DNA from: a bacterium
GTDB taxonomy: Bacteria; JAHJDO01
Direction of reading: 5' to 3'
Length of the DNA: 64,000 bases
NCBI GenBank assembly: GCA_030652805.1
Contig: JAUSPT010000055.1
Coordinates: forward strand, 3,786-67,785
In this document: positions 1-64,000 of the stretch, piece by piece
Layout of the letters: each line of letters begins with the position of its first letter
Numbering within the stretch: position 1 is the first letter of the stretch
The notes under the pieces: model-generated
Database searches by the model: none
The model's input: the letters and a program-made list of their open reading frames with translations, nothing else
Told to the model about the DNA's origin: nothing
Translations under genes and position numbers: made by a program

Positions 1-1
1 A

Positions 2-589
2 GTAAAGCTCGATCTTCCTTCTTTTACACTTATTGGAGCAACAACGCGTGCCGGGCTCCTTACTTCCCCTCTAAGGTCGAGATTTGGTATTGTGTCCAGA
101 TTGGAGTTTTACGGACAGGATGATCTATATGATATTATCATTCGCTCTGCAAAGATTCTTCGTGTTGAGATAACAGCTGAAGGAGCTATGGAGATTGCAA
201 AAAGGTCACGCGGTACACCAAGAATAGGCAACAGATTGCTTAGACGTGTAAGAGACTATGCACAAGTGAAGGCAGACGGGAAGATTACTAATGAAGTTGC
301 TGATAAGGCTTTAGTGATGCTGGAGGTAGATAAATACGGATTAGATGATATGGATAAAAAAATCCTGGAAACAATCATCCATAAGTTTAATGGAGGACCT
401 GTGGGAGCAGGAACAATTGCTGTTGCTATAGGGGAAGAACAGGATACAATCGAAGAAATTTATGAGCCATATCTCATACAGCAGGGATTTATCAAACGCA
501 CACCAAGCGGTAGAAAAGCAACTACGCTTGCATACAAACACCTTGGCGTCAAAGCAGGTCAACAAACTCAGCAAAAAGAACTATTTTAA
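2..589 (+). CDS. ruvB: Holliday junction branch migration ATPase RuvB (3' part, start outside window)
   Basis: The reading frame is open from the window edge, so the N-terminal Walker A part is missing. RuvB is the hexameric AAA+ motor that drives branch migration of Holliday junctions with RuvA. Visible here are the sensor-1 region (LIGATTRAG), the arginine-finger segment (PLRSRFG), the small AAA+ lid ([16 protein letters not shown]) and the C-terminal winged helix ending in a family-typical stretch ([13 protein letters not shown]). The stop is 7 bp before the next gene's GTG. A GTG at 92 would open a shorter reading frame, but the family-conserved sequence continues upstream of it. Identification is firm. 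Confidence 0.95.
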
Positions 590-596
590 TTTAATT

Positions 597-1013
597 GTGA
601 AAATATTTTTTTCTATAATTTTTATTTTTATCTCAGCTTTTGCATATGCAGAGACAAATACTTCTGAAACATCCATTCCTGAAATAGCAGTATTCCAGAA
701 ACCACCTCTTGTGAAAAGGATAGATAAAGAACTTGAGAGAATAGAGCCAGAGGAAGCAAAAGGTCCGAATGCAAAGTTAACGATTATCAGCACATGGAAG
801 GAAGGGACAAACTACACTGTTAATATGAGCATCAAAAATCTTAATAAAGAACAGGGATATAGAACTGTATATCTATTAAGCTATGACAATGATGGAAGAA
901 TTGTAGCTGTATCTTCTGACAGAAAGTATTTTCAATCATATCAGGAATACTTTACGCAGTATAAGTTTACAAAATCATCTTCTATAATCAGATGGAGGTT
1001 TTATGTTAAATAA
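597..1013 (+). CDS. small exported protein of unknown function next to a secretin
   Basis: I do not recognise the family. The GTG at 597 is preferred to upstream starts inside ruvB because the product then begins with a textbook signal peptide (MKIFFSIIFIFISAFAYA, cleavage before ETNTS). The mature ~120 residues contain a charged stretch and a beta-rich C-terminal half (NYTVNMSIKNL, YRTVYLLSYDNDGRIVAV). There is no clear Shine-Dalgarno, so translation may be coupled to ruvB. The 3' end overlaps the secretin start by 11 bp, which suggests a periplasmic role with that secretin, for example as a pilotin or accessory protein; this is inference from position only. Confidence 0.7.
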   Translation: MKIFFSIIFIFISAFAYAETNTSETSIPEIAVFQKPPLVKRIDKELERIEPEEAKGPNAKLTIISTWKEGTNYTVNMSIKNLNKEQGYRTVYLLSYDNDGRIVAVSSDRKYFQSYQEYFTQYKFTKSSSIIRWRFYVK

Positions 1014-2535
1014 AAATGTTCTTAGGATATTAGTTCCGATATTCATCGGAATGGTTGCTGTTATATCGGGCGGAATTTGTTTCTCTGAGGATTTATGGAC
1101 AGGAGCTATATCAAAAATAACAGTAACAGATATTGATAGCGAGACATCAAAAATAGATATTGTGCTTGATAAAAACGAAGAAAATAATATTTCATTTGAT
1201 CAATCAAAAACAATATCCATAGAAACTGGTCAATTAGAGAGAAAAACAAAAATCTATCTGGACGGAGTGAATCCAGCAAAGAAAACAGGTTTTTGTCATA
1301 AAAAAGATAAGCTTATATCTGAGCTAAAGATATCCAGAATTTCCGGAAGCATTTCAAATCCGAGCATACAGGCAACGAATGATGGAGCTCCTGTATATTC
1401 TACGCTGATTGATATAATCACAAATAAAACGGTAATTGTTAATACTGTTAGCAAGGAGAAAAACGGAGATGTTGAAATTACAATCACAATTACAGCGTCT
1501 AAAGAACAAGATCTAAGCTTACAAACTCCCAGCATTATTGATATAACTTCTCAGGAGTTCGACAATCCTTTATCAAAAGGGACCGGGACAAATATTGATG
1601 AAAAAATGCTGAAGAAGATGTCGCCTGATGATTTTATCACAGCCGTATTTCCCTTACAGCATATTGACCCCGCTACAGCGAAAACAATTGTTGAAAATGA
1701 GCTTTCATCAAGAGGAAGAGTACAGGTCTATCTGGACAAATCCCAGCTTATAGTAACCGATACAGTTTCATACATTAGAAGCATAAGGAAGCTTATTGAA
1801 AATATTGATATAAAAGTGCCTCAGGTGCTTATTGAAGCGCGGATATTCGAGGTTAGCTATGATAAGGAAACTGAAATAGGGATTGACTGGAGCCTTACTC
1901 GTCCGTCCGTAACTGCAACCATCGGACATGGATTAAATACAGCAGTAAAAGAAACAAGAGGAACAGAACTTATAGTAAGAGGCCTTTTAGGAGACCGCTA
2001 CAAAAGAGATGCTCTTTTTGCAACAATAGATGCTCTTGTCAGCGAAGGTAAGGCAAAGATAGCCGCAAGACCAAAGGTGGTTGTTCTAAACAATCAGAAA
2101 GCAGTTATTATATCCGGAGATAATATTCCTTACAGAAAAGAAAACTATGATAATAGAGCAGCAGGAGTAGGAGCAGGGACACGATATTTTATAACTGATT
2201 TTCTGCAGACAGGTATAACCTTAACTGTTACCCCGCATGTCAGAAATAATGATCTTATTGTTTTAAATGTGAAACCAGAAGTAAAATATATCATTGGATA
2301 TAAAGGTGAATATGATATGCCTGTTTTCAGCACAAGATCAACGGACACAGTTGTTAGCGTGAAAAATGGTGATACTCTGGTTATAGGCGGTCTCTTTAAA
2401 GAGGGCAAAAAAACTATTGAACACGGTATTCCTCTATTAAAAGATATTCCAATACTGGGATATTTGTTTAAGCATAAAAGAGATATTAATATTAAGACAG
2501 AAGTAGTCATATGCATAACAACAACGCTGATTTGA
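1003..2535 (+). CDS. secretin (type II/IV pilus-type outer-membrane channel, PilQ/GspD-like)
   Basis: A 510-residue secretin that would form the multimeric outer-membrane pore of a type II secretion or type IV pilus system. An N-terminal hydrophobic export segment (residues 8-28) is followed by a poorly conserved N-domain, an N1/STN-like repeat (about 205-275) and the C-terminal secretin domain. The latter shows VPQVLIEARIFEV, ARPKVVVLNNQKA, GITLTVTPHV and the signature IPLLKDIPILGYLFK. A GGAGG lies 5 bp before the ATG. It is shorter than most PilQ proteins and no other pilus assembly genes are adjacent, though a pseudopilin gene lies at 32271. The 3' end overlaps gltX by 25 bp. Confidence 0.88.
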   Translation: MLNKNVLRILVPIFIGMVAVISGGICFSEDLWTGAISKITVTDIDSETSKIDIVLDKNEENNISFDQSKTISIETGQLERKTKIYLDGVNPAKKTGFCHKKDKLISELKISRISGSISNPSIQATNDGAPVYSTLIDIITNKTVIVNTVSKEKNGDVEITITITASKEQDLSLQTPSIIDITSQEFDNPLSKGTGTNIDEKMLKKMSPDDFITAVFPLQHIDPATAKTIVENELSSRGRVQVYLDKSQLIVTDTVSYIRSIRKLIENIDIKVPQVLIEARIFEVSYDKETEIGIDWSLTRPSVTATIGHGLNTAVKETRGTELIVRGLLGDRYKRDALFATIDALVSEGKAKIAARPKVVVLNNQKAVIISGDNIPYRKENYDNRAAGVGAGTRYFITDFLQTGITLTVTPHVRNNDLIVLNVKPEVKYIIGYKGEYDMPVFSTRSTDTVVSVKNGDTLVIGGLFKEGKKTIEHGIPLLKDIPILGYLFKHKRDINIKTEVVICITTTLI

Positions 2536-3980
2536 AGAACGCAAGAGTTCGTTTTGCTCCATCCCCAACAGGTTCCCTTCACCTTGGCAATGTAAGAACT
2601 GCTATATTCAACTGGCTCTTTGCAAGACACGCAAAAGGCACCTTCATACTGCGCATGGAGGACACTGACAAAGAACGTTCAACACCTGAATCAGTAAGTT
2701 TAATACTTGAAAGCTTAAGATGGCTTGGACTGGACTGGGATGAGGGACCTGATGTTGGAGGAGATTTTGGCCCTTATTATCAGATGCAAAGACTGGATAA
2801 GTATAAAAAGTACATAGATATATTGATTAAGGGAAATATGGTTTATTCCTGTTTCTGCACTCCTGAGAGACTTGCAGAGATGAGACTACAGATGCAAAAG
2901 AAAAAATTACCACCCAGATATGACGGCAAATGTAAAAATTTAAGTGCAGAAGAAATAAAGCATTTAACCTCGCAAGGGATAAAACATGTTTTGCGCTTTA
3001 GAGTTCCTACTACCGGCATTACAGAATTTAATGACCTCATTCACGGGAAAATATCCATTGAGAACTCAGTTCTGGATGATTTTGTTATTGTTAAATCCGA
3101 TGCTGGCCCGACGTATAACTTTGCGTGTGTAGTTGACGACATTGAGATGAAGATAACACATGTTATAAGAGGAGACGACCATATCTCAAACACACCGAAG
3201 CAGATTGCTGTATACAAGGCACTTGGTTGCAATTCACCTAAATTTGCGCATATTCCTTTGATTCTCGGACCTGATAAGGCAAAATTGAGCAAACGCCACG
3301 GAGCAGCTTCCCCTCTTGAATATAGAGACATGGGCTATCTTCCTCATGCATTGCTTAACTTTCTTACCCTGCTGGGCTGGGCGCCTGGAGATAACCGTGA
3401 AGTTATGAGCAGGGATGAAATTATAGAGAGCTTTTCAATAGAAAAGATAAATGACAGAAATGCTGTTTTTGACAGCCAGAAGCTTGATTGGATGAATGGT
3501 ATATATATAAGAAAGATGCCTCTGGAAAAACTTGTAGGTATTGCTTTGGAGGAGCTAAAAAAAGCGAAACTTATAAAAGATACCAAGGAAGTTGGTATTG
3601 ATAAAATTTCCAAAATAGTTGGATTAATCCAGGAAAGGCTTAAAAAATTCTCTGAAATTCCCCAACTTATAAATTACTTTTTTATGGATACTCCGATATA
3701 TGAAGAGAAAGCAGTTAATAAGTTTTTAAGGAAGGATGGTATCCCACAAATGCTGCAAGAACTGTGCAATGTAATAGAAGGAGTAAAATCATTTGATATA
3801 GAAACACTTGAGAGCGTAGTAAGAGCATTTATTGAGAAAAAAGGACTGAAGCCGGGAGACGTTATTCATCCTGTAAGAGTTGCGCTCACCGGCCGCGCAG
3901 CAAGCCCGCCGATATTTGATGTTATGGAAGTTCTGGGAAAACAAACCTGTCTGGAAAGAATCCAAAAATTTTCAACATAA
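2511..3980 (+). CDS. gltX: glutamate--tRNA ligase
   Basis: Class I aminoacyl-tRNA synthetase charging tRNA-Glu (or tRNA-Gln in a non-discriminating version). The 489 residues match the usual bacterial length. The ATP-binding motifs are RFAPSPTGSLHLGN (HIGH-type) and AKLSKRHGAAS (KMSKS-type). A cysteine pair near residues 110-115 (YSCFCTPE) and a later Cys fall where some GluRSs bind zinc. The C-terminal anticodon-binding helices end with HPVRVALTGRAASPP, typical of GltX. The start is inside the secretin 3' end, implying translational coupling. Confidence 0.97.
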   Translation: MHNNNADLKNARVRFAPSPTGSLHLGNVRTAIFNWLFARHAKGTFILRMEDTDKERSTPESVSLILESLRWLGLDWDEGPDVGGDFGPYYQMQRLDKYKKYIDILIKGNMVYSCFCTPERLAEMRLQMQKKKLPPRYDGKCKNLSAEEIKHLTSQGIKHVLRFRVPTTGITEFNDLIHGKISIENSVLDDFVIVKSDAGPTYNFACVVDDIEMKITHVIRGDDHISNTPKQIAVYKALGCNSPKFAHIPLILGPDKAKLSKRHGAASPLEYRDMGYLPHALLNFLTLLGWAPGDNREVMSRDEIIESFSIEKINDRNAVFDSQKLDWMNGIYIRKMPLEKLVGIALEELKKAKLIKDTKEVGIDKISKIVGLIQERLKKFSEIPQLINYFFMDTPIYEEKAVNKFLRKDGIPQMLQELCNVIEGVKSFDIETLESVVRAFIEKKGLKPGDVIHPVRVALTGRAASPPIFDVMEVLGKQTCLERIQKFST

Positions 3981-3993
3981 AAAGGAAAATATT

Positions 3994-4824
3994 ATGAAGG
4001 ACAAGACCTTAGCTGTCTTTGAGAATTTCAAAATCCGTAGACTTTATAATGAAGAAACTGAAACATGGCTTTTCTCGGTTGTGGATATTATTGCAGCTTT
4101 GACAGAACAAACGGAACATAAAAAAGCGCAAAGTTATTGGACGACTTTAAAAAACAGGCTAAAGGAGGAAGGAAGCGAGGTCGTCACAAAATGTGACCAA
4201 CTGAAATTGAAAGCCTCAGACGGGAAAAAATACTTAACAGATGTTGCAAGTCCAGAAACTCTTCTCCGTCTCATTCAGTCTGTACCAAGTCCAAAGGCGG
4301 AGCCAATTAAACTCTGGCTTGCTAAAGTCGGTTACGAGCGGATGCAGGATATGGCAGACCCTGCAAGATCACTTGATAGAGCCAGAGAAACTTGGCAAAA
4401 ATACGGGCGCAGCGAAAAATGGATTCAACAGCGAATGATGGGGCAGGAAACACGCAACAAGCTCACTGACTATTGGAAAGATCATGACATCAAAAAAGAG
4501 AAAGAATACGCCATACTGACCAATATCATCCATCAGGAATGGACGAGCCTAACGGTAAAAGAGCACAAGAACATTAAAGGTTTAAAGACCCAGAACCTGC
4601 GCGACCACATGAGCGAAGCAGAACTTATTTTTACAGCGCTAGCCGAACTCTCCACTCGACAGATAGCCGAAACAATGACAGCAACCGGAATGGAAGAGAA
4701 TAAAGTTGCAGGCAAAAAAGGCGATGGTATTGCCAAAAAAGCAAGACTGGAACTGGAAGGAAAGACTGGTAAGAAGATTATCACCACAGATAATTATCTC
4801 CCTCCCAAAAAAATCATACATTAA
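3994..4824 (+). CDS. BRO-N / DinD-like protein (phage antirepressor-type)
   Basis: A 276-residue protein beginning MKDKTLAVFENFKIRRLYNE with a Bro-N domain over about residues 5-110 (WLFSVVDIIAALTEQ, YWTTLKNRLKEEGSE, KYLTDVASPETLLRLIQ) and a helical, charged C-terminal half (MTATGMEENKVAGKKGDG). This arrangement is that of BRO-family/DinD proteins, found in phages and as damage-inducible or accessory bacterial genes. The ATG at 3994 is chosen over an in-frame start inside gltX because the conserved family sequence begins there; AAAGGAAAA upstream is a plausible ribosome site. It opens the island between gltX and hrcA. The function in this cell is unknown. Confidence 0.82.
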   Translation: MKDKTLAVFENFKIRRLYNEETETWLFSVVDIIAALTEQTEHKKAQSYWTTLKNRLKEEGSEVVTKCDQLKLKASDGKKYLTDVASPETLLRLIQSVPSPKAEPIKLWLAKVGYERMQDMADPARSLDRARETWQKYGRSEKWIQQRMMGQETRNKLTDYWKDHDIKKEKEYAILTNIIHQEWTSLTVKEHKNIKGLKTQNLRDHMSEAELIFTALAELSTRQIAETMTATGMEENKVAGKKGDGIAKKARLELEGKTGKKIITTDNYLPPKKIIH

Positions 4825-4873
4825 AATCCATATGTAGGGGCACAATATCTTATTCCCTTAATGATGGCGGAAA

Positions 4874-4937
4874 ACATCCCCCTAGTTTCGCCTGTGGCAA
4901 AACTATTCCCCCTTTGAAGGGGGATTCAGGGGGATGT
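4874..4937. repeat. palindromic intergenic repeat, copy 1
   Basis: A 64-bp element with perfect 10-bp terminal inverted repeats (ACATCCCCCT / AGGGGGATGT) and an inner palindrome TCCCCCTTTGAAGGGGGA. A second copy lies at 32855-32916. The rest of the 217-bp gap between 4824 and 5042 shows nothing else recognisable. Confidence 0.85.
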
Positions 4938-5041
4938 GAAATTAAATTTATTGAGGTTTTAGGTAATTTGAGGTAGGGTAGTATTAAAGAGTGACTGTTT
5001 GATGGTTGGTGTTATGTGTCTCAAAAATGGGGGAAATTAGT

Positions 5042-5206
5042 ATGAAAATAGCAATAAAACTGATTAGATTCTTCTTTGTTTTTATAGTGCTTTCAATAGC
5101 GTGTACAATTATTATGGAAACCAAACCACAATTAATTTCTTTGTGGGTCTTAGTTGCAGGTGGTTATGTGTTATGGGAGTTTAAAAGCATATGGAAAAAG
5201 AAATAA
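5042..5206 (+). CDS. small two-helix membrane protein of unknown function
   Basis: A 54-residue product with two hydrophobic segments (residues about 7-24 and 30-46) and a basic C-terminus (EFKSIWKKK). The ATG at 5042 follows GGGGGAAATTAGT, a good Shine-Dalgarno, and is preferred to in-frame starts further upstream. It sits 73 bp before the zinc-ribbon/NDT-like gene and may be its membrane partner, which is inference from order only. No family recognised. Confidence 0.6.
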   Translation: MKIAIKLIRFFFVFIVLSIACTIIMETKPQLISLWVLVAGGYVLWEFKSIWKKK

Positions 5207-5279
5207 TTTGCGTAACTAAGTTCCTGTGCTACATTTCAAAAATATCAATGAAGAATAAGAGGGGATTGTGGAAGTGATA

Positions 5280-6254
5280 ATGAAATGTCCAATATGTAAA
5301 AAGATAGCCGACTATACCAAAGAAGCAGGTGATATTATAGTTGATTGTCATAGATGTGGAGAATTTTTCACGAACCAAGAACTGATTAATAATATTGACT
5401 TCTTTTTAAAAGAACTAAAGAAAGAAAGCTATATATTATCTGCAATTTTGAGGGAAATAAATGTATTTAGTGGAATAAACGACGAACTCCCTAGACTTTA
5501 CCCAGTCGATATCAAAGGCTTTTTTGATTTACATAAAGTACCTGAAACGGTATCTGAAAAGATAGACAAGTTTTTGTTGTATCTTGAGAAAAGGAGCGAC
5601 TTTCTTGGAAACGATGTCACTATTTCATTTGAAAATGATTATCCTATTGTATATGTTAGCAGGTCTGAGGAAATAAGATATTTATTAAATTTATTAGGGG
5701 ATTTACAGTATGTTATACTTGGCCCAGAGGTTAACTCAGGACTTGTAAAGGGTTGTTTTATAAAATGTCGTATAGATATAGCCGGTTGGAAAAGATTGGA
5801 AGAAATAAAAAAAATAAACCCGGACTCAAAAATATGTTTTACAGCTATGTCTTTTGAAAAGGAAGATGAGCCTATATTTAAGAAAGGAATCAAGCCTGGA
5901 GCAAAGTTAGCTGGATACGACGCTAAACGCTCCGATATGGTTGAACATAATGATATGATCATGGATAAGATAATAAATCTAATTAAACAGAGTAAATTTA
6001 TTATAGCAGATTTTACTAATTCCAATAAAAAGGGTGGGATTTATTATGAAGCTGGCTTTGCCAAAGGATTGGGATTGCCTGTGATTTTTACATGTAAAGA
6101 GTCATATTTTAAGGAAGATAAGGGAGACAAGATACATTTTGATATTAAACAAGAGAATCATATACTTTGGAAGAATACAGAAGATTTAAAGAAAAGACTT
6201 GGAGAAAGAATAAAAAACACAATACTATTTTATGGCAATCTACAAAAGAGGTAA
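5280..6254 (+). CDS. zinc ribbon plus nucleoside deoxyribosyltransferase/TIR-like domain protein
   Basis: A 324-residue protein. The N-terminus is a treble-cleft or ribbon with CPIC and CHRC pairs 17 residues apart. A helical middle region follows. The C-terminal ~110 residues form a Rossmann-like domain with CFTAMSF, then SDMVEHNDMI, then FIIADFTNSNKKGGIYYEAG and GLPVIF. The last pattern (acidic strand end, YE helix, short strand) is that of nucleoside 2-deoxyribosyltransferase-like and TIR-like domains, which cleave N-glycosidic bonds of nucleosides or NAD. The ATG at 5280 makes the protein start MKCPIC; GTGs at 5268 and 5274 are also possible and lie nearer a GAGGGG. The setting suggests a defence or stress effector, but that is unproven. 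Confidence 0.7.
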   Translation: MKCPICKKIADYTKEAGDIIVDCHRCGEFFTNQELINNIDFFLKELKKESYILSAILREINVFSGINDELPRLYPVDIKGFFDLHKVPETVSEKIDKFLLYLEKRSDFLGNDVTISFENDYPIVYVSRSEEIRYLLNLLGDLQYVILGPEVNSGLVKGCFIKCRIDIAGWKRLEEIKKINPDSKICFTAMSFEKEDEPIFKKGIKPGAKLAGYDAKRSDMVEHNDMIMDKIINLIKQSKFIIADFTNSNKKGGIYYEAGFAKGLGLPVIFTCKESYFKEDKGDKIHFDIKQENHILWKNTEDLKKRLGERIKNTILFYGNLQKR

Positions 6255-6256
6255 AA

Positions 6257-6379
6257 TTTGACTCATCGCCCTTTCCCCCAAATACCTCAACAACATTTGT
6301 TGATCTCGTTGACAAAATTCTTGCTCTCACCAAATCTACAGATAACCGCCAGCTAAAGCAGGCGGTTGCGATGGAGTGA
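6257..6379 (+). pseudogene. possible remnant of an Eco57I/TaqI-type DNA methylase C-terminus
   Basis: Just after the preceding gene, in another frame, a ~40-residue open stretch contains PFPPNTSTTFVDLVDKILAL followed by TKSTDN. From memory this resembles the segment near the C-terminus of Eco57I-like restriction-modification methylases. No start codon or ribosome site belongs to it, and a hairpin repeat (6344-6367) interrupts the expected continuation. It may be the decayed end of a lost modification gene; the match is short and low confidence. Confidence 0.3.
6344..6367. repeat. short hairpin (AACCGCC...GGCGGTT)
   Basis: Perfect 7-bp arms AACCGCC and GGCGGTT flank an inner AGC-TAAA-GCA that can extend the stem with one A-A mismatch. 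There is no immediate T-run, so it is a weak candidate for a terminator between the island and hrcA and could equally be a REP-type repeat. Confidence 0.5.
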
Positions 6380-6389
6380 TTTTTTCGGC

Positions 6390-6418
6390 TTGACAAAAGT
6401 CACTTCAATTGCTATTTT
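6390..6418 (+). promoter_or_regulatory. sigma-70-type promoter for hrcA operon
   Basis: TTGACA at 6390-6395 and TATTTT at 6413-6418 with a 17-bp spacer lie 11 bp upstream of the CIRCE operator, the standard arrangement for a vegetative promoter repressed by HrcA. Confidence 0.65.
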
Positions 6419-6428
6419 ATGCTTAAGT

Positions 6429-6455
6429 TTAGCACTCTCGGCTTTAGAGTGCTAA
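6429..6455 (+). promoter_or_regulatory. CIRCE operator (HrcA binding site)
   Basis: TTAGCACTC-N9-GAGTGCTAA is an exact match to the CIRCE consensus. It lies between the promoter and the hrcA ribosome site (AGGAG at 6459). HrcA bound here would repress hrcA-grpE-dnaK, and probably dnaJ, at normal temperature. Confidence 0.97.
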
Positions 6456-6468
6456 AAAAGGAGCAGGA

Positions 6469-7521
6469 ATGATTGGAAAAGCAGTAGATGGCAACAGAGA
6501 AGCAAATATCTTAAGGGCAGCAATTTATTCATATATTAATACTGGAGAGCCTATTGCTTCACAAAAACTGGTTAGGAATTGTAAATTAAATGTATCATCA
6601 GCTACTGTCAGGAATATTTTGGTGAAGTTGGAGGAGCAAGGGTATTTGATACAGCCTCACACTTCTGCAGGCAGAGTCCCTACTGATAAAGGGTACCGCT
6701 TTTATGTTAATTTTCTTATAAAGACAGAACTGCTTACGGATGAAGAAAAAAACTTTATAGACGATGCATATTCAAGTCTTAATTACGATATTGAGTCAAT
6801 AATTAAAGAGACAATAAAGCTGTTGTCTTTTACAACCAGTTATATGGGATTTGCAGAACTGCCAAGATTTCATGATAGCGGAACATTCAAGCATTTGGAG
6901 CTCATAGCTCTTCAAGGTCACAGAATTATGATTATTATTATTATGCGTTCAGGGGACATGAAAAAAAAGGTGGTTTGTTTCAGGGATGAAGTATCTGGTG
7001 CTGATCTGCAAAGAATATGTGCATTCCTGAATGAGAACCTGGAAGGGCTTGACTTTATTCATATACGCTTGGATTTCAGAGAGATTTTTAAAGAGAAATA
7101 TTCCCATCTTGATGAAACAGTATATGACTGTGTGATGGATATACTGGATGTAATTCTTTCTTTTGAGGAAGAAAAAACGGTTTTCATTGACGGCTATGAA
7201 TATCTTATGCAGTATCCTGAATTTAGTGATATTAATAAAGCACAGGCTATGTTCAGGGCGTTGAATACAAGATATTTATCTAAAATCCTCAATATGCCCA
7301 TTGACAGAAACGGGATAAAAGTTCTTATTGGCAGGGAAACAGCGGACAGCGACATAGAAAATTGTAGTTTGCTTACTATAAGGTATGGCCTGTTTGGATC
7401 TCCAATGGGATCATTAGGTATAATAGGTCCAAGAAGGATGGCATATTCAAGAGTAATAAGTAAATTAAATTATACTGCGAGTAAACTTGGCGATATTATG
7501 AAAAAGCTCTTGCTTGAATAG
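6469..7521 (+). CDS. hrcA: heat-inducible transcription repressor HrcA
   Basis: A 350-residue repressor of class I heat-shock genes. The N-terminal winged helix is clear (INTGEPIASQKLVRNCKLNV then SSATVRNILVKLEEQGYLIQ, then PHTSAGRVPTDKGYRFYV, the family signature). The central GAF-like and C-terminal regions include NYTASKLGDIMKKLL. The ATG follows AAGGAGCAGGA. Autoregulation through the CIRCE 14 bp upstream is expected; HrcA folding normally depends on GroEL, which is not in this window. First gene of a hrcA-grpE-dnaK-dnaJ series. Confidence 0.97.
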   Translation: MIGKAVDGNREANILRAAIYSYINTGEPIASQKLVRNCKLNVSSATVRNILVKLEEQGYLIQPHTSAGRVPTDKGYRFYVNFLIKTELLTDEEKNFIDDAYSSLNYDIESIIKETIKLLSFTTSYMGFAELPRFHDSGTFKHLELIALQGHRIMIIIIMRSGDMKKKVVCFRDEVSGADLQRICAFLNENLEGLDFIHIRLDFREIFKEKYSHLDETVYDCVMDILDVILSFEEEKTVFIDGYEYLMQYPEFSDINKAQAMFRALNTRYLSKILNMPIDRNGIKVLIGRETADSDIENCSLLTIRYGLFGSPMGSLGIIGPRRMAYSRVISKLNYTASKLGDIMKKLLLE

Positions 7522-7535
7522 GCAGGAAGAAAAAA

Positions 7536-8036
7536 ATGAAGACACGGAAAAAAACAAAATATACCGAAAAAGAGCTGAGGAAGCTGGAAGAAAAATCCGG
7601 TTTATGCGATGAAAGGCATGATCAGCTTTTAAGGCTGCATGCAGAGTTTGATAATTTCAAGAAGAGAACTGCAAGAGAATATGAATCTCTTGCTAAATTT
7701 GCAAATGAGAAATTAATCAATGAGATATTGCCTGTTGTTGATAATTTTAAAAGAGCAGTAGACTCAGCAGATAAGGTAAGTAATATCAAAGATCTCAAAA
7801 AGGGTATTGAATTAGTTCTAAAGCAATTTGAGGATATTTTGAGACAAAATGGGCTGGAAGAAATCAGGTCTCATGGTACTCAATTTAATCCTGATAAGCA
7901 TGAAGCGATTATGCAGGTAGAAACTGATAAATATCCTGAAGACACGGTAGTTGAAGAAGTTAGTACAGGTTACAAGCTGCATGGAAAGGTTATAAGGCCG
8001 TCTCTTGTAAAGGTGTCAAAAAAACAAAATAAATAA
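7536..8036 (+). CDS. grpE: nucleotide exchange factor GrpE
   Basis: A 166-residue cofactor that releases ADP from DnaK. It has a charged N-terminal region, the long dimerising helix (RLHAEFDNFKKRTAREYESL) and the C-terminal beta domain with FNPDKHEAIMQVE and GYKLHGKVIRPSLVKVSK. It starts 14 bp after hrcA with GCAGGAAG as ribosome site and ends 24 bp before dnaK, so co-transcription from the CIRCE promoter is expected. Confidence 0.96.
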   Translation: MKTRKKTKYTEKELRKLEEKSGLCDERHDQLLRLHAEFDNFKKRTAREYESLAKFANEKLINEILPVVDNFKRAVDSADKVSNIKDLKKGIELVLKQFEDILRQNGLEEIRSHGTQFNPDKHEAIMQVETDKYPEDTVVEEVSTGYKLHGKVIRPSLVKVSKKQNK

Positions 8037-8060
8037 TGGAATAAAAAAGGAGGACTAGTA

Positions 8061-9920
8061 ATGGGTAAAGTAATAGGTATTGATTTAGGAACAACTAATT
8101 CCTGCATGGCAGTTATGGAAGGGGGGAAACCTGTTGTCATTGCTAATGCAGAAGGAAGCAGAACTACTCCGTCTGTTGTAGCAATATCTAAAACAGGGGA
8201 GAGGTTAGTTGGACAAATTGCTAAAAGGCAAGCAGTGTCAAATCCGGAGAATACAATAAGCTCAATAAAAAGGAAGATGGGTCAAAAAGTAAAGGTAAAA
8301 GCCGGTGATAAGGAATATACACCTCCTGAAATCTCTGCCGCAATACTTCAGAAATTCAAACATGACGCAGAAAGTTATTTAGGAGATAAAGTTGAAAAAG
8401 CGGTTATTACTGTTCCCGCATATTTTGATGATAGCCAGAGACAGGCTACCAAGGATGCTGGAAAGATTGCAGGCCTTGAAGTACTTAGAATAGTAAATGA
8501 ACCGACTGCGGCTGCTCTGGCATATGGGCTTGATAAAAAAAAGGAACAGATTATTGCAGTGTACGATCTCGGCGGCGGAACATTTGATATATCCATACTT
8601 GATATTGGAGATGGAGTTTTTGAGGTTAAGGCAACCAATGGTAATACGAAATTAGGCGGAGATGATTTTGATCAGAAAATCATTGACTGGCTGGTCAGCG
8701 AATTTAAAAAGTCCAATGGTATGGATTTGAGTAATGATAAGATGGCGATGCAGAGATTGAGAGAAGGCGCTGAGAAGGCAAAAGTAGAGCTTTCTACTGC
8801 TCAGACAGCAAACATAAACCTTCCATTCATAACAGCGGATCAAAGCGGACCAAAGCATCTGGATATAACACTTAGGCGTGCACAGTTGGAAAAACTGACA
8901 CAGGAGCTTGTAGACAGCACGATTGGTCCGTGTAAACAAGCGCTGGCTGATGCAAAAATGGAAACAAAGGATATTGATCATGTAATATTGGTTGGCGGGC
9001 AGACAAGGTCTCCAAAGGTTCAGGAAGTCGTAAAGAAGTTTTTTGGCAAAGAACTTTATAAGGGTGTTAACCCGGACGAGGTTGTTGCTGTTGGAGCTGC
9101 TATACAGGCCGGTGTGCTTTCAGGAGATGTTAAAGATATAACGCTTCTTGATGTTACTCCTCTTTCTCTCGGGATCGAGACATTGGGGGGAGTTTGCACA
9201 AGACTTATAGAAAGAAACACAACTATTCCAACAAAGAAATCTCAGATATTCAGCACTGCTGCGGATAATCAGCCTGCTGTAAACATACATGTGCTGCAGG
9301 GAGAGCGGGAAATGGCGCAGTATAATAAAACTCTTGGCAGGTTTGATCTGGTAGGTATTCCTTCTGCTCCGCGCGGAGTGCCTCAAATAGAAGTAAGTTT
9401 TAATATTGATGCAAATGGAATAACACATGTGTCTGCCAAGGATTTAGCTACAAGTAAGGAACAGTCAATTGTAATAAAATCCTCTGGGGGTTTGAGTGAA
9501 GAAGAGGTGGAAAAAATGGTTAAGGATGCAGAAGCTCATGCAGAAGAGGATAAGAAGAAAAAAGAGGCAGTTGAAGTTCACAATCAATTGGATTCCTTGA
9601 TTTATACAACAGAGAAATCTCTGAAGGACCATGGAGACAAGATAGATTCGTCTGAGAAAGACAAGATACAATCTGCTCTGGACGAAGCTAAAAAGGCTTT
9701 GGAGGCTAATGATATTGAGCAGATGAAAAAGACTTCTGAAAGCCTGCAGCAAGCTGCTCATAAGCTGGCTGAGGTTATGTATCAGCAAGCTGCAAAACAG
9801 CAGCAGGCAGGAGCAGAAGACCAGGCTCAGACAGGACCAAAGCAGGAAAAGAAAAAGTCTGATAAAGAAGAGGATGTAATAGATGCGGACTATAAGGTAG
9901 AGGATGAGAAAAAGCACTAA
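8061..9920 (+). CDS. dnaK: chaperone DnaK (Hsp70)
   Basis: A 619-residue Hsp70. The ATPase domain begins [19 protein letters not shown] and contains [15 protein letters not shown] and [14 protein letters not shown]. The linker [13 protein letters not shown] leads into the substrate-binding domain and a helical lid. The tail is Q/K/E-rich and ends in a DnaK-type motif ([17 protein letters not shown]). A strong AAGGAGG precedes the ATG. It refolds polypeptides together with GrpE and DnaJ encoded alongside. The 150-bp gap to dnaJ carries a palindromic repeat. Confidence 0.98.
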
Positions 9921-9921
9921 A

Positions 9922-10031
9922 TTCGAAGCACGAAATACGAAACAATATCGAATTACCAAAATACAAATGTTCAAAACAATGTTTAGAATTTTAAATTTGT
10001 TTCGAGTTTCGGATTTAGAATTTCGGATTTT
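9922..10031. repeat. imperfect palindromic element between dnaK and dnaJ
   Basis: Outer arms CGAAATACGAAACAA (9931-9945) and TTGTTTCGAGTTTCG (9997-10011) pair at 13 of 15 positions. An inner pair, TTCAAAAC (9970-9977) and GTTTAGAA (9981-9988), pairs at 7 of 8. The flanks repeat the TTCG/GAAT theme. The element fills almost the whole gap and could form a large hairpin in the operon mRNA. Confidence 0.7.
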
Positions 10032-10069
10032 ACTTTTAATCTAAGCTTAGGATTGAGAGGTAATTAGTA

Positions 10070-11203
10070 GTGGCTGGTAAAAGAGACTATTATGAAATAC
10101 TTGGTGTTGACAAGCACGCTGCAATAGATGGGATAAAGCGCGCTTATAGGAAACTCGCACATAAATATCATCCTGACAAGAATCAGGGGAATAAAGAGTC
10201 TGAAGAAAAATTCAAAGAAGCATCTGAAGCTTATGCAGTACTGAGTGATCCTCAAAAAAGGGCAACCTATGATCAGTTTGGTCACAGCGGGTTAGAGGGA
10301 GGAGGTTTTAGCGGATTCAGAAATGCCTCAGATATATTCAGCAGTGATGTATTCAGTGATTTTGGGGATATATTTGAAGGATTTTTTGGCAGAGGCTCTC
10401 AAGGCACAGGGGGAAGAGGAGCACATAACAGAGGAGAACATCTTAGATATGACCTGCAGATTACCTTAAAGGAAGCTGCCTTTGGTATAGATAAAAGGAT
10501 ACGTATCTCCAGACCACAAACATGTGAGGTGTGTAATGGATCTGGCGCCAAAAAAGGAACAAAACGCATCAATTGTCTTCAATGTGGAGGCGCGGGACAG
10601 GTAAGCTATTCTCAGGGATTTTTTAGTATAAATAGAACATGTGATAGATGTGGCGGAGAGGGCACGATAATAACGAATCCATGTGAGGCTTGCAGAGGCA
10701 CTGGAAGAGTAAATAAACCTCGTGAACTTACTGTTAAGATACCTTCTGGAGTTGATACAGGTTCCCAATTAAAGGTCAGAGGAGAAGGGGAAGCAGGCAC
10801 AAGAGGTGGAAGCCCGGGAGACCTATACGTAGTAATTCATGTAGAGGATGATGAATTTTTCACTCGGCATGATGATGATATACTGTGTGAAGTTCCTATA
10901 AGCATAACGCAGGCAGCACTTGGTGCAGAGATAGAAGTTCCTACTCTTAAAGGTAAGGCAAAGATGAAGATTCCCCCAGGCACACAGTCTGGAAAAGCAT
11001 TCCGCTTGCGCGGACAGGGTATTCCAAGTCTGCACGGATATGGTAAAGGAGATGAACTCATTAGAGTTATAGTTGAAATACCTGTAAAACTGAATAATGA
11101 GCAGCAAGGACTTCTCAGAAAGTTTGCTGAGATAAGCGGCGAGCATTTAACTCCTATACGCAGGAGCTTTATAGAGAAGCTTAAATCTAAGTTTGGCGGG
11201 TAA
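10070..11203 (+). CDS. dnaJ: co-chaperone DnaJ (Hsp40)
   Basis: A 377-residue type I Hsp40 with a GTG start (ribosome site GAGAGG). The J-domain (about 5-70) contains the HPD tripeptide (KYHPDKNQG). A G/F-rich region follows, then four CxxCxGxG zinc repeats ([32 protein letters not shown]) and the C-terminal substrate domains. It stimulates DnaK ATPase and delivers clients. It lies 149 bp after dnaK, probably on the same transcript. The 90 bp after its stop hold nothing recognisable. Confidence 0.97.
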
Positions 11204-11293
11204 GCTTACTGCTCCAATAAAAACTATTCTTGCCATGATTTTTCTCTCAACAGTTAACTTACATTCTTATCTTGTGCTCATAATATTATGAAA

Positions 11294-12211
11294 CTAGATT
11301 GTTGTAAATAATTTTATTTTATCCAAAGAGGAACTATCTATTTTAACAATCTTTACATTCTCGCCTCTTTGTCCCCAGATATTTGGATCTGTTGGGCCAA
11401 AAAGCGCTACTGTTTTAACACCAACTGCTGCAGCAAGATGAGTAATGCCTGAATCATTTCCTATGTACCAGTTACATCTGGCAATTAATGAAACTAGATT
11501 AACCAGTTCAATATGTTTAGCAATCACAAACTTTTCATCAAGCAAAAGGTTTTTACATTCTCCTATAATTTGTTCATCTGCCTCTCCACAGATAATTAAA
11601 ACTTTACCATATTTATCCATCCACCAGTTTATTACGTCTGCAAAGTTCTGAACATTCCAGCATTTTGCTATAGAACCACTACCAGGATGAACAGCTAACA
11701 CTTTATCCACCAATTTATTATCAGCAAAAAAACTGTTTGCCCAGTTCTTGTGTTCATCTTTTAAGAATATTTGTGGACGATTAATATCAATTTTTATTCC
11801 GAGGTTTTTTACAGGGATTAATAGATAATCTATGATATGCTGTTTTGTTTGAGTATCAGGAAAAGGCTTATGAAAAACAATTTTCTTTTTATTTACTCTT
11901 TCTAAATTTTTCTGAAAGATACCTTCTTTATCAGGGATGTAGGCTAATATCAAATCAAAAGATTTAAAATAATCTTTCATTATGCTAACGTTACCTCCCT
12001 GCAGGAAAAATTGACTTATAGCAGCCTGATCTATAGAACATGCAGAATTTGCATAAAACTCGTTTTCTACCAGTTTAAAAAATCTGGGATGCGTCATTAC
12101 TTCAATATAGGAGTTTGAGTAGCGTTTTCGGAGAGCATATATGGCGGGTAAAGCTAATACAAAATCCCCAATCCCTCCACCTCTTATGATGAGGATACGG
12201 CCAGAATTCAT
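11294..12211 (-). CDS. glycosyltransferase family 9 (heptosyltransferase-like)
   Basis: A 305-residue GT-B enzyme of the ADP-heptose:LPS heptosyltransferase family. The N-terminus has RILIIRGGGIGDFVLALPAI and the C-terminal donor site GNDSGITHLAAAVGVKT followed by VALFGPTDPNIWG. Such enzymes act at the cytoplasmic face of the inner membrane on LPS core. Sequence alone does not show the sugar used. It is the last gene of a minus-strand group, 6 bp after the lipoprotein gene. Confidence 0.85.
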   Translation of the reverse strand: MNSGRILIIRGGGIGDFVLALPAIYALRKRYSNSYIEVMTHPRFFKLVENEFYANSACSIDQAAISQFFLQGGNVSIMKDYFKSFDLILAYIPDKEGIFQKNLERVNKKKIVFHKPFPDTQTKQHIIDYLLIPVKNLGIKIDINRPQIFLKDEHKNWANSFFADNKLVDKVLAVHPGSGSIAKCWNVQNFADVINWWMDKYGKVLIICGEADEQIIGECKNLLLDEKFVIAKHIELVNLVSLIARCNWYIGNDSGITHLAAAVGVKTVALFGPTDPNIWGQRGENVKIVKIDSSSLDKIKLFTTI

Positions 12212-12217
12212 GTTTTT

Positions 12218-12820
12218 TTAACCGTCTTTTCTCCAAACCCTCTTCAATAAATCGGCAAAAGAAGTAATTATTTCTCTTGCATCTTCTTTTATAAGGAAAT
12301 TTGGGTCTCCACCTGCTATAGATTCCCAACCTGTTCCCATTAGAAAGTCTTTATACTTTGAGACGATAGTATTTGTTTTTGCATCCTTTAATTTTATTTC
12401 CAACAGGATTTTTGTTTTGCCAAAGCCCAGAAAACCAAGATGAGATCTCCATGACTGGTTTCCATAATCAACGGCGAAATTGGATGTAACTTTTAACACA
12501 TCAGGTTTGTTTAGCACATTTTTATCGTATGTAACACGTTTGAAAAGACCGGCTCTCTCAAAAACTATACCAATTTGGCCTTTTATATATTTCTGAATTA
12601 TTTGATCGTCCGCTGTTAGGTTTTCACCGTTTTTTTCTGGCCTCTGTATATATGCTATTTCATAATTTTTAAGCTTAACGCGTGGATTTATATAGAATTT
12701 TGCATCTGGCTTATAGGAATTTCTAATAAGACATCTTTGCGTGGAACATCCAGAGATAAATACGGCAGGCAATAAAAGACACAGACAAAGAAGAAAAGTC
12801 CTGAATCTGAAATTTATCAT
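12218..12820 (-). CDS. putative lipoprotein of unknown function (DUF4410-like)
   Basis: A 200-residue protein with a lipoprotein signal peptide: basic start, long leucine-rich core and lipobox FISGCS, which would put a lipidated Cys at position 25. The mature part has the look of DUF4410-type envelope lipoproteins (beta-rich, ending ITSFADLLKRVW), but this is an impression rather than a firm match. The ATG overlaps the YjbQ stop by 4 bp, so the two are translationally coupled. Confidence 0.7.
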   Translation of the reverse strand: MINFRFRTFLLCLCLLLPAVFISGCSTQRCLIRNSYKPDAKFYINPRVKLKNYEIAYIQRPEKNGENLTADDQIIQKYIKGQIGIVFERAGLFKRVTYDKNVLNKPDVLKVTSNFAVDYGNQSWRSHLGFLGFGKTKILLEIKLKDAKTNTIVSKYKDFLMGTGWESIAGGDPNFLIKEDAREIITSFADLLKRVWRKDG

Positions 12821-13209
12821 TTTATTTTAACCAGTACTCTCCTTGTTCTTGGCCCATCAAATTCGCAGAAATAGATAGACTGCCATGTCCCAAGCACAAG
12901 GTGTCCATCATCTATAAAAACTGTTTTGTTGCAGCCTACTATACTTGACTTTATATGAGCTGGAGAATTGCCCTCCATATGGTGATATCTACCTTCATAA
13001 GGAACACATCTGTCCAGCCCGTATTCTAGATCCCTCAGAACATCCGGATCAGCTCCCTCGTTTATAGTAACACCAGCTGTAGTATGAGGAATAAATATAT
13101 GACAGAGTCCACTACTTATTCCAGATTCTTTAACTCTATTTTCAATATCTGAAGTAATACTAATAAATTCTTCCCTTTTATGACTCTTAACAGATAATTC
13201 AAAAATCAT
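12817..13209 (-). CDS. YjbQ/UPF0047 family protein
   Basis: A protein of about 130 residues with the YjbQ signature: GLCHIFIPHTTAGVTINEGA, then YHHMEGNSPAHIKSSIVG and LVLGTWQSIYFCEFDGPR. Conserved histidines probably bind metal. E. coli YjbQ shows weak thiamine-phosphate synthase activity, and databases name the family accordingly, but the physiological role is unclear. The ATG at 13209 (MIFELSVKSH) is chosen because homologues start there; an in-frame upstream ATG at 13245 would add 12 residues. It is divergent from pcrA, with 66 bp between the starts. Confidence 0.88.
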   Translation of the reverse strand: MIFELSVKSHKREEFISITSDIENRVKESGISSGLCHIFIPHTTAGVTINEGADPDVLRDLEYGLDRCVPYEGRYHHMEGNSPAHIKSSIVGCNKTVFIDDGHLVLGTWQSIYFCEFDGPRTRRVLVKIK

Positions 13210-13275
13210 AAAATCAACATAACACACAAGTAATTGTTTTTGCAAATTCTTTGCAGCATTGGTAGAATTGCGAAT

Positions 13276-15435
13276 ATGGATACAGTCTTAAGTTCCTTAA
13301 ATCCTGCTCAAAAAGAAGCTGTTATATATCATAATGCTCCGCTTCTTATACTGGCTGGGGCCGGCAGCGGCAAGACACGCGTACTGACTCATAGAATTGC
13401 ATACTTTATTAAGAAAGGTGTAAGTCCCTCTACCATAATAGCAGTAACATTTACAAATAAGGCTGCAGAGGAGATGCGGAAACGTATCAGCTCTCTTGTA
13501 GAATCTTTTAAAAGGGAATTGTGGATAGGCACATTCCATTCTGTTTGTCTTAGAATTCTGAAGAGCGAAAAGATAGTGCCGGATTTCATAATATATGATG
13601 AAGCAGACCAAACTAATCTCGTAAAGGAATGCATTAAAAGATTGAATTTAAGCGATAAACAATTTCGACCTAAAGCCGTTCTGGAAAAGATAAGCAGAGC
13701 AAAGGATGCACTTCTTGATATTGATGAATATAGCGAATTTTGCGGGAATTTTTATGAGAAAAAAGTTGCTGATATTTACAAAGAATATCAAATACGCCTT
13801 AAAGAAATAAAAGCCCTTGATTTTGGAGATCTTATAATGAACACAGTTAAGATATTTAATGACTTTCCTGATATTCTGGATAAGTATCGTAGTAAATTCA
13901 GGCATATTTTTGTTGATGAATATCAGGATACAAACCATGCTCAATATGAACTAATTCGGCTTCTTGCTGTTGGATGCGCAAGTATATCTGTTGTAGGAGA
14001 TCCTGATCAATCAATATATAAATGGCGAGGAGCAGATATTTCTAATATCATGAATTTTGAAAGGGATTTTGCAGGAGCTAAGATAATAAAGCTTGAGGAG
14101 AATTATCGTTCAACACAGGCGATTTTATCTGCAGCAAATAGTGTGATTAAAAATAACACAAATAGAAAAGAAAAAAGTTTGTGGACTCGTAATCTTGAAG
14201 GAGCTAATCCAATATATTATCAAGCGTATGATGAAATAGAAGAAGCAAAGTTTATCTCAGAACAAATAAAAAATTTGCTTATAAACAACAATAAAACCTA
14301 TAAGAATATTGCAATATTCTATCGTGTACACGCATTATCAAGACTGCTCGAAGATAGTTTCAGACGCGAAGGCATACCATATAAAATAATTGGCGGAGTA
14401 AGATTTTATGATAGAAAAGAGGTTAAGGATATACTTGGATATTTGAGAATGATATCCAACCCGAACGATTTGATTAATATAAAAAGAATTATCAATCTGC
14501 CTCCAAGAGGTATTGGAGACACAACGTTAAAAAAGCTGGAGAAGTCTGCGAAAGAAAAGAAGCTACCCCTATTCAGCATCTTGGATAAGATTGCTAACGT
14601 TTCTGATCTAACTTCAGGAACAAAGAACAAGATAAAAAATTTTGTGAATATTATTAAAAAATATCAGACTTTTAAAGGAAGTATCACTAAAATGGCAAAA
14701 GATCTAATAGCAGAGATAAATTATACAGGTTACCTTCATAGTACAGACCCAAGCACTGCGAATGAAAGAGAGGAGAATGTCTTTGGGGTTGTTTCTGCAA
14801 TTGCAGAATATGAGGAAAAAACACAGAATCCACTGCTTAGAGATTTTTTAGATCAGGTTGCACTTCTCTCTAATGTTGATAACTGGGATTCTGAAAGTAA
14901 TGCAATTACATTAATGACTGTTCATGGCGCTAAGGGATTGGAATTTCCAGTCTGTTTTATGGCAGGAATGGAGGAGGATATTTTCCCGCATATAAATTCT
15001 TCACTCGAGACAAGTGACCTTGAAGAAGAAAGACGTCTTTGCTATGTAGGTATGACAAGAGCAAAGGAAAAGCTGTATCTCTCGTCAGCTTTAAGAAGAA
15101 GGCTTCACGGCACATGGAGAAATACCGTAACATCAAGATTTATAGACGAAATTCCTGACAATTTATTGGTTAAAACATATAAAAGAACCAGTTTAGATAA
15201 ATCTGCTTTCTCCTCTCAGAATAACTTCACAGATAATAGTCTAAGATATGAAAGCTTAGAAGATGATGCCTATGCATATAAGGTAGGGCAGAGAATTATG
15301 CATCCAAAATGGGGACGAGGAACAGTTGTCAGTAAAACCGGGCGTGGAGATAAGACAAAGCTTACAGTTCATTTCTGGAAGGAAAATATTAGAAAAACCT
15401 TATTAGTTAAATATGCGAATCTGAGGAATGAATAG
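13276..15435 (+). CDS. pcrA: ATP-dependent DNA helicase PcrA/UvrD
   Basis: A 719-residue superfamily 1A helicase. Motifs in order: LNPAQKEAV (Q motif), LAGAGSGKT (Walker A), VTFTNKAAEEM (Ia), FVDEYQDTN (Walker B), VGDPDQSIYKWRGA (III), LEENYRSTQ (IV), TVHGAKGLEFP (V) and RRLCYVGMTRAKEKL (VI). A Tudor-like C-terminal domain (GQRIMHPKWGRGTVVSKTG) is the RNA-polymerase-contacting module of PcrA/UvrD. The ATG at 13276 (MDTVLSSLNPAQ) is favoured over an in-frame upstream start at 13234. The 3' end overlaps the convergent glycosyltransferase gene by 29 bp. Confidence 0.96.
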   Translation: MDTVLSSLNPAQKEAVIYHNAPLLILAGAGSGKTRVLTHRIAYFIKKGVSPSTIIAVTFTNKAAEEMRKRISSLVESFKRELWIGTFHSVCLRILKSEKIVPDFIIYDEADQTNLVKECIKRLNLSDKQFRPKAVLEKISRAKDALLDIDEYSEFCGNFYEKKVADIYKEYQIRLKEIKALDFGDLIMNTVKIFNDFPDILDKYRSKFRHIFVDEYQDTNHAQYELIRLLAVGCASISVVGDPDQSIYKWRGADISNIMNFERDFAGAKIIKLEENYRSTQAILSAANSVIKNNTNRKEKSLWTRNLEGANPIYYQAYDEIEEAKFISEQIKNLLINNNKTYKNIAIFYRVHALSRLLEDSFRREGIPYKIIGGVRFYDRKEVKDILGYLRMISNPNDLINIKRIINLPPRGIGDTTLKKLEKSAKEKKLPLFSILDKIANVSDLTSGTKNKIKNFVNIIKKYQTFKGSITKMAKDLIAEINYTGYLHSTDPSTANEREENVFGVVSAIAEYEEKTQNPLLRDFLDQVALLSNVDNWDSESNAITLMTVHGAKGLEFPVCFMAGMEEDIFPHINSSLETSDLEEERRLCYVGMTRAKEKLYLSSALRRRLHGTWRNTVTSRFIDEIPDNLLVKTYKRTSLDKSAFSSQNNFTDNSLRYESLEDDAYAYKVGQRIMHPKWGRGTVVSKTGRGDKTKLTVHFWKENIRKTLLVKYANLRNE

Positions 15436-16582
15436 TTCTGTAAATCTCCAAAATGCGCTTTGCATTGTGTTCCCATGTATAAGAATTTGATACCTTATAC
15501 CTTGCATTAGAGCCCAATCTTTTCCTGAGCGCAGGGTCGCTAAAGAGTTTTGTAATGTTGTTTGCAAGCTGTTCTTGATCCCCGGGTTTGATTAATAATA
15601 TTTCTTTTTCATTTTCAAAGAATCTATTCATTTGTCCTTGTGCTGGGGCAATAGTAGGTTTAGCCATTGCCATATATTCAAAAATTTTAACGGGGGAGCT
15701 ATAAATACTCATATTGGGAAGAACTGTTATATCCATTGCTGCAATATATGCCGGTATATCATTATGTGAAACAGCGCCAGTAAAAGTAACAATATTCTCT
15801 AATTTATTATTTTTAACAAAATTTTTTAATTTATGTTCTTCAAATCCCTCTCCAACTATAAGGAAGTGAATATCCGGTATTTGCTGTTTGCATTTTTCTG
15901 CTGCATCAAGAAATAGAGAGAGGCCCTGTCTTTTACTGAGACTTCCAACAAATCCAACAATTTGTTTTTTTTCAAGTTTATATTTTTTTCTAATGGGACT
16001 TCCAGATATCTCTGGATTGAATTTTTCGGAATCTACACCATCAGGGACTTCAAAAACCTTGCTTTTATCTACCCCTTTTCTGATAACATAGTCTCTAAGA
16101 TTATCTGTCGTTATAATTATTGCTCCAGCACTTCTGAATATATTGTTTTCCACATATCTGGCTAAAGGTCTGAAATTTAATCTCCGCTTAGGACCCCACA
16201 AAAGTGCTGCATTAACCTCTAATATAAAAGGTATGTTGAATTTTTGAGCTAACTTCATCCCTGCGCTTCCATAAAGCTCATATCGTTCATAGATTAAATC
16301 AGGCTTTGCGTTGTTAAATAGGATCCTGGCTTTTTTGTAGAGCTTGCTGCTTGTAAAGGTCATTCTTAGATCAGAACCCAATTTCTTTGATGTAAATGGT
16401 GATACTTCGTGGATCGTATATTGACCATTTTCATGGTTTTTCGCGCCCTTATTTGTTGTGATCGCAAATACTTCATGATTCAATTTAATTAAAGCATTAA
16501 TAACTTCGCGTATATGAATGGAAGCGCCCTTTACTCCCATTAATGGAATTTGGCTGTCTTCACAGATGTATGATATCTTCAT
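15407..16582 (-). CDS. glycosyltransferase family 4
   Basis: A 391-residue GT-B enzyme. The acceptor domain has KGASIHIREVINALIKLNHE; the donor domain has IVGFVGSLSKRQGL, FLIVGEGFEEHKL and the sugar-nucleotide site SSPVKIFEYMAMAKPTIA. The probable role is extension of LPS, O-antigen or exopolysaccharide. It lies 4 bp after fxsA in a minus-strand series and overlaps pcrA at its 3' end. The sugar specificity cannot be read from sequence. Confidence 0.88.
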   Translation of the reverse strand: MKISYICEDSQIPLMGVKGASIHIREVINALIKLNHEVFAITTNKGAKNHENGQYTIHEVSPFTSKKLGSDLRMTFTSSKLYKKARILFNNAKPDLIYERYELYGSAGMKLAQKFNIPFILEVNAALLWGPKRRLNFRPLARYVENNIFRSAGAIIITTDNLRDYVIRKGVDKSKVFEVPDGVDSEKFNPEISGSPIRKKYKLEKKQIVGFVGSLSKRQGLSLFLDAAEKCKQQIPDIHFLIVGEGFEEHKLKNFVKNNKLENIVTFTGAVSHNDIPAYIAAMDITVLPNMSIYSSPVKIFEYMAMAKPTIAPAQGQMNRFFENEKEILLIKPGDQEQLANNITKLFSDPALRKRLGSNARYKVSNSYTWEHNAKRILEIYRTIHSSDSHI

Positions 16583-16586
16583 ATAA

Positions 16587-16979
16587 TCAGAACCTGTTTA
16601 TTTTAAACCTTCCTTCATCTATCATTTGAGCAAGTTTTTTCTTCACTAGATACTTTATCCATTTTCTTGTAACGGGCACTATAGCCACTAATCCAATAAA
16701 GTCTGTGATTAAGCCAGGGGTGAGCAAGAGAAGTCCTCCTGCCAGTATCATTATTCCATCCAAAATTTCTTCCTTTGGCATAATACCAACAGAAAGCTGG
16801 TTTTGAACCTCTCTAATTACTGTTAATCCCTGCCATCTTGCAAGTGAAGCGCCGGAAATACCTGTTGCAATAACAATTAAAATTGTATTTAAGAGACCAA
16901 TGTGATGACCGATTTTTATTAGCAAAACCAGCTCCGTCATCGGAAGCAACGTAAAGAGCAGAAGCAGGTAGAAGAACAT
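16587..16979 (-). CDS. fxsA: FxsA family membrane protein
   Basis: A 130-residue inner-membrane protein with three or four hydrophobic segments and the family signature (PMTELVLLIKIGHHIGLLNT, ILDGIMILAGGLLLLTPGLI, TDFIGL). In E. coli, FxsA overproduction relieves F-plasmid exclusion of phage T7; its normal role is unknown. It sits between a PilZ protein and a glycosyltransferase, 9 and 4 bp away, so probably in one transcript. Confidence 0.9.
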   Translation of the reverse strand: MFFYLLLLFTLLPMTELVLLIKIGHHIGLLNTILIVIATGISGASLARWQGLTVIREVQNQLSVGIMPKEEILDGIMILAGGLLLLTPGLITDFIGLVAIVPVTRKWIKYLVKKKLAQMIDEGRFKINRF

Positions 16980-16988
16980 AACTAGAGG

Positions 16989-17411
16989 TCATCTTTTATA
17001 GTTTTCAAAGTATTCATCTCTAACATAGTTGCGGATTTTCAGACGGTCTTCATACAAAATAGATATAAATTCTATCCCGCATACATCTCTTTTGAAGTCT
17101 ATCCAGGCAACTTTGCCAACAGTGTTAATGTCTTCCTTCTTTTCGCCATGAATTGAAATTATTAGTTTTAATTCCGTTTCTTCTTTTATGCTTGTCTTTA
17201 AAAGTTCTTTCAAATCCTCGTTTTCCATGCATAGTCCTCCTTCACAGATGTCTTTTGTATGCCCACTGTATTTTAATTCAACAGAATCTAACAGGTCATA
17301 TTGAACAGGAATTTCTTTATCAAGCTTAATAATCCCATATTTTACCCTAAAGGCTTTCTCAAGTCTGATATACTCTCTTCTATTTTTTTGTGTATCTTTT
17401 CTCCAAAACAT
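16989..17411 (-). CDS. PilZ domain protein (putative c-di-GMP receptor)
   Basis: A 140-residue single-domain protein. The bipartite c-di-GMP site is largely recognisable: RxxxR as R12-EYI-R16 and the DxSxxG-type turn as DICEGG (from D54), with Cys replacing the usual Ser. The C-terminal barrel includes GKVAWIDFKRDVCGIEFI. It is encoded between glycosyltransferase and fxsA genes, so it may tune polysaccharide synthesis; that is inference. The window also encodes a GGDEF cyclase (44444) and a second PilZ protein (18659). Confidence 0.85.
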   Translation of the reverse strand: MFWRKDTQKNRREYIRLEKAFRVKYGIIKLDKEIPVQYDLLDSVELKYSGHTKDICEGGLCMENEDLKELLKTSIKEETELKLIISIHGEKKEDINTVGKVAWIDFKRDVCGIEFISILYEDRLKIRNYVRDEYFENYKR

Positions 17412-17415
17412 ATAT

Positions 17416-18564
17416 TTATCCTATTTTATCTAACTTAACTCTCCTAAGTAAAAGAGTGTACAAATTCTCCGTTTTTTCAACCATTCTGTCAATACTAAAG
17501 TTTAGCACTCTTTTCTCTGCCTCTTCTCCCATCTTTTTTGCCAGTTCTTGATTATTAATTAGATTGAGACTATATAAAGCCAGGTCCTCAGGAGATTGAG
17601 GCGGGATGATAAAGCCTGTTTCTCCATGTTTTACAACTTCACTATTACCTCCAACGTCTGTTACAACAACAGGTTTTCCAGCAGCCATTGATTCTAGAAC
17701 TGTTATTGAGAATCCCTCTCTTAAAGAAGTCAGAACAGATATATCAGACATTGCAAGAATTTGTGGAATGTCCTCTCTCAAACCTGTAAATATTACATTT
17801 TTGCTAATCCCTAAATCGTCTGAGGCAGTTTTTAACTGGCTTTCTAATGGGCCGTCACCTACAACTAAAAATTTTACGTTTGGTTTTTTCTTTCTTATTA
17901 TTTGAGCTGCCTTTAAAAAGTAAACGTGTCCTTTCTGCTGCTGCAAGCGTCCTATTATAGTTATAATTTTTTCATCTGGTTTTATCCCAAATTCTTCCCT
18001 TTTTTTGTTTATATTCACATAAGTTTGAAATTTTGAAATATCAACTCCATTATAAATTGTAATAATTTTATCTTCAGATATCCCTATTTTTTTAACATAA
18101 AAATCTTTGACTGCATCAGACACAGCAATAATTTTATTTGTAATTCCTGCTAATACTCTGTCACTCAATCTCTGGGGAAATTTCTTCCATGAATCAATAT
18201 TGTGTTCATTAGTTATTATTACTGGTATTCCTGCTAATTTAGCAGCAATTCTTCCTGCAAGGTTCGCTCTATACAGATGAGTATGAACAATGTCTATTTG
18301 CATCTTTTTCATAAGGCGTGCCAGTCTCAATATACCTGCTATGTATTTCCCGTCAAAGTCCAGTCGTGCTCTCATTCTAAACTTGATAATAGGAATACCT
18401 AAAGATTCCATAATATCTGCCAGTTTATCCCGTTTAAAAAGACAGCACAGATAAACCTTATATTGACACTTATCTAATCTTGGAAGTATGGATGTCAGTG
18501 TTCTTTCAACACCACCCATTTCAAGAGAAGGGACTATGCGGAGAATTCTAACTGGCTTTTTCAT
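17416..18564 (-). CDS. glycosyltransferase family 4
   Basis: A 382-residue GT-B enzyme: PSLEMGGVERTLTSILPRL in the acceptor domain, VDIVHTHLYRANLAGRIAA-type helix, then IITIIGRLQQQKGH, KFLVVGDGPLESQL and the E-x7-E donor site REGFSITVLESMAAGKPVVV. It is the first gene of the run GT4-PilZ-fxsA-GT4. The likely role is a sugar transfer in envelope polysaccharide assembly. Confidence 0.9.
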   Translation of the reverse strand: MKKPVRILRIVPSLEMGGVERTLTSILPRLDKCQYKVYLCCLFKRDKLADIMESLGIPIIKFRMRARLDFDGKYIAGILRLARLMKKMQIDIVHTHLYRANLAGRIAAKLAGIPVIITNEHNIDSWKKFPQRLSDRVLAGITNKIIAVSDAVKDFYVKKIGISEDKIITIYNGVDISKFQTYVNINKKREEFGIKPDEKIITIIGRLQQQKGHVYFLKAAQIIRKKKPNVKFLVVGDGPLESQLKTASDDLGISKNVIFTGLREDIPQILAMSDISVLTSLREGFSITVLESMAAGKPVVVTDVGGNSEVVKHGETGFIIPPQSPEDLALYSLNLINNQELAKKMGEEAEKRVLNFSIDRMVEKTENLYTLLLRRVKLDKIG

Positions 18565-18658
18565 AGCAGCGTCATTGTATAGACAAGTACTAATTTGGTC
18601 AAGCCAAGTGATAAACTGAAGTAAAAATGGATATCGATAAAAGAATGTGTCTTGAAAT

Positions 18659-19501
18659 TTAAGAAGAAGTTTTTATTTCATCAATAAATCGAGAAAGAGC
18701 GGTTTCTGTTTCCTTATCGTTTGAGATAAATTGTATCCCAATATTGTAATCTTCTTTTTTCTGTAAGCGCCAGACTGTCTGTCCATTTATTTCTAAATAT
18801 TTTTTGACATCCAACACAGGAATTCTTACTTGAAGTTTTATATCTTCTTTTATTTCGGAGTCATTTGTATCCTCATGCTTTGGTAGCGTTATACAGATCC
18901 CACCAAGGCTTATATCTTTTGTATAGCCATAGTATACAACCAGATGTTTTTCCGAATCTTTTTGCAATCTTAACTCAACAGCTTCATCAACGGCATATCG
19001 CGAATATTTCCTTCGCTCTTGATTCATATCACTTTCTTTCTCAGGAGGTTTTTCCTCCATAGCAATTAGTTTTATTATGTCTTCTGAAGATGTAGCACTC
19101 ATCAAGTCATCCCTGAAAGCTTTTTCTCCAAGAAGGCGGGATATTCTGGCTAGAGTTTTCAAGTGCGGACAAATTTCTCTATTTGGAGAAATAATCATAA
19201 AGAAAAGATTTACAGGCTTATTATCAATTGCATCAAAGTTTATGCCTTTTTTTGATCTTCCAAAAACGATAATTTTTTCTTTAATAGAAGATGTTTCTGC
19301 ATGCGGGATAGCAACTCCATTCCCTACCGCAGTGCTGCCATGTGCTTCTCTCTCTAAAATAGCTTTATGCAGTGTATTTTCTGAATTGGCAAACCCTTTT
19401 TTTATTATCGGAGATATTAACTCTTTAATTGCATCTTCTTTTTTATCAGATGAAAGATCAAGAAGAACTAACTCTTTTCGCATGTAATCAGAAAGACTCA
19501 C
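18659..19501 (-). CDS. PTS EIIA (fructose/nitrogen type) fused to a PilZ domain
   Basis: A 280-residue two-domain protein. Residues 1-150 are a PTS EIIA type-2 domain (AILEREAHGSTAVGNGVAIP with H67 as the phosphorylatable histidine in IPHAET, then PNREICPHLKTLARISRLL). Residues 160-280 are a PilZ domain with R164-KYS-R168 and D196-ISLGG. The arrangement suggests one protein sensing PTS phosphorylation (nutrient state) and c-di-GMP. No PTS enzyme I, HPr or EIIBC is in the window. It stands alone between 94-bp and 101-bp gaps, so is probably its own transcript. Confidence 0.88.
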   Translation of the reverse strand: MSLSDYMRKELVLLDLSSDKKEDAIKELISPIIKKGFANSENTLHKAILEREAHGSTAVGNGVAIPHAETSSIKEKIIVFGRSKKGINFDAIDNKPVNLFFMIISPNREICPHLKTLARISRLLGEKAFRDDLMSATSSEDIIKLIAMEEKPPEKESDMNQERRKYSRYAVDEAVELRLQKDSEKHLVVYYGYTKDISLGGICITLPKHEDTNDSEIKEDIKLQVRIPVLDVKKYLEINGQTVWRLQKKEDYNIGIQFISNDKETETALSRFIDEIKTSS

Positions 19502-19602
19502 TTATTCTCCTGCTTTCTTATGTTACACATTTATTCTAAGTTTATAAGAAGATATCAACAACAGGAATTATATGGGTAGGTAATGGGTATATAAAATACC
19601 CG

Positions 19603-20952
19603 TTAAATGGTTTGGAGGAAAGAAACTAAGTTAATATCTTTTTTACGTATTCCCATTTTATGTCTGATATTTTTGCGGTGTTTTTCAACTGTCTGGTAAG
19701 AAATATTTAAAAGCCCGGAAATCTCTTTGCTTGTGAGCCTGCCTTTTATCATATTGCAGATTTCAATTTCCCTTGGAGTCAGATTAAGTCTTTTCCCTCT
19801 TATTTTACGGCCAAACGAAGACACCAATTCCCCTAAATGGTTTTTTAATAAATCAACATATTTACCGGCGGTCTTCTCTAATTTAAGTTTTTCTAAAATC
19901 GGAAACAATAATTCATTTACATTAGCCGCTATATCATTTTTTATTTTTCTTTTTTCCACTTCAATCTGCGCTATGATTTCGCTGAGCGCAATGTTTTTTT
20001 GTTCTAAAGCCGATTTTTGTCTCTGCAATTTTGCTGCCGTCTCTTTCAACGTCTTCTCTGTCCCCTTACGCTCGGTGATGTCCCAAGAAATACCCAATAG
20101 CCCAACGATGTTGTCCCGTTCATCCCTAGCAGGACACTTGACTGTGTATTCAATGCATTCTTTTCCATTTATGACACGTTTATCTTCTATTTCTTCTGTT
20201 TTTCCGGATTTGATAATCCTTTCATCATCTGCTCTATATTTCTCAGCTAGTTCCTTTGGAAAGAAATCATAATCTGTTTTTCCTGCGATTTCTTCACGCC
20301 TGATTTTTTTGTCTCGTACAAAGCTTTCGTTACAAGAGATAAAAACCAAATTGCTGTCCAATAAAAATACCTTCTGAGGAAGATTCTCAAGAAGTGTTTT
20401 GTACTTGTTTTTACTATTACGCAGCTCCTCCTCTGTGAGTTTGCGTTCAGTGATTTCCTTTTCAAGTTCTGCTGTACGACTATCGACTATGTCTTCCAGA
20501 TGATCGCGGTACTTTTTTAATTCCTTCTCTATCCTCTTGCGTCCTGTAATATCTCTGACTGTCGCCTGCAGGAAAGTTTTTTCTCCGATAGTCATTCTTG
20601 TCAGCAAAACGGAGCAAAAGAAGTCCTTGCCATTCCGCTTTTTGTGCGTCCACTCAAAAAAGTTTGACCCTTTTTTCATTGCTATGCCAATCATTTTTTT
20701 TGCTTTATTTGCGGAGGTTTGTCCGTCCGGCTGAAACTCTGGAGAGTACTTCCACGGAGGCGCAGAAATAAACGTTTCTTCATCTTTCACGCCAAACAGT
20801 CCAAGCGTGGCAGTATTCCCTGAAGTAAAATTCCAAGATGGCGGAGCAAGTGTCATTATTGCGTCACGTGAAGTTTTAAATAAGAGCCGATATCTTTCCT
20901 CGCTTTCCCGCAGAGCTTCTTTCGCACTTTTTAATTCGAATATATTCGTCAT
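19603..20952 (-). CDS. PAS-PAS-LuxR-type transcription regulator
   Basis: A 449-residue soluble protein. Two PAS domains (about 18-140 and 180-295), each closing with a PAC signature (VRDITGRKR, SWDITERKG), are linked by coiled coils. The C-terminal ~60 residues are a LuxR/FixJ helix-turn-helix (LTPREIEICNMIKGRLTSKE then ISGLLNISYQTVEKHRKNIR). There is no receiver, histidine kinase or membrane segment, so it looks like a one-component sensor that binds DNA directly. Its start overlaps the stop of the GT4 gene by 4 bp, which links it to polysaccharide genes. Confidence 0.88.
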   Translation of the reverse strand: MTNIFELKSAKEALRESEERYRLLFKTSRDAIMTLAPPSWNFTSGNTATLGLFGVKDEETFISAPPWKYSPEFQPDGQTSANKAKKMIGIAMKKGSNFFEWTHKKRNGKDFFCSVLLTRMTIGEKTFLQATVRDITGRKRIEKELKKYRDHLEDIVDSRTAELEKEITERKLTEEELRNSKNKYKTLLENLPQKVFLLDSNLVFISCNESFVRDKKIRREEIAGKTDYDFFPKELAEKYRADDERIIKSGKTEEIEDKRVINGKECIEYTVKCPARDERDNIVGLLGISWDITERKGTEKTLKETAAKLQRQKSALEQKNIALSEIIAQIEVEKRKIKNDIAANVNELLFPILEKLKLEKTAGKYVDLLKNHLGELVSSFGRKIRGKRLNLTPREIEICNMIKGRLTSKEISGLLNISYQTVEKHRKNIRHKMGIRKKDINLVSFLQTI

Positions 20953-22064
20953 CGATACACCTCCGCTGTTAGCTGTGCAAGTCTCGTTTCTGAGAATTCA
21001 TTAATGATAACTTGTTTTCCTTTTCTTGCCATTTCTAAGGCTTTCTCCATATTGTTTATTGCTTCAAAAATAGCATTGGCTAAAGCTTCAGGATTATGAG
21101 GAGGAACTAATACACCGGTAATTCCGTCCTGAACAATTTCAGGAATACCGCCTGCGTTAGTTGAAACAACAGGTTTTTCCATAATAAGTGCTTCCTTGAT
21201 TACAGCAGGGGATCCTTCAACAGAAGACGAGAGTACAAATATATCAATCCCTGAGAGAATTTGGGGTATACTCTCTCTTTTACCTGCGAATATAACGTAA
21301 TTACTTAATTTCATTTTTTGAACCATGCTTTTAAGTTGCGATTCAAGAATTCCATCTCCAACAATCAGCAATTTAATATTCCTGAATTTTTCAATAATAA
21401 TCTTTAGTGCCTCAAACATATTAGGATAATCTTTATGCTCTCTTAATCTTCCTACCATTCCTAAAACAACAGTATCAGGTAAGATTCCAAACTCGTTACG
21501 TATTTTCCCACTATCAAACTCGCCCTTAAACTTTTTTGTGTCTATAGAACTATGAATAGTGATGATTTTATTCTCGGAAATGTTATTTTCATCAATTAGC
21601 TGTCTTTTTATTACTTCAGCCACTGCTATTATTCTATCTGTCCATTCTTTATAAAGTTTATTGTTTATCCAGTTGTTTTTTATTCTTGTGAAATTATGGC
21701 GTGTGCGGATAATTTTGCATTGACCGGACAAGCCAAATAATCTAACAGCCAAGACACCAATCCAGTGGTCTGATGAACGGTGTGTGTGCAAGATATCAAC
21801 TTTATGAGTTTTTAAAAACCGTGACAGTTTCCATATAACTACCGGGTTAAATTTCCATCTGCCTATTTTAAGAGACAATAACGGGATATTATACGAACCT
21901 GCTTTTTTACATAATGGACTTGACGGAGATACAGCTAAAATTATTTTAAACTGCTTACTGTTAAGCGATCTGCTGATTGAGAATATTCTCTGCTCTATCC
22001 CGCTCCAAACCTCACCTGCGTCTATGTGTAAGACAGTTCGTAATTTAGACAAAACTTTCAGCAT
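20949..22064 (-). CDS. glycosyltransferase family 4
   Basis: A 371-residue GT-B enzyme with HIDAGEVWSGIEQRIFSISR at the N-terminus, VDILHTHRSSDHWIG, VLGMVGRLREHKDY, LLIVGDGILESQL and donor motif SVEGSPAVIKEALIMEKPVV. It lies 5 bp after the DUF1016 gene and overlaps the PAS-LuxR gene start by 4 bp. Probable role in surface polysaccharide synthesis; the substrate is not readable. Confidence 0.88.
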   Translation of the reverse strand: MLKVLSKLRTVLHIDAGEVWSGIEQRIFSISRSLNSKQFKIILAVSPSSPLCKKAGSYNIPLLSLKIGRWKFNPVVIWKLSRFLKTHKVDILHTHRSSDHWIGVLAVRLFGLSGQCKIIRTRHNFTRIKNNWINNKLYKEWTDRIIAVAEVIKRQLIDENNISENKIITIHSSIDTKKFKGEFDSGKIRNEFGILPDTVVLGMVGRLREHKDYPNMFEALKIIIEKFRNIKLLIVGDGILESQLKSMVQKMKLSNYVIFAGKRESIPQILSGIDIFVLSSSVEGSPAVIKEALIMEKPVVSTNAGGIPEIVQDGITGVLVPPHNPEALANAIFEAINNMEKALEMARKGKQVIINEFSETRLAQLTAEVYR

Positions 22065-22069
22065 CTATT

Positions 22070-23098
22070 TTATTTTTCCCCTTCTAATTCTTTCAATTTG
22101 TTTTCTATAACAGATGGAGATGGTAATTGCTTTAATAATTTAGCAGGTAACTTTCTTGTTAAATAATACTTTGCTACACCTACAGGCTTTTTTATGTTCC
22201 TTAATGAGTACTCAACAACAATATTGTCTTTCTTTTTGCAGAGAATAAGTCCTATAGACGGATTTTCATCTTGCAATTTAACTTTATCATCCAGAAGATT
22301 AAGATAAAAATTCATCTTTCCAGCATATTCTGGAATAAATTTGCCTATTTTTAAATCAATAGCAACCAGACATTTTAAATAGCGATGATAAAATAGTAAG
22401 TCAATGAAATATTCACTTTCGTTAAGCATAATTTTGTATTGGCTTCCGATAAAAGCAAACCCAATTCCAAGTTCCAATAAAAAACTTTTAATATTTTCTA
22501 AAAGTTTTTTCTCTAATTCTTTTTCTTTAATATCATCAGATATTTCAAGAAAATCAAGCATGTAGGTATCTTTTATGATAGGCTCAGCTTTCTTCAATAT
22601 CTTAATTGGTAGCGTGCTATCAAAATTATGAGCTTTTTTATCTATCAAAAATCGTTCAAAGGATTTTGATTCTATTTGATGAACTAGAATGCTTCGACTC
22701 CACGAACTTCTAATACCCATTCGCAAATAATATTCTCTCTGATAATTGTCATTAAGTTTTTCTAGAATGACAATATTCTGTCCCCAGTGAATTTCTCGCA
22801 CAAGTTGTGCGAGTTTTGGATTATTCTTGTAGGTAAGGTAAAACTTCCTCATTCGATCTAAATTTGCATAAGAAAAACCGCTATTTTTGGGGAACTCCTT
22901 TTGCAAATCTTCCGCAAGTTGCTGAATTATTTTTTGCCCCCAGCCTAATTTTTTTTGTTTGTCAACAATAGATTTGCCTATGTCCCAATAAAGACTGATA
23001 AGTTCCTTATTGACTGCTCTATATGTCTGATACTGAGTTTGCTTTATCTTGCTTTTTAAATCATTAAGAAACTTAATATATTCTTTGTTTTTAGTCAT
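22070..23098 (-). CDS. DUF1016/YhcG-type PD-(D/E)xK nuclease protein
   Basis: A 342-residue protein. The N-terminal DUF1016-N domain shows YRAVNKELISLYWDIGKSIV and SYANLDRMRKFYLTY, then WGQNIVILEKL. The C-terminal nuclease-like domain shows FIGSQYKIMLNESEYFIDLL, then FYHRYLKCLVAIDLKIGKF (D...DxK core) and ENPSIGLILCKKK. Homologues occur across bacteria, often in accessory regions; no agreed function is known to me. It begins an accessory patch that runs to about 25735. Confidence 0.88.
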   Translation of the reverse strand: MTKNKEYIKFLNDLKSKIKQTQYQTYRAVNKELISLYWDIGKSIVDKQKKLGWGQKIIQQLAEDLQKEFPKNSGFSYANLDRMRKFYLTYKNNPKLAQLVREIHWGQNIVILEKLNDNYQREYYLRMGIRSSWSRSILVHQIESKSFERFLIDKKAHNFDSTLPIKILKKAEPIIKDTYMLDFLEISDDIKEKELEKKLLENIKSFLLELGIGFAFIGSQYKIMLNESEYFIDLLFYHRYLKCLVAIDLKIGKFIPEYAGKMNFYLNLLDDKVKLQDENPSIGLILCKKKDNIVVEYSLRNIKKPVGVAKYYLTRKLPAKLLKQLPSPSVIENKLKELEGEK

Positions 23099-23123
23099 TG
23101 TTTTTTACCTAAAATATTCCTTC

Positions 23124-23216
23124 TGTCATTGCGAGTCCCGATAAATATCGGGGTGAAGCAATCTCATCTTTTGGAACTGTCTTGTTGTTCCATATTTGAG
23201 ACTCCTCGCAATATCA
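23124..23216. repeat. REP-like palindromic element (TGTCATTGCGAG type)
   Basis: TGTCATTGCGAG (23124) faces a near-complementary CTCGCAATATCA (23205-23216). Between them are nested arms: CCCGAT-AAAT-ATCGGG, and GGAAC/GTTCC around TGTCTTGTT. The left half contains GAAGCAATCTC. A related half-element in opposite orientation lies at 25703-25735. From memory this motif is a common dispersed repeat in uncultivated bacteria. Confidence 0.75.
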
Positions 23217-23244
23217 TTCGTTCTTCTTTGTGCTAACTTGTATT

Positions 23245-24300
23245 TCATTGCCTACTCGCCCATAGCCAAAGAGCAGGTAAAGCAAAGAATAAACCAATTT
23301 GTTTTAGTAAAAGCAAAATTAATCCAAATTGACCCATTTCTATACCTGCCGATGGTGTAACAAGAGGAACGTTTCCAACAAGTCCAAACATACGAAACGT
23401 TCTCTTTTCATAAGTTTTCTTAATATAATCGACAAATGTATAACTTTTGGATATAGGTTCTTTTTTTACCTTTGTGATTTCTTTTCCAATATTACCACGA
23501 TTAAACTTATCTACCAATGTGTTTACTTCGTTGATACTTACTTGATAGCGACTGTCTAATTTCTGTGCGCTTTTAACATCTGCATTGTGCTTGGGTATTA
23601 AACTATTATACTGCAAAACAAGGTTTTTGTGCTCTTGTTGGTCTACAGTAAGTCCCGATTTCGCCTTCTCTTCCGTCTGATTAATTGTTGACTTAATTCT
23701 TTGAAGCTTATTGGAAGAACGTTCAATTGAAGAATGGAGGCTATGGAGTGTGTCTTCCATTTGTTTTATTTTAGACTGGCCCTGTTTTAGCTCTAGCGGG
23801 GCTATTCGCGAGACATAATTAACTGTTATAGTTCCCGTAGAATAAACAATGTATTGACTCAGCCAGAATGTAAAAAGAGCAATTGAGCCCGATATCAGAA
23901 TAAGAAGCAACATAGGATAATTTATTTCTCTTGTCCTTAAAAAAGCCAAAGTAGCGACAAATCCAGTATTTGCTATTAACCCCAGTGCTATGGCTCCGAC
24001 AGGAATAATAAAGAAGAGATAAAAGCCGGTTATATCATAGAAGCGATTCAAATATGCTATCAAGAGTCCACATAAGGCTCCTCCAATTAATAACAGAGGA
24101 AATCCTAAACTTTTTTTAAGTAATAAATGTGGTGAATAACAAAATATATACTTACACTTTGAGCATGTAACTTTTAAATTACCTTTATTTGTAGGGACCC
24201 TTATTCTTTGCTTACAACCAACACATTTTATGATTGTTTCATAATTGTCAAACCATCTTCCCATAAAAGATTCTACAAAAGCCGATTTATACCCCATCAT
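23245..24300 (-). CDS. membrane protein with zinc ribbon and periplasmic-type coiled coil, unknown function
   Basis: A 351-residue protein whose family I do not recognise. The N-terminal zinc ribbon is C26VGC...C46SKC. About four hydrophobic segments follow (roughly 65-85, 90-110, 112-122, 130-150). Residues about 170-275 are a charged, heptad-like helix (IKQMEDTLHSLHSSIERSSN onward), and the C-terminal hydrophobic stretch (FGLILLLLKQIGLFFALPAL) returns to the membrane. The 142 bp upstream of its start show nothing recognisable. Confidence 0.6.
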   Translation of the reverse strand: MMGYKSAFVESFMGRWFDNYETIIKCVGCKQRIRVPTNKGNLKVTCSKCKYIFCYSPHLLLKKSLGFPLLLIGGALCGLLIAYLNRFYDITGFYLFFIIPVGAIALGLIANTGFVATLAFLRTREINYPMLLLILISGSIALFTFWLSQYIVYSTGTITVNYVSRIAPLELKQGQSKIKQMEDTLHSLHSSIERSSNKLQRIKSTINQTEEKAKSGLTVDQQEHKNLVLQYNSLIPKHNADVKSAQKLDSRYQVSINEVNTLVDKFNRGNIGKEITKVKKEPISKSYTFVDYIKKTYEKRTFRMFGLVGNVPLVTPSAGIEMGQFGLILLLLKQIGLFFALPALWLWASRQ

Positions 24301-24442
24301 AAAATTCTCATTTTATTAAAAAAACTCTCAAAAATAGAAATAAAACTCATAACTTACATCTTCTATTATTGAGTGTCTCGATAGCTTCTATTATGCCATG
24401 AATGCTATTCATGTTTTTTAGATAATTTTGAAACAAATTCTT

Positions 24443-25606
24443 TCATACTTCTTTTAAATTCCAAATTTTTTTATCTTCTTCCGAAGGATGGAAAAGTGAA
24501 TTTTCTGTCATTCTCACACCTATGTATTGCAAATCACTAAATCTTGCCGTATTAGACACTCTTGCTCTCCATTCCACTTCAAATCTTAAGACTAATATCT
24601 TATATTGAGCAAAACCAAGTTCAGTAAGACTTTGCTTAATATATTGCTCAACGTAAGCTATATTACTTGACCATCTATAAGATTTATTTGTGTCTGAGTC
24701 TATAAATTGAGCATTTGAGATCCAAAAAGTTCCTTGACTTACCTTGTTCCACTTTTCAGGAGAAGATGAAAGCAAGGCTAGAGTTAATGGACTCTCAGAG
24801 GGCTTTTCTGAAAGTCTAACCTTCGTGAAATATTCATCGTACTTTTCTACTATTTTCCTTCGGATATTTTCTTTATGATATAAGCAATCCTCTCTTTTTT
24901 GAGTAAAAAACTTATGTGTTGCTTTCTTCATAATTGATTTAATAAATTTATCCTCTAAATGTTTTCTGATTAGTTTTAGATATGATTCAAAATCTTCGTA
25001 ATCCTCATAAACTGTTATCTTCGTGATGTCTCTGAACTCTCGTTCTGCTGTATCTCTTAATAACTTATCTTTACATATGAAAACAATAGGGTAATTCTTT
25101 ATGGCGGTCTCTAAGTAGCTCCGTATTGTTTCAAGTATCATTGAGTCACGAAAACCTTTTTCTGCTTTTTTGGGATCATTGTCGAATGGAGGCAACCTCC
25201 AAATTGCCCGATTAACTATGTCTTTCCAATCAATATTGTCAAGAGGCGTTGGAAGTATTTCTCCGCCCTTTTTCTCTAACCATATCTTAAAATTATTTTT
25301 TAAAGAGCTTTTTATTCTCTCTTTCGTCAATCTGTAGGAATAATTTTTTTTAGTTAGCTCATTTATTTTGGCAAAATGGCCTGAAATTGTTTTTAACGCA
25401 GAGACCCCATGACTAAATTGTTGGTATAAAATCTCCCCCACAACTACTTCTGGCAATTTTAACTCAAACTGAAAATCCACAATGTACTTATTCCAAAATG
25501 TATCAAAATACGGACTAGTTAGTTCGCACTCATTTTTTGCTCGAAGAATATTTGTATCTAAAATCACGACATGTGTGTCTGAAAATTCTTTTTTTACCAT
25601 GGCCAT
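24443..25606 (-). CDS. PIN-like domain protein (DUF4935-type), putative ribonuclease
   Basis: A 387-residue protein. The first ~200 residues have the PIN acidic tetrad: D17 in VVILDTNILR, E58 in VVVGEIL, D154 in GFRDSMI and D180 in FICKDKLLRD. The ~190-residue C-terminal part is unrecognised and ends with a beta-rich section. It is much longer than a VapC toxin and has no antitoxin-like partner; large PIN proteins of this type occur in accessory loci. Alternative starts are M1 and M3; neither has a clear ribosome site. Confidence 0.72.
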   Translation of the reverse strand: MAMVKKEFSDTHVVILDTNILRAKNECELTSPYFDTFWNKYIVDFQFELKLPEVVVGEILYQQFSHGVSALKTISGHFAKINELTKKNYSYRLTKERIKSSLKNNFKIWLEKKGGEILPTPLDNIDWKDIVNRAIWRLPPFDNDPKKAEKGFRDSMILETIRSYLETAIKNYPIVFICKDKLLRDTAEREFRDITKITVYEDYEDFESYLKLIRKHLEDKFIKSIMKKATHKFFTQKREDCLYHKENIRRKIVEKYDEYFTKVRLSEKPSESPLTLALLSSSPEKWNKVSQGTFWISNAQFIDSDTNKSYRWSSNIAYVEQYIKQSLTELGFAQYKILVLRFEVEWRARVSNTARFSDLQYIGVRMTENSLFHPSEEDKKIWNLKEV

Positions 25607-25702
25607 AATTTATTCATCTAACTCATTTACATCCGAATTGTCTTTGTAAAAATCTGTCCGCATTATAACAAAACCCAACTATTATACGAAGTCATCTAAA
25701 AC

Positions 25703-25735
25703 GAGATTGCTTCAGCTGCGCTTCGCAATGACGGT
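25703..25735. repeat. partial REP-like element, inverted relative to 23124
   Basis: GAGATTGCTTC followed by CTTCGCAATGAC is the reverse-oriented form of the TGTCATTGCGA...GAAGCAATCTC motif at 23124-23166, here with the central arm shortened. It lies in the 151-bp gap upstream of the PIN gene and downstream of cca. Confidence 0.7.
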
Positions 25736-25757
25736 GATTGATTATGAGCATGAACAT

Positions 25758-27131
25758 TTATTTCTTGCCAGAAATTTCAGATGCGAATGCCTTCTTAATG
25801 TATTCAAAGTATATCTCTTTATTCTCACTATTCTCTGGTAGGGTCTCGCTTGTAATAGCTTCCAGTATCTTATTTTTCATTTTTCCTATTAGAGGTGATG
25901 GGGAAAGATTAAATTTATCCATTAACTCATCTCCGGTGATTGGAAATTTGGATTCTTTTGCTGAAATCAGCTTCTCACATCTCCCCTCAAGTTCAGATAA
26001 TTCTTGCAGCTTCCTGGCAACTCTCTCCTTCTTGTATGATGTTATATCTGCCTTAGAAATACTGAGAATATCTGAGAGCTTATCCCCCATCTTGGTTGCA
26101 AACCGTCTCACTGCAGTGTCTGTCCATAGAGAAGTATAAAGATTTGCTCGCATATGCTTCCTGATTAAAAAGCATATGTGCTTGCGATCCTGATTGGAGA
26201 ATCTGAGTCTTGTAAGGATTCCCCATGCCATCTTAGCGCCTAAATCTTCATGTCTATAAAAATGCACATTTTTCTCGCCTATTGTTCTTACGTATGGTTT
26301 CGCTATGTCGTGAAGCAGTGCAGTCCATCTGATTTTCTCATCTAAAGGGCAATTTTTAACAACTTTTACTGTATGCATCCATACGTCCTTATGATGAAGC
26401 TGGCTATCTTCATGCAGGTTCTTCAGAGGAACAAGTTCTGGTATGAAGTAGTTAATCACTTCGTTTTTCATCAAATTTTCCAGCGCTAGTTCCAAATGAT
26501 TGCCAAGTAATAGCTTAGTCATTTCATCTCTTATTCTTTCACTCGAGAGGTTCAGCAGTCTGTAAGCGTTCTTTTTTAAGGATGAGCGAGTCTTCTCTTC
26601 AATCTCAAATCCTAATTGAGATTGGAACCTTAATGCTCTTAGAATTCTCAGAGAATCATCTGCAAATGCAGTGTCTGGATTCTTAGGTGTTCTGATTAAT
26701 TTTTGCTCTAAATCTTCCCTTCCTTTAAAAGGATCAATTATTTTTGAGTCAGAGCCTATCGCTATCGTATTTATTGTAAAATCCCTGCGCTCTAAGTCCT
26801 CCATTATATTGCTTCCAAAATCCACATCCGGTTTTCTGCTAATACCTCTGTATATCTCTTTTTTCCTGAATGTTGTAATATGCAATTCAACTTTGTCTAT
26901 GAATGCGCCGACTGTTCCAAAATTTATGCCGACAGGATATGTTTTTATCCTGCTATTTCGTAGAATTTTGATAATTTCGGAAGGTGTTGCAGAGGTAGCA
27001 AAATCGTAATCATTGAGAGGTTTTTCCATTAACAGATCGCGCACTGAGCCCCCAACAAGATATACGGATTTCCCTGCCTGGCTGAAGATTCTAAAAATAC
27101 TCTGTATTATTCTATTTTCTATTTTTAGCAT
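25758..27131 (-). CDS. cca: CCA tRNA nucleotidyltransferase with HD domain
   Basis: A 457-residue class II nucleotidyltransferase that builds or repairs the tRNA 3' CCA end. It has YLVGGSVRDLLMEKPLNDYD-type motif A (GGSVRD, DYD catalytic pair), the RRDFTINTIA motif, the nucleotide-recognition helix DDSLRILRALRFQSQLGF and an HD phosphohydrolase domain (HHKDVWMHT, LLHDIAKP). It could be a full CCA enzyme or the A-adding member of a split pair; no second copy is seen here. It overlaps the AsmA-like gene by 1 bp. Confidence 0.92.
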   Translation of the reverse strand: MLKIENRIIQSIFRIFSQAGKSVYLVGGSVRDLLMEKPLNDYDFATSATPSEIIKILRNSRIKTYPVGINFGTVGAFIDKVELHITTFRKKEIYRGISRKPDVDFGSNIMEDLERRDFTINTIAIGSDSKIIDPFKGREDLEQKLIRTPKNPDTAFADDSLRILRALRFQSQLGFEIEEKTRSSLKKNAYRLLNLSSERIRDEMTKLLLGNHLELALENLMKNEVINYFIPELVPLKNLHEDSQLHHKDVWMHTVKVVKNCPLDEKIRWTALLHDIAKPYVRTIGEKNVHFYRHEDLGAKMAWGILTRLRFSNQDRKHICFLIRKHMRANLYTSLWTDTAVRRFATKMGDKLSDILSISKADITSYKKERVARKLQELSELEGRCEKLISAKESKFPITGDELMDKFNLSPSPLIGKMKNKILEAITSETLPENSENKEIYFEYIKKAFASEISGKK

Positions 27132-28231
27132 TACTTTGTCTTTATATATTCCATAATAGGAGTCATCATCTTTAACGGCAAATTTAACAACCGCTGAAAT
27201 AATCCTAATGTCATGTCTTCCAGTAATTCATGCGGAACCACTGTTGCCTTTAAATGTCCGCCTTTACTTCTTTTTAATCTGACATAGAAAGCAAGTAAGT
27301 TCCCATCCTCTCCTGTTATAATATAACCCAAAATTGGTATTTTATTCAACACCTCATCAACAATCTGCATCAGCTCAATTCCAAAAATCATATCTGTTGA
27401 CTCTTTAACCATATCAATATCGCCTTTGCCTGAAATTCTCATTCTCTCGCCGTCAATATATAGACTTTCTACATTAATTACTCCAGAATTTATTACTGCT
27501 TTAGCCGTGGCTGTACTATATTTTATTCCCTCCTCATCCATTTTAGGCAGTCTTAATTTTATTACATCATACATATTAATAAGAGTGAACATTCTAACGA
27601 ATATATGTTGTTTAGTTAAATATCCATTATTTAATATTATATCTAAATTTCCGTTCAGGTTCTTTTTTATTTCATCAATAGACTTGCCGCGGCTTCTTAT
27701 ATTACCTTCGCAGTCCAGAGTTCCGCTAAATGCAAGATTTTTAATGCCGAACTTTGCAGCCAGTTTTTGGATATTAGCATTTTTTATTTTATATATTGAA
27801 TCAAATTCAATGCCATATGGGGGAAAAAAATTAAGTTTGCCTGAAAGCTCAGCTTCCCCCTCTGCTAGTCTTAATTTTACCCTATGGATATGCAGTATCC
27901 TGTCTTTTATATAGAGTGGCAGATGTGGCGTAACGATTTTTATGTCATCATATATGCCCTTTTCTATTTCAAAGCTTGTCATGTTATTCTCCAAGATAAC
28001 TTTACCTGTAAAATCAATAGGAATGGCAGGGGTTGAATTTTTGATTGAGACATTTGCAGAGTGAAGATCAAATCCTATCTGTACTCTCTCAACATGAACT
28101 CTATTCTGCGAAATTTTATTAACAGCTCTCTTAATATACAAGCTTCCGATTACTCCAATCAGTCTGTAACATATAAATAGGCTAATGAAGATAGAAAATA
28201 CAATATAAAGAGCTTTCTTAAATTTGGGCAT
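27131..28231 (-). CDS. AsmA-like envelope protein with N-terminal membrane anchor
   Basis: A 366-residue protein with one N-terminal transmembrane helix (residues 7-26) and a long beta-rich region resembling the AsmA C-terminal domain: LSGTLDCEGNIRSRGKSIDE-type repeats, then ISGKGDIDMVKESTDM, then IPILGYIITGEDGN. AsmA/YhdP-type proteins bridge the envelope and are linked to lipid transport or outer-membrane homeostasis. The specific family assignment is tentative. It sits between polysaccharide deacetylase and cca genes on the same strand. Confidence 0.65.
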   Translation of the reverse strand: MPKFKKALYIVFSIFISLFICYRLIGVIGSLYIKRAVNKISQNRVHVERVQIGFDLHSANVSIKNSTPAIPIDFTGKVILENNMTSFEIEKGIYDDIKIVTPHLPLYIKDRILHIHRVKLRLAEGEAELSGKLNFFPPYGIEFDSIYKIKNANIQKLAAKFGIKNLAFSGTLDCEGNIRSRGKSIDEIKKNLNGNLDIILNNGYLTKQHIFVRMFTLINMYDVIKLRLPKMDEEGIKYSTATAKAVINSGVINVESLYIDGERMRISGKGDIDMVKESTDMIFGIELMQIVDEVLNKIPILGYIITGEDGNLLAFYVRLKRSKGGHLKATVVPHELLEDMTLGLFQRLLNLPLKMMTPIMEYIKTK

Positions 28232-28250
28232 TTCGATTCTCTCTAGCGGT

Positions 28251-28970
28251 TTATTTATTTATGTACTTAAGCATAATAGAAAAAACAAATTTCAGCATAT
28301 TTGTATTTTCCTTTACAGGTATTCTTCGCAGCTCAAATATGGTCTCAGTTGTATGATTCATACCTCTTTTTGTTGCACATGCTCCTTTGTACCCGGCTTG
28401 AGCAAGAAAATTTTTTGTATTTTCATTGTAATCACCGTATGGATAGCAAAAGTATTTTACCGGCTGGGACAGATTTTCTTCAATAATTTGTTTTGATTTT
28501 GTTATTTCGTCCCATGCATCCTCATCTGTTAATCCAGTCATACGTTTGTGTGTACATGAATGAGACCCGAAACTAAATCCAAATGCCATCATCTTCTTTG
28601 CATTTTCCCATGACATAAATTTCTCGGGAACCTTTTCTTTGCTTTCATCAAAAGCCATAGTTTTGCCAATTACATCTGTTGTTAAGAAAACCGTACCTGT
28701 AAATCCCAGATTTTTCATAATGGGAAATGCGTATGTATAATTGTCAAGATAGCCATCATCAAAGGTTATTACAACAGGTTTTTGAGGAAACTCTTTATTT
28801 CTTTTAGTGCTCGCAATGACCTCATCAAGGGAAACGGTCATGTAGTTCCATTTTTTAAGAAGATTCATCTGTTTTTCAAAATCCTCCGGCCTTACGTACA
28901 GGCATTGTTCTGTGGCTTTAGAATTGGGATAATTAATTTTATGATAGAAAAGGATTGGTATTCTACTCAT
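28251..28970 (-). CDS. polysaccharide deacetylase (NodB domain)
   Basis: A 239-residue carbohydrate esterase family 4 protein. The metal site is readable: VITFDDGYLDN (catalytic Asp pair) and FGSHSCTHKRMTGL (HxxxH zinc ligands), with YFCYPYGDYNENT and the C-terminal RRIPV. No signal peptide is seen, so it may act on intracellular lipid-linked intermediates. It is encoded 3 bp after a GT4 gene within the O-antigen-type operon, so its substrate is likely a surface polysaccharide. Confidence 0.92.
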   Translation of the reverse strand: MSRIPILFYHKINYPNSKATEQCLYVRPEDFEKQMNLLKKWNYMTVSLDEVIASTKRNKEFPQKPVVITFDDGYLDNYTYAFPIMKNLGFTGTVFLTTDVIGKTMAFDESKEKVPEKFMSWENAKKMMAFGFSFGSHSCTHKRMTGLTDEDAWDEITKSKQIIEENLSQPVKYFCYPYGDYNENTKNFLAQAGYKGACATKRGMNHTTETIFELRRIPVKENTNMLKFVFSIMLKYINK

Positions 28971-28973
28971 AGG

Positions 28974-30047
28974 TTATTCCTCCATGCTATTATTATTCCA
29001 GAATTTGTTTTTTAATATTTCTGCAAGTTTTTCTCCAGCAACACGTATGGAGTATTTTTCTTCAACAGTTTTTCTTCCGTTTATAGCTATTTGCTCCTTA
29101 AGTTGGTTGTTCTCAATTAAAACTCTGAGTTTAGTTTCCCATTCATCAGAGGTTCTTGCCAGAAGTCCGTCTTTTTCATCTTCTATAAAATACTTGTTTT
29201 CACCTACATCGCTGCATACAGCAGCAATACCTGCGGACATATACTCCAGGGCTTTAAGCCCGCATTTCCCCTTATTCCATTCATTGTCCAGCAAAGGATA
29301 CACCCCTATATCAAATGTTGTCAATTCAGATGCTATCTCATCGGGTTCCATCCAATCAATCATCTCAACTTTTAAATGCTCACATTTCTTGTAAGCTTCC
29401 TTTAGTTTATGGCAATCTTTGGTGCCTATTATTTTAAACATTATATTATGGGTTCTTGCAAGTGATATTAACGGTTTCTTCAACATTATGAGATCATCCT
29501 GATATGTTTTTCCGTCGCCAACCCATCCTATTTTAAATTTAGCTCTTTTCTCTGGGCGCGCAGGCTTAAATTTATCTGTATCAATAGCTGTTGGTACAAT
29601 GTAAACATTATCATTATACTTTTGAGCATACTCAGCCAGAAAGTGACTTCCAACAATAACAACATCCGAAATCTTTAACATGCGGTCTGTGCGCTGCTTA
29701 CGTCTCAAGAATATTGAATCATCAAAATCAAAAACTACATTTATATTAAACAGTTTTTTATATACCCATAGAAACCTTATAAAGTCTGACTGATAAACAG
29801 TTCTTTGAGCATAAATAATAGTATTTTTACGACTTTGGCTTAATTCCCCTATGGTCTTCCTTGCTTCTCTGTATCGTTCAATGCATATGTTTTTTTTGAG
29901 TATTGAGCGGGGAGGCATTATGGAAGTAAAAAATCCATGCTTTTTCAATTCCCTGGCATAAAACACACATCTATATCTCGTGCTTGGTATGTTGTAATTG
30001 CCCTTTGGGAAAAATACAATTCTGTTAGGCTTATCTTTCTTTTTCAT
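28974..30047 (-). CDS. glycosyltransferase family 4-like
   Basis: A 357-residue GT-B protein. Readable parts are NIPSTRYRCVFYARELKKHG, VVFDFDDSIFLRR, VVIVGSHFLAEYAQKY, FKIGWVGDGKTYQDD and the donor-site segment KCGLKALEYMSAGIAAVCSD. The DFDDSIF motif marks the subgroup often found in O-antigen and capsule clusters. The start overlaps the ligase gene by 17 bp and the end is 3 bp before the deacetylase. Confidence 0.85.
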   Translation of the reverse strand: MKKKDKPNRIVFFPKGNYNIPSTRYRCVFYARELKKHGFFTSIMPPRSILKKNICIERYREARKTIGELSQSRKNTIIYAQRTVYQSDFIRFLWVYKKLFNINVVFDFDDSIFLRRKQRTDRMLKISDVVIVGSHFLAEYAQKYNDNVYIVPTAIDTDKFKPARPEKRAKFKIGWVGDGKTYQDDLIMLKKPLISLARTHNIMFKIIGTKDCHKLKEAYKKCEHLKVEMIDWMEPDEIASELTTFDIGVYPLLDNEWNKGKCGLKALEYMSAGIAAVCSDVGENKYFIEDEKDGLLARTSDEWETKLRVLIENNQLKEQIAINGRKTVEEKYSIRVAGEKLAEILKNKFWNNNSMEE

Positions 30048-31242
30048 TAATTCCTATACCCATGGACATAGCCATATACAACCAAAACATAAGCCCTATT
30101 CTATCTTCGTAAAAGTATCCGGAAATACTGCAAGCTAAAAACCCAATAACTGTCAGAAGAATTGTGAATAATATGTCCTTTTTAAAATAGTCTTCTGTAT
30201 GTACGTACGACTTGTAAGCACATTTTGCATATCTTGCTAAAAGATACATAAAGGCTAGAAGTCCCACTATTCCGGTCTCTATAAGGATCTGCAAATAGAG
30301 ATTGTGCGCATCTGATTGCTGGAAATTGCCATGAGGATCAGTAAGATAGAATTTATATTCTGGATGTAGATACATTTTTCTGAATATATTTGGACCGTAT
30401 CCCACACCTAGAACAGGATGTTTTTTTATAATCTGAAGACTATTATGCCATAATGTTAAGCGGCCAGATAAAGCTCGGTTAATACCTTCTTTAACCTCAA
30501 ATGTAAATTTTATTCTTTCAGTAACCGGGCCACAAAAAATGGCCAAAAGCAGTAATGCTGCTAAAAATGCTGTTAACATCTTCTTGCTTTTTTTGAACAA
30601 TAGCATCAAAAGAGTACCAAATAGTATTACCCATGGCCCGCGAGTGAAAGTTAACACTAATAATATACCTGTTAAGAGGGCAGATAAAACTAGACCAAGT
30701 TTTATATATTTGTTTTTAGTATGGAAAAACACTATTAGAATTAAAGGGATAACAAGTATACAGTACATTGCTGAACGGCTATAACTGCCAAAGGCGCCTG
30801 TAGCTCTTCCATACTCTGTTAATGTGCTATTAAAATAGCCACATATGCCATATATAGAAAAGACGCATGCTGAAATAGCTAACATGTATACTATTTTCAG
30901 CATCTGTTTTTTGGTCTTTATATTATTTATTACAATAAAAAACAGGATGATTTGTTTAAGGAACTGGGACCTGAATTCATAGAAACTATATGAAGGAGCT
31001 ATTGAGCCAACGGAAGCCAGGATAATAACAATTCCCCAATACATGATAGGGAGATTCAGAGGTGTTTTTATAAAACGCGCATCAGGAACACATCTTAGCT
31101 TCACTATCCATGCAATGAGAGGGATAAGAAGAGCCGTTGATTCAATAGATGCAGTATGCTTAAACGGCAGAATAAAAACTAAAAGGAGTATGCTGTACTC
31201 AATAATTCTGTTACATATAGTAGATATTTTTGAGCTGTTCAT
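30031..31242 (-). CDS. O-antigen ligase family polymerase/ligase (WaaL/Wzy_C)
   Basis: About 403 residues and roughly ten or more membrane segments. The Wzy_C core is visible: SGRLTLWHNSLQIIKKHPVL then GVGYGPN, and DAHNLYLQILIETGIVGLLA after a periplasmic loop. The family joins O-antigen to lipid A core or polymerises glycans at the periplasmic face. The ATG at 31242 is chosen because it follows the heptosyltransferase stop by 2 bp; an in-frame ATG at 31272 would overlap that gene. Confidence 0.88.
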   Translation of the reverse strand: MNSSKISTICNRIIEYSILLLVFILPFKHTASIESTALLIPLIAWIVKLRCVPDARFIKTPLNLPIMYWGIVIILASVGSIAPSYSFYEFRSQFLKQIILFFIVINNIKTKKQMLKIVYMLAISACVFSIYGICGYFNSTLTEYGRATGAFGSYSRSAMYCILVIPLILIVFFHTKNKYIKLGLVLSALLTGILLVLTFTRGPWVILFGTLLMLLFKKSKKMLTAFLAALLLLAIFCGPVTERIKFTFEVKEGINRALSGRLTLWHNSLQIIKKHPVLGVGYGPNIFRKMYLHPEYKFYLTDPHGNFQQSDAHNLYLQILIETGIVGLLAFMYLLARYAKCAYKSYVHTEDYFKKDILFTILLTVIGFLACSISGYFYEDRIGLMFWLYMAMSMGIGINEKER

Positions 31243-31244
31243 TT

Positions 31245-32267
31245 TTATTTCGTCACGAGTAGTTTCATACACGCTTCAAATACTTCGTCAACGGATATAT
31301 TCTTCATGCAATCAATTCTATCACATTTCCTCTTCCAGCATGAGGCACATGGTATATCTTTCTGAATAATAATATTCTTTGTTCCATACGGGCCATTTCT
31401 TTTAGGGTCCGACGGACCGTACAGGCCAACAACAGGAACTTCTAATGCAGCTGCAAGATGAGTAGGGCCTGTGTCAGAGCCAACAAAAAGATCACAGCTC
31501 TTAATTATTGCTGCAAGTTGTTTTATAGTGGATTGAGGCATTATTGCAATTCTGTTGTTCTCGTTGCTTTTAATGTTTTCTATTAAACCTTTTTCTTGAG
31601 GGCCCCATGAGATAATTACCTTTGCATTAGCATTGCTATTAGCACTGCTATCTTTTGTTAATTTATCTGCAAGACGCGGAAAGTTTTCAGCTGGCCAGCG
31701 CTTTGTTGGCCATCCGGCGCCAGGATTCAACATAATGATTTTATCCCTCTTTGGAACTAGTTTCTCTGATGTAAAAAAATCTTTCGCAAATCTTAAATCC
31801 TGCGCGGATATAGGAATTTTAAAATCATATATATATTCAGATATGCCCAGTGGTTCAAGTAAGCTTAGATTTTTATCCACTACATGAACAGCTTTTTGAG
31901 GCGGAGTTACTTTATGATTGTAGAATATATGACTCAATTCGCGACTGTTAATCTTACTGAAGCCGATCCTGCGGCTTGCCTTACTGAAATAAGCTAAAAT
32001 TCCGCTTCTGAATAATCCCTGAAGGTCCAGCGCTACATCAAACTTCTTTTTGCGCAGTATGTTGATTAATTGTAAAAAACTGTTGTTATCAAAGGGAATG
32101 ACATCTGTTAGATCAGGATTCTCTGCTAATAAACCAGAGAATTTGTTTTTAACAATCCATGCGATTTCTGCTTTAGGATAGTGTTTTCTCAATGTTGCAA
32201 GTACCGGCAGAGCGTGAATAATATCACCCATTGAGGAGGGTTTGATGATTAAGATTTTTCTCCCCAA
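31245..32267 (-). CDS. LPS heptosyltransferase (GT9)
   Basis: A 340-residue heptosyltransferase with ILIIKPSSMGDIIHALPVLA, FDVALDLQGLFRSG, MLNPGAGWPTKRWPAENFPR, FVGSDTGPTHLAAALEVPVV and GLYGPSDPKRNGPYG, close to WaaC/WaaF enzymes that add heptose to Kdo2-lipid A. A C-terminal cysteine cluster (CASCWKRKCDRIDC) is typical of this branch. An Asn/Ala/Ser-rich insertion (SSANSNANAK) is coded by a hexamer-like repeat near 31624-31655. It starts 3 bp after the pseudopilin gene. Confidence 0.9.
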   Translation of the reverse strand: MGRKILIIKPSSMGDIIHALPVLATLRKHYPKAEIAWIVKNKFSGLLAENPDLTDVIPFDNNSFLQLINILRKKKFDVALDLQGLFRSGILAYFSKASRRIGFSKINSRELSHIFYNHKVTPPQKAVHVVDKNLSLLEPLGISEYIYDFKIPISAQDLRFAKDFFTSEKLVPKRDKIIMLNPGAGWPTKRWPAENFPRLADKLTKDSSANSNANAKVIISWGPQEKGLIENIKSNENNRIAIMPQSTIKQLAAIIKSCDLFVGSDTGPTHLAAALEVPVVGLYGPSDPKRNGPYGTKNIIIQKDIPCASCWKRKCDRIDCMKNISVDEVFEACMKLLVTK

Positions 32268-32270
32268 TCT

Positions 32271-32780
32271 TTACGGCCCCTGTAAATATATATTCCCTGC
32301 GTTTGTTTCATTCTTTGCAGAGTATTCGGTTTTAAGAAGATCACCACTGGGATTCACAAAATCACTATAAGCTGAACCCTCAGGGACTTTGTCCGGTCCA
32401 ACACTAAAAAGCACCCATGCTGTTGCTGTATCATAGGTTGCATCCACTTCATCGTTACAATAATACTTATAATAACTACTGGAATCAAAAGGGTCTGTTG
32501 GAACACTGCTCATATAGGATTTTGTATCCTCTGTTAACTTATTTAATCCCTTATTAGCTGTAACTCTCATATTTGTCGGATAAGTTGAATAATCCGCGTA
32601 GTACTGCTCTATAGAAACCCTGATATTCAGCATTTCAGCCTTAGCCTTTGCAACCCTTGCCCTTATCCGCGCCTTTGATAAAGCTGGAAGCAGCATGCCT
32701 GCAAGCAGAGCTATTATTGCAATTACAGCAAGCATCTCAACAAGTGTAAAACCCGTTCTTTTGCGAAAAAACTTTATCAT
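32271..32780 (-). CDS. type II secretion/type IV-like pseudopilin
   Basis: A 169-residue prepilin. After MIKFFRKRTG comes the class III signal: cleavage before FTLVEMLAVIAIIALLAGML, with Glu at +5. The C-terminal globular part has YYADYSTYPTN and VLFSVGPDK, as in GspG-like pseudopilins. The ATG at 32780 is correct because GGAGGTGAT lies 5 bp before it; an in-frame ATG at 32795 would include that ribosome site. No peptidase, ATPase or platform gene is nearby, but a secretin is at 1003. It is the first gene of the LPS/glycan operon. Confidence 0.92.
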   Translation of the reverse strand: MIKFFRKRTGFTLVEMLAVIAIIALLAGMLLPALSKARIRARVAKAKAEMLNIRVSIEQYYADYSTYPTNMRVTANKGLNKLTEDTKSYMSSVPTDPFDSSSYYKYYCNDEVDATYDTATAWVLFSVGPDKVPEGSAYSDFVNPSGDLLKTEYSAKNETNAGNIYLQGP

Positions 32781-32854
32781 ATCAATCACCTCCATTAATT
32801 ACATTTTAATATACCAAATAGTTAGGTTGAATTTCAAGGCAAATCAATTTGAGA

Positions 32855-32916
32855 ACATCCCCTAATTTCGCCTCAGGCGAAACCGTCCCCCTTTGAAGGG
32901 GGATTCAGGGGGATGT
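32855..32916. repeat. palindromic intergenic repeat, copy 2
   Basis: A 62-bp copy of the element at 4874-4937. It has ACATCCCC...GGGGATGT ends and the identical inner TCCCCCTTTGAAGGGGGATT. A second hairpin, TTTCGCC-TCA-GGCGAAA (32866-32882), is perfect here but mismatched in the other copy. It separates the thi operon end from the pseudopilin promoter region. Confidence 0.85.
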
Positions 32917-32921
32917 AAAAA

Positions 32922-33623
32922 CTATTTCGGAATGTGATAAATAGGAATGGTGGTATTTCCCTCTGATTTAACAACAATTCCTCCAAGCTGAGAGGAAAAT
33001 ATTCTTTTTATGTTTTGATCTGGTTTGCTTTTATCTATTACTTCTCTCAAGACAAAATCTGCATTCTTGATCGGTTTCCAATCCTCATCAAAATTCTTGA
33101 ACGTATAAATATCAAACCTCCTGAACGCAAAATTCTTCCCCATGGAAGTTTTTCTATCCCTGTGTTTTTCTACAAGGACTTTTGCAGTATTGATATTTCC
33201 CTGAAACATTATCACTTTTTTTGAATCGAAAAAGTCTTTTTCCTCTTCTATTTTCTTACTGATTGCTCTTTTCTCAAATAAGCTCAAAGAAACTCCATCT
33301 CCCTCCACTCTAAGATTCACTCCCTCAATAATTAGATCATGTGTTACTACAGAAATATCATATGTTCCTGAATGGATGTTTTCTATAGAGAATCTGCCTG
33401 TAGTTTTGTCGAAATCGGCTTTGTATCTATTTTTCTTGCCGTCTTTGTTAAAAGGCCCTGTTGCTCTAACCAATGCATAGATACTGACTACTTTTTCTTT
33501 TGGCTCTATTGTACCTGATATTGAGCCTGTAGTTTGTGCGAAACTAGTTCTAATTAACAATAAGGACAGCAAAATAGAAACAGGAATTATTTTAAATGGA
33601 TTATTGCTTTTTGAAATGGTCAT
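32922..33623 (-). CDS. secreted protein with carboxypeptidase-regulatory-like beta sandwich, unknown function
   Basis: About 233 residues. A signal peptide (IIPVSILLSLLLIRTSFA, cleavage before QTTG) is followed by a beta-sandwich of the carboxypeptidase-regulatory type (GSISGTIEPKEKVVSIYALV, GRFSIENIHSGTYDISVVTH). The rest is unrecognised. It overlaps thiL by 23 bp and so is probably on the thi transcript, with no obvious thiamine role. The start is M1 (33629) or M3 (33623); M3 is given. Confidence 0.65.
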   Translation of the reverse strand: MTISKSNNPFKIIPVSILLSLLLIRTSFAQTTGSISGTIEPKEKVVSIYALVRATGPFNKDGKKNRYKADFDKTTGRFSIENIHSGTYDISVVTHDLIIEGVNLRVEGDGVSLSLFEKRAISKKIEEEKDFFDSKKVIMFQGNINTAKVLVEKHRDRKTSMGKNFAFRRFDIYTFKNFDEDWKPIKNADFVLREVIDKSKPDQNIKRIFSSQLGGIVVKSEGNTTIPIYHIPK

Positions 33624-34545
33624 ATCCAAACTTCGTGAGTTTTGTTAGTCTATTGTCTTTTTTCAGATAAATACCCTTACCCTTAGTAATTTCGCCGACA
33701 CAGTAGCCGTATGCTTTTTTGCTTCTTTCTTTTGAAACAGTATAAACAAGCTCAAAATCCTCTCCTCCATAAAGAGCAAAATCCAAAGCGCTTTCCCCGC
33801 AAGCCTGAGCAGCCATATAAGTCTGCTTATCTATGGGAACTTTATCTGCATATATAATAGCTCCGCATTTGCTCTGCTCGGAGATATTTCTGAGCTCAGA
33901 GGCAAGCCCGTCACTTATATCCTCCATTGCATTGGCATAGCCTGCAATCTCCCACGATACATCCAGCCTTGATTGAGGGGTAGTGTGGCATCTTTTAGTC
34001 ACTTTAAATCCATTTATTCCTTTTCTAAAGAGATGCAAGCCTGCTGTTGATGCGCCAAGAAGTCCTGTTACAAATATGAGGTCACCCGACTTTGCATCTT
34101 TTCTCATACAAAGATGCTTTTTATCTGTTTCACCTATCAAAGTTATAGTAATAACATTCGCATTTCCGTGTGTAGTGTCGCCTCCTATTATATCGACATT
34201 ATGCTTTTTGCACCTATTTCTCATCCCCTTGTATATTTCCTCAACCATATGCATTGTTGAATCAGATTTTAATACAAGAGAAACCAATACATACAAAGGC
34301 ACACCTCCCATTGCAGCAATATCGGAAAAATTACTTTCAATGGCTTTTATGCCAATCTGCTCAGGCGTAAAATAGGAAAAAGAAAAATGATCATGTTCAA
34401 CAATAGTGTCCGTTGTTAATAAAAGAAACTTGTTACCATATTTTATTACAGCAGCATCATCTCCTATGCCGCAGATTACTTCCTTTCTTACTGCGCGAGC
34501 AGCAATATGTTTTATTAACTCAAACTCTCCGCTAAGCTTTGTCAC
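33601..34545 (-). CDS. thiL: thiamine-monophosphate kinase ThiL
   Basis: A 314-residue AIR-synthase-fold kinase converting thiamine phosphate to thiamine diphosphate with ATP. Motifs: GIGDDAAVIK, TTDTIVEHDHF, ESNFSDIAAMGGVPLYVLVS, DIIGGDTTHG, VTGLLGASTAGL, MEDISDGLASEL and LYGGEDFELVYT. It overlaps thiC by 14 bp, so the operon under the TPP riboswitch encodes both precursor synthesis and the final phosphorylation. Confidence 0.96.
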   Translation of the reverse strand: MTKLSGEFELIKHIAARAVRKEVICGIGDDAAVIKYGNKFLLLTTDTIVEHDHFSFSYFTPEQIGIKAIESNFSDIAAMGGVPLYVLVSLVLKSDSTMHMVEEIYKGMRNRCKKHNVDIIGGDTTHGNANVITITLIGETDKKHLCMRKDAKSGDLIFVTGLLGASTAGLHLFRKGINGFKVTKRCHTTPQSRLDVSWEIAGYANAMEDISDGLASELRNISEQSKCGAIIYADKVPIDKQTYMAAQACGESALDFALYGGEDFELVYTVSKERSKKAYGYCVGEITKGKGIYLKKDNRLTKLTKFGYDHFKKQ

Positions 34546-35791
34546 GTTGCCAGTCCTTCATTACACAAAACTCTCCACACATTGTGCACTCTTCATCTTT
34601 ACCTATTCTGCTGTGTTTTCTATATTCCCTTGCTTTTTCAGGATCTATTGAAAGAGCTATCATGCCTTCCCAATCCAGTTTCTTCCTGCTTACAGACATT
34701 CTCCTATCCCAGTCCAAAGCTTTTTTATGTCCCCTTGCCACATCCGCTGCATGCGCAGCTATCTTTGTGGCAATTACACCTTCTTTTACATCGGCTTCTG
34801 TCGGCAGGCTCAAGTGTTCTGCAGGAGTAACATAACATAAAAAAGATGCTCCATAATATGCAGCAAGGGTTCCTCCTATTGCGCATGTTATATGATCGTA
34901 TCCCGGCGCAATATCTGTTACAAGCGGGCCAAGAACATAAAACGGCGCATTCTTGCAATATTTTTTCTGAAGCTTTATGTTCTTCTCAATCTGATTCAAT
35001 GGAATATGTCCGGGCCCTTCTATCATTGCCTGAACCCCTCTATTCCGAGCTCTTTCAGCTAATATACCGAGATTCTTAAGTTCTTTTATCTGTGCTTTAT
35101 CTGTTGCATCTGCAATGCATCCAGGCCTCAGGCCATCCCCAAGACTCAGAGTCATATCATATTCTTTTGCTATGTCCATGACCTCATCATAATACTCAAA
35201 TAACGGATTTTCCCTGCCGTGATACTGCATCCATCTCATTATAAAAGTTCCTCCTCTGGACACAACACCGGTTATTCTGTTTTTCAACAGAGGAATGCAA
35301 TCTCTTGTGAATCCGCAGTGAACAGTTATAAAATCAACCCCCTGCTCACCGTGTATTCGAATTGTATTTAATATATCTTCTTTGCTTATCCTAGCAATAT
35401 GCTTTTTTTCTACCATTACCTGATAAACAGGGACAGTTCCCACTGGTACGCTTGATTCTTTAATAATTGTCCTGCGTATCTTATTCAGATCGCCTCCTGT
35501 GCTTAAATCCATGACTGCATCAGCACCAGACTTAATTGCAACACGGAGTTTTTTCAACTCCTTTTTAATATCTGCATCCTTTGGAGACGTACCTATATTT
35601 GCATTTATCTTTACCATTAAACCAGATCCAATACCTATTGGAGAAAATTTATGCTTTTTGCTTTTAGGAATAACTATTTCTCCTGCAGCAATTCTTTGAA
35701 CTAATCTATTTGCGTCTATTCCTTCTTTTTTAGCTACTATTTTTATATCTTTTGTAATGATACGCTTCTTTGCCGCCTCAAGTAATGTCAT
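34532..35791 (-). CDS. thiC: phosphomethylpyrimidine synthase ThiC
   Basis: A 419-residue radical-SAM enzyme rearranging aminoimidazole ribotide to HMP phosphate. It shows IGIGSGLMVKINANIGTSP, GADAVMDLSTGGDLNKIR, VHCGFTR, SLGDGLRPGCIADATD, EGPGHIPLNQI, YHALGPL-type YVLGPLVTDIAPGYDHI and the atypical C-terminal cluster site CTMCGEFC (CxxCxxxxC). It lacks the long N-terminal extension of proteobacterial ThiC, as in many anaerobes. It overlaps thi4 by 4 bp. Confidence 0.97.
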   Translation of the reverse strand: MTLLEAAKKRIITKDIKIVAKKEGIDANRLVQRIAAGEIVIPKSKKHKFSPIGIGSGLMVKINANIGTSPKDADIKKELKKLRVAIKSGADAVMDLSTGGDLNKIRRTIIKESSVPVGTVPVYQVMVEKKHIARISKEDILNTIRIHGEQGVDFITVHCGFTRDCIPLLKNRITGVVSRGGTFIMRWMQYHGRENPLFEYYDEVMDIAKEYDMTLSLGDGLRPGCIADATDKAQIKELKNLGILAERARNRGVQAMIEGPGHIPLNQIEKNIKLQKKYCKNAPFYVLGPLVTDIAPGYDHITCAIGGTLAAYYGASFLCYVTPAEHLSLPTEADVKEGVIATKIAAHAADVARGHKKALDWDRRMSVSRKKLDWEGMIALSIDPEKAREYRKHSRIGKDEECTMCGEFCVMKDWQRDKA

Positions 35792-36570
35792 ACGTTTCCC
35801 CTTAGTTTCTTAATTATCATCTCTGATGCTTTTTTACCAGATAGCAGCATTCCTCCAAAAATGGGCCCCATTCTGGGTCCTCCAAATGCCGCATTTGCTG
35901 CCATGCCAACCACAAATAATCCGGGATATATCTCCTTTGTATTCTTTATTGTATCCTTTTCCGCTTTATCTGCATTCATGGGCATTTCTCCCATTATTTT
36001 ACCTGTCTTTGTTCCTAACTTTACACGGGCTTTTTTCTCAAGCACGGTCAATACTTCAAGAGGATGCCCTGTTGCCTCTATGGCATATTTGCTTTTAACA
36101 GTTAAAGGATCAACATGCAGGTTGGCAATATCTACAGGAGACCAGTTAATGACAAATCCTTTTACAGCATTGTCAACAATCACAGTATCCTCTACAGATA
36201 TACAGTTAAATATTTTTACACCTGCAGACATTGCTTTTGCCAGAAGCTTTGATGTTGCTTCAACTGAATCAGCTACGTAATAATTCTTTTGATATTCTTT
36301 ATATGAAATATCAAACTCATCAAGCACCCCTAACGCGTTTGCCTGCACAACGATCTGGTTAAACATCATACCTCCTCCCCACATACCTCCGCCGGGTGAG
36401 AGCTTTCTTTCGAATATTGCGACATGCAATCCTTTCCTTGCCATATAATAGGAAGCTACTATGCCTGCAGGTCCTGCGCCAGCAACTGCAACGTCAAGAT
36501 TCAGGCAATCTATAAGTTTCTTATTGTATGTTTCCAGTATAGCTTTTGATATTATTGTTTCATCCAGCAT
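35788..36570 (-). CDS. thi4: thiazole synthase Thi4, His-type (probably sulfide-dependent)
   Basis: A 260-residue FAD/NAD-fold protein making the thiazole precursor (ADP-thiazole) from NAD and glycine. It has DVAVAGAGPAGIVASYYMAR, ERKLSPGGGMWGGGMMFNQI and the C-terminal FVVGMAANAAFGGPRMGPIF then GGMLLSGKKA. In the loop that carries the suicide Cys in yeast Thi4, this protein has His (ANLHVDPLTV). This is the feature of catalytic, sulfide-using Thi4s from archaea and anaerobes. The ATG at 36570 is preceded by GGAGGG; an upstream in-frame ATG at 36585 would contain that site. Confidence 0.93.
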   Translation of the reverse strand: MLDETIISKAILETYNKKLIDCLNLDVAVAGAGPAGIVASYYMARKGLHVAIFERKLSPGGGMWGGGMMFNQIVVQANALGVLDEFDISYKEYQKNYYVADSVEATSKLLAKAMSAGVKIFNCISVEDTVIVDNAVKGFVINWSPVDIANLHVDPLTVKSKYAIEATGHPLEVLTVLEKKARVKLGTKTGKIMGEMPMNADKAEKDTIKNTKEIYPGLFVVGMAANAAFGGPRMGPIFGGMLLSGKKASEMIIKKLRGNV

Positions 36571-36585
36571 TTTTCTACCCTCCAT

Positions 36586-36616
36586 AAAAAAATCTGTTCC
36601 GTTCAGGAACAGATTT
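36586..36616 (-). terminator. intrinsic terminator, expression platform of the TPP riboswitch
   Basis: On the minus strand AAATCTGTTCC, loop TGAAC, GGAACAGATTT form a perfect 11-bp stem followed by seven Ts, 16 bp before the thi4 ATG. It is immediately downstream of the aptamer, so TPP binding should favour termination before the thi genes. Confidence 0.92.
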
Positions 36617-36638
36617 AAACTAATTCTAACTTATTTTC

Positions 36639-36722
36639 CGTTCCCTACGCGGGTATTATCCCAACAGGTTCAAGGGGTCTTCCGAACACTTTCGGAACTC
36701 TCAGCTCTACGCTCCCCCAGAT
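36639..36722 (-). promoter_or_regulatory. TPP riboswitch (THI element)
   Basis: Minus-strand reading gives CTGGGGGAGC, GCTGAGAG, a variable hairpin with TTCCGAAAG/TTCGGAA, ACCCCTTGAACCTG and GGGATAATACCCGCGTAGGGA, matching the conserved THI-box core in order and spacing. The aptamer begins about 18 bp after the leuS stop. Any promoter dedicated to the thi genes would have to lie within leuS, or the genes are read through from leuS. Confidence 0.95.
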
Positions 36723-36739
36723 TTTCCATTGTAACTCTT

Positions 36740-39205
36740 TTACGTCTGGATTACAATATTAACTAATTTTCCAGGAACTACAAATATCTTCCGAATTGTT
36801 TTATTGGCTATAATTTCTTTTATACACTGATTATCCAGAGCAAGTTTTTTGATTTCTTCTTCGCTGAGATTCGTGCTTATTTGCATTCTGCTTTTTATCT
36901 TCCCATTGATCTGCACAACGATCTCAATTTCATCAACTTTTATTGCACCCTCATTATACTCAGGCCACTTCTGCTTGTGGATACTATTCTGATGCCCCAT
37001 AACATGCCACAGTTCCTCTGATAGAAAAGGAGTAATGGGAGATAATAATCTTAGCAATGTTTCCAAAGCCCATGTCCACAGCTTAGAGGATGTAACTTCT
37101 TTATCCTTTTTAATCTCATATAAATAGTTGATATACTCCATTAAAGCAGCAACAGCAGTATTAAACTGAAGACGTTCAATATCAGCGGTAAACCTCTTGA
37201 TCGTCTTGTGTATCCACATGTTTAATGTTTTATCTTTCTTGTTATCCCTTCTTTGTGCCTCTGTGCCTTTGTGCCTTTGTGCTTCAAGCACGATATCCCA
37301 TACTCTGTTAAGAAAACGAGATACTCCCTTTATTCCCCTTTGTTCCCATTTTACTTCCTGGTCAAATGGACCCATGAACAGAATATACGCTCTGAGAGCA
37401 TCTGTTCCAAATTCTTCTGCCACACTGTCCGGAGTTATAACATTGCCCTTTGACTTTGACATCTTCTGATTATCATAGGAAAGCATCATCCCCTGATTTT
37501 TTAAGACTTTAAACGGCTCATCAAATTCTATCAAACCCTCGTCATACATCACTTTTGTCCAGAATCGCGCATATAGAAGATGCATAACTGCATGCTCTGC
37601 GCCGCCAACATATAGGTCTACAGGCAGCCAATACTTGACCTTTTCTTTATCAAAAGGAGCTCTTGAAGAATCCGGATTTGGAAATCGCAGAAAATACCAT
37701 GAAGAACACGCAAAGCCGTCCATTGTATCAGTTTCTCTTTGCGCAGGCCCTCCGCACTTTGGGCATTTAGTATTTACAAAATCATCTGCCTTTGCCAGAG
37801 GCGAACGTCCTGTGCCTGTTGGCTGAAAATCCTCAATCTCCGGGAGCAATACAGGGAGTTCATTCTCCGGCACAGGGACTATGCCGCATTTTTTACACTG
37901 AACTATGGGGATAGGCGCTCCCCAATATCTTTGACGGGATATGAGCCAGTCTCTGAACCTGTACGAAATTTTTTTACCGCCAAATCCGTGTTCTTTAGCA
38001 AATTCACTAAGCTTTTCAAGCCCCTCTTCTGATGATAAACCATTAAACTGATCTGAATTTATCATTATTCCATATTCAACATATGCATCCCCTAACACAT
38101 GTTCTTTCCCATCAGGGCTTATAACCTCTTTAATGGGAATATTATATTTTTTAGCAAAAGCAAAGTCTCTCTTGTCATGCGCAGGTACTGCCATTACTGC
38201 GCCAGTCCCATAGGAAAGAAGAACATAATCCCCGATCCAGATAGGTATTTTATCTTTATTGAATGGATTTTCTGCATACGAGCCTGTAAAAATGCCTGTC
38301 TTTTCCTTCTCTGTAGATAGACGTTCTATCTCACTCTCTCTGCGCGATTTTTCAACATATGCTTCAACCTTGTTTTTTTGTTCGGATGTAGTTAGCTTTT
38401 CTACAAGAGGATGTTCCGGAGCAAGCGTCATAAATGTAGCGCCATATATGGTATCAACCCTTGTTGTAAAAATAGGAATATTATGTTTGTTTCCACCGGT
38501 ATCAACAGTCTTGAATATTATTTCCGTCCCTTCACTGCGGCCAATCCAGTTGCACTGCATCATTTTTATAGATTCAGGCCAGTCAACATTGTCCAGATCA
38601 TTAATAAGACGGTCTGCATAATCTGTTATTTTAAAATACCACTGCTTTAGGGCCTTTCTTGTAACATCCGAATTACAACGCCAGCATTTTCCTGCTTCTA
38701 CCTGTTCATTTGCCAGGATTGTTTTGCATGAGGGGCACCACCACTGGGACCCCATAGCCTGATATGCAAGCCCTCTTTTGAAAAGCAGTAAGAAAAACCA
38801 CTGTGTCCAGCGATAATAGGCAGGATCCGTAGAATTGATTTCCTTTGTCCAATCATAGCTTGCTTCAATCAGATTAAATTGGCGTTTATAGTTTGCTGCA
38901 TTTTGAGCAGTAGTTTTTGCCGGATGCATCTTCATCTTTAACGCATAGTTTTCTGCCGGAAGGCCAAAACCATCCCATCCCATTGGATGCAGCACATTAT
39001 ATCCTTGCATTCTTTTTAGTCTGGTTACAACATCTGACGGGATATAATTGCGGCAATGCCCAACACTCAGACCATCACCAGAAGGATAAGGGAAAAAGTC
39101 CAGACAGTAAAACTTTGGCTTATCTTTATCTCTACCTGTGGCATACAAATTCATCTCCTGCCACACAGTCCGCCACTTTTTTTCTATTTCCTTAAATGGA
39201 TACAT
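36740..39205 (-). CDS. leuS: leucine--tRNA ligase
   Basis: An 821-residue class Ia synthetase. The HIGH-type motif reads PYPSGDGLSVGH with Ser in place of the first His, which I recall as a natural variant in several phyla. A zinc site (CPSC...CWRC) follows, then the editing domain with FTTRVDTIYGATFMTLAPEH and YGTGAVMAVPAHDKRD, a second zinc knuckle, the KMSKS loop (NQKMSKSKGNVI) and the anticodon and C-terminal domains. An 8-residue-period segment (EAQRHKGTEAQRRDN) after VLDIVL-type helix sequence comes from an 8-bp DNA repeat at 37251-37285. Confidence 0.96.
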   Translation of the reverse strand: MYPFKEIEKKWRTVWQEMNLYATGRDKDKPKFYCLDFFPYPSGDGLSVGHCRNYIPSDVVTRLKRMQGYNVLHPMGWDGFGLPAENYALKMKMHPAKTTAQNAANYKRQFNLIEASYDWTKEINSTDPAYYRWTQWFFLLLFKRGLAYQAMGSQWWCPSCKTILANEQVEAGKCWRCNSDVTRKALKQWYFKITDYADRLINDLDNVDWPESIKMMQCNWIGRSEGTEIIFKTVDTGGNKHNIPIFTTRVDTIYGATFMTLAPEHPLVEKLTTSEQKNKVEAYVEKSRRESEIERLSTEKEKTGIFTGSYAENPFNKDKIPIWIGDYVLLSYGTGAVMAVPAHDKRDFAFAKKYNIPIKEVISPDGKEHVLGDAYVEYGIMINSDQFNGLSSEEGLEKLSEFAKEHGFGGKKISYRFRDWLISRQRYWGAPIPIVQCKKCGIVPVPENELPVLLPEIEDFQPTGTGRSPLAKADDFVNTKCPKCGGPAQRETDTMDGFACSSWYFLRFPNPDSSRAPFDKEKVKYWLPVDLYVGGAEHAVMHLLYARFWTKVMYDEGLIEFDEPFKVLKNQGMMLSYDNQKMSKSKGNVITPDSVAEEFGTDALRAYILFMGPFDQEVKWEQRGIKGVSRFLNRVWDIVLEAQRHKGTEAQRRDNKKDKTLNMWIHKTIKRFTADIERLQFNTAVAALMEYINYLYEIKKDKEVTSSKLWTWALETLLRLLSPITPFLSEELWHVMGHQNSIHKQKWPEYNEGAIKVDEIEIVVQINGKIKSRMQISTNLSEEEIKKLALDNQCIKEIIANKTIRKIFVVPGKLVNIVIQT
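37251..37285. repeat. 8-bp tandem repeat inside leuS coding sequence
   Basis: The plus strand reads GTGCCTCT, GTGCCTTT, GTGCCTTT and GTGCTT in tandem with an 8-bp period, preceded by CTTT. On the coding strand this is GCACAAAGGCACAAAGGCAC and gives an EAQRHKGT-type peptide repeat. The array lies between the catalytic core and the anticodon-binding domain. Confidence 0.85.
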
Positions 39206-39326
39206 ATCAACAGCTAATTATTAATTTTAAATTCTTAATTTTTAATTGATTTGGAACTAGAATTAAGTATATTGTCAGAAGCCGAAAAGGTCAAGCGGAG
39301 TTTTGCCAGCAAAAGACATCGCAATG

Positions 39327-40355
39327 TCAACGCAGTTCCTTCTTGAGTTCATGCTTTCCGGCTGGAGTAAGGCGTCTGGTTTTTTCTCCGTATTTCACAT
39401 GCACACGCCGTCCGTCATAGTCTATTGAGATATTGGAGTTGGGGGAGGTCTTTCCATAATTCAAACTTACTTCTCGAGCAGCAATAGTCCTGCCGCAAGT
39501 ATATACACCGCCGTAGCTCAAGTGAAGCACACCGATATCTGCTGACGACTTTGTCCCGCCATAAACTTCACACCAGCTCCCTCCTCCGTCTTTTATGAAA
39601 GGGAGACCTCCGTCATGGGCTTGAGGAAACCGAAGCCGTCCAATCTTCGTCCACTTCTTTTTTTGATGGTCGCATATACGCATCTCGTACCATGTACCGG
39701 CCTCGTCCGTATTTCGCATCATCAAATGAACTGTATATGTTCCCTTGCCCCACTTATACGGATAACGAATGCCGACAAAATCACCCTCATAACCTGCTGA
39801 CTCTATCCATCCGCCTTTCTGAACCCAGGCGTTTGCTTTGTCGCGCGTTCCCCAACGAGACCATACAAACTTCGTCTCCAACCGTACATTCTTATTGAAT
39901 GAGTATTGAAATCCAAAGTACTGACCTGTTTTCCCTATATGAAAATCGTACAACTGAATGTATACAGCTGCTGGGGGCTGTGGCTTGGTATGAAATGTGA
40001 TGTCAATAGACAGATCGATCAGTTTTTCAAGTCCTAGCTTCCAATTAACATACGTCATGCCTCCATGACCTCGTCCGGTTTCCGGCAGTTTACATTTGCT
40101 GATATCAAACGGATACATCAGCGTTTTTGGTGCCACTGCCTTGGGATAATGTGGATACACCGTCCCTTTCGCACCAAGCATCTGCTTGACACGCTGACTG
40201 ATAGTAGATGGCCATTGCCATAGAGCCGGATTTCCCTTTGGGATGGGCAGACTGGCAAAATAAGCTGCTCGCTTCTGGACATCTGAAGATTTATCTGCAT
40301 GAGCTGATGGCACCAAAGCCACGACGAGCATCAGACCTAGAACAATCTTTTTCAT
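39327..40355 (-). CDS. secreted protein, possibly DUF3472-like
   Basis: A 342-residue protein with a signal peptide (MKKIVLGLMLVVALVPSAHA, then DKSSD). The Trp/Gly/Tyr-rich mature part (GQYFGFQYSFNKNVRLETKF, WGTRDKANAWVQKGGW, YPYKWGKGTYTVHLMMR) resembles the DUF3472 lectin-like fold; I am not certain of the family. By eye the coding sequence is richer in G+C than its neighbours, so it may have been acquired. It stands alone on the minus strand between leuS and the SemiSWEET gene. Confidence 0.65.
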   Translation of the reverse strand: MKKIVLGLMLVVALVPSAHADKSSDVQKRAAYFASLPIPKGNPALWQWPSTISQRVKQMLGAKGTVYPHYPKAVAPKTLMYPFDISKCKLPETGRGHGGMTYVNWKLGLEKLIDLSIDITFHTKPQPPAAVYIQLYDFHIGKTGQYFGFQYSFNKNVRLETKFVWSRWGTRDKANAWVQKGGWIESAGYEGDFVGIRYPYKWGKGTYTVHLMMRNTDEAGTWYEMRICDHQKKKWTKIGRLRFPQAHDGGLPFIKDGGGSWCEVYGGTKSSADIGVLHLSYGGVYTCGRTIAAREVSLNYGKTSPNSNISIDYDGRRVHVKYGEKTRRLTPAGKHELKKELR

Positions 40356-40459
40356 GCCTCATCCTCTATTCTTTAGACAGCGAACAACTAATACACAAAC
40401 TTATATTATTAAAATTATCTTCTAAATTTTATCATGCTTTTCTGGACAAAAAAAGCACA

Positions 40460-40738
40460 TTATGAATTTCGATAATGCCAAAACTGAAATAATAGAATAA
40501 TAATACAAACAAAGCCCGGCAGGTTAGCGCTAAAAATAAACCAATCCTTTGGGGTTTTAACCCATGCATAAACTGACCATAGAAAAAGCGTTAAGCTCAT
40601 AAATGATATCATAAACAGGGATAGACCTGATGTGGATTTCCTTTTATAGTTTTTGTATACCTGGACAGGTATCCCAAAACAGGTGTACGTAATTGTTGCA
40701 ACTAACGCAAGCCAACCAACAATTTTATAGATTTCCAT
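40460..40738 (-). CDS. SemiSWEET/PQ-loop family small transporter
   Basis: A 92-residue protein of three transmembrane helices (about 4-22, 38-58, 66-84) with the PQ-loop-like turn FGIPVQVYKNYKRKSTSGLS. SemiSWEETs dimerise to carry sugars such as sucrose; the substrate here is unknown. It is likely monocistronic, and its upstream region is the gap that holds the dprA partial duplication. Confidence 0.85.
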   Translation of the reverse strand: MEIYKIVGWLALVATITYTCFGIPVQVYKNYKRKSTSGLSLFMISFMSLTLFLWSVYAWVKTPKDWFIFSANLPGFVCIIILLFQFWHYRNS

Positions 40739-40894
40739 TATGTTTCTATCTCATGCGACGGACTTACAGGCACTTTTAGAAGTCTATCTGTGATTGTATA
40801 TTTAGGCTGAAACATAATAGACGTATAATAGACGATTTATAGACAATTATCAATTTCTGTTTTTCGCAGAGATTGCTTCGTCTGGAGATGTATT

Positions 40895-41029
40895 TTTGGT
40901 TTTTCTTGTATTTTAAATTCAATTTATATAAAGTATTGATATGGATAACCGTACAGCGCTTCTAATTTTGAATTTAATTCCAGGATTAGGGCCAATTGGC
41001 ATACAAAACTTGATAGATAAACTTAGAGA
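40895..41029 (+). repeat. left copy of 135-bp direct repeat (dprA 5' region)
   Basis: Aligned without gaps to 51131-51265, this segment matches at 124 of 135 positions by my count. It covers 46 bp upstream of the dprA-type start plus about 30 codons. The rest of the 323-bp stretch between 40738 and 41062 has a GAGATTGCTTCGTC fragment near 40870, like the REP-type repeat, and nothing else I recognise. Confidence 0.95.
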
Positions 41030-41069
41030 TACACAATATCGCAAAAAGATGAGGGAAAACAATGTCTAG
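40941..41069 (+). pseudogene. truncated dprA fragment (first ~30 codons)
   Basis: ATG at 40941 opens MDNRTALLILNLIPGLGPIG, continues QNLIDKL and then departs (RDTQYRKKMRENNV) before stopping at 41067, overlapping the phoB start. The first 29 residues equal the start of full-length DprA at 51171 with one change. It lacks the whole Rossmann domain, so cannot act as DprA. It may still supply the promoter and translational coupling for phoB. Confidence 0.92.
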
Positions 41070-41754
41070 CGAAAGAATTTTAACAGTTGAAGATGATAAG
41101 CATATTTTAAAGCTTGTTAAATATAATCTAGAAAAAGCAGGTTTCCAATGTACTGTTACAATAACAGGGGAAGAAGCCTTAGAGATTTTGGATAAAGAGC
41201 CTGTTGATTTAATTATATTGGATATAATGCTTCCTGAAATGGATGGACTTCAGGTCTGCAAACAGATAAAACAGGACAAAAAACTTTCCGCTATTCCAAT
41301 AATAATGTTAACAGCGAAAGGTGAAGAAGTAGATAGAATTGTCGGATTTGAGCTGGGCGCTGACGATTACGTCGTTAAACCGTTTAGCCCGCGAGAACTA
41401 GTTTTGAGGGTGAAAGCAATCTTAAAACGCAGGAAATCTCCAGAAGCTGCCAAGGATATTTTGGATGCTGGTAAACTTATAGTAGATATTACCCGTCACA
41501 AAGTAACTGTTGATAAAAAGGAAATAGAATTAACTCTAATGGAATTTAAGCTCTTAGTCACACTTATGCAGAGAAAAGGCAAAGCTCAATCAAGGGATAA
41601 ATTGTTAGAAGATATATGGGATATAGCCGCTGATGTTACTACCCGTACCATAGATACTCATATCAAACGTTTGAGACAGAAATTAGGAAAAGCAGGAAAA
41701 TCCATTGAGACGATAAGAGGAATTGGTTATAGATTCAGTGAAGAGGAATTATAA
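41062..41754 (+). CDS. phoB: phosphate regulon response regulator PhoB (OmpR family)
   Basis: A 230-residue regulator. The receiver has the acidic pair E10-D11-D12, phospho-acceptor D54 in LIILDIMLPEMDGLQ, switch Thr in IIMLTAKGEE and Lys in YVVKPFSPREL. The winged helix includes LTLMEFKLLVTLMQRKGKAQ and TRTIDTHIKRLRQKLGKAGK, then ETIRGIGYRF. The ATG follows GAGGGAAAAC. It is paired with the adjacent kinase and followed by pst/phoU genes, which supports the PhoB assignment. Confidence 0.93.
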   Translation: MSSERILTVEDDKHILKLVKYNLEKAGFQCTVTITGEEALEILDKEPVDLIILDIMLPEMDGLQVCKQIKQDKKLSAIPIIMLTAKGEEVDRIVGFELGADDYVVKPFSPRELVLRVKAILKRRKSPEAAKDILDAGKLIVDITRHKVTVDKKEIELTLMEFKLLVTLMQRKGKAQSRDKLLEDIWDIAADVTTRTIDTHIKRLRQKLGKAGKSIETIRGIGYRFSEEEL

Positions 41755-41756
41755 GT

Positions 41757-43577
41757 TTGAGAATAAATATCCATTATAAGATTACGCTCCTCTTTGTAAT
41801 GATTATTGCTGTCATGCTTTTTGGAATCTATCTTTATCTTAACAAAAGCCTACGCAAGTACTCCTACCAGCGTATTGAAACAAACCTAATAAAGCAAACA
41901 TCATTTGCTAAATCATACATTGAAGAAAATTTTACTAAGAAAATTCAATCTTATGAATTAGATAAAATAGCTGATAAGATTGGCAGGGACTTAGGTTTGC
42001 GCGTTACTATTATTGGTATTGATGGCACAGTCTTTGGCGATTCAGAGCTAGACGGGAAAAAACTTATTGAGGTTGAAAATCATCTTTATAGACCTGAAGT
42101 CCAACAGGCGCTTAAGGGGTTTTCAGCAGCCAAGTCCGGAATTGGGAAAAGCAGACGTTTTAGCGCCACGATAAAAAAGGATATGCTTTACATTGCTTCT
42201 GTTTTTGGCAAAGAAAAGCTACAAGGTGTAGTAAGATTGTCAATGCCGCTTTCCGAAATTGAATTAATATCAAGCCACTTAAGGGAAACGTTAATTCTTT
42301 CTCTTTTCCTTGCGTTCATTCTGGCAGTTATTGTTAGTTTTGCCGCCTCATTATTTATATCAAAACCGACAAAAGAAATGTCTTTGGCAGCTAAAGCAGT
42401 AGCTGATGGTGATTTCTCTAAAAGGATTTCAATCTCAACAAAAGATGAAATAGGAGATCTTGCAAAGGCATTTAATTTCATGTCTCGTCAAATTAAAACG
42501 CGGATTGAAGAGGTTACTACGAATAAATCCCGATTGGAAGCGGTGCTTTTGAGCATGTCTGAAGGAGTAATGGTTGTTGATATAAAAGGAGCAATCTTAT
42601 TGATGAATCAATCCCTTAAAGATTTTTTGCTTGTAAAAGGAGACCCTGTAGGTAAAAAACCTCTTGAAATAGTACGTAACATTGAGATTCAGGAAATTGC
42701 AGATAACAGCTTAAGATTAAAGCGTGGGGTTGAATCTCGCGAAATATCTGTTTTCCTCCCAGAGGAGAAAATTCTATTACTACACGCAACACCAATTATT
42801 CGAGATAGCAAAATAGAAGGTGCTGTTTTTGTATTTCACGATATAACAGAACTGAGACATCTTGAAAGAATTCGCCGGGAGTTTGTAGCCAATGTTTCTC
42901 ATGAACTAAGAACACCTGTATCGAGCATTAAAGGTTATGCTGAAACCTTGCTGGAAGGAGCAATGGATGACAAAGAGAATGCCATGGATTTCTTGAAAAT
43001 AATTCATTCCGATTCTGAGCGACTGGCAAGATTGATTGATGACCTTCTGGACTTATCTAAAATAGAATCAGACAAGCTTAAATCGACTTTAAAGCAATGC
43101 GCTATTGAACCTATCATCAAAAGAGTGGTTTTCAGCTTAAATAAACAGGCAAAAGATAAATCAATTAAAATTCAGACAGATATTCCTAAAGATATATCTG
43201 ATGTTTTAGCTGATGAAGCAAGAATTGCTCAAGTTCTGTTGAACCTCATAGATAATGCCGTAAAATATACTCAAGAAGGAGACGAAGTTACTATATCTGC
43301 TAAAGAGAAGGATGGGTTTGTTCAAGTTGATGTCACTGATACAGGTATTGGTATTCCAGAAAAAGACATTTCTCGACTCTTTGAACGCTTTTACCGTGCA
43401 GATAAAGCTCGTTCCCGCGAATTGGGCGGAACTGGTTTAGGGCTTTCAATTGTTAAGCATATTGTTCAGGCCCATAACGGGCAGGTTTCCGTTCAAAGCG
43501 TATTAGGTAAAGGCTCCACTTTTAGCTTTACTATTGCAAAAGTTAAAAAGAATGGCAAGAAATTTACTAAAATTTAA
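41757..43577 (+). CDS. phoR: phosphate regulon sensor histidine kinase PhoR
   Basis: A 606-residue kinase with a TTG start (AGAGGA 10 bp upstream) 2 bp after phoB. Transmembrane helices at about 9-28 and 177-201 flank a ~150-residue extracytoplasmic domain. HAMP (about 200-252), PAS (about 255-365), HisKA with H382 in VSHELRTPVSS, then N, G1 and G2 boxes (NLIDNAVKYT, VTDTGIGIPE, GGTGLGLSIVKHI). The order TM-sensor-TM-HAMP-PAS-kinase is that of PhoR/PnpS-type proteins with a periplasmic domain. It would phosphorylate PhoB when phosphate is scarce. Confidence 0.92.
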   Translation: MRINIHYKITLLFVMIIAVMLFGIYLYLNKSLRKYSYQRIETNLIKQTSFAKSYIEENFTKKIQSYELDKIADKIGRDLGLRVTIIGIDGTVFGDSELDGKKLIEVENHLYRPEVQQALKGFSAAKSGIGKSRRFSATIKKDMLYIASVFGKEKLQGVVRLSMPLSEIELISSHLRETLILSLFLAFILAVIVSFAASLFISKPTKEMSLAAKAVADGDFSKRISISTKDEIGDLAKAFNFMSRQIKTRIEEVTTNKSRLEAVLLSMSEGVMVVDIKGAILLMNQSLKDFLLVKGDPVGKKPLEIVRNIEIQEIADNSLRLKRGVESREISVFLPEEKILLLHATPIIRDSKIEGAVFVFHDITELRHLERIRREFVANVSHELRTPVSSIKGYAETLLEGAMDDKENAMDFLKIIHSDSERLARLIDDLLDLSKIESDKLKSTLKQCAIEPIIKRVVFSLNKQAKDKSIKIQTDIPKDISDVLADEARIAQVLLNLIDNAVKYTQEGDEVTISAKEKDGFVQVDVTDTGIGIPEKDISRLFERFYRADKARSRELGGTGLGLSIVKHIVQAHNGQVSVQSVLGKGSTFSFTIAKVKKNGKKFTKI

Positions 43578-43582
43578 CTTTC

Positions 43583-43616
43583 CTGTAACGTTACTGTAAC
43601 AATTCCAGAGTATATT
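43583..43616 (+). promoter_or_regulatory. Pho box plus -10 upstream of the phosphoesterase gene
   Basis: CTGTAAC at 43583 and again at 43594 are exact direct repeats with an 11-bp period. A -10-like TATATT (43611-43616) begins 10 bp after the second. This is the classical PhoB-activated layout, with the box replacing the -35. Confidence 0.75.
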
Positions 43617-43660
43617 TGTAACTGGATGAAAGCAAATAGAACCAACATGAGAGGAGAGGT

Positions 43661-44422
43661 ATGAACAAAGGGGAAAAAGAGCAAATTCGTAAAAAGAAGA
43701 TTGTTCACATATCAGATCTGCATTTAGGTTCCGCTCAATTTCTGCCAGCGGTGCTGGAGGATGCTATGAATGAGATAAAATCTCTTAGCCCTGATATTGT
43801 AATCGTGACAGGTGACTTGACATCGGAAGGTTATCCATTTCAGTTTGAGAACGCAAAAGAATATCTTAAGAAAATCTCGGATACAAAAGTTCTTATCGTT
43901 CCAGGCAATCATGACTCTTACAATGTTGGCTATCTGCATTTCGAAAAAATATTCGGATATCGTTATGTCACACTCCATTATGATGGAATTACTATTTTAG
44001 GAATGGATTCCAGTGAGCCTGATTTGGACGACGGGCATATCGGTCGTGAACACTATAAGGAGATTGAATTTACATTTAAAGAAAATCCCGGCAATTTCAA
44101 AATCTTTTTTCTTCATCACCATCTTTTACCTGTTCCTCTAACTGGCAGGGAGAAAAACATCCTTGTTGATGCAGGAGATGTTCTTGAACTATTGATTAGG
44201 TCGGGAGTTAATCTTGTCCTTAGTGGTCACCGACATGTCCCGCATCTGTGGAAATTGAATAATATGTACCTGCTTAATGCAGGAACTGTTTCCACAAACC
44301 GTCTGCGAGGCAGCTCAAAACCTTCATACAATATTATTGAAATTGGCAGGAATCTAGTTATTAAACGAAAATATGTGGGAGCGGAAGATGATTACATTCT
44401 TGACGTACCTCTTGAGACTTAA
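43661..44422 (+). CDS. calcineurin-like metallophosphoesterase, putative Pho regulon member
   Basis: A 253-residue cytoplasmic enzyme with all metal motifs: HISDLHLGSAQ, VIVTGDLTSEG, VPGNHDSY, FFLHHHLLPVP and LSGHRHVPHLW. The family includes cyclic-nucleotide and phospholipid phosphodiesterases; the substrate here is not readable. A Pho-box promoter directly upstream and the position between phoR and pst genes suggest phosphate scavenging. AGAGGAGAGG precedes the ATG. Confidence 0.88.
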   Translation: MNKGEKEQIRKKKIVHISDLHLGSAQFLPAVLEDAMNEIKSLSPDIVIVTGDLTSEGYPFQFENAKEYLKKISDTKVLIVPGNHDSYNVGYLHFEKIFGYRYVTLHYDGITILGMDSSEPDLDDGHIGREHYKEIEFTFKENPGNFKIFFLHHHLLPVPLTGREKNILVDAGDVLELLIRSGVNLVLSGHRHVPHLWKLNNMYLLNAGTVSTNRLRGSSKPSYNIIEIGRNLVIKRKYVGAEDDYILDVPLET

Positions 44423-44443
44423 CAAAATTTATAAGGTGTACTA

Positions 44444-45358
44444 ATGCCAAAACTTAATAAAACAGGTTCAATGATGACAAAGAGCGTTGTTACCATAAGT
44501 CCTGACAGCAATGTTATAGAGGCGGTTAAGTTAATGCGGGACAATAGACTAACCTATATCGTTGTTGTAAGCAGTAATTTACCTGTTGGAATAATTACGG
44601 AACAGGATATTGTGAAGATGGTGGCGAATGGGGAAAGCTTTAAGAAGCCAGTTTCAGAAACAATGTCGCATCCTCTTATAACAGCAAGCCCAGGAACATT
44701 GTTAAAAAAAGCTTTGAATATTATGAGAACCAATCATATTCGCCGTCTGCCGATCATTAAGAACGGATATTTAGTGGGACTTGTGACTGAGACACATTTA
44801 TTGGTTGCTTCAGGAAGAGCAATGGTAGAAATAGAACAAAAACAGCACAAAATGGAAAATCTGGCTATGAAAGATAAGCTCACAGGACTGTACAATCGCC
44901 GGTATTTTCACAGTGTTATGAAGAAGGAACTAAGCAGAGCAAGAAGATATGGGGCGCTTCTGTCTTTGATATTAATAGATATAGATTATTTCAAAAAAAT
45001 TAATGATACTTTTGGTCACTCGGTTGGCGATGCTGTTCTAAAAAAACTTTCTAAGATTTTTAAAGACAGCGCTCGTAAGGTTGATATTGTTTTTAGATAT
45101 GGCGGTGATGAATTTGCCATTGTCTGTCCTATATCCGGAACACGCTCTGCGCGGATTTTTGCAGAGCGATTAAGAAAAACTATTGAAAAGAAGCAGCTCA
45201 GATATAACGGGAATAAACTCGTCGTTACAATAAGCGCAGGTATATGTAAATATACTTCTGTGTACTCCAGTATAGAAAAGATAGTGGAAGGAGCTGATGA
45301 GGCTCTTTACCTAGCCAAACAAAACGGCAGAAATCAAGTCTGCGTGGCAGAAGAATAA
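44444..45358 (+). CDS. CBS-pair diguanylate cyclase (GGDEF)
   Basis: A 304-residue protein. Two CBS motifs (about 8-62 and 70-125; TKSVVTISPDSNVIEAVKLM, IRRLPIIKNGYLVGLV) are joined by a helix to a GGDEF domain (about 142-304). The active site is GGDEF at 220-224, preceded by NDTFGHSVGDAVLK and an intact I-site R211-KV-D214, which implies product inhibition. It should make c-di-GMP under control of a nucleotide bound to the CBS pair. It starts 21 bp after the phosphoesterase, probably on the same Pho-box transcript. PilZ proteins at 16989 and 18659 are possible receptors. Confidence 0.9.
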   Translation: MPKLNKTGSMMTKSVVTISPDSNVIEAVKLMRDNRLTYIVVVSSNLPVGIITEQDIVKMVANGESFKKPVSETMSHPLITASPGTLLKKALNIMRTNHIRRLPIIKNGYLVGLVTETHLLVASGRAMVEIEQKQHKMENLAMKDKLTGLYNRRYFHSVMKKELSRARRYGALLSLILIDIDYFKKINDTFGHSVGDAVLKKLSKIFKDSARKVDIVFRYGGDEFAIVCPISGTRSARIFAERLRKTIEKKQLRYNGNKLVVTISAGICKYTSVYSSIEKIVEGADEALYLAKQNGRNQVCVAEE

Positions 45359-45370
45359 CCTCCGCAACAT

Positions 45371-45422
45371 TTCACAAATACTTCACTTGTTCGTAATCCA
45401 TTCTTCATACTCATCCTATATT
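45371..45422 (+). promoter_or_regulatory. Pho-box-like direct repeats plus -10 upstream of small protein/porin
   Basis: TTCACA (45371), TTCACT (45382) and TTCATA (45404) occur at an 11-bp phase, with a poor match at the 45393 position. TATATT at 45417-45422 is a -10 candidate. It is weaker than the other two sites but has the same geometry. Confidence 0.5.
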
Positions 45423-45477
45423 CTCTAATCAAAGAAAAATCAAAAGTGTTGAATATGGGAAAAACAGGAAATACAAA

Positions 45478-45633
45478 ATGAAGATTGTTTTAGGAATGCT
45501 AATTCTAATATTTCTAGCTTTTCTTGGTTTTATGCATTACCGCTTTTCAAAGAGAACAGCGGATAGATTGGAAAAAATATTGAAAGGAGGTGAGTTAAGG
45601 GGAATAGAGATAGAAGACGAAGGAGAGGCGTAA
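45478..45633 (+). CDS. small single-pass membrane protein, unknown function
   Basis: A 51-residue product: an N-terminal membrane helix (VLGMLILIFLAFLGFM) and an acidic cytoplasmic-type tail (IEIEDEGEA). AGGAAATACAAA before the ATG is a good ribosome site. It lies between a Pho-box-like promoter and the porin gene, 46 bp before the latter, so is likely co-expressed on phosphate starvation. I do not recognise the family. Confidence 0.6.
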   Translation: MKIVLGMLILIFLAFLGFMHYRFSKRTADRLEKILKGGELRGIEIEDEGEA

Positions 45634-45679
45634 AGAAACAAAGCAAAGTAACTAAAATAAACGAAAGGAGATTTTAAAA

Positions 45680-46912
45680 ATGGGGAAAATGAGTAGGTTT
45701 CTACTAAGTGTTGTTGTCTTTCTAGTGGTAAGTTTCTCAAGTGTATCCTTTGCAGGTGAAATTGACATTCTTGTTGAGAAACTTATAGCAAAAGGGATTC
45801 TTACGCCGGTTGAGGGACAGGTTATTCTGGAAGAAACAAAGCAGGAGGTTACCAAAAAAATAGCGCAGGGTAAATCTTACGCTGTTCCTGAATGGGTTCA
45901 GAATACGAAGCTCAAAGGAGATTTAAGGTTGCGTTATCAATGGGAAGATCCTACAGATGCGATTGATCGGAGCAGAGAAAGGTATAGACTTAGACTTGGC
46001 GTTGAGTCAAAGATTAATGATAACATGAAGGTACATGCAGGGATAGCTTCTGGAAGTAATGATCCTCGCTCTACTAACGAAACTCTGGACGATACCTTTG
46101 AGACCAAGGGCGCAATGCTGGATTACGCCTATGCCGAGTGGCTGGCTGCGCCTTGGGCAACAGTTAAAGCAGGAAAGATACAGGGCGTAAAAAATTGTCT
46201 TTTTACAACCTCTGATCTTCTCTGGGATGGCGATATTAATCCTGAAGGAGTTTCGCTCCTGTTAAACAAAAAGATAGGAAACCTAGAGCTATTTGCGAAT
46301 GCAGGGTACTGGATCCTTGATGAATGGAGCGCTTCGGCGCATGATCCATCTATGTATGTGATTCAGCCGGGATTTAAGTATAAATTCAATGGAAACACTC
46401 ATTTAAAGGCGGGAGTGGCATGCTACAACTTTGAGAATATCGTAGGAAACAGCCAATTAGAACACTCTTCAGCAACTAACACTACTACAGGCGGCAAACT
46501 GAAGTATAGTTACAATAGTATCAATCCAAACATAGAATTCGGTATGAAGCAGCCATTAAATGGATTGGTTCCTTACGCGGCTATTTTTGGCGAGTATGTT
46601 GTAAATCCGGATCGTAGTGAGGCAAATGAGGGATATCTATGCGGAGTCAAATTCGGAGCTGAAAAGGTTAAAAAACTCCATGATTGGCAGTTCAAGTATA
46701 TGTACAGAGAGCTTGAGAAAGATGCGTGGCTGGATACATTTCCTGATTCCGATGCAATGGGCGGAGGAACTGACATAAAATGCCATGAGCTGGTTCTTGC
46801 CTATGGATTAGGGAAAAACACGGCGTTGGGGCTTGATTACTACTACGGAGACAGCATTGGAGGCGTGGAAGCGCACCATATTTTCCAGGTTGACTGGACA
46901 TTGAAGTTCTAG
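45680..46912 (+). CDS. putative outer-membrane porin (Porin_5-like)
   Basis: A 410-residue protein with a signal peptide (FLLSVVVFLVVSFSSVSFAG). An N-terminal helical segment (IDILVEKLIAKGILTPVEGQ) is followed by alternating beta strands (LKGDLRLRYQWEDP, RYRLRLGVESKINDNMKVHA) and a C-terminal strand ending in Phe (FQVDWTLKF), the BAM recognition signal. This fits the putative-porin family seen in many uncultured Gram-negatives. Next to pstS and a Pho-type promoter, it may serve phosphate entry, like PhoE or OprP; that is inference. AAAGGAG precedes the ATG. Confidence 0.85.
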   Translation: MGKMSRFLLSVVVFLVVSFSSVSFAGEIDILVEKLIAKGILTPVEGQVILEETKQEVTKKIAQGKSYAVPEWVQNTKLKGDLRLRYQWEDPTDAIDRSRERYRLRLGVESKINDNMKVHAGIASGSNDPRSTNETLDDTFETKGAMLDYAYAEWLAAPWATVKAGKIQGVKNCLFTTSDLLWDGDINPEGVSLLLNKKIGNLELFANAGYWILDEWSASAHDPSMYVIQPGFKYKFNGNTHLKAGVACYNFENIVGNSQLEHSSATNTTTGGKLKYSYNSINPNIEFGMKQPLNGLVPYAAIFGEYVVNPDRSEANEGYLCGVKFGAEKVKKLHDWQFKYMYRELEKDAWLDTFPDSDAMGGGTDIKCHELVLAYGLGKNTALGLDYYYGDSIGGVEAHHIFQVDWTLKF

Positions 46913-46935
46913 GAAATCACAGAATGTTTTCAATT

Positions 46936-46969
46936 TTGTCACACAATTGTCACAAATGAAATAAATAAT
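46936..46969 (+). promoter_or_regulatory. Pho box plus -10 upstream of pstS
   Basis: TTGTCACA at 46936 and 46947 is a perfect 8-bp direct repeat with an 11-bp period. AATAAT at 46964-46969 sits about 10 bp after it. It should drive pstSCAB-phoU when PhoB is phosphorylated. Confidence 0.78.
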
Positions 46970-46999
46970 GAATTAAAAAACAAAAGGAGGAATAGTCAA

Positions 47000-47824
47000 A
47001 TGAAAAGAATGATTTTACAAGGATTGTTAGGACTGTCTATTTTGGGACTAATGACACAGGGTGTCTGCGCAGGAAGCAATGACCGGCTTGTTATTCAGGG
47101 CTCAACTACTGTCCTGCCAATTGCCCAGAATTGCGCTGAAGTATTTATGCAAAAACATCCGAAAGCGGATATTTCAGTTAGGGGCGGCGGCTCAGGAACA
47201 GGTATTGCTGGTTTAATTGACGGAATATGCGATATTGCTGATTCTTCACGGCCAATAAAGAGCAAGGAACTAACTAACGCGGTAAACAGAAAAGTTGATC
47301 CTGTTGCTCATATAGTTGCTATGGATGGAATCGCGGTAATTGTGCATATTTCAAATCCAGTTAGCAAGCTCTCTCTTACTCAGCTTAAGGATATCTATAC
47401 TGGCAAGGTATCTAACTGGAATCAGCTTGGAGGAGAAAATAAAGAAATAGTTGCGATCTCAAGGGACGTTGCGTCCGGAACTTATGAGTGTTTCAGCAAA
47501 TTAGCCCTGAAGAAAGAGCGTGTTCGTCCTGACGCGCTTCTGCAGGCATCAAACGCGGCTGTTGTCTCAACAGTTAAACAAACGAAAGGCGCTATTGGTT
47601 ATGTAGGGATGGGATATTTAAGCTCTAATGTTAAAGGGCTGGCTGTGGAGGATATTCAACCTTCAATTGAGACTGTGCAAAAAGGAACATATCCTATTTC
47701 CCGTCCGCTGTTTATGTACACGAACGGCAAGCCAAAGGGATTGGCTAAGGATTTTATGGATTTTGTTTTAAGCGAAGATGGACAGGAAATTGTTAAGAAA
47801 CAGGGTTTTGTTTCCTTAAAGTAG
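47000..47824 (+). CDS. pstS: phosphate ABC transporter substrate-binding protein PstS
   Basis: A 274-residue periplasmic protein. A signal peptide ends at VCAGSND (the C makes a lipoprotein possible, but the lipobox is imperfect). The phosphate site is visible in LVIQGSTTVLPIAQ, VRGGGSGTGIAGLIDG, DIADSSRPIK and ISRDVASGTYECF. It delivers phosphate to PstCA. AAAGGAGG precedes the ATG, and pstC starts 7 bp after the stop. Confidence 0.96.
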   Translation: MKRMILQGLLGLSILGLMTQGVCAGSNDRLVIQGSTTVLPIAQNCAEVFMQKHPKADISVRGGGSGTGIAGLIDGICDIADSSRPIKSKELTNAVNRKVDPVAHIVAMDGIAVIVHISNPVSKLSLTQLKDIYTGKVSNWNQLGGENKEIVAISRDVASGTYECFSKLALKKERVRPDALLQASNAAVVSTVKQTKGAIGYVGMGYLSSNVKGLAVEDIQPSIETVQKGTYPISRPLFMYTNGKPKGLAKDFMDFVLSEDGQEIVKKQGFVSLK

Positions 47825-47831
47825 GTTAAAA

Positions 47832-48710
47832 ATGAGAAGAGAGCAGAAGGAAAATCTAATCAGAAGACTGTTTTGCCTGTTTTCCCTGCTCTCTATTCTC
47901 TTTCTTCTGGGAATAGTAATAGTTTTATTTAAAGAAGGTCTGCCAATTTTTAGGAAAATTTCTCTGGCAAGATTTTTGTCAGGGAAACTATGGTATCCTA
48001 CCTACGAACCCCCTGATTTCGGGATTCTGCCTTTGCTTTTAGGTTCTCTCTGGGTTACCTTGGGAGCATTGATTATTGCCGTCCCATTGGGTATTGCTTC
48101 AGCTATTTACATCTCAGAAGCGGCTCAACCAAAGATAAAAACGTTTATAAAACCGATAATAGAACTCCTTGCTGGTATCCCTTCCGTGGTTTACGGCTTC
48201 TTTGGAATGGTAATTGTAGCTCCTTTAGTACAGAAGGTATTCGGATTGCCTGTGGGCTTGAATGCATTTACGGCCTCCATTCTTTTGGGTATTATGGCTA
48301 TCCCCACTATAACCAGTATTTCCGAAGATGCAATTTCGGCGGTTCCCAAGAGTTTTAAAGAAGCCTCTTATGCCTTAGGAGCAAATAAATGGGAGACGAC
48401 TATTAGGGTAACTGTTCCTGCCGCCGCAGGAGGAATAAGCACCGCCGTTATTTTGGGCATGGGCAGGGCTATTGGCGAAACAATGACCGTGTTAATGGTT
48501 GCTGGTGGAGCGGCAGTTATTCCTCATTCTTTTTTCCGACCAGTACGTACGATGACTGCTACTATTGCTGCTGAGATGGGGGAAACAGTTGTGGGAGGCG
48601 ATCACTACCACGCCTTATTTGCTATTGCTATAGTTCTTTTTCTAATGACCTTAACTTTTAATATTGTTGCTGACCTTTTAGCTCAGAGATTCAGGAGGAG
48701 ATTACGTTGA
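47832..48710 (+). CDS. pstC: phosphate ABC transporter permease PstC
   Basis: A 292-residue inner-membrane permease with six predicted helices. The binding-protein-dependent transport motif is EASYALGANKWETTIRVTVP (EAA loop). ELLAGIPSVVYGFFGM and GRAIGETMTVLMVAGG are PstC-typical. It overlaps pstA by 4 bp (GTTGA at the junction), so the two subunits are translationally coupled. Confidence 0.95.
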   Translation: MRREQKENLIRRLFCLFSLLSILFLLGIVIVLFKEGLPIFRKISLARFLSGKLWYPTYEPPDFGILPLLLGSLWVTLGALIIAVPLGIASAIYISEAAQPKIKTFIKPIIELLAGIPSVVYGFFGMVIVAPLVQKVFGLPVGLNAFTASILLGIMAIPTITSISEDAISAVPKSFKEASYALGANKWETTIRVTVPAAAGGISTAVILGMGRAIGETMTVLMVAGGAAVIPHSFFRPVRTMTATIAAEMGETVVGGDHYHALFAIAIVLFLMTLTFNIVADLLAQRFRRRLR

Positions 48711-49561
48711 AACTAAGAAAGATTAGAGAATTTTTAGGTTTTGCGATATTAAGATTGGCTACAGTAATTATTCTGTTAACACTTTTTATTATCATTTATT
48801 TTATCGCTGTCAGGGGATTTAAAGTAGTTAATTGGCAATTCTTAACTCAGATGCCTCGTTCGGGAATGACTGCGGGAGGAATTCTGCCGGCGATTTTAGG
48901 CACATTTTACCTCGTTGTTTGCGCAATCTGCTTTGCCTTGCCTTTGGGAGTAGCAGCGGCAATATATTTAACTGAGTACGCAAGACAGGGTCTGTTAATA
49001 AGAATAATCCGTATTGGAATAAATAATCTTGCTGGGGTTCCTTCAGTGGTATTTGAGCTTTTTGGATTAGCGGTATTTGTTAAATTCTTCGGGTTTGGTA
49101 TATCTATTTTATCAGGCGGTCTTACTCTTGGAATATTAATCCTGCCCACAATTATCCGCGCTAGTGAGGAATCGCTATTTGTTGTTCCGCAATCTTTTCG
49201 TGAGGCTTCTCTTGCTCTGGGCGCAACCAAATGGCAGACTATTCGCAAAGTGGTATTGCCAAATGCTGTCTCAGGAATATTGACAGGTTCAATATTAGGT
49301 ATTGGCAGAGCTGCTGGAGAAACTGCGCCAATACTCTTTACAGCAGTAACATTCTATAGCATGAGACTACCTCGTTCAATATTTAGCGAAGTGCAAGCGC
49401 TTCCCTATCATATCTATGCTCTGATGACCGAAGGCACACATCCTGAGGCTCAAATCTCTATTGCTTACGGCACAGCTTTAGTTTTGATATTTTTGGTTTT
49501 AGGAATAGATTTAGTCGCAATTATTATACGTAATCGATTTAGAAGGAGGAAGAAGTGGTAA
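48707..49561 (+). CDS. pstA: phosphate ABC transporter permease PstA
   Basis: A 284-residue permease with a TTG start inside the pstC end. [20 protein letters not shown], the EAA loop [20 protein letters not shown] and [17 protein letters not shown] are characteristic of PstA. It forms the membrane channel with PstC and overlaps pstB by 7 bp. Confidence 0.95.
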
Positions 49562-50313
49562 TTAAAATTTCCATTCGTAATCTAAGTGTTTGGTATCAGG
49601 ATATCCAAGCAGTAAAAAATGTAAGCCTTGATATCGAGAAAAACAAGGTTACTGCTATCATTGGTCCGTCGGGATGCGGTAAATCCACGCTTATTAGATC
49701 TATTAACAGGATGAACGATATCATTTTTGGAGTAAAAGTCAAAGGAGAGATTATACTTGATGGAGAAAATGTTTGCGGGGAAGAGATTGATGTGGTTGAT
49801 GTAAGAAGAAGAATTGGAATGGTTTTTCAAAAATCCAACCCCTTCCCAAAATCTATCTTTGAAAATGTTGCTTACGGGCTTAAAGTCAACGGGTACACTA
49901 ATAGAAGAGAAGAAGTCATGCAAAGGGTTGAACAATCCCTGAAAGGCGCAGCTCTCTGGAATGAGGTTAAGGACAGATTGAATGATTCAGCGTTGGATTT
50001 ATCAGGCGGTCAACAGCAGCGCCTATGTATTGCCCGCGCATTGGCAGTTGAACCCGAGGTAGTTCTTTTTGATGAGCCCTGTTCCGCATTGGACCCGACT
50101 GCTACAGCAAAAATTGAGGAACTTATTCAAGAGTTAAAAAAGAAATATACCATTGCCATAGTAACCCACAATATGCAGCAGGCAGCCAGAATCTCCGATT
50201 TTTGTGCTTTTCTCATGCTTGGAGAATTGATAGAATTTGATAAGACCGATAAAATGTTTACAGCTCCTTCCAAAAAGGTTACTGAGGATTACATTACGGG
50301 AAGATTTGGATAG
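49555..50313 (+). CDS. pstB: phosphate ABC transporter ATPase PstB
   Basis: A 252-residue ABC ATPase with a GTG start overlapping pstA. Walker [13 protein letters not shown]-loop [20 protein letters not shown], signature LSGGQQQR, Walker [14 protein letters not shown] and H-loop VTHN are all intact. SNPFPKSI is diagnostic for PstB. GGAGGAAGAA immediately precedes the GTG. Confidence 0.97.
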
Positions 50314-50336
50314 TTTTAATAAAAAAGGGGTATAAA

Positions 50337-51011
50337 ATGAAGAGACATTTTGATGAGGAATTGAAGGAATTAAATAACCAGTTATTAAGGATGGGCGCTT
50401 TTGTTGAGGAAGCTATCGTCCTGTCAGTAAAGGCATTGGTAAATCGCGACGCCGATCTGGCAGAGAAAGTTATCAAATCCGATGAAGCAATAGATATGTT
50501 GGAGATGGAAATAGATGAGCTATGTCTTAAGCTTTTGGCGCTTCATCAGCCGGCAGCGGTAGATTTGAGGTTTATTACTTCAGCAATGAAGATTAATAAT
50601 GACCTTGAACGTATAGGTGATCAGGCAGTTAATATTGCTGAACGTACTCATGAGATAATTAAGCAACCACTCCTTAAACCTTTAATAGATATCCCGCGTA
50701 TGGCAACATTAGCTCAGAAGATGACAAAAGATTCTATTGATGCCTTAGTAAATAAAGATGAGGCGTTAGCCAGAGATGTATGCAAGAGAGATAAGAAAGT
50801 AGATATCTTAAATGATCAAGTATTTAGAGAACTCCTAACTTATATGATGCAGGACACTAAGACGATTACAAGAGCGGTAGAACTTGTTTTGGTGGGAAGG
50901 CACTTGGAGCGCATAGCTGACCACGCTACAAACATTGCTGAGGACGTTATTTATTTTGTGAAAGGTAAGACAATAAAACATCATATAGAAAATAAAAAAG
51001 AGCAAATGTAG
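50337..51011 (+). CDS. phoU: phosphate transport system regulator PhoU
   Basis: A 224-residue two-repeat helical-bundle protein with metal-binding E/DxxxD motifs in each half (FITSAMKINNDLERIGDQAV, LVLVGRHLERIADHATNIAE). It relays the phosphate state from PstB to PhoR and limits uptake. It begins 23 bp after pstB and is the last gene of the phosphate module. The 159-bp gap to dprA has a 9-bp inverted repeat (CTTCAAGAA 51051, TTCTTGAAG 51080) without a T-run. Confidence 0.95.
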   Translation: MKRHFDEELKELNNQLLRMGAFVEEAIVLSVKALVNRDADLAEKVIKSDEAIDMLEMEIDELCLKLLALHQPAAVDLRFITSAMKINNDLERIGDQAVNIAERTHEIIKQPLLKPLIDIPRMATLAQKMTKDSIDALVNKDEALARDVCKRDKKVDILNDQVFRELLTYMMQDTKTITRAVELVLVGRHLERIADHATNIAEDVIYFVKGKTIKHHIENKKEQM

Positions 51012-51130
51012 GATTATAGGTAAAAATAACCAGTCCAAAATGCTCTCTTGCTTCAAGAAGAAAATAATAATGTAGTTGATTCTTGAAGTATCAGTTTAAC
51101 GAACTAACCGAAAGTCTAAAACATTCATAA

Positions 51131-51265
51131 TTTGGTTTCTCTTGTATTTTAAATTCAATTTATATAAAGTATGAGTATGGATAACCGTACAGCGCTTCTA
51201 ATTTTAAATCTAATTCCAGGCTTAGGTCCAATTGGCATAGGAAACTTGATAGATAAACTTGGAGA
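51131..51265 (+). repeat. right copy of 135-bp direct repeat (dprA 5' region)
   Basis: The intact counterpart of 40895-41029 (92% identical, ungapped). It includes the shared upstream tract TTGTATTTTAAATTCAATTT then ATATAAAGT, which may hold the dprA promoter. Identity ends abruptly after codon ~31 of dprA and just upstream of the TTTGGT at 51131. Confidence 0.95.
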
Positions 51266-52283
51266 GCCAGGAGCAATATTAGAAACATCAGAGAGTGAGT
51301 TAAGGAAAACCAGCGGTCTAAGAAAAAGCCTTTTAGAGAACATAATACACTGGGAAAAGTTTGTTGATATAGAGCGGGAACTAGCATTAATTAAAGAGAA
51401 AGGAATAAAAATTATTACAATTCTTGATGATGAGTATCCTTTTTATCTAAAGAATATCCATTCTCCACCAGCAGTACTCTATATTAAAACCTGTTCTCCT
51501 TTTGAATTCATTCCGTCAATAGCTATAGTTGGAACAAGAAAAGCCTCTCCTTATGGCGAAAAGATCACAAAAGAGCTAAGTATGGAGCTTACCTCGCGAG
51601 GCTTTATAATTGTGAGTGGAATGGCAAGAGGAATAGACTCCATTGCTCATAGAGCAGCTCTTAATGCGGGAGGTAAGACCATTGCTGTTTTAGGCTGCGG
51701 AGTTGACATTGTATATCCAAAAGAGAATGGGGAACTTGCTGAGCAAATTCAGAAACAGGGAGCTCTGATTTCAGAGTTTGGCATGGGAACCTCTCCATCA
51801 AGAGAGAACTTTCCAAGAAGAAACAGGATAATTAGTGGACTTTCTCTCGGGGTAATTGTTACTGAGGCTTCCTCACGCAGCGGCTCACTTATTACAACCA
51901 GATTTGCTTTAGAACAAGGTAGAGAGATTTTTTCTGTGCCGGGAAAAATCAATGCGCAAAATTCAGAGGGAGTGAATGGATTAATAAAGCATGGTGCAAA
52001 ACTGGTGCAGAGTGTCGAGGATATACTTGCTGAACTCCATCCAGCAATGTATACGAACAAAATAATGCGCAAAAAAACCAGAGAGAGCGTACCTCTAAAG
52101 CCAGCGAATCTATCTTCGGAAGAGAAAAAGATATATGATACTCTGTCTGATGAACCTGTTCATATAGATAAGATCATGGATAAGACGCAATTCTCAATAG
52201 GCACTCTATCGCAGATTCTCTTGACCTTGGAGCTTAAAAAGATTATAAGGCAAGTTCCGGGTAAAATGTTCATAAGGATATAA
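51171..52283 (+). CDS. dprA: DNA-processing protein DprA
   Basis: A 370-residue protein that binds incoming single-stranded DNA and loads RecA in transformation; it is also present in non-competent species. N-terminal helix-hairpin-helix region (LNLIPGLGPIGIGNLIDKLG), Rossmann core with IVGTRKASPYGEKIT, SGMARGIDSIAHRAAL, AVLGCGVDIVYPKEN, NFPRRNRIISGLS and RSGSLITTRFALEQGREIFS, and a C-terminal winged helix. topA starts 3 bp later, the common dprA-topA pairing. Confidence 0.97.
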   Translation: MSMDNRTALLILNLIPGLGPIGIGNLIDKLGEPGAILETSESELRKTSGLRKSLLENIIHWEKFVDIERELALIKEKGIKIITILDDEYPFYLKNIHSPPAVLYIKTCSPFEFIPSIAIVGTRKASPYGEKITKELSMELTSRGFIIVSGMARGIDSIAHRAALNAGGKTIAVLGCGVDIVYPKENGELAEQIQKQGALISEFGMGTSPSRENFPRRNRIISGLSLGVIVTEASSRSGSLITTRFALEQGREIFSVPGKINAQNSEGVNGLIKHGAKLVQSVEDILAELHPAMYTNKIMRKKTRESVPLKPANLSSEEKKIYDTLSDEPVHIDKIMDKTQFSIGTLSQILLTLELKKIIRQVPGKMFIRI

Positions 52284-52286
52284 AAC

Positions 52287-54392
52287 ATGCCTAAATCACT
52301 TGTCATTGTTGAATCGCCTGCAAAAGCAAAAACAATCAACCGATATTTAGGTTCTGATTTTGTTGTAAAAGCATCCATGGGTCATATTATAGACTTGCCT
52401 GCAAAAGAATTCGGCGTAGATATCGAGCATGATTTTGATCCCAAGTATGTTGTCATAAAAGGCAAGCAAAAAATTCTGAAGGAACTGGCTGCGCAAGCGC
52501 AGAAATCTGATGTAGTCTATCTTGCAACTGACCCGGACAGAGAAGGCGAAGCAATATCATGGCACCTGAAAAACTCAATATGCAAGGGCAAAAAAGTTTT
52601 GCGCGTCCTTCTTCATGAAATCACAGAATCTTCGGTAAAAACCGCTTTTAATAATTCCTCAGATATTAAAATGGATAAAGTCAATGCTCAGCAGGCAAGA
52701 AGAATTCTGGACAGGGTCGTAGGGTATAAGATTAGTCCTGTTTTGTGGAAAACAGTGGGAAGGAACTTAAGCGCGGGAAGAGTTCAGTCTGTTACGGTGC
52801 GAATTATAATTGACAGAGAAAGAGAGATTGAAAAATTCAAGCCTGAAGAGTATTGGGCAATAATAGCTGATCTTAAGACTTCTGCCGGCGAAAATTTGAA
52901 AGCGAAGTTATCTAAGATTAAGGTTACAAACAAAGCGCAGGCGGACAAGATATCTGAGGATATTAAAAATGAGGAATTTGTCGTATCAAAGACAAATATA
53001 AAAACTCAGGAAAGATCCGCTTCTCCTCCATTCACAACAAGCAGGCTTCAGCAGGAGGCAAGTTCAAAATTGCATTTTTCATCTACAAGAACTATGAGAA
53101 TTGCACAGCAACTCTATGAAGGAGTGGAAACAACTAAAGGAACAGCAGGATTGATCACGTACATGCGTACAGATTCTGTGCGTATATCAGCGGAAGCTAT
53201 TAATGCAGTAAGAAATTACATAAAAAATAAATACGGAGAGCAGTATGTGCCGCCCAAACCTAATTTTTATAAAAGCAAAAAGACAGCGCAAGATGCGCAT
53301 GAAGCAATTCGTCCGACAAGCGCTTCAAGGAATCCTGAAGCAATAAAAAAATTCCTTACAGATGATCAGTTTAAATTGTACAAGCTTATATGGAATAAAT
53401 TTGTTGCAAGCCAGATGGCGCCTGCAGTCATTCAGTCCACAACAGTAGAGATTAAAGCAGGCGACTATATCTTTACTGCTTCAGGCTCAACTGTATTATT
53501 CCCGGGATATATGGCAATTCACGGAAATGACACTAAAGAAGACGAGACAAAACTCCCTTTGCTAAAAGAAGGTGATATATTGAAACTGCTAAAGCTATTA
53601 CCTGAACAACATTTCACAAAACCGCCTTCCCGATATACAGAAGGCACTTTGATACGCGTATTGGATGAGAAAGGAATAGGAAGACCTTCAACTTATGCGC
53701 CGACAATTAATACTATACAAAACAGAAAATACGTAATAAAGGTAAAAGGATTCTTTCATCCTACAAATACCGGAGTACTTACAAATAATTTTTTAATTGA
53801 AAAATTCTCTGACATCCTTGATATAAAGTTTACCGCAGATATGGAATCACTTCTGGATCTGATTGAAAACGGCAAAAAAGACTGGCTTAATGTACTTAAG
53901 CAGTTTTATGTGCATTTTGAAAAGGACCTTACACAAGCTGAAACTCCGGAAAAGACCAATGTGAAATGTGAAAAGTGCGGGAGTCCTATGGTTATTAGAT
54001 GGAGATTCGGCAGAAAATTCTATGCATGCAGCTCATTTCCAAAGTGCAAAGAAACAAAAGCTATTGAAAATGATGATCCATTGATAAAAGATGTATCGCC
54101 GCAGGAGACAGAATATAAATGCGAGAAATGCGGGAGCTCTATGCTGATAAGAACATCCAGAGGCGGGCAATTTCTGGCATGCAGCGGATATCCTAAATGC
54201 AAGAACACAAAGAGTCTTGATAAGGAAGGAAAGATTGTAGAAAGAAAGCCTCCTGAAGAATCGGATCAGGTTTGCGAAAAGTGCGGAAACAAAATGCTGA
54301 TAAAAATGAACCGGCGAGGACAGAAATTCTTAGCATGCAGCGGCTATCCTAAATGCAGAAACGCAAAACCTCTACCAAAATCACAAGTATAA
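52287..54392 (+). CDS. topA: DNA topoisomerase I
   Basis: A 701-residue type IA topoisomerase that relaxes negative supercoils. The TOPRIM domain shows LVIVESPAKAKTINRYLG and YLATDPDREGEAISWHL. The active-site Tyr is in GLITYMRTDSVRIS. Three C-terminal four-cysteine zinc ribbons follow (CEKCGSPM...CSSFPKC, CEKCGSSM...CSGYPKC, CEKCGNKM...CSGYPKC). Length and domain order are normal. It is convergent with the oxidoreductase gene, 5 bp away. Confidence 0.97.
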   Translation: MPKSLVIVESPAKAKTINRYLGSDFVVKASMGHIIDLPAKEFGVDIEHDFDPKYVVIKGKQKILKELAAQAQKSDVVYLATDPDREGEAISWHLKNSICKGKKVLRVLLHEITESSVKTAFNNSSDIKMDKVNAQQARRILDRVVGYKISPVLWKTVGRNLSAGRVQSVTVRIIIDREREIEKFKPEEYWAIIADLKTSAGENLKAKLSKIKVTNKAQADKISEDIKNEEFVVSKTNIKTQERSASPPFTTSRLQQEASSKLHFSSTRTMRIAQQLYEGVETTKGTAGLITYMRTDSVRISAEAINAVRNYIKNKYGEQYVPPKPNFYKSKKTAQDAHEAIRPTSASRNPEAIKKFLTDDQFKLYKLIWNKFVASQMAPAVIQSTTVEIKAGDYIFTASGSTVLFPGYMAIHGNDTKEDETKLPLLKEGDILKLLKLLPEQHFTKPPSRYTEGTLIRVLDEKGIGRPSTYAPTINTIQNRKYVIKVKGFFHPTNTGVLTNNFLIEKFSDILDIKFTADMESLLDLIENGKKDWLNVLKQFYVHFEKDLTQAETPEKTNVKCEKCGSPMVIRWRFGRKFYACSSFPKCKETKAIENDDPLIKDVSPQETEYKCEKCGSSMLIRTSRGGQFLACSGYPKCKNTKSLDKEGKIVERKPPEESDQVCEKCGNKMLIKMNRRGQKFLACSGYPKCRNAKPLPKSQV

Positions 54393-54397
54393 AAAAC

Positions 54398-55378
54398 TCA
54401 AACCAGAACTCTTCCTTTAGATTCTATCGATTTTAGTTCAGCAGTTACTATTTTTATTGTATCTCGAGTGCTTTTGGGAGTAACTATTTCAGGCTCTCTG
54501 TCTTTTTCTATACAGTCTGCAAAATATGATAGCTCTTTTTCGTATGCATCTTTTGTCCCAAGTTCAGGAACGAATGAATCCTTGCCTTTTGGATATACTG
54601 TAACTTTGGGATTGTTCTTGGAAGAGAAAATAATAGTGCCTTCTTCAAAACATGCTCTGTAACTCATCTCGAATCCAAATCCTCCCTCGACAACCCAGTT
54701 GCAATCCACTGTTGCTACAATATCCTTATCGTATAAGTACTGTGTTGACAATATATCAATTCCGCCGCCCTCTATTGCATTTGCTCCAACACTATAGACA
54801 GCTTCTGGCATACCTAATAGATAATTCACCATATCCACATCATGAACGTGCAAATCCAGTATTGCCCCGCCGCTCTTACTTCCTTGTGCCAGCCAATTAT
54901 TCCACGACCAGGAAGGGGTTTGGCATGCCCGAAGCAGATATAATGACAGAAGCCTGCCAAACTTGTTCTGGGAAACGTAATCCTTAAGTATTTCATATTC
55001 CGGCCAGAATCTGAGGCATTGTGCAATCATGAGAAATTTATTGCTTTTTTTCTGGGCTTCAATCATTGCGTCACATTCCTCAACATTCATAGCCATGGGT
55101 TTTTCACAAATTACATGCTTACCTGCGTCAAGCGCTTTAATTGTATATTCCCTGTGAAGAAATGTGGGCAGGCATATGTCAACAAAATCAATACATTCGT
55201 CATTCAGTAAATTCTCAAATTTTTCGTATGTTTTAATCCCTTCAAGATCAAACTTCTTTTTTAATTCATTAATCCGCACATCATTAACTGCATTAACCTC
55301 TACATTATCTATATTCTTGTAGCTATTAATGTGTCTTTCTCCCATATGTCCCATACCAACTATTCCGACTTTAAGCAT
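54398..55378 (-). CDS. Gfo/Idh/MocA family NAD(P)-dependent oxidoreductase
   Basis: A 326-residue dehydrogenase. The Rossmann fold starts KVGIVGMGHMGERHINSYKN; the catalytic Lys is in HVICEKPMAMN; the C-terminal alpha/beta domain includes GGAILDLHVHDVDMVNYLLG. The DxxxH-type residues support sugar-alcohol or inositol-like substrates, but specificity is unknown. It is a single gene between two convergently placed plus-strand units. Confidence 0.9.
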   Translation of the reverse strand: MLKVGIVGMGHMGERHINSYKNIDNVEVNAVNDVRINELKKKFDLEGIKTYEKFENLLNDECIDFVDICLPTFLHREYTIKALDAGKHVICEKPMAMNVEECDAMIEAQKKSNKFLMIAQCLRFWPEYEILKDYVSQNKFGRLLSLYLLRACQTPSWSWNNWLAQGSKSGGAILDLHVHDVDMVNYLLGMPEAVYSVGANAIEGGGIDILSTQYLYDKDIVATVDCNWVVEGGFGFEMSYRACFEEGTIIFSSKNNPKVTVYPKGKDSFVPELGTKDAYEKELSYFADCIEKDREPEIVTPKSTRDTIKIVTAELKSIESKGRVLV

Positions 55379-55463
55379 TTTTATCTCTCCTCAAATTTTT
55401 TAATTCCGAATCCTAATTCTACCATAACTTGACAGGGAATAGAACTATTTGCTATAAAAATCT

Positions 55464-56174
55464 ATGTTTACAACCCCTAAAATTAAAATTTGCGGCATTA
55501 CAAATCTTAAGGATATAGAACTAGTTTCATCCTCAGGTGCTGATTATGCAGGGATTTTGCTCAATGTTGCTGCTTCTTCACGTAGCGTTGACGGGGAAAA
55601 AGCGGAAAGTTTATGCAGAAAAGCGAGAATACCCATTGTTGTTCTTTTATGGCAACCTACATTCAAAGAAATTGAAATTGCATATAATAGATTGAAGCCG
55701 TATGCATTTCAACTGCTCAGTCAGGAAGAACCAGAACTGGTGACAGAGATAAAATCAAAAATCCCGGATGTAATGGTATGGAAATCCATACATCTGCCGT
55801 CTTCAGAACAGGGCATTTCCCAGGGCATTGATATCAATATCGGAGATATGAGAACAAGAATAGAGGCTTATATAGATAGTGGTGTTGATGTAATTCTTAT
55901 CGATACAGTTTATAGATCTAATAATGGTATTCAACATGGTGGAACAGGCAAGATTTCCAATTGGAACACAGTAGTTGAGCTCTTTAAAAATCTGGATGTA
56001 CCTCTGTTCCTTGCAGGAGGAATAACGCCTTCTAATGTCAAGGATGCTATAAACCAAGTCAATCCCTATGGTATTGATGTTGCAAGCGGTGTGGAAAAAG
56101 AAAAAGGAATAAAAGATCCTGTGAAAGTCAGGGAATTAATAAAAATAGTGAGGAGGATTGAAGAACATGGCTAA
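55464..56174 (+). CDS. trpF: phosphoribosylanthranilate isomerase-like protein TrpF
   Basis: A 236-residue TIM barrel. KICGITNLKDIELVSSSGAD carries the catalytic Cys; the phosphate-binding loops are FLAGGITPSNVKDAI and YGIDVASGVEKEKGIKDPVK. The catalytic Asp is in VILIDTVYRS. It catalyses the third step of tryptophan synthesis, but no other trp genes are nearby. It overlaps the start of the next gene by 8 bp. A related function in another pathway cannot be excluded. Confidence 0.87.
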   Translation: MFTTPKIKICGITNLKDIELVSSSGADYAGILLNVAASSRSVDGEKAESLCRKARIPIVVLLWQPTFKEIEIAYNRLKPYAFQLLSQEEPELVTEIKSKIPDVMVWKSIHLPSSEQGISQGIDINIGDMRTRIEAYIDSGVDVILIDTVYRSNNGIQHGGTGKISNWNTVVELFKNLDVPLFLAGGITPSNVKDAINQVNPYGIDVASGVEKEKGIKDPVKVRELIKIVRRIEEHG

Positions 56175-57126
56175 GCAGTATGCAGTTGAACTCATGATTG
56201 ACGATAAGATTGACAGTGTATTTGTCGTGCGAAATAAGCACATGAGAATAACAAAAAACAATAAATCCTATCTTGCATTTGAACTTGTAGATAAATCAGG
56301 AGAGATCGTGGGAAGGATTTGGGATAACGCAGAAGAAATGTCCCAGCTATTTAGGGATAATGATTTTGTAAGGGTTATTGGCATAGTGGAAAGTTTTCAG
56401 AATATGTTACAGATAAATATTAAACAGATTCAAAGAGTGGACCAGGATAAAATAGATATTGATGATTTTCTGCCAAAAACTGACAAGGACATAGACCTAA
56501 TGTTTAATCAGCTCACTGAGATAATTAACAATATCAAAAATAAATGGCTTAAGAATTTGCTGCATGCAGTCTTTGCAGTTAAGGAATACAGGGAATTATT
56601 CAAAAAGGCACCAGCATCTGTAAAAATGCATAATTACTATATTGGCGGATTGCTGGAACATACTTTGTCAGTGGCCAGTATGTGCATGGAAATAGATAAG
56701 TATTATAAAAACATTAATAAAGACCTTCTCCTAACAGGTGCCATTTTACACGATATTGGCAAGATATATGAGTATGAATATTCGCATGCCTTTGATTATA
56801 CGGATAGGGGCAGATTGATTGGCCATATTGTGATAGGAACACAAATGGTAAAGTCGAAGATAGCTGAAATTTCCCAGTTTCCAGCGGAATTGGAAATGCT
56901 GCTCGAACATATGCTGCTCAGTCATCATGGACAGTATGAATGGGGCTCACCCAAAAAGCCTAAAGTATTAGAAGCAGTTATACTTCATTATCTGGATGAT
57001 ATGGATGCAAAGATATCGGGCTTTCAAGGAATGGTAGAAAAGTCTCAGGAGCCGGATAAAAAGTGGACAAGCCGCAGTTTTATGTTTGATAATAAAATGC
57101 TCTACAAAGATAGTAATATTGGCTGA
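56167..57126 (+). CDS. YhaM-like 3'-5' exoribonuclease (OB fold plus HD domain)
   Basis: A 319-residue protein. The N-terminal OB fold (residues about 5-95, KSYLAFELVDKSGEIVGRIW) is followed by an HD phosphohydrolase domain with HNYYIGGLLEHTLSVASMC, GAILHDIGKIYEYEY and MLLSHHGQYEWGSP. This is the order in YhaM exonucleases. The ATG at 56167 is preferred because GAGGAGG (56151) is 10 bp upstream; a TTG at 56158 is too close. It overlaps trpF. Confidence 0.9.
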   Translation: MAKQYAVELMIDDKIDSVFVVRNKHMRITKNNKSYLAFELVDKSGEIVGRIWDNAEEMSQLFRDNDFVRVIGIVESFQNMLQINIKQIQRVDQDKIDIDDFLPKTDKDIDLMFNQLTEIINNIKNKWLKNLLHAVFAVKEYRELFKKAPASVKMHNYYIGGLLEHTLSVASMCMEIDKYYKNINKDLLLTGAILHDIGKIYEYEYSHAFDYTDRGRLIGHIVIGTQMVKSKIAEISQFPAELEMLLEHMLLSHHGQYEWGSPKKPKVLEAVILHYLDDMDAKISGFQGMVEKSQEPDKKWTSRSFMFDNKMLYKDSNIG

Positions 57127-57344
57127 CAGAGAGCCCAATCTCAGGATTATACTGTAATACACAAAGTATAACGGCTTTCATACAGAAGGTTGGGCTGCTT
57201 CAGTATCATAGAATGGGAATCAATAAATGGAAAGCTCTTGGAAGACACTATTCATTGGAGCATGTTATTCCTCCTGCAGAGAAAGAGCTTTCAAGATCTG
57301 GTAACATATTTGCACAATATGGATTGTGTGTAGTAAAAACTTAA
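57117..57344 (+). pseudogene. C-terminal remnant of a glycyl-radical-enzyme activase (PflA family)
   Basis: The frame is open from 57117 to a stop at 57342 but has no start except an internal ATG at 57213 without a ribosome site. The reading LLQYHRMGINKWKALGRHYS then LEHVIPPAEKELSR and NIFAQYGLCVV closely follows the C-terminal end of PflA-type radical-SAM activases (LPYHRLG, GR.Y, PP..E, YG..V). The catalytic CxxxCxxC part is absent. It looks like the tail of a deleted gene between the YhaM-like and isomerase genes. Confidence 0.6.
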
Positions 57345-57365
57345 ATTACTTTAAGGAGAATTGCG

Positions 57366-58049
57366 ATGAAAAGGTCAGAAGTAAATATGATATTGAAAGA
57401 TACTATCGAATTTCTGGAGCAAAGAAATTTTTATCTTCCTCCTTTTGCATTCTGGACTTCAAAGGATTGGAAAAGTAAAGGTCATGAAGTAGACGAGATA
57501 AGAGATAATCTCATGGGATGGGATATTACAGATTTTGGAAGAGGTAATTTTAGCAAGTTTGGACTCGTTTTATTTACACTTAGAAATGGGAACGATAGCA
57601 ATCCGAAATATACAAAACCATACGCAGAAAAAATAATGATTGTTGAAGAGAACCAGGAAACCCCAATGCACTTTCATTCTAAGAAAATGGAAGATATTAT
57701 AAATAGAGGGGGAGGTAATATTTTACTTAAACTGTACAATTCCACTGATGATAAACAATTAGACAAGAATGCATCTGTTAGGGTTTCTTTGGATGGAGTT
57801 ATAAAACAATTTTCTCCTGGAGAAATAATAACACTTACTCATGGAGAGAGTATAACCTTACCACAAAGGCTATATCACACTTTCTATGCAGAAAATGGCA
57901 GAGGGAAGGTTCTTATGGGAGAGGTCTCAAAAGTAAATGACGATAAGATAGATAATCATTTCCTTGAAACAATAGGCAGATTCCCTGAAATAGAAGAAGA
58001 TGAAGAAGCGCTACATTGCCTTTGCTTTGAATATCCAAAGCTTGACTAA
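57366..58049 (+). CDS. D-lyxose ketol-isomerase (cupin)
   Basis: A 227-residue cupin enzyme interconverting D-lyxose and D-xylulose, often also mannose and fructose. The family signature is extensive: LMGWDITDFGRGNFSKFGLV, LFTLRNGN, EKIMIVEENQETPMHFHSKK then MEDIINRGGGNILLKLYNS, and ESITLPQRLYHTF. HFH, the Glu of KMED and a later His are the metal ligands. TAAGGAGAA precedes the ATG. It overlaps mutL at the 3' end by 4 bp. Confidence 0.92.
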   Translation: MKRSEVNMILKDTIEFLEQRNFYLPPFAFWTSKDWKSKGHEVDEIRDNLMGWDITDFGRGNFSKFGLVLFTLRNGNDSNPKYTKPYAEKIMIVEENQETPMHFHSKKMEDIINRGGGNILLKLYNSTDDKQLDKNASVRVSLDGVIKQFSPGEIITLTHGESITLPQRLYHTFYAENGRGKVLMGEVSKVNDDKIDNHFLETIGRFPEIEEDEEALHCLCFEYPKLD

Positions 58050-59755
58050 GCCCTCTTAAACTTTTTTTCTAATTCATACTTTGACAGCTTGATCATTGTA
58101 GGTCTTCCATGCGGGCAGGTATATTTATTTTCTGAACTGGATAGTTGTCTCAAAAGGGATTTTATCTCTTCTTCCTTGAGCTTAGCCCCTGCTCTGATGG
58201 CACTATGACAGGCTATTAACTTGATTATCTCTTCTGTTAAATCTCCTATCTTTTTGACTTTCTCGCTTTCTATAAGCTCATCCAGAACATCAGAAATCAC
58301 CTGTGTGATATTAGCGTTTTTTAAAATCGCTGGTATTGAGCGTATGCTGAAAGTATTTTTTCCAAAAGGCTCTATCTGAAAACCAAGGGATTTAAAATAA
58401 TCCAGATATTTCTCAAATACCACTGCCTGCCTGTAATTAAGATTAAGAGTTAGAGCAATTAAAAGCCCCTGGGATTCTACCCTGGAAAGAGAGAGATCTT
58501 TAGTTAATTTCTCATAAACAATGCGTTCATGAGCAGCATGCTGGTCGATAATTACAAGATTTCCCTCAAATTGAGTGATTATATAAGTATCGAATATTTG
58601 GAGGCTACCTGGTAAAACCTCATACAAACTAGTAAATTCTTCCTGCTCGCAAGTCTTTTGCTTATAAAGATACTTTCCAATTGCTTCTTTAATTTCGCTC
58701 TCCTGATTTTTCTCTGAAGCTTTTGAAGTTTGGATGTTGAATAATCCAGGGCTTAAATCATGTGTACTTAGTGCCTGTTTTATTGCCTCCTCAATTAATT
58801 CATGAACAATCTTCTCCTTAAAGAATTTTACTTCATCCTTTGTAGGATGGATATTCACATCAATAGCAGCAGGGGGTGTATCTACAAAAATAAACACTAC
58901 TGGGAATCTGCCTCTTGGTACTAGTGTGTGATAGGCTTCGTATATGCTGTGAGATATAGATTTATTATGAGCGCATCGTTTGTTTATGAATATCAGCTGG
59001 CTGTTTCTATTGGCACGTGTTTCCTCTGGTTTGGAAATAAATCCATAGATATTTAAAAGGTCGTTTCCTCCTTCTATTGGTAGAAGATTGTTTGATACTT
59101 GTTCTCCAAAAATGGAGGTTATTCTTTTTAAGAGATCATAAGACGGCCCTATATTAATAAGCTCACGTCTATCATGAACAAGCCTAAAGTATATATCAGG
59201 CCTAGCGAGCGCTTCAAATGTTACAACATTTACGATATGTCCTGTCTCTGTAGCCTCTGATTTTAGAAACTTGCGTCTGGGAAGTGTGTTAAAAAACAGA
59301 TCCTCAACCCTCACTGTTGTTCCATCAGCCCGTCCTGTCTGGTGAGATTTTATTATTTTACCTCCAACTGTTTTTATTAAAAAACCAAAAGGGCTATCCT
59401 TGGATTTGGTTATAAGTTCTAATCTTGAAACCGAGGCTATACTAGGCAAAGCCTCCCCTCTAAAACCGAGTGTATTTATTTTGAAGATATCATTGACACT
59501 ACTAATCTTACTTGTTGAGAAACGTTCTAAAGCAAGTACAGCATCATCAGACACCATTCCTGTTCCATTATCAATTACCTCTATTAATTTTTGTCCGCCA
59601 GCTTTGATATTTATTACAATTCTTGTTGCTCCGGCATCTATAGAATTTTCTATGAGTTCTTTTACTGCTGATGCAGGCCTTAAGACAATCTCACCTGCTG
59701 CAATTTTATTGGAAACATGTTCAGGAAGGATTTTAATTAAATTAAGGCCCATCAA
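58046..59755 (-). CDS. mutL: DNA mismatch repair protein MutL
   Basis: A 569-residue GHKL ATPase. ATP motifs: KELIENSIDAGATRI, IDNGTGM, TLGFRGEALPSIASVSRL and GTTVRVEDLFFNTLPRRKFL. The C-terminal domain retains the endonuclease metal motif DQHAAHERIVYE plus ACHSAIRAG and CPHGRPTM, so this is the nicking MutL type of species without MutH. The start is within 1 bp of the lpxD stop, giving coupled translation in the kinase-regulator-lpxD-mutL series. M1 or M2 (59752) may be the start. Confidence 0.96.
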   Translation of the reverse strand: MMGLNLIKILPEHVSNKIAAGEIVLRPASAVKELIENSIDAGATRIVINIKAGGQKLIEVIDNGTGMVSDDAVLALERFSTSKISSVNDIFKINTLGFRGEALPSIASVSRLELITKSKDSPFGFLIKTVGGKIIKSHQTGRADGTTVRVEDLFFNTLPRRKFLKSEATETGHIVNVVTFEALARPDIYFRLVHDRRELINIGPSYDLLKRITSIFGEQVSNNLLPIEGGNDLLNIYGFISKPEETRANRNSQLIFINKRCAHNKSISHSIYEAYHTLVPRGRFPVVFIFVDTPPAAIDVNIHPTKDEVKFFKEKIVHELIEEAIKQALSTHDLSPGLFNIQTSKASEKNQESEIKEAIGKYLYKQKTCEQEEFTSLYEVLPGSLQIFDTYIITQFEGNLVIIDQHAAHERIVYEKLTKDLSLSRVESQGLLIALTLNLNYRQAVVFEKYLDYFKSLGFQIEPFGKNTFSIRSIPAILKNANITQVISDVLDELIESEKVKKIGDLTEEIIKLIACHSAIRAGAKLKEEEIKSLLRQLSSSENKYTCPHGRPTMIKLSKYELEKKFKRA

Positions 59756-60802
59756 TTAGCCCAGTTTTTTCTCTAAGGCTTTTACTTTTTGAGAAAGCTC
59801 TTGAATGCTTTTATACATTTCCGGCAGACGATTGCGATATACTTTAATCTTTTGCTCTTCTTTGAGCGGTATAGCAGGATAACCGGATACGCACATGTCA
59901 GGACTGATGTCTTTAGTCACTGCGGATTGTGCGGTTATTATTGCATTATCACCAATTTTTATATGTCCTGCAAGTCCGGCTTGCCCTGCAATAGTAACCT
60001 TATTTCCTAGTGTTACGGATCCTGATATGCCAACTTGAGCAATAATCACACAATGCTCGCCAATGTCTACATTATGTGCAATTTGAACAAGATTATCAAT
60101 CTTAGTCCCCCTGCCAATTCGCGTTCTTCCAGCTGTAGCTCTATCAATAGTAACATTAGCTCCAATTTCAACATCATCTTCAACAATTACTGTGCCAAGC
60201 TGTGGAACCTTCTTATTAAAAACTCCTTTGATTGGCGTAAAACCAAATCCATCGCTTCCAATCACTGCGCCGTTGTGGATTATTACATTGCTGCCTATTA
60301 TTACTCTTTCTCTTATACTTACATTTGCGTAGATTAATGTATTAGCGCCTATCCTGGCGCCGTTACCTATGAAGACTCCAGGGAAAATAACAGTATTGTC
60401 TCCTATTTGTACATCATTGTCTAAAACAACATGTGCCTCTATGGTAATATTCTTTCCCAGTTTAGCATTCTTGCCTATAACAGCAGTCTTATGAATCCCT
60501 GGTAAGGGCATTTCCTTGTTTATTTGCAGATATTCCATTATCTTAACAAATCCGATATACGGATTATCTGTACGTATTACAGGTCTCCCATTTTTATCCG
60601 TCTTTTTATCAACAATGATTGCTGAGGCTTTGGTAGTTCTCAAGAGAGGATAATAACGGGCATTTGCTAGAAATGTTATATCTCCTTTTTTTGCTTCTTT
60701 TATACCGGAAATGCCAGTTATAACCATGCTGGAATCCCCTTCAACCTTCCCATCTATAAGCCGGGCAATTTGTGCAAGGGTCATGTTTAATATATTAGCC
60801 AT
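59756..60802 (-). CDS. lpxD: UDP-3-O-acylglucosamine N-acyltransferase LpxD
   Basis: A 348-residue trimeric left-handed beta-helix enzyme adding the N-linked acyl chain in lipid A synthesis. It has the N-terminal uridine-binding domain ([20 protein letters not shown]), about ten hexapeptide turns ([20 protein letters not shown] onward), the catalytic His in [14 protein letters not shown], and a C-terminal helix. It is direct evidence for an LPS-type outer membrane. No other lpx gene lies in the window. Confidence 0.96.
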
Positions 60803-60812
60803 AGGTTATATT

Positions 60813-62069
60813 CTACGCTTTCCTAAAGTCGTCAACAACTTCTTTTTTTATTTCAATATATGTAGTTTTGTTTTCTGACTGGGATGTTTCCTCTTCATAA
60901 GTTGCAATATAAAACGGCAGATTTTTTTGTCCAATTATGGAACTTCCCTCAAGGACAACAGCTCTTTCAACGATATTTCTGAGCTCGCGCACATTCCCTG
61001 GCCAACTATAATTTAGGAGCGCATTCATTGCAGTATGTGAAATGCCATCAATTTTTTCCCCAATAGATTGAGAAAATTTCTGGATAAAATACTGAACTAA
61101 AAAGGGGATATCTTCCTTTCTTTCAAGCAGTGGTGGTAGGGTTATATAAGAATCTGACAGTTTATTGTAGAGTGCTTTACTAAATTTAGATTCCTTTATG
61201 GCTACAGGTAGATTTCTGTTTGTTGCAGCAATGATCCTTACATCTACTGTTACTGTCTTTGTTCCTCCATCTCTCTCAAATGTCTCTTTTTCAAGCAGTC
61301 TGAGAAGTCTCTCTTGAACTTGTTCAGACAAAACTCCTAATTCATTAAGAAAGAGTGTTCCATTATTAGCTAACTCAAGTCTCCCAATCTTTCTCTCTTC
61401 TACTTCTGAGAAGGCTTGCTTTTCGTATCCAAACAGCTCACTTTCTAAGAGTTTTTCAGAGAGCGAAATGCAATTAGCAACAATAAAAGGCCCATCTTTT
61501 CTAGAACTACAGTTATGAATTGTTCTAGCTATAAGTTCTTTTCCTGTGCCACTTTCTCCATATATTAATACTGCACCTTTTGTCTTGGAAACTTGTTTTA
61601 TTAACTTATACACCTTCTTCATTCTGCTGGTTTTTCCAATTATTTTATCTGAATGTTTGACTTCCAGCTCTTCCTTTAAATATTTATTTTCTCTCTCTAA
61701 AAATGTAAGTCTATATGCCTTATCAACAGTGATCTTCATTTCTTCTAAGTCAAATGGTTTAAGAATATAATCATACGCTCCCTTTTTCATTGCTTCTACA
61801 GCAGTCTGAATTGTACCATATGCTGTCATCATGATTACCGGCGCTGTGTTATCTCTTTTCTGTATTTGTTCTAACAGTTCAATGCCATTCATATTAGGCA
61901 TCTTCATATCTGTAATAATGAGATCAAAATCTACAGTTTCCATTTTTTTCAAGGCTTCCACTCCGTCCTTAGCCTGTTCAGTTTTGTAATTCTCGTTTTC
62001 AAGCATAATTTGCAAGATTCTGCGTATCTTTAGCTCATCATCTACAATTAACACACTTGCTTTATTCAT
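60813..62069 (-). CDS. degenerate NtrC-family response regulator (receiver plus inactive-looking AAA+)
   Basis: A 418-residue protein. The receiver is intact (D10, D11, D54 in LIITDMKMPNMNGIE, T82, K104). The AAA+ domain keeps Walker A GESGTGKE (171-178), but the sigma-54 loop GAFTGA reads QAFSEV (218-223), Walker B FLDE reads FLNE (N242), and the arginine-finger segment FREDLYYRL reads FSKALYNKL (296-304). The family's C-terminal Fis-type helix-turn-helix is missing; the protein ends after YIEIKKEVVDDFRKA. It is probably phosphorylated by the adjacent kinase but unlikely to activate sigma-54 promoters. Confidence 0.88.
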   Translation of the reverse strand: MNKASVLIVDDELKIRRILQIMLENENYKTEQAKDGVEALKKMETVDFDLIITDMKMPNMNGIELLEQIQKRDNTAPVIMMTAYGTIQTAVEAMKKGAYDYILKPFDLEEMKITVDKAYRLTFLERENKYLKEELEVKHSDKIIGKTSRMKKVYKLIKQVSKTKGAVLIYGESGTGKELIARTIHNCSSRKDGPFIVANCISLSEKLLESELFGYEKQAFSEVEERKIGRLELANNGTLFLNELGVLSEQVQERLLRLLEKETFERDGGTKTVTVDVRIIAATNRNLPVAIKESKFSKALYNKLSDSYITLPPLLERKEDIPFLVQYFIQKFSQSIGEKIDGISHTAMNALLNYSWPGNVRELRNIVERAVVLEGSSIIGQKNLPFYIATYEEETSQSENKTTYIEIKKEVVDDFRKA

Positions 62070-62079
62070 ATTGTTCCCC

Positions 62080-63816
62080 TTATGCAGAATTAATGGGAAT
62101 ACATACAGAGAAAATACTTCCCTTGCCCTCTTGACTTTCTACTTTAATAGCTCCATGATGATTCTCAATTATTTTATGTGCAATAGCCAAGCCTAAACCG
62201 GTACCCTCAGGTTTTGTTGTAAAGAAAGGATTAAACACCTTGTCCATTACATCCTTAGAAATACCACATCCTGTATCTCTAAATGATATCTCCATTAATT
62301 TCATATTCTTGTTAGCATCTCTCTTGATAGCAGTTTTTATTTCCAGCCTTCCGCCATTAGGCATTGCTCCGATAGCATTTAAAATAAGATTAAGAAATAC
62401 CTGATGCATTTGTTCTACATCAACCATCACAGGAGGTAAATTCTTTTGAAAATTCTTATATACTTTAATGTGGTTTTTTGATATTTCAATATTTGTCATT
62501 TGCAAGGTTCTATCTATAATAGGTGCAATTTGATTAATTTCAAGGTTTGATTTTTGAGGACGTGCAAAATCAAGAAATGACGTTACCACCTTATTCAGCC
62601 TGTCAGTCTCTTCAATTATATATTGGGTCAGCTCCTTATTATCATTCTGCCCCTGGAATCTGTCTCCCAGTATTTGCGCAGAGTTTTTAATAATAACCAG
62701 AGGATTTCTGATCTCGTGAGCCACTCCAGCAGCAAGTTCGCCGAGCGCCGCAAGACGGTCTTTTCTGCGCAGCTCCTCCTCCAGGTGCCTGAGTCTGCGC
62801 AACTGTTGGGTCATATCATTAAAAGCATTTGCCAAATCTTTTATTTCTCCTTTTGCCTTTATCTGTATCTGATGTTCAAGATCTCCTCTGGCCACAGCTC
62901 TTATTCCCCATGTAAACTTGCGCAAAGGATGAGAAATACTTCGCGCTATCAGAACTCCTATTACCGCAGATAATAATACCCCAAGGAATATTAATATTAT
63001 AAGAAACTGTCCAACAGCAGTTTGAAATGCATAGGTTTTTTGTATACCAACAAATACAACTCCAAAGACCTTTTTGTCCGGGCTCATAAGCGGGGAGCAC
63101 AACCCATAAAAATGTAGCTTGTTATGATAAATATCCCTTCTATACTCGGAAGCGCCTTGCGCATATATTTTATTGATAAGTTCTTCTGCGCCAAGCACTA
63201 CTCGCCCTCTGTCCTTTATAGCTTTTGGATATTGAGATGACTCAAAAAACAGGTCTATATCAACCCCCATTTTCTTCTCTATATCCTGAAAGATTTCTTT
63301 TTTAACAGTGTAGCCTGCCACTATTTTCCCTACTACTTTTTCATTTTCCCTGATTTCTAGTCCTACACCAGCAATTAATTTTTTTATGTTATCCTTTTTC
63401 AAAAGCACAAGCATTCTTTTTTTATCCGCTTGTTTCATTACATTTGGAGAAATACTCCCGGAAGAGAACTTGAGTTCTCCTTTTTCATTTGTAATGAGTA
63501 TTGTGTCAATTTGCATTTCCTTCTCTAGCATATCCAGAAGTTTTATTATCTGCTCTTCATCTTGCTGTTTAAATGCTTGCATAAACACAAAGTTGCTGAG
63601 TATAATTTCTCCAATTAGAGCAGCTCTATTTTCCAGGTTATCTATTTTATCTGTAATTAAATCTGTTGCACTATGGGTTTTTCTCTTTATATCTTTTTCT
63701 AATTGCACAGATATAACTCTTGTAGCTACAAAGGTTGAGATTAAAATAGGCACAAGAGCCATTAACATAAAGGAAAAGATAAGCTTGTTCTGAATATTTG
63801 GCTTAAAAAAGGACAT
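62080..63816 (-). CDS. membrane sensor histidine kinase (NtrB/AtoS-like, HAMP)
   Basis: A 578-residue kinase. Transmembrane helices at about 12-33 and 270-291 enclose a ~235-residue extracytoplasmic Cache-like sensor (VGKIVAGYTVKKEIFQDIEK, VFGVVFVGIQKTY). HAMP (about 291-343), HisKA with H367 in AAGVAHEIRNPLV, and HATPase boxes LNLILNAIGAMPNGGRL, RDTGCGIS and GTGLGLAIAHKII. All catalytic motifs are present. It is the first gene of the operon with the degenerate NtrC-like regulator 10 bp downstream, its likely partner. Confidence 0.92.
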   Translation of the reverse strand: MSFFKPNIQNKLIFSFMLMALVPILISTFVATRVISVQLEKDIKRKTHSATDLITDKIDNLENRAALIGEIILSNFVFMQAFKQQDEEQIIKLLDMLEKEMQIDTILITNEKGELKFSSGSISPNVMKQADKKRMLVLLKKDNIKKLIAGVGLEIRENEKVVGKIVAGYTVKKEIFQDIEKKMGVDIDLFFESSQYPKAIKDRGRVVLGAEELINKIYAQGASEYRRDIYHNKLHFYGLCSPLMSPDKKVFGVVFVGIQKTYAFQTAVGQFLIILIFLGVLLSAVIGVLIARSISHPLRKFTWGIRAVARGDLEHQIQIKAKGEIKDLANAFNDMTQQLRRLRHLEEELRRKDRLAALGELAAGVAHEIRNPLVIIKNSAQILGDRFQGQNDNKELTQYIIEETDRLNKVVTSFLDFARPQKSNLEINQIAPIIDRTLQMTNIEISKNHIKVYKNFQKNLPPVMVDVEQMHQVFLNLILNAIGAMPNGGRLEIKTAIKRDANKNMKLMEISFRDTGCGISKDVMDKVFNPFFTTKPEGTGLGLAIAHKIIENHHGAIKVESQEGKGSIFSVCIPINSA

Positions 63817-64000
63817 AGCTAATTATACTCAAGTTGGGGTTTAAATGCAAAATAATAGGAAGGTAATGCAAGAAGTTTTATGCAAATTCATACTATCCAT
63901 CTCTCCTAAGGACTATAAATTATCAGTCACATCCTAAATTGTTTATGTTTCTTCTCTTCACCTTGTGGATACTACCGTTCTGTGAATAACTTTCCAAGTT
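63817..64000. other. non-coding end of window, upstream of the kinase gene
   Basis: This 184-bp AT-rich stretch holds no coding sequence I can support and should contain the promoter of the minus-strand kinase operon. Two 9-mers near the edge (TGTGGATAC at 63964 and TGTGAATAA at 63981) resemble DnaA boxes but are too few to call an origin. Confidence 0.4.

Follow-up and report, generated by a model that had tools for sequence, protein, structure and literature searches.

A phosphate-response module between two copies of the dprA 5' end: an insertion in one bacterial lineage

How did a complete phosphate-response (Pho) module come to lie between an intact dprA gene and a second copy of that gene's beginning? 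The locus is part of a stretch of bacterial DNA of 64,000 nucleotides (the window), for which the original prediction proposed that a circular or tandem intermediate had recombined at dprA and left a 5' fragment on one side. We compared the window's genome (G000) with the other four of its genus (G001 to G004); these five were also the only genomes of the phylum in our search.

A direct repeat of the dprA start encloses the Pho genes

The left and right copies of the repeat (R1 and R2; Table 1) align without gaps in direct orientation at 124 of 135 positions, as had been estimated, and the segments containing them match with a blastn E value of 2e-52. Both ends are sharp, identity falling at once to 20-40% outside these limits. 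R1 and R2 are the only two copies in the entire 2.0-Mb assembly and, apart from one 72-bp pair (4870-4941 and 32851-32920), the sole repeat pair at E ≤ 1e-8 within the window. The predicted content, an upstream region plus some 30 codons of dprA, was confirmed as 46 bp before the ATG and 89 bp of coding sequence. Nor is the similarity confined to AT-rich tracts, a case that the prediction had set against itself. The ATG falls at 51177 in R2 and at 40941 in R1, and its equivalent is the dprA start in the congeners; the ATG listed at 51171 is missing from R1. The short reading frame that begins in R1 ends with a stop inside the start of phoB (ATGTCTAG), overlapping it. Confusion of R1 with R2 during assembly is unlikely, given their 8% divergence and the confirmation of their flanks by the congeners.

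By family assignment, the block between the copies is a complete Pho module. Its ten genes are those originally listed, from phoB to phoU, with no integrase or transposase gene among them. Between the genes for the GGDEF protein and the porin (45359-45680) we also noted one short open reading frame without assigned function; it has about 50 codons and encodes a single hydrophobic stretch.

Table 1. Features of the dprA locus (window coordinates)
Feature	Position	Strand	Remarks
Fic-family gene stub, first 13 codons (MFQPKYTITDRLL)	40777..40815	-	gene intact in G002
R1, left repeat copy	40895..41029	+	46 bp upstream plus about 30 dprA codons; ancestral left flank kept
42-codon ORF	40941..41069	+	first 30 codons of dprA, continued by 12 new ones
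Inserted Pho block	41030..51130	+	10,101 bp; missing at dprA in G001, G002 and G004
phoB response regulator	41062..41754	+	TIGR02154 top match, below cut-off; Response_reg and Trans_reg_C
phoR/pnpS histidine kinase	41757..43577	+	NF046044 PnpS above cut-off
Pho-box-like 11-bp direct repeat before phosphoesterase gene	43583..43600	+
Calcineurin-like phosphoesterase	43661..44422	+	PF00149
CBS-GGDEF diguanylate cyclase	44444..45358	+	PF00571, PF00990
Porin	45680..46912	+	PF16930 Porin_5
Pho-box-like direct repeat before pstS	46936..46953	+
pstS	47000..47824	+	TIGR02136 above cut-off
pstC	47832..48710	+	TIGR02138 above cut-off
pstA	48707..49561	+	TIGR00974 above cut-off
pstB	49555..50313	+	TIGR00972 above cut-off
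phoU	50337..51011	+	TIGR02135 above cut-off
119-bp linker after phoU	51012..51130	+	not homologous to G004 phoU-phoB spacer
R2, right repeat copy	51131..51265	+	promoter region and start of intact dprA
Intact dprA	51177..52283	+	TIGR00732 above cut-off; congeners start at equivalent ATG
topA	52287..54392	+	after dprA in G001-G004

Pho-box-like repeats occur in the block only before the phosphoesterase gene and pstS, and none was found before phoB. R1 supplies phoB with the conserved sequence that precedes dprA, together with a start codon; across five copies, the 31 bp leading up to the dprA ATG hardly vary. Because phoB has this conserved sequence ahead of it and, unlike the phosphoesterase gene and pstS, no Pho box of its own, R1 probably now serves as the phoBR promoter, promoter capture being the simplest reading. 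The case for this role is one of sequence conservation, and it is weakened by a simple sigma-70 scan that gave no match in the block itself.

The dprA site in related genomes

Three of the other four species (G001, G002 and G004) carry dprA without adjoining Pho genes, and in the fourth, G003, dprA is interrupted by a contig end. On contig C33 of G002, the nearest of the four relatives compared, the sequence corresponding to window positions 40778-41029 continues straight into intact dprA, topA, and the next gene, so that 40778-41029 and 51131 onward are a single continuous stretch in that genome. The segment to the left of R1 (40778-40894) matches the ancestral flank as found in G002, and R1 therefore stands in the old context, while R2 starts the intact gene in a new one. 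Since the congener sites are uninterrupted, these comparisons identify the Pho block at dprA as an insertion peculiar to this lineage. That part of the original prediction which called for an insertion with a 5' remnant on one side thus agrees with the congener sites, and no relative was found in which Pho genes lie upstream of dprA without the fragment.

We rejected an integrative element or transposon as the vehicle: there is no transposase or integrase gene and no tRNA, att site, or transposon end at the block, its two ends are not paired by an inverted repeat, and no Rfam match was found in 39000-52500. Contig C33 also matches window positions 25786-39302, followed by a replaced stretch and then by 40778-41029. 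Elsewhere in this comparison, 3.7 kb of the window (22041-25785) are missing from G002 and lack long flanking repeats, and no long repeats were found beside the other indels.

The gene upstream of dprA differs in each species. It is a Fic gene in G002, a small gene resembling those of REP-associated transposases in G001, and genes resembling pheS and pheT in G004 (the latter two judged by eye); in the window the position is taken by a SemiSWEET gene and the Pho block. The ancestral order SemiSWEET-dprA-topA that had been expected was therefore not found. Homology to G002 stops at 40778, and what remains of the Fic gene here is its first 13 codons, from which it follows that the left side of dprA has been broken twice; on this sequence evidence, the stub marks a second old breakpoint beside the gene. 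Homology of G004 to R1 and R2 begins at -36 relative to the ATG, near the end of R2 at -46.

R1 and R2 are grouped in the best parsimony tree (35 steps, bootstrap 0.74), trees that separate them require at least 37 steps, and three states are common to these two copies only and missing from G001, G002, and G004, although the grouping rests on few sites. This grouping and the shared states favor the view that the copy was derived from the dprA of the lineage itself or from one very closely related to it. R1 has changed no more than R2 and so gives no sign of decay, within small numbers. The coding dS between R1 and R2 is 0.22, compared with 0.31-0.36 for core genes of G000 and G002. The 8% divergence had been taken to mean that the event is not recent, but it gives no date for the event if either copy is derived from a different strain. 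We rejected such dating because of the small counts and because the presence of a donor allele would invalidate it.

From 51131 to about 53400, which covers dprA and the first part of topA, identity between the window and G002 is about 89%, rising to 95% in the stretch that follows; this step near 53400 hints at a replaced tract at 51131-53400. Comparable mosaics are seen at other places that carry no insertion. Over 25786-39302, blocks a few kilobases long with 87-92% identity to C33 alternate with others at 97-100%, as expected from frequent homologous exchange.

Source and order of the Pho genes

No Pho genes were present in G002 (96% complete) or G003 (91% complete), and none were found in G001, an incomplete genome. 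G004 is the only congener with a Pho module and hence the sole source of a phoU-phoB spacer for comparison. Its Pho genes sit away from dprA, on contig C64, with dprA on C44. The order on C64 is pstB-phoU-phoB-phoR-GGDEF, ending beside an nptA-like gene; the phosphoesterase gene is missing from the block, and pstC is on contig C18 beside a Tn3 transposon. This order is a circular permutation of the window's, and relative to it the block in the window starts precisely within the phoU-phoB spacer: homology to the region upstream of G004 phoB opens at 41034, four bases past the end of R1, and homology on the phoU side stops at 50993. Similarity of the intervening linker (51012-51130) to the G004 spacer was not above that of shuffled sequences, 213 of 500 of which reached the score. 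In an outgroup contig labelled Anammoxibacter (L054), phoB-phoR come first and pstSCAB-phoU last, as in the window. The older arrangement may therefore be that of the window, and the rotation may have gone in either direction.

Between the window and G004, dS is 0.28-0.53 for the Pho genes, with pstC at 0.84, and 0.42-0.47 for housekeeping genes. Since the Pho genes have diverged like core genes, the comparison assigns the module to the genus and makes it no distant import; a distant foreign origin is unneeded. A plasmid origin was also rejected, as phoR matched only remote kinases on plasmids, at less than 60% identity. The pstC genes (L049:5965-6709 in G004 and 48048-48792 in the window) are about twice as diverged as the other Pho genes, and pstC is possibly of different origin. 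On contig C18 of G004 (L049:2039-6709), a Tn3 transposase and resolvase lie between an 85-bp stub of pstA and a cut nptA-like gene. With Tn3 between parts of pst and the start of pstB missing on C64, the G004 pst operon may be broken, although contig ends make this reading uncertain.

The CBS-GGDEF gene belongs to the Pho block in both the window and G004 (L048:4128-5036) and occurs elsewhere, at two different places, in G002 (L050:2009-2917) and G003 (L051:10924-11868). In G002 its neighbors are an asparagine synthase-like gene and tRNA-Val; G000, G003, and G004 have no CBS-GGDEF gene at that site. By sequence, the gene of the window groups with that of G004, and that of G002 with that of G003, which is not the case for topA. 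On a contig labelled Elusimicrobiota (L055:1-3102), SemiSWEET-like and peptidyl-prolyl isomerase-like genes lie upstream of phoBR, at 67-78% protein identity; phoU was not found in the genome of that contig.

How the block may have been inserted

The comparisons above show the insertion itself, its exact ends, and the lack of a mobility gene within it. As to how it arose, we think it fairly probable that the resident dprA received the 10.1-kb Pho module at its 5' end, with a 135-bp copy of the target on both sides. Insertion would have followed the split of this lineage from the nearest relative examined and would have left 135 bp of target twice, as R1 with the old flank and as R2 at the start of the intact gene. 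The recombination presumably proceeded without a dedicated recombinase and with no more than a short homology at the left joint and perhaps at both, and the incoming DNA may derive from natural transformation or from elsewhere in the chromosome. R1 would not merely have been left behind but would give phoBR a promoter. ComEC was found in all five genomes and Ku in none of the five, which fits transformation and Ku-independent joining and proves neither.

Such a process would correspond to the 'insertion with long target duplication' described in Helicobacter pylori by Nobusato et al. (2000), and the sequence here is a real insertion scar, apparently of that previously described type. According to the relevant passages of two later papers that summarise it (PMC1643837, PMC3031569), a block is present in one genome and missing in a relative, no mobility gene is involved, and a long direct copy of the target flanks the block, all as seen here. 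The known cargo, in the same passages, is frequently restriction-modification genes; at the present locus a Pho module takes their place, and the beginning of dprA forms part of the copy.

The length of 135 bp does not by itself separate target duplication from a one-sided replacement or from duplication and deletion. In a one-sided homologous replacement, which we consider unlikely, DNA would have come from a relative in which phoU already lay beside dprA, with a homologous crossover in dprA or topA on the right and, on the left, a non-homologous join within the resident dprA. The 135-bp overlap would then be no more than the spacing of the two joints. The upstream neighbor of dprA varies by species and the breakpoints nearly coincide (-46 in R2 and -36 in G004), which makes a lineage with phoU at -46 plausible; the possible replaced tract at 51131-53400 and the presence of ComEC and dprA without Ku would also fit. 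One-ended, homology-facilitated illegitimate recombination has been described in competent bacteria, and as characterized in part of that account (PMC3240628) it resembles the present case in its one non-homologous joint and is plausible with ComEC and without Ku; it differs in that the homologous side is not locatable here and no donor was found. No genome with phoU next to dprA appeared among those searched, the derived states shared by R1 and R2 would require the donor to be a very near relative, and mosaic identity is not special to dprA-topA.

We find it distinctly improbable that a circular or tandem Pho intermediate carrying a piece of dprA entered by a single crossover at dprA, as originally proposed. 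The permuted order in G004, with the block opening in the phoU-phoB spacer, fits a circle or tandem without proving one, but the circle must already have had precisely these 135 bp in its phoU-phoB spacer, and the G004 spacer contains no dprA sequence. The 119-bp linker is unlike that spacer, the outgroup already has the window's order, and the phosphoesterase gene is not in the G004 block. A tandem duplication of nearby dprA and Pho genes, with the phoU end joined to the dprA start and the rest deleted, would need only ordinary duplication and deletion and would yield the same two unrelated joints, but we judge it very improbable, as it takes several steps, G004 has its Pho genes and dprA on different contigs, and G002 has no Pho genes.

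A partial parallel to the present block is offered by the flexible phosphate islands of marine HIMB59, which lack integrases (PMC10734472). Like the window's block, these islands have variable pst-phoU genes with or without phoBR and no IS or tRNA at their ends; their position is fixed and their exchange is presumed to occur by homologous recombination, whereas the location here, at dprA or elsewhere, depends on the species. A broader proposal, that gene blocks of this genus move as gene-sized units without a recombinase of their own, through circles or other intermediates, and can capture resident promoters, seems to us quite doubtful; its examples would be the move of the Pho block to dprA and the CBS-GGDEF gene at differing places in several species.

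The locus is a clear case of an entire phosphate-response module that was inserted next to a housekeeping gene with no mobile element involved. For its study, the uninterrupted site and both joints are available, as is another copy of the module in a sister species. If R1 is the phoBR promoter, the insertion would also have uncoupled the regulator from its own Pho-box control.
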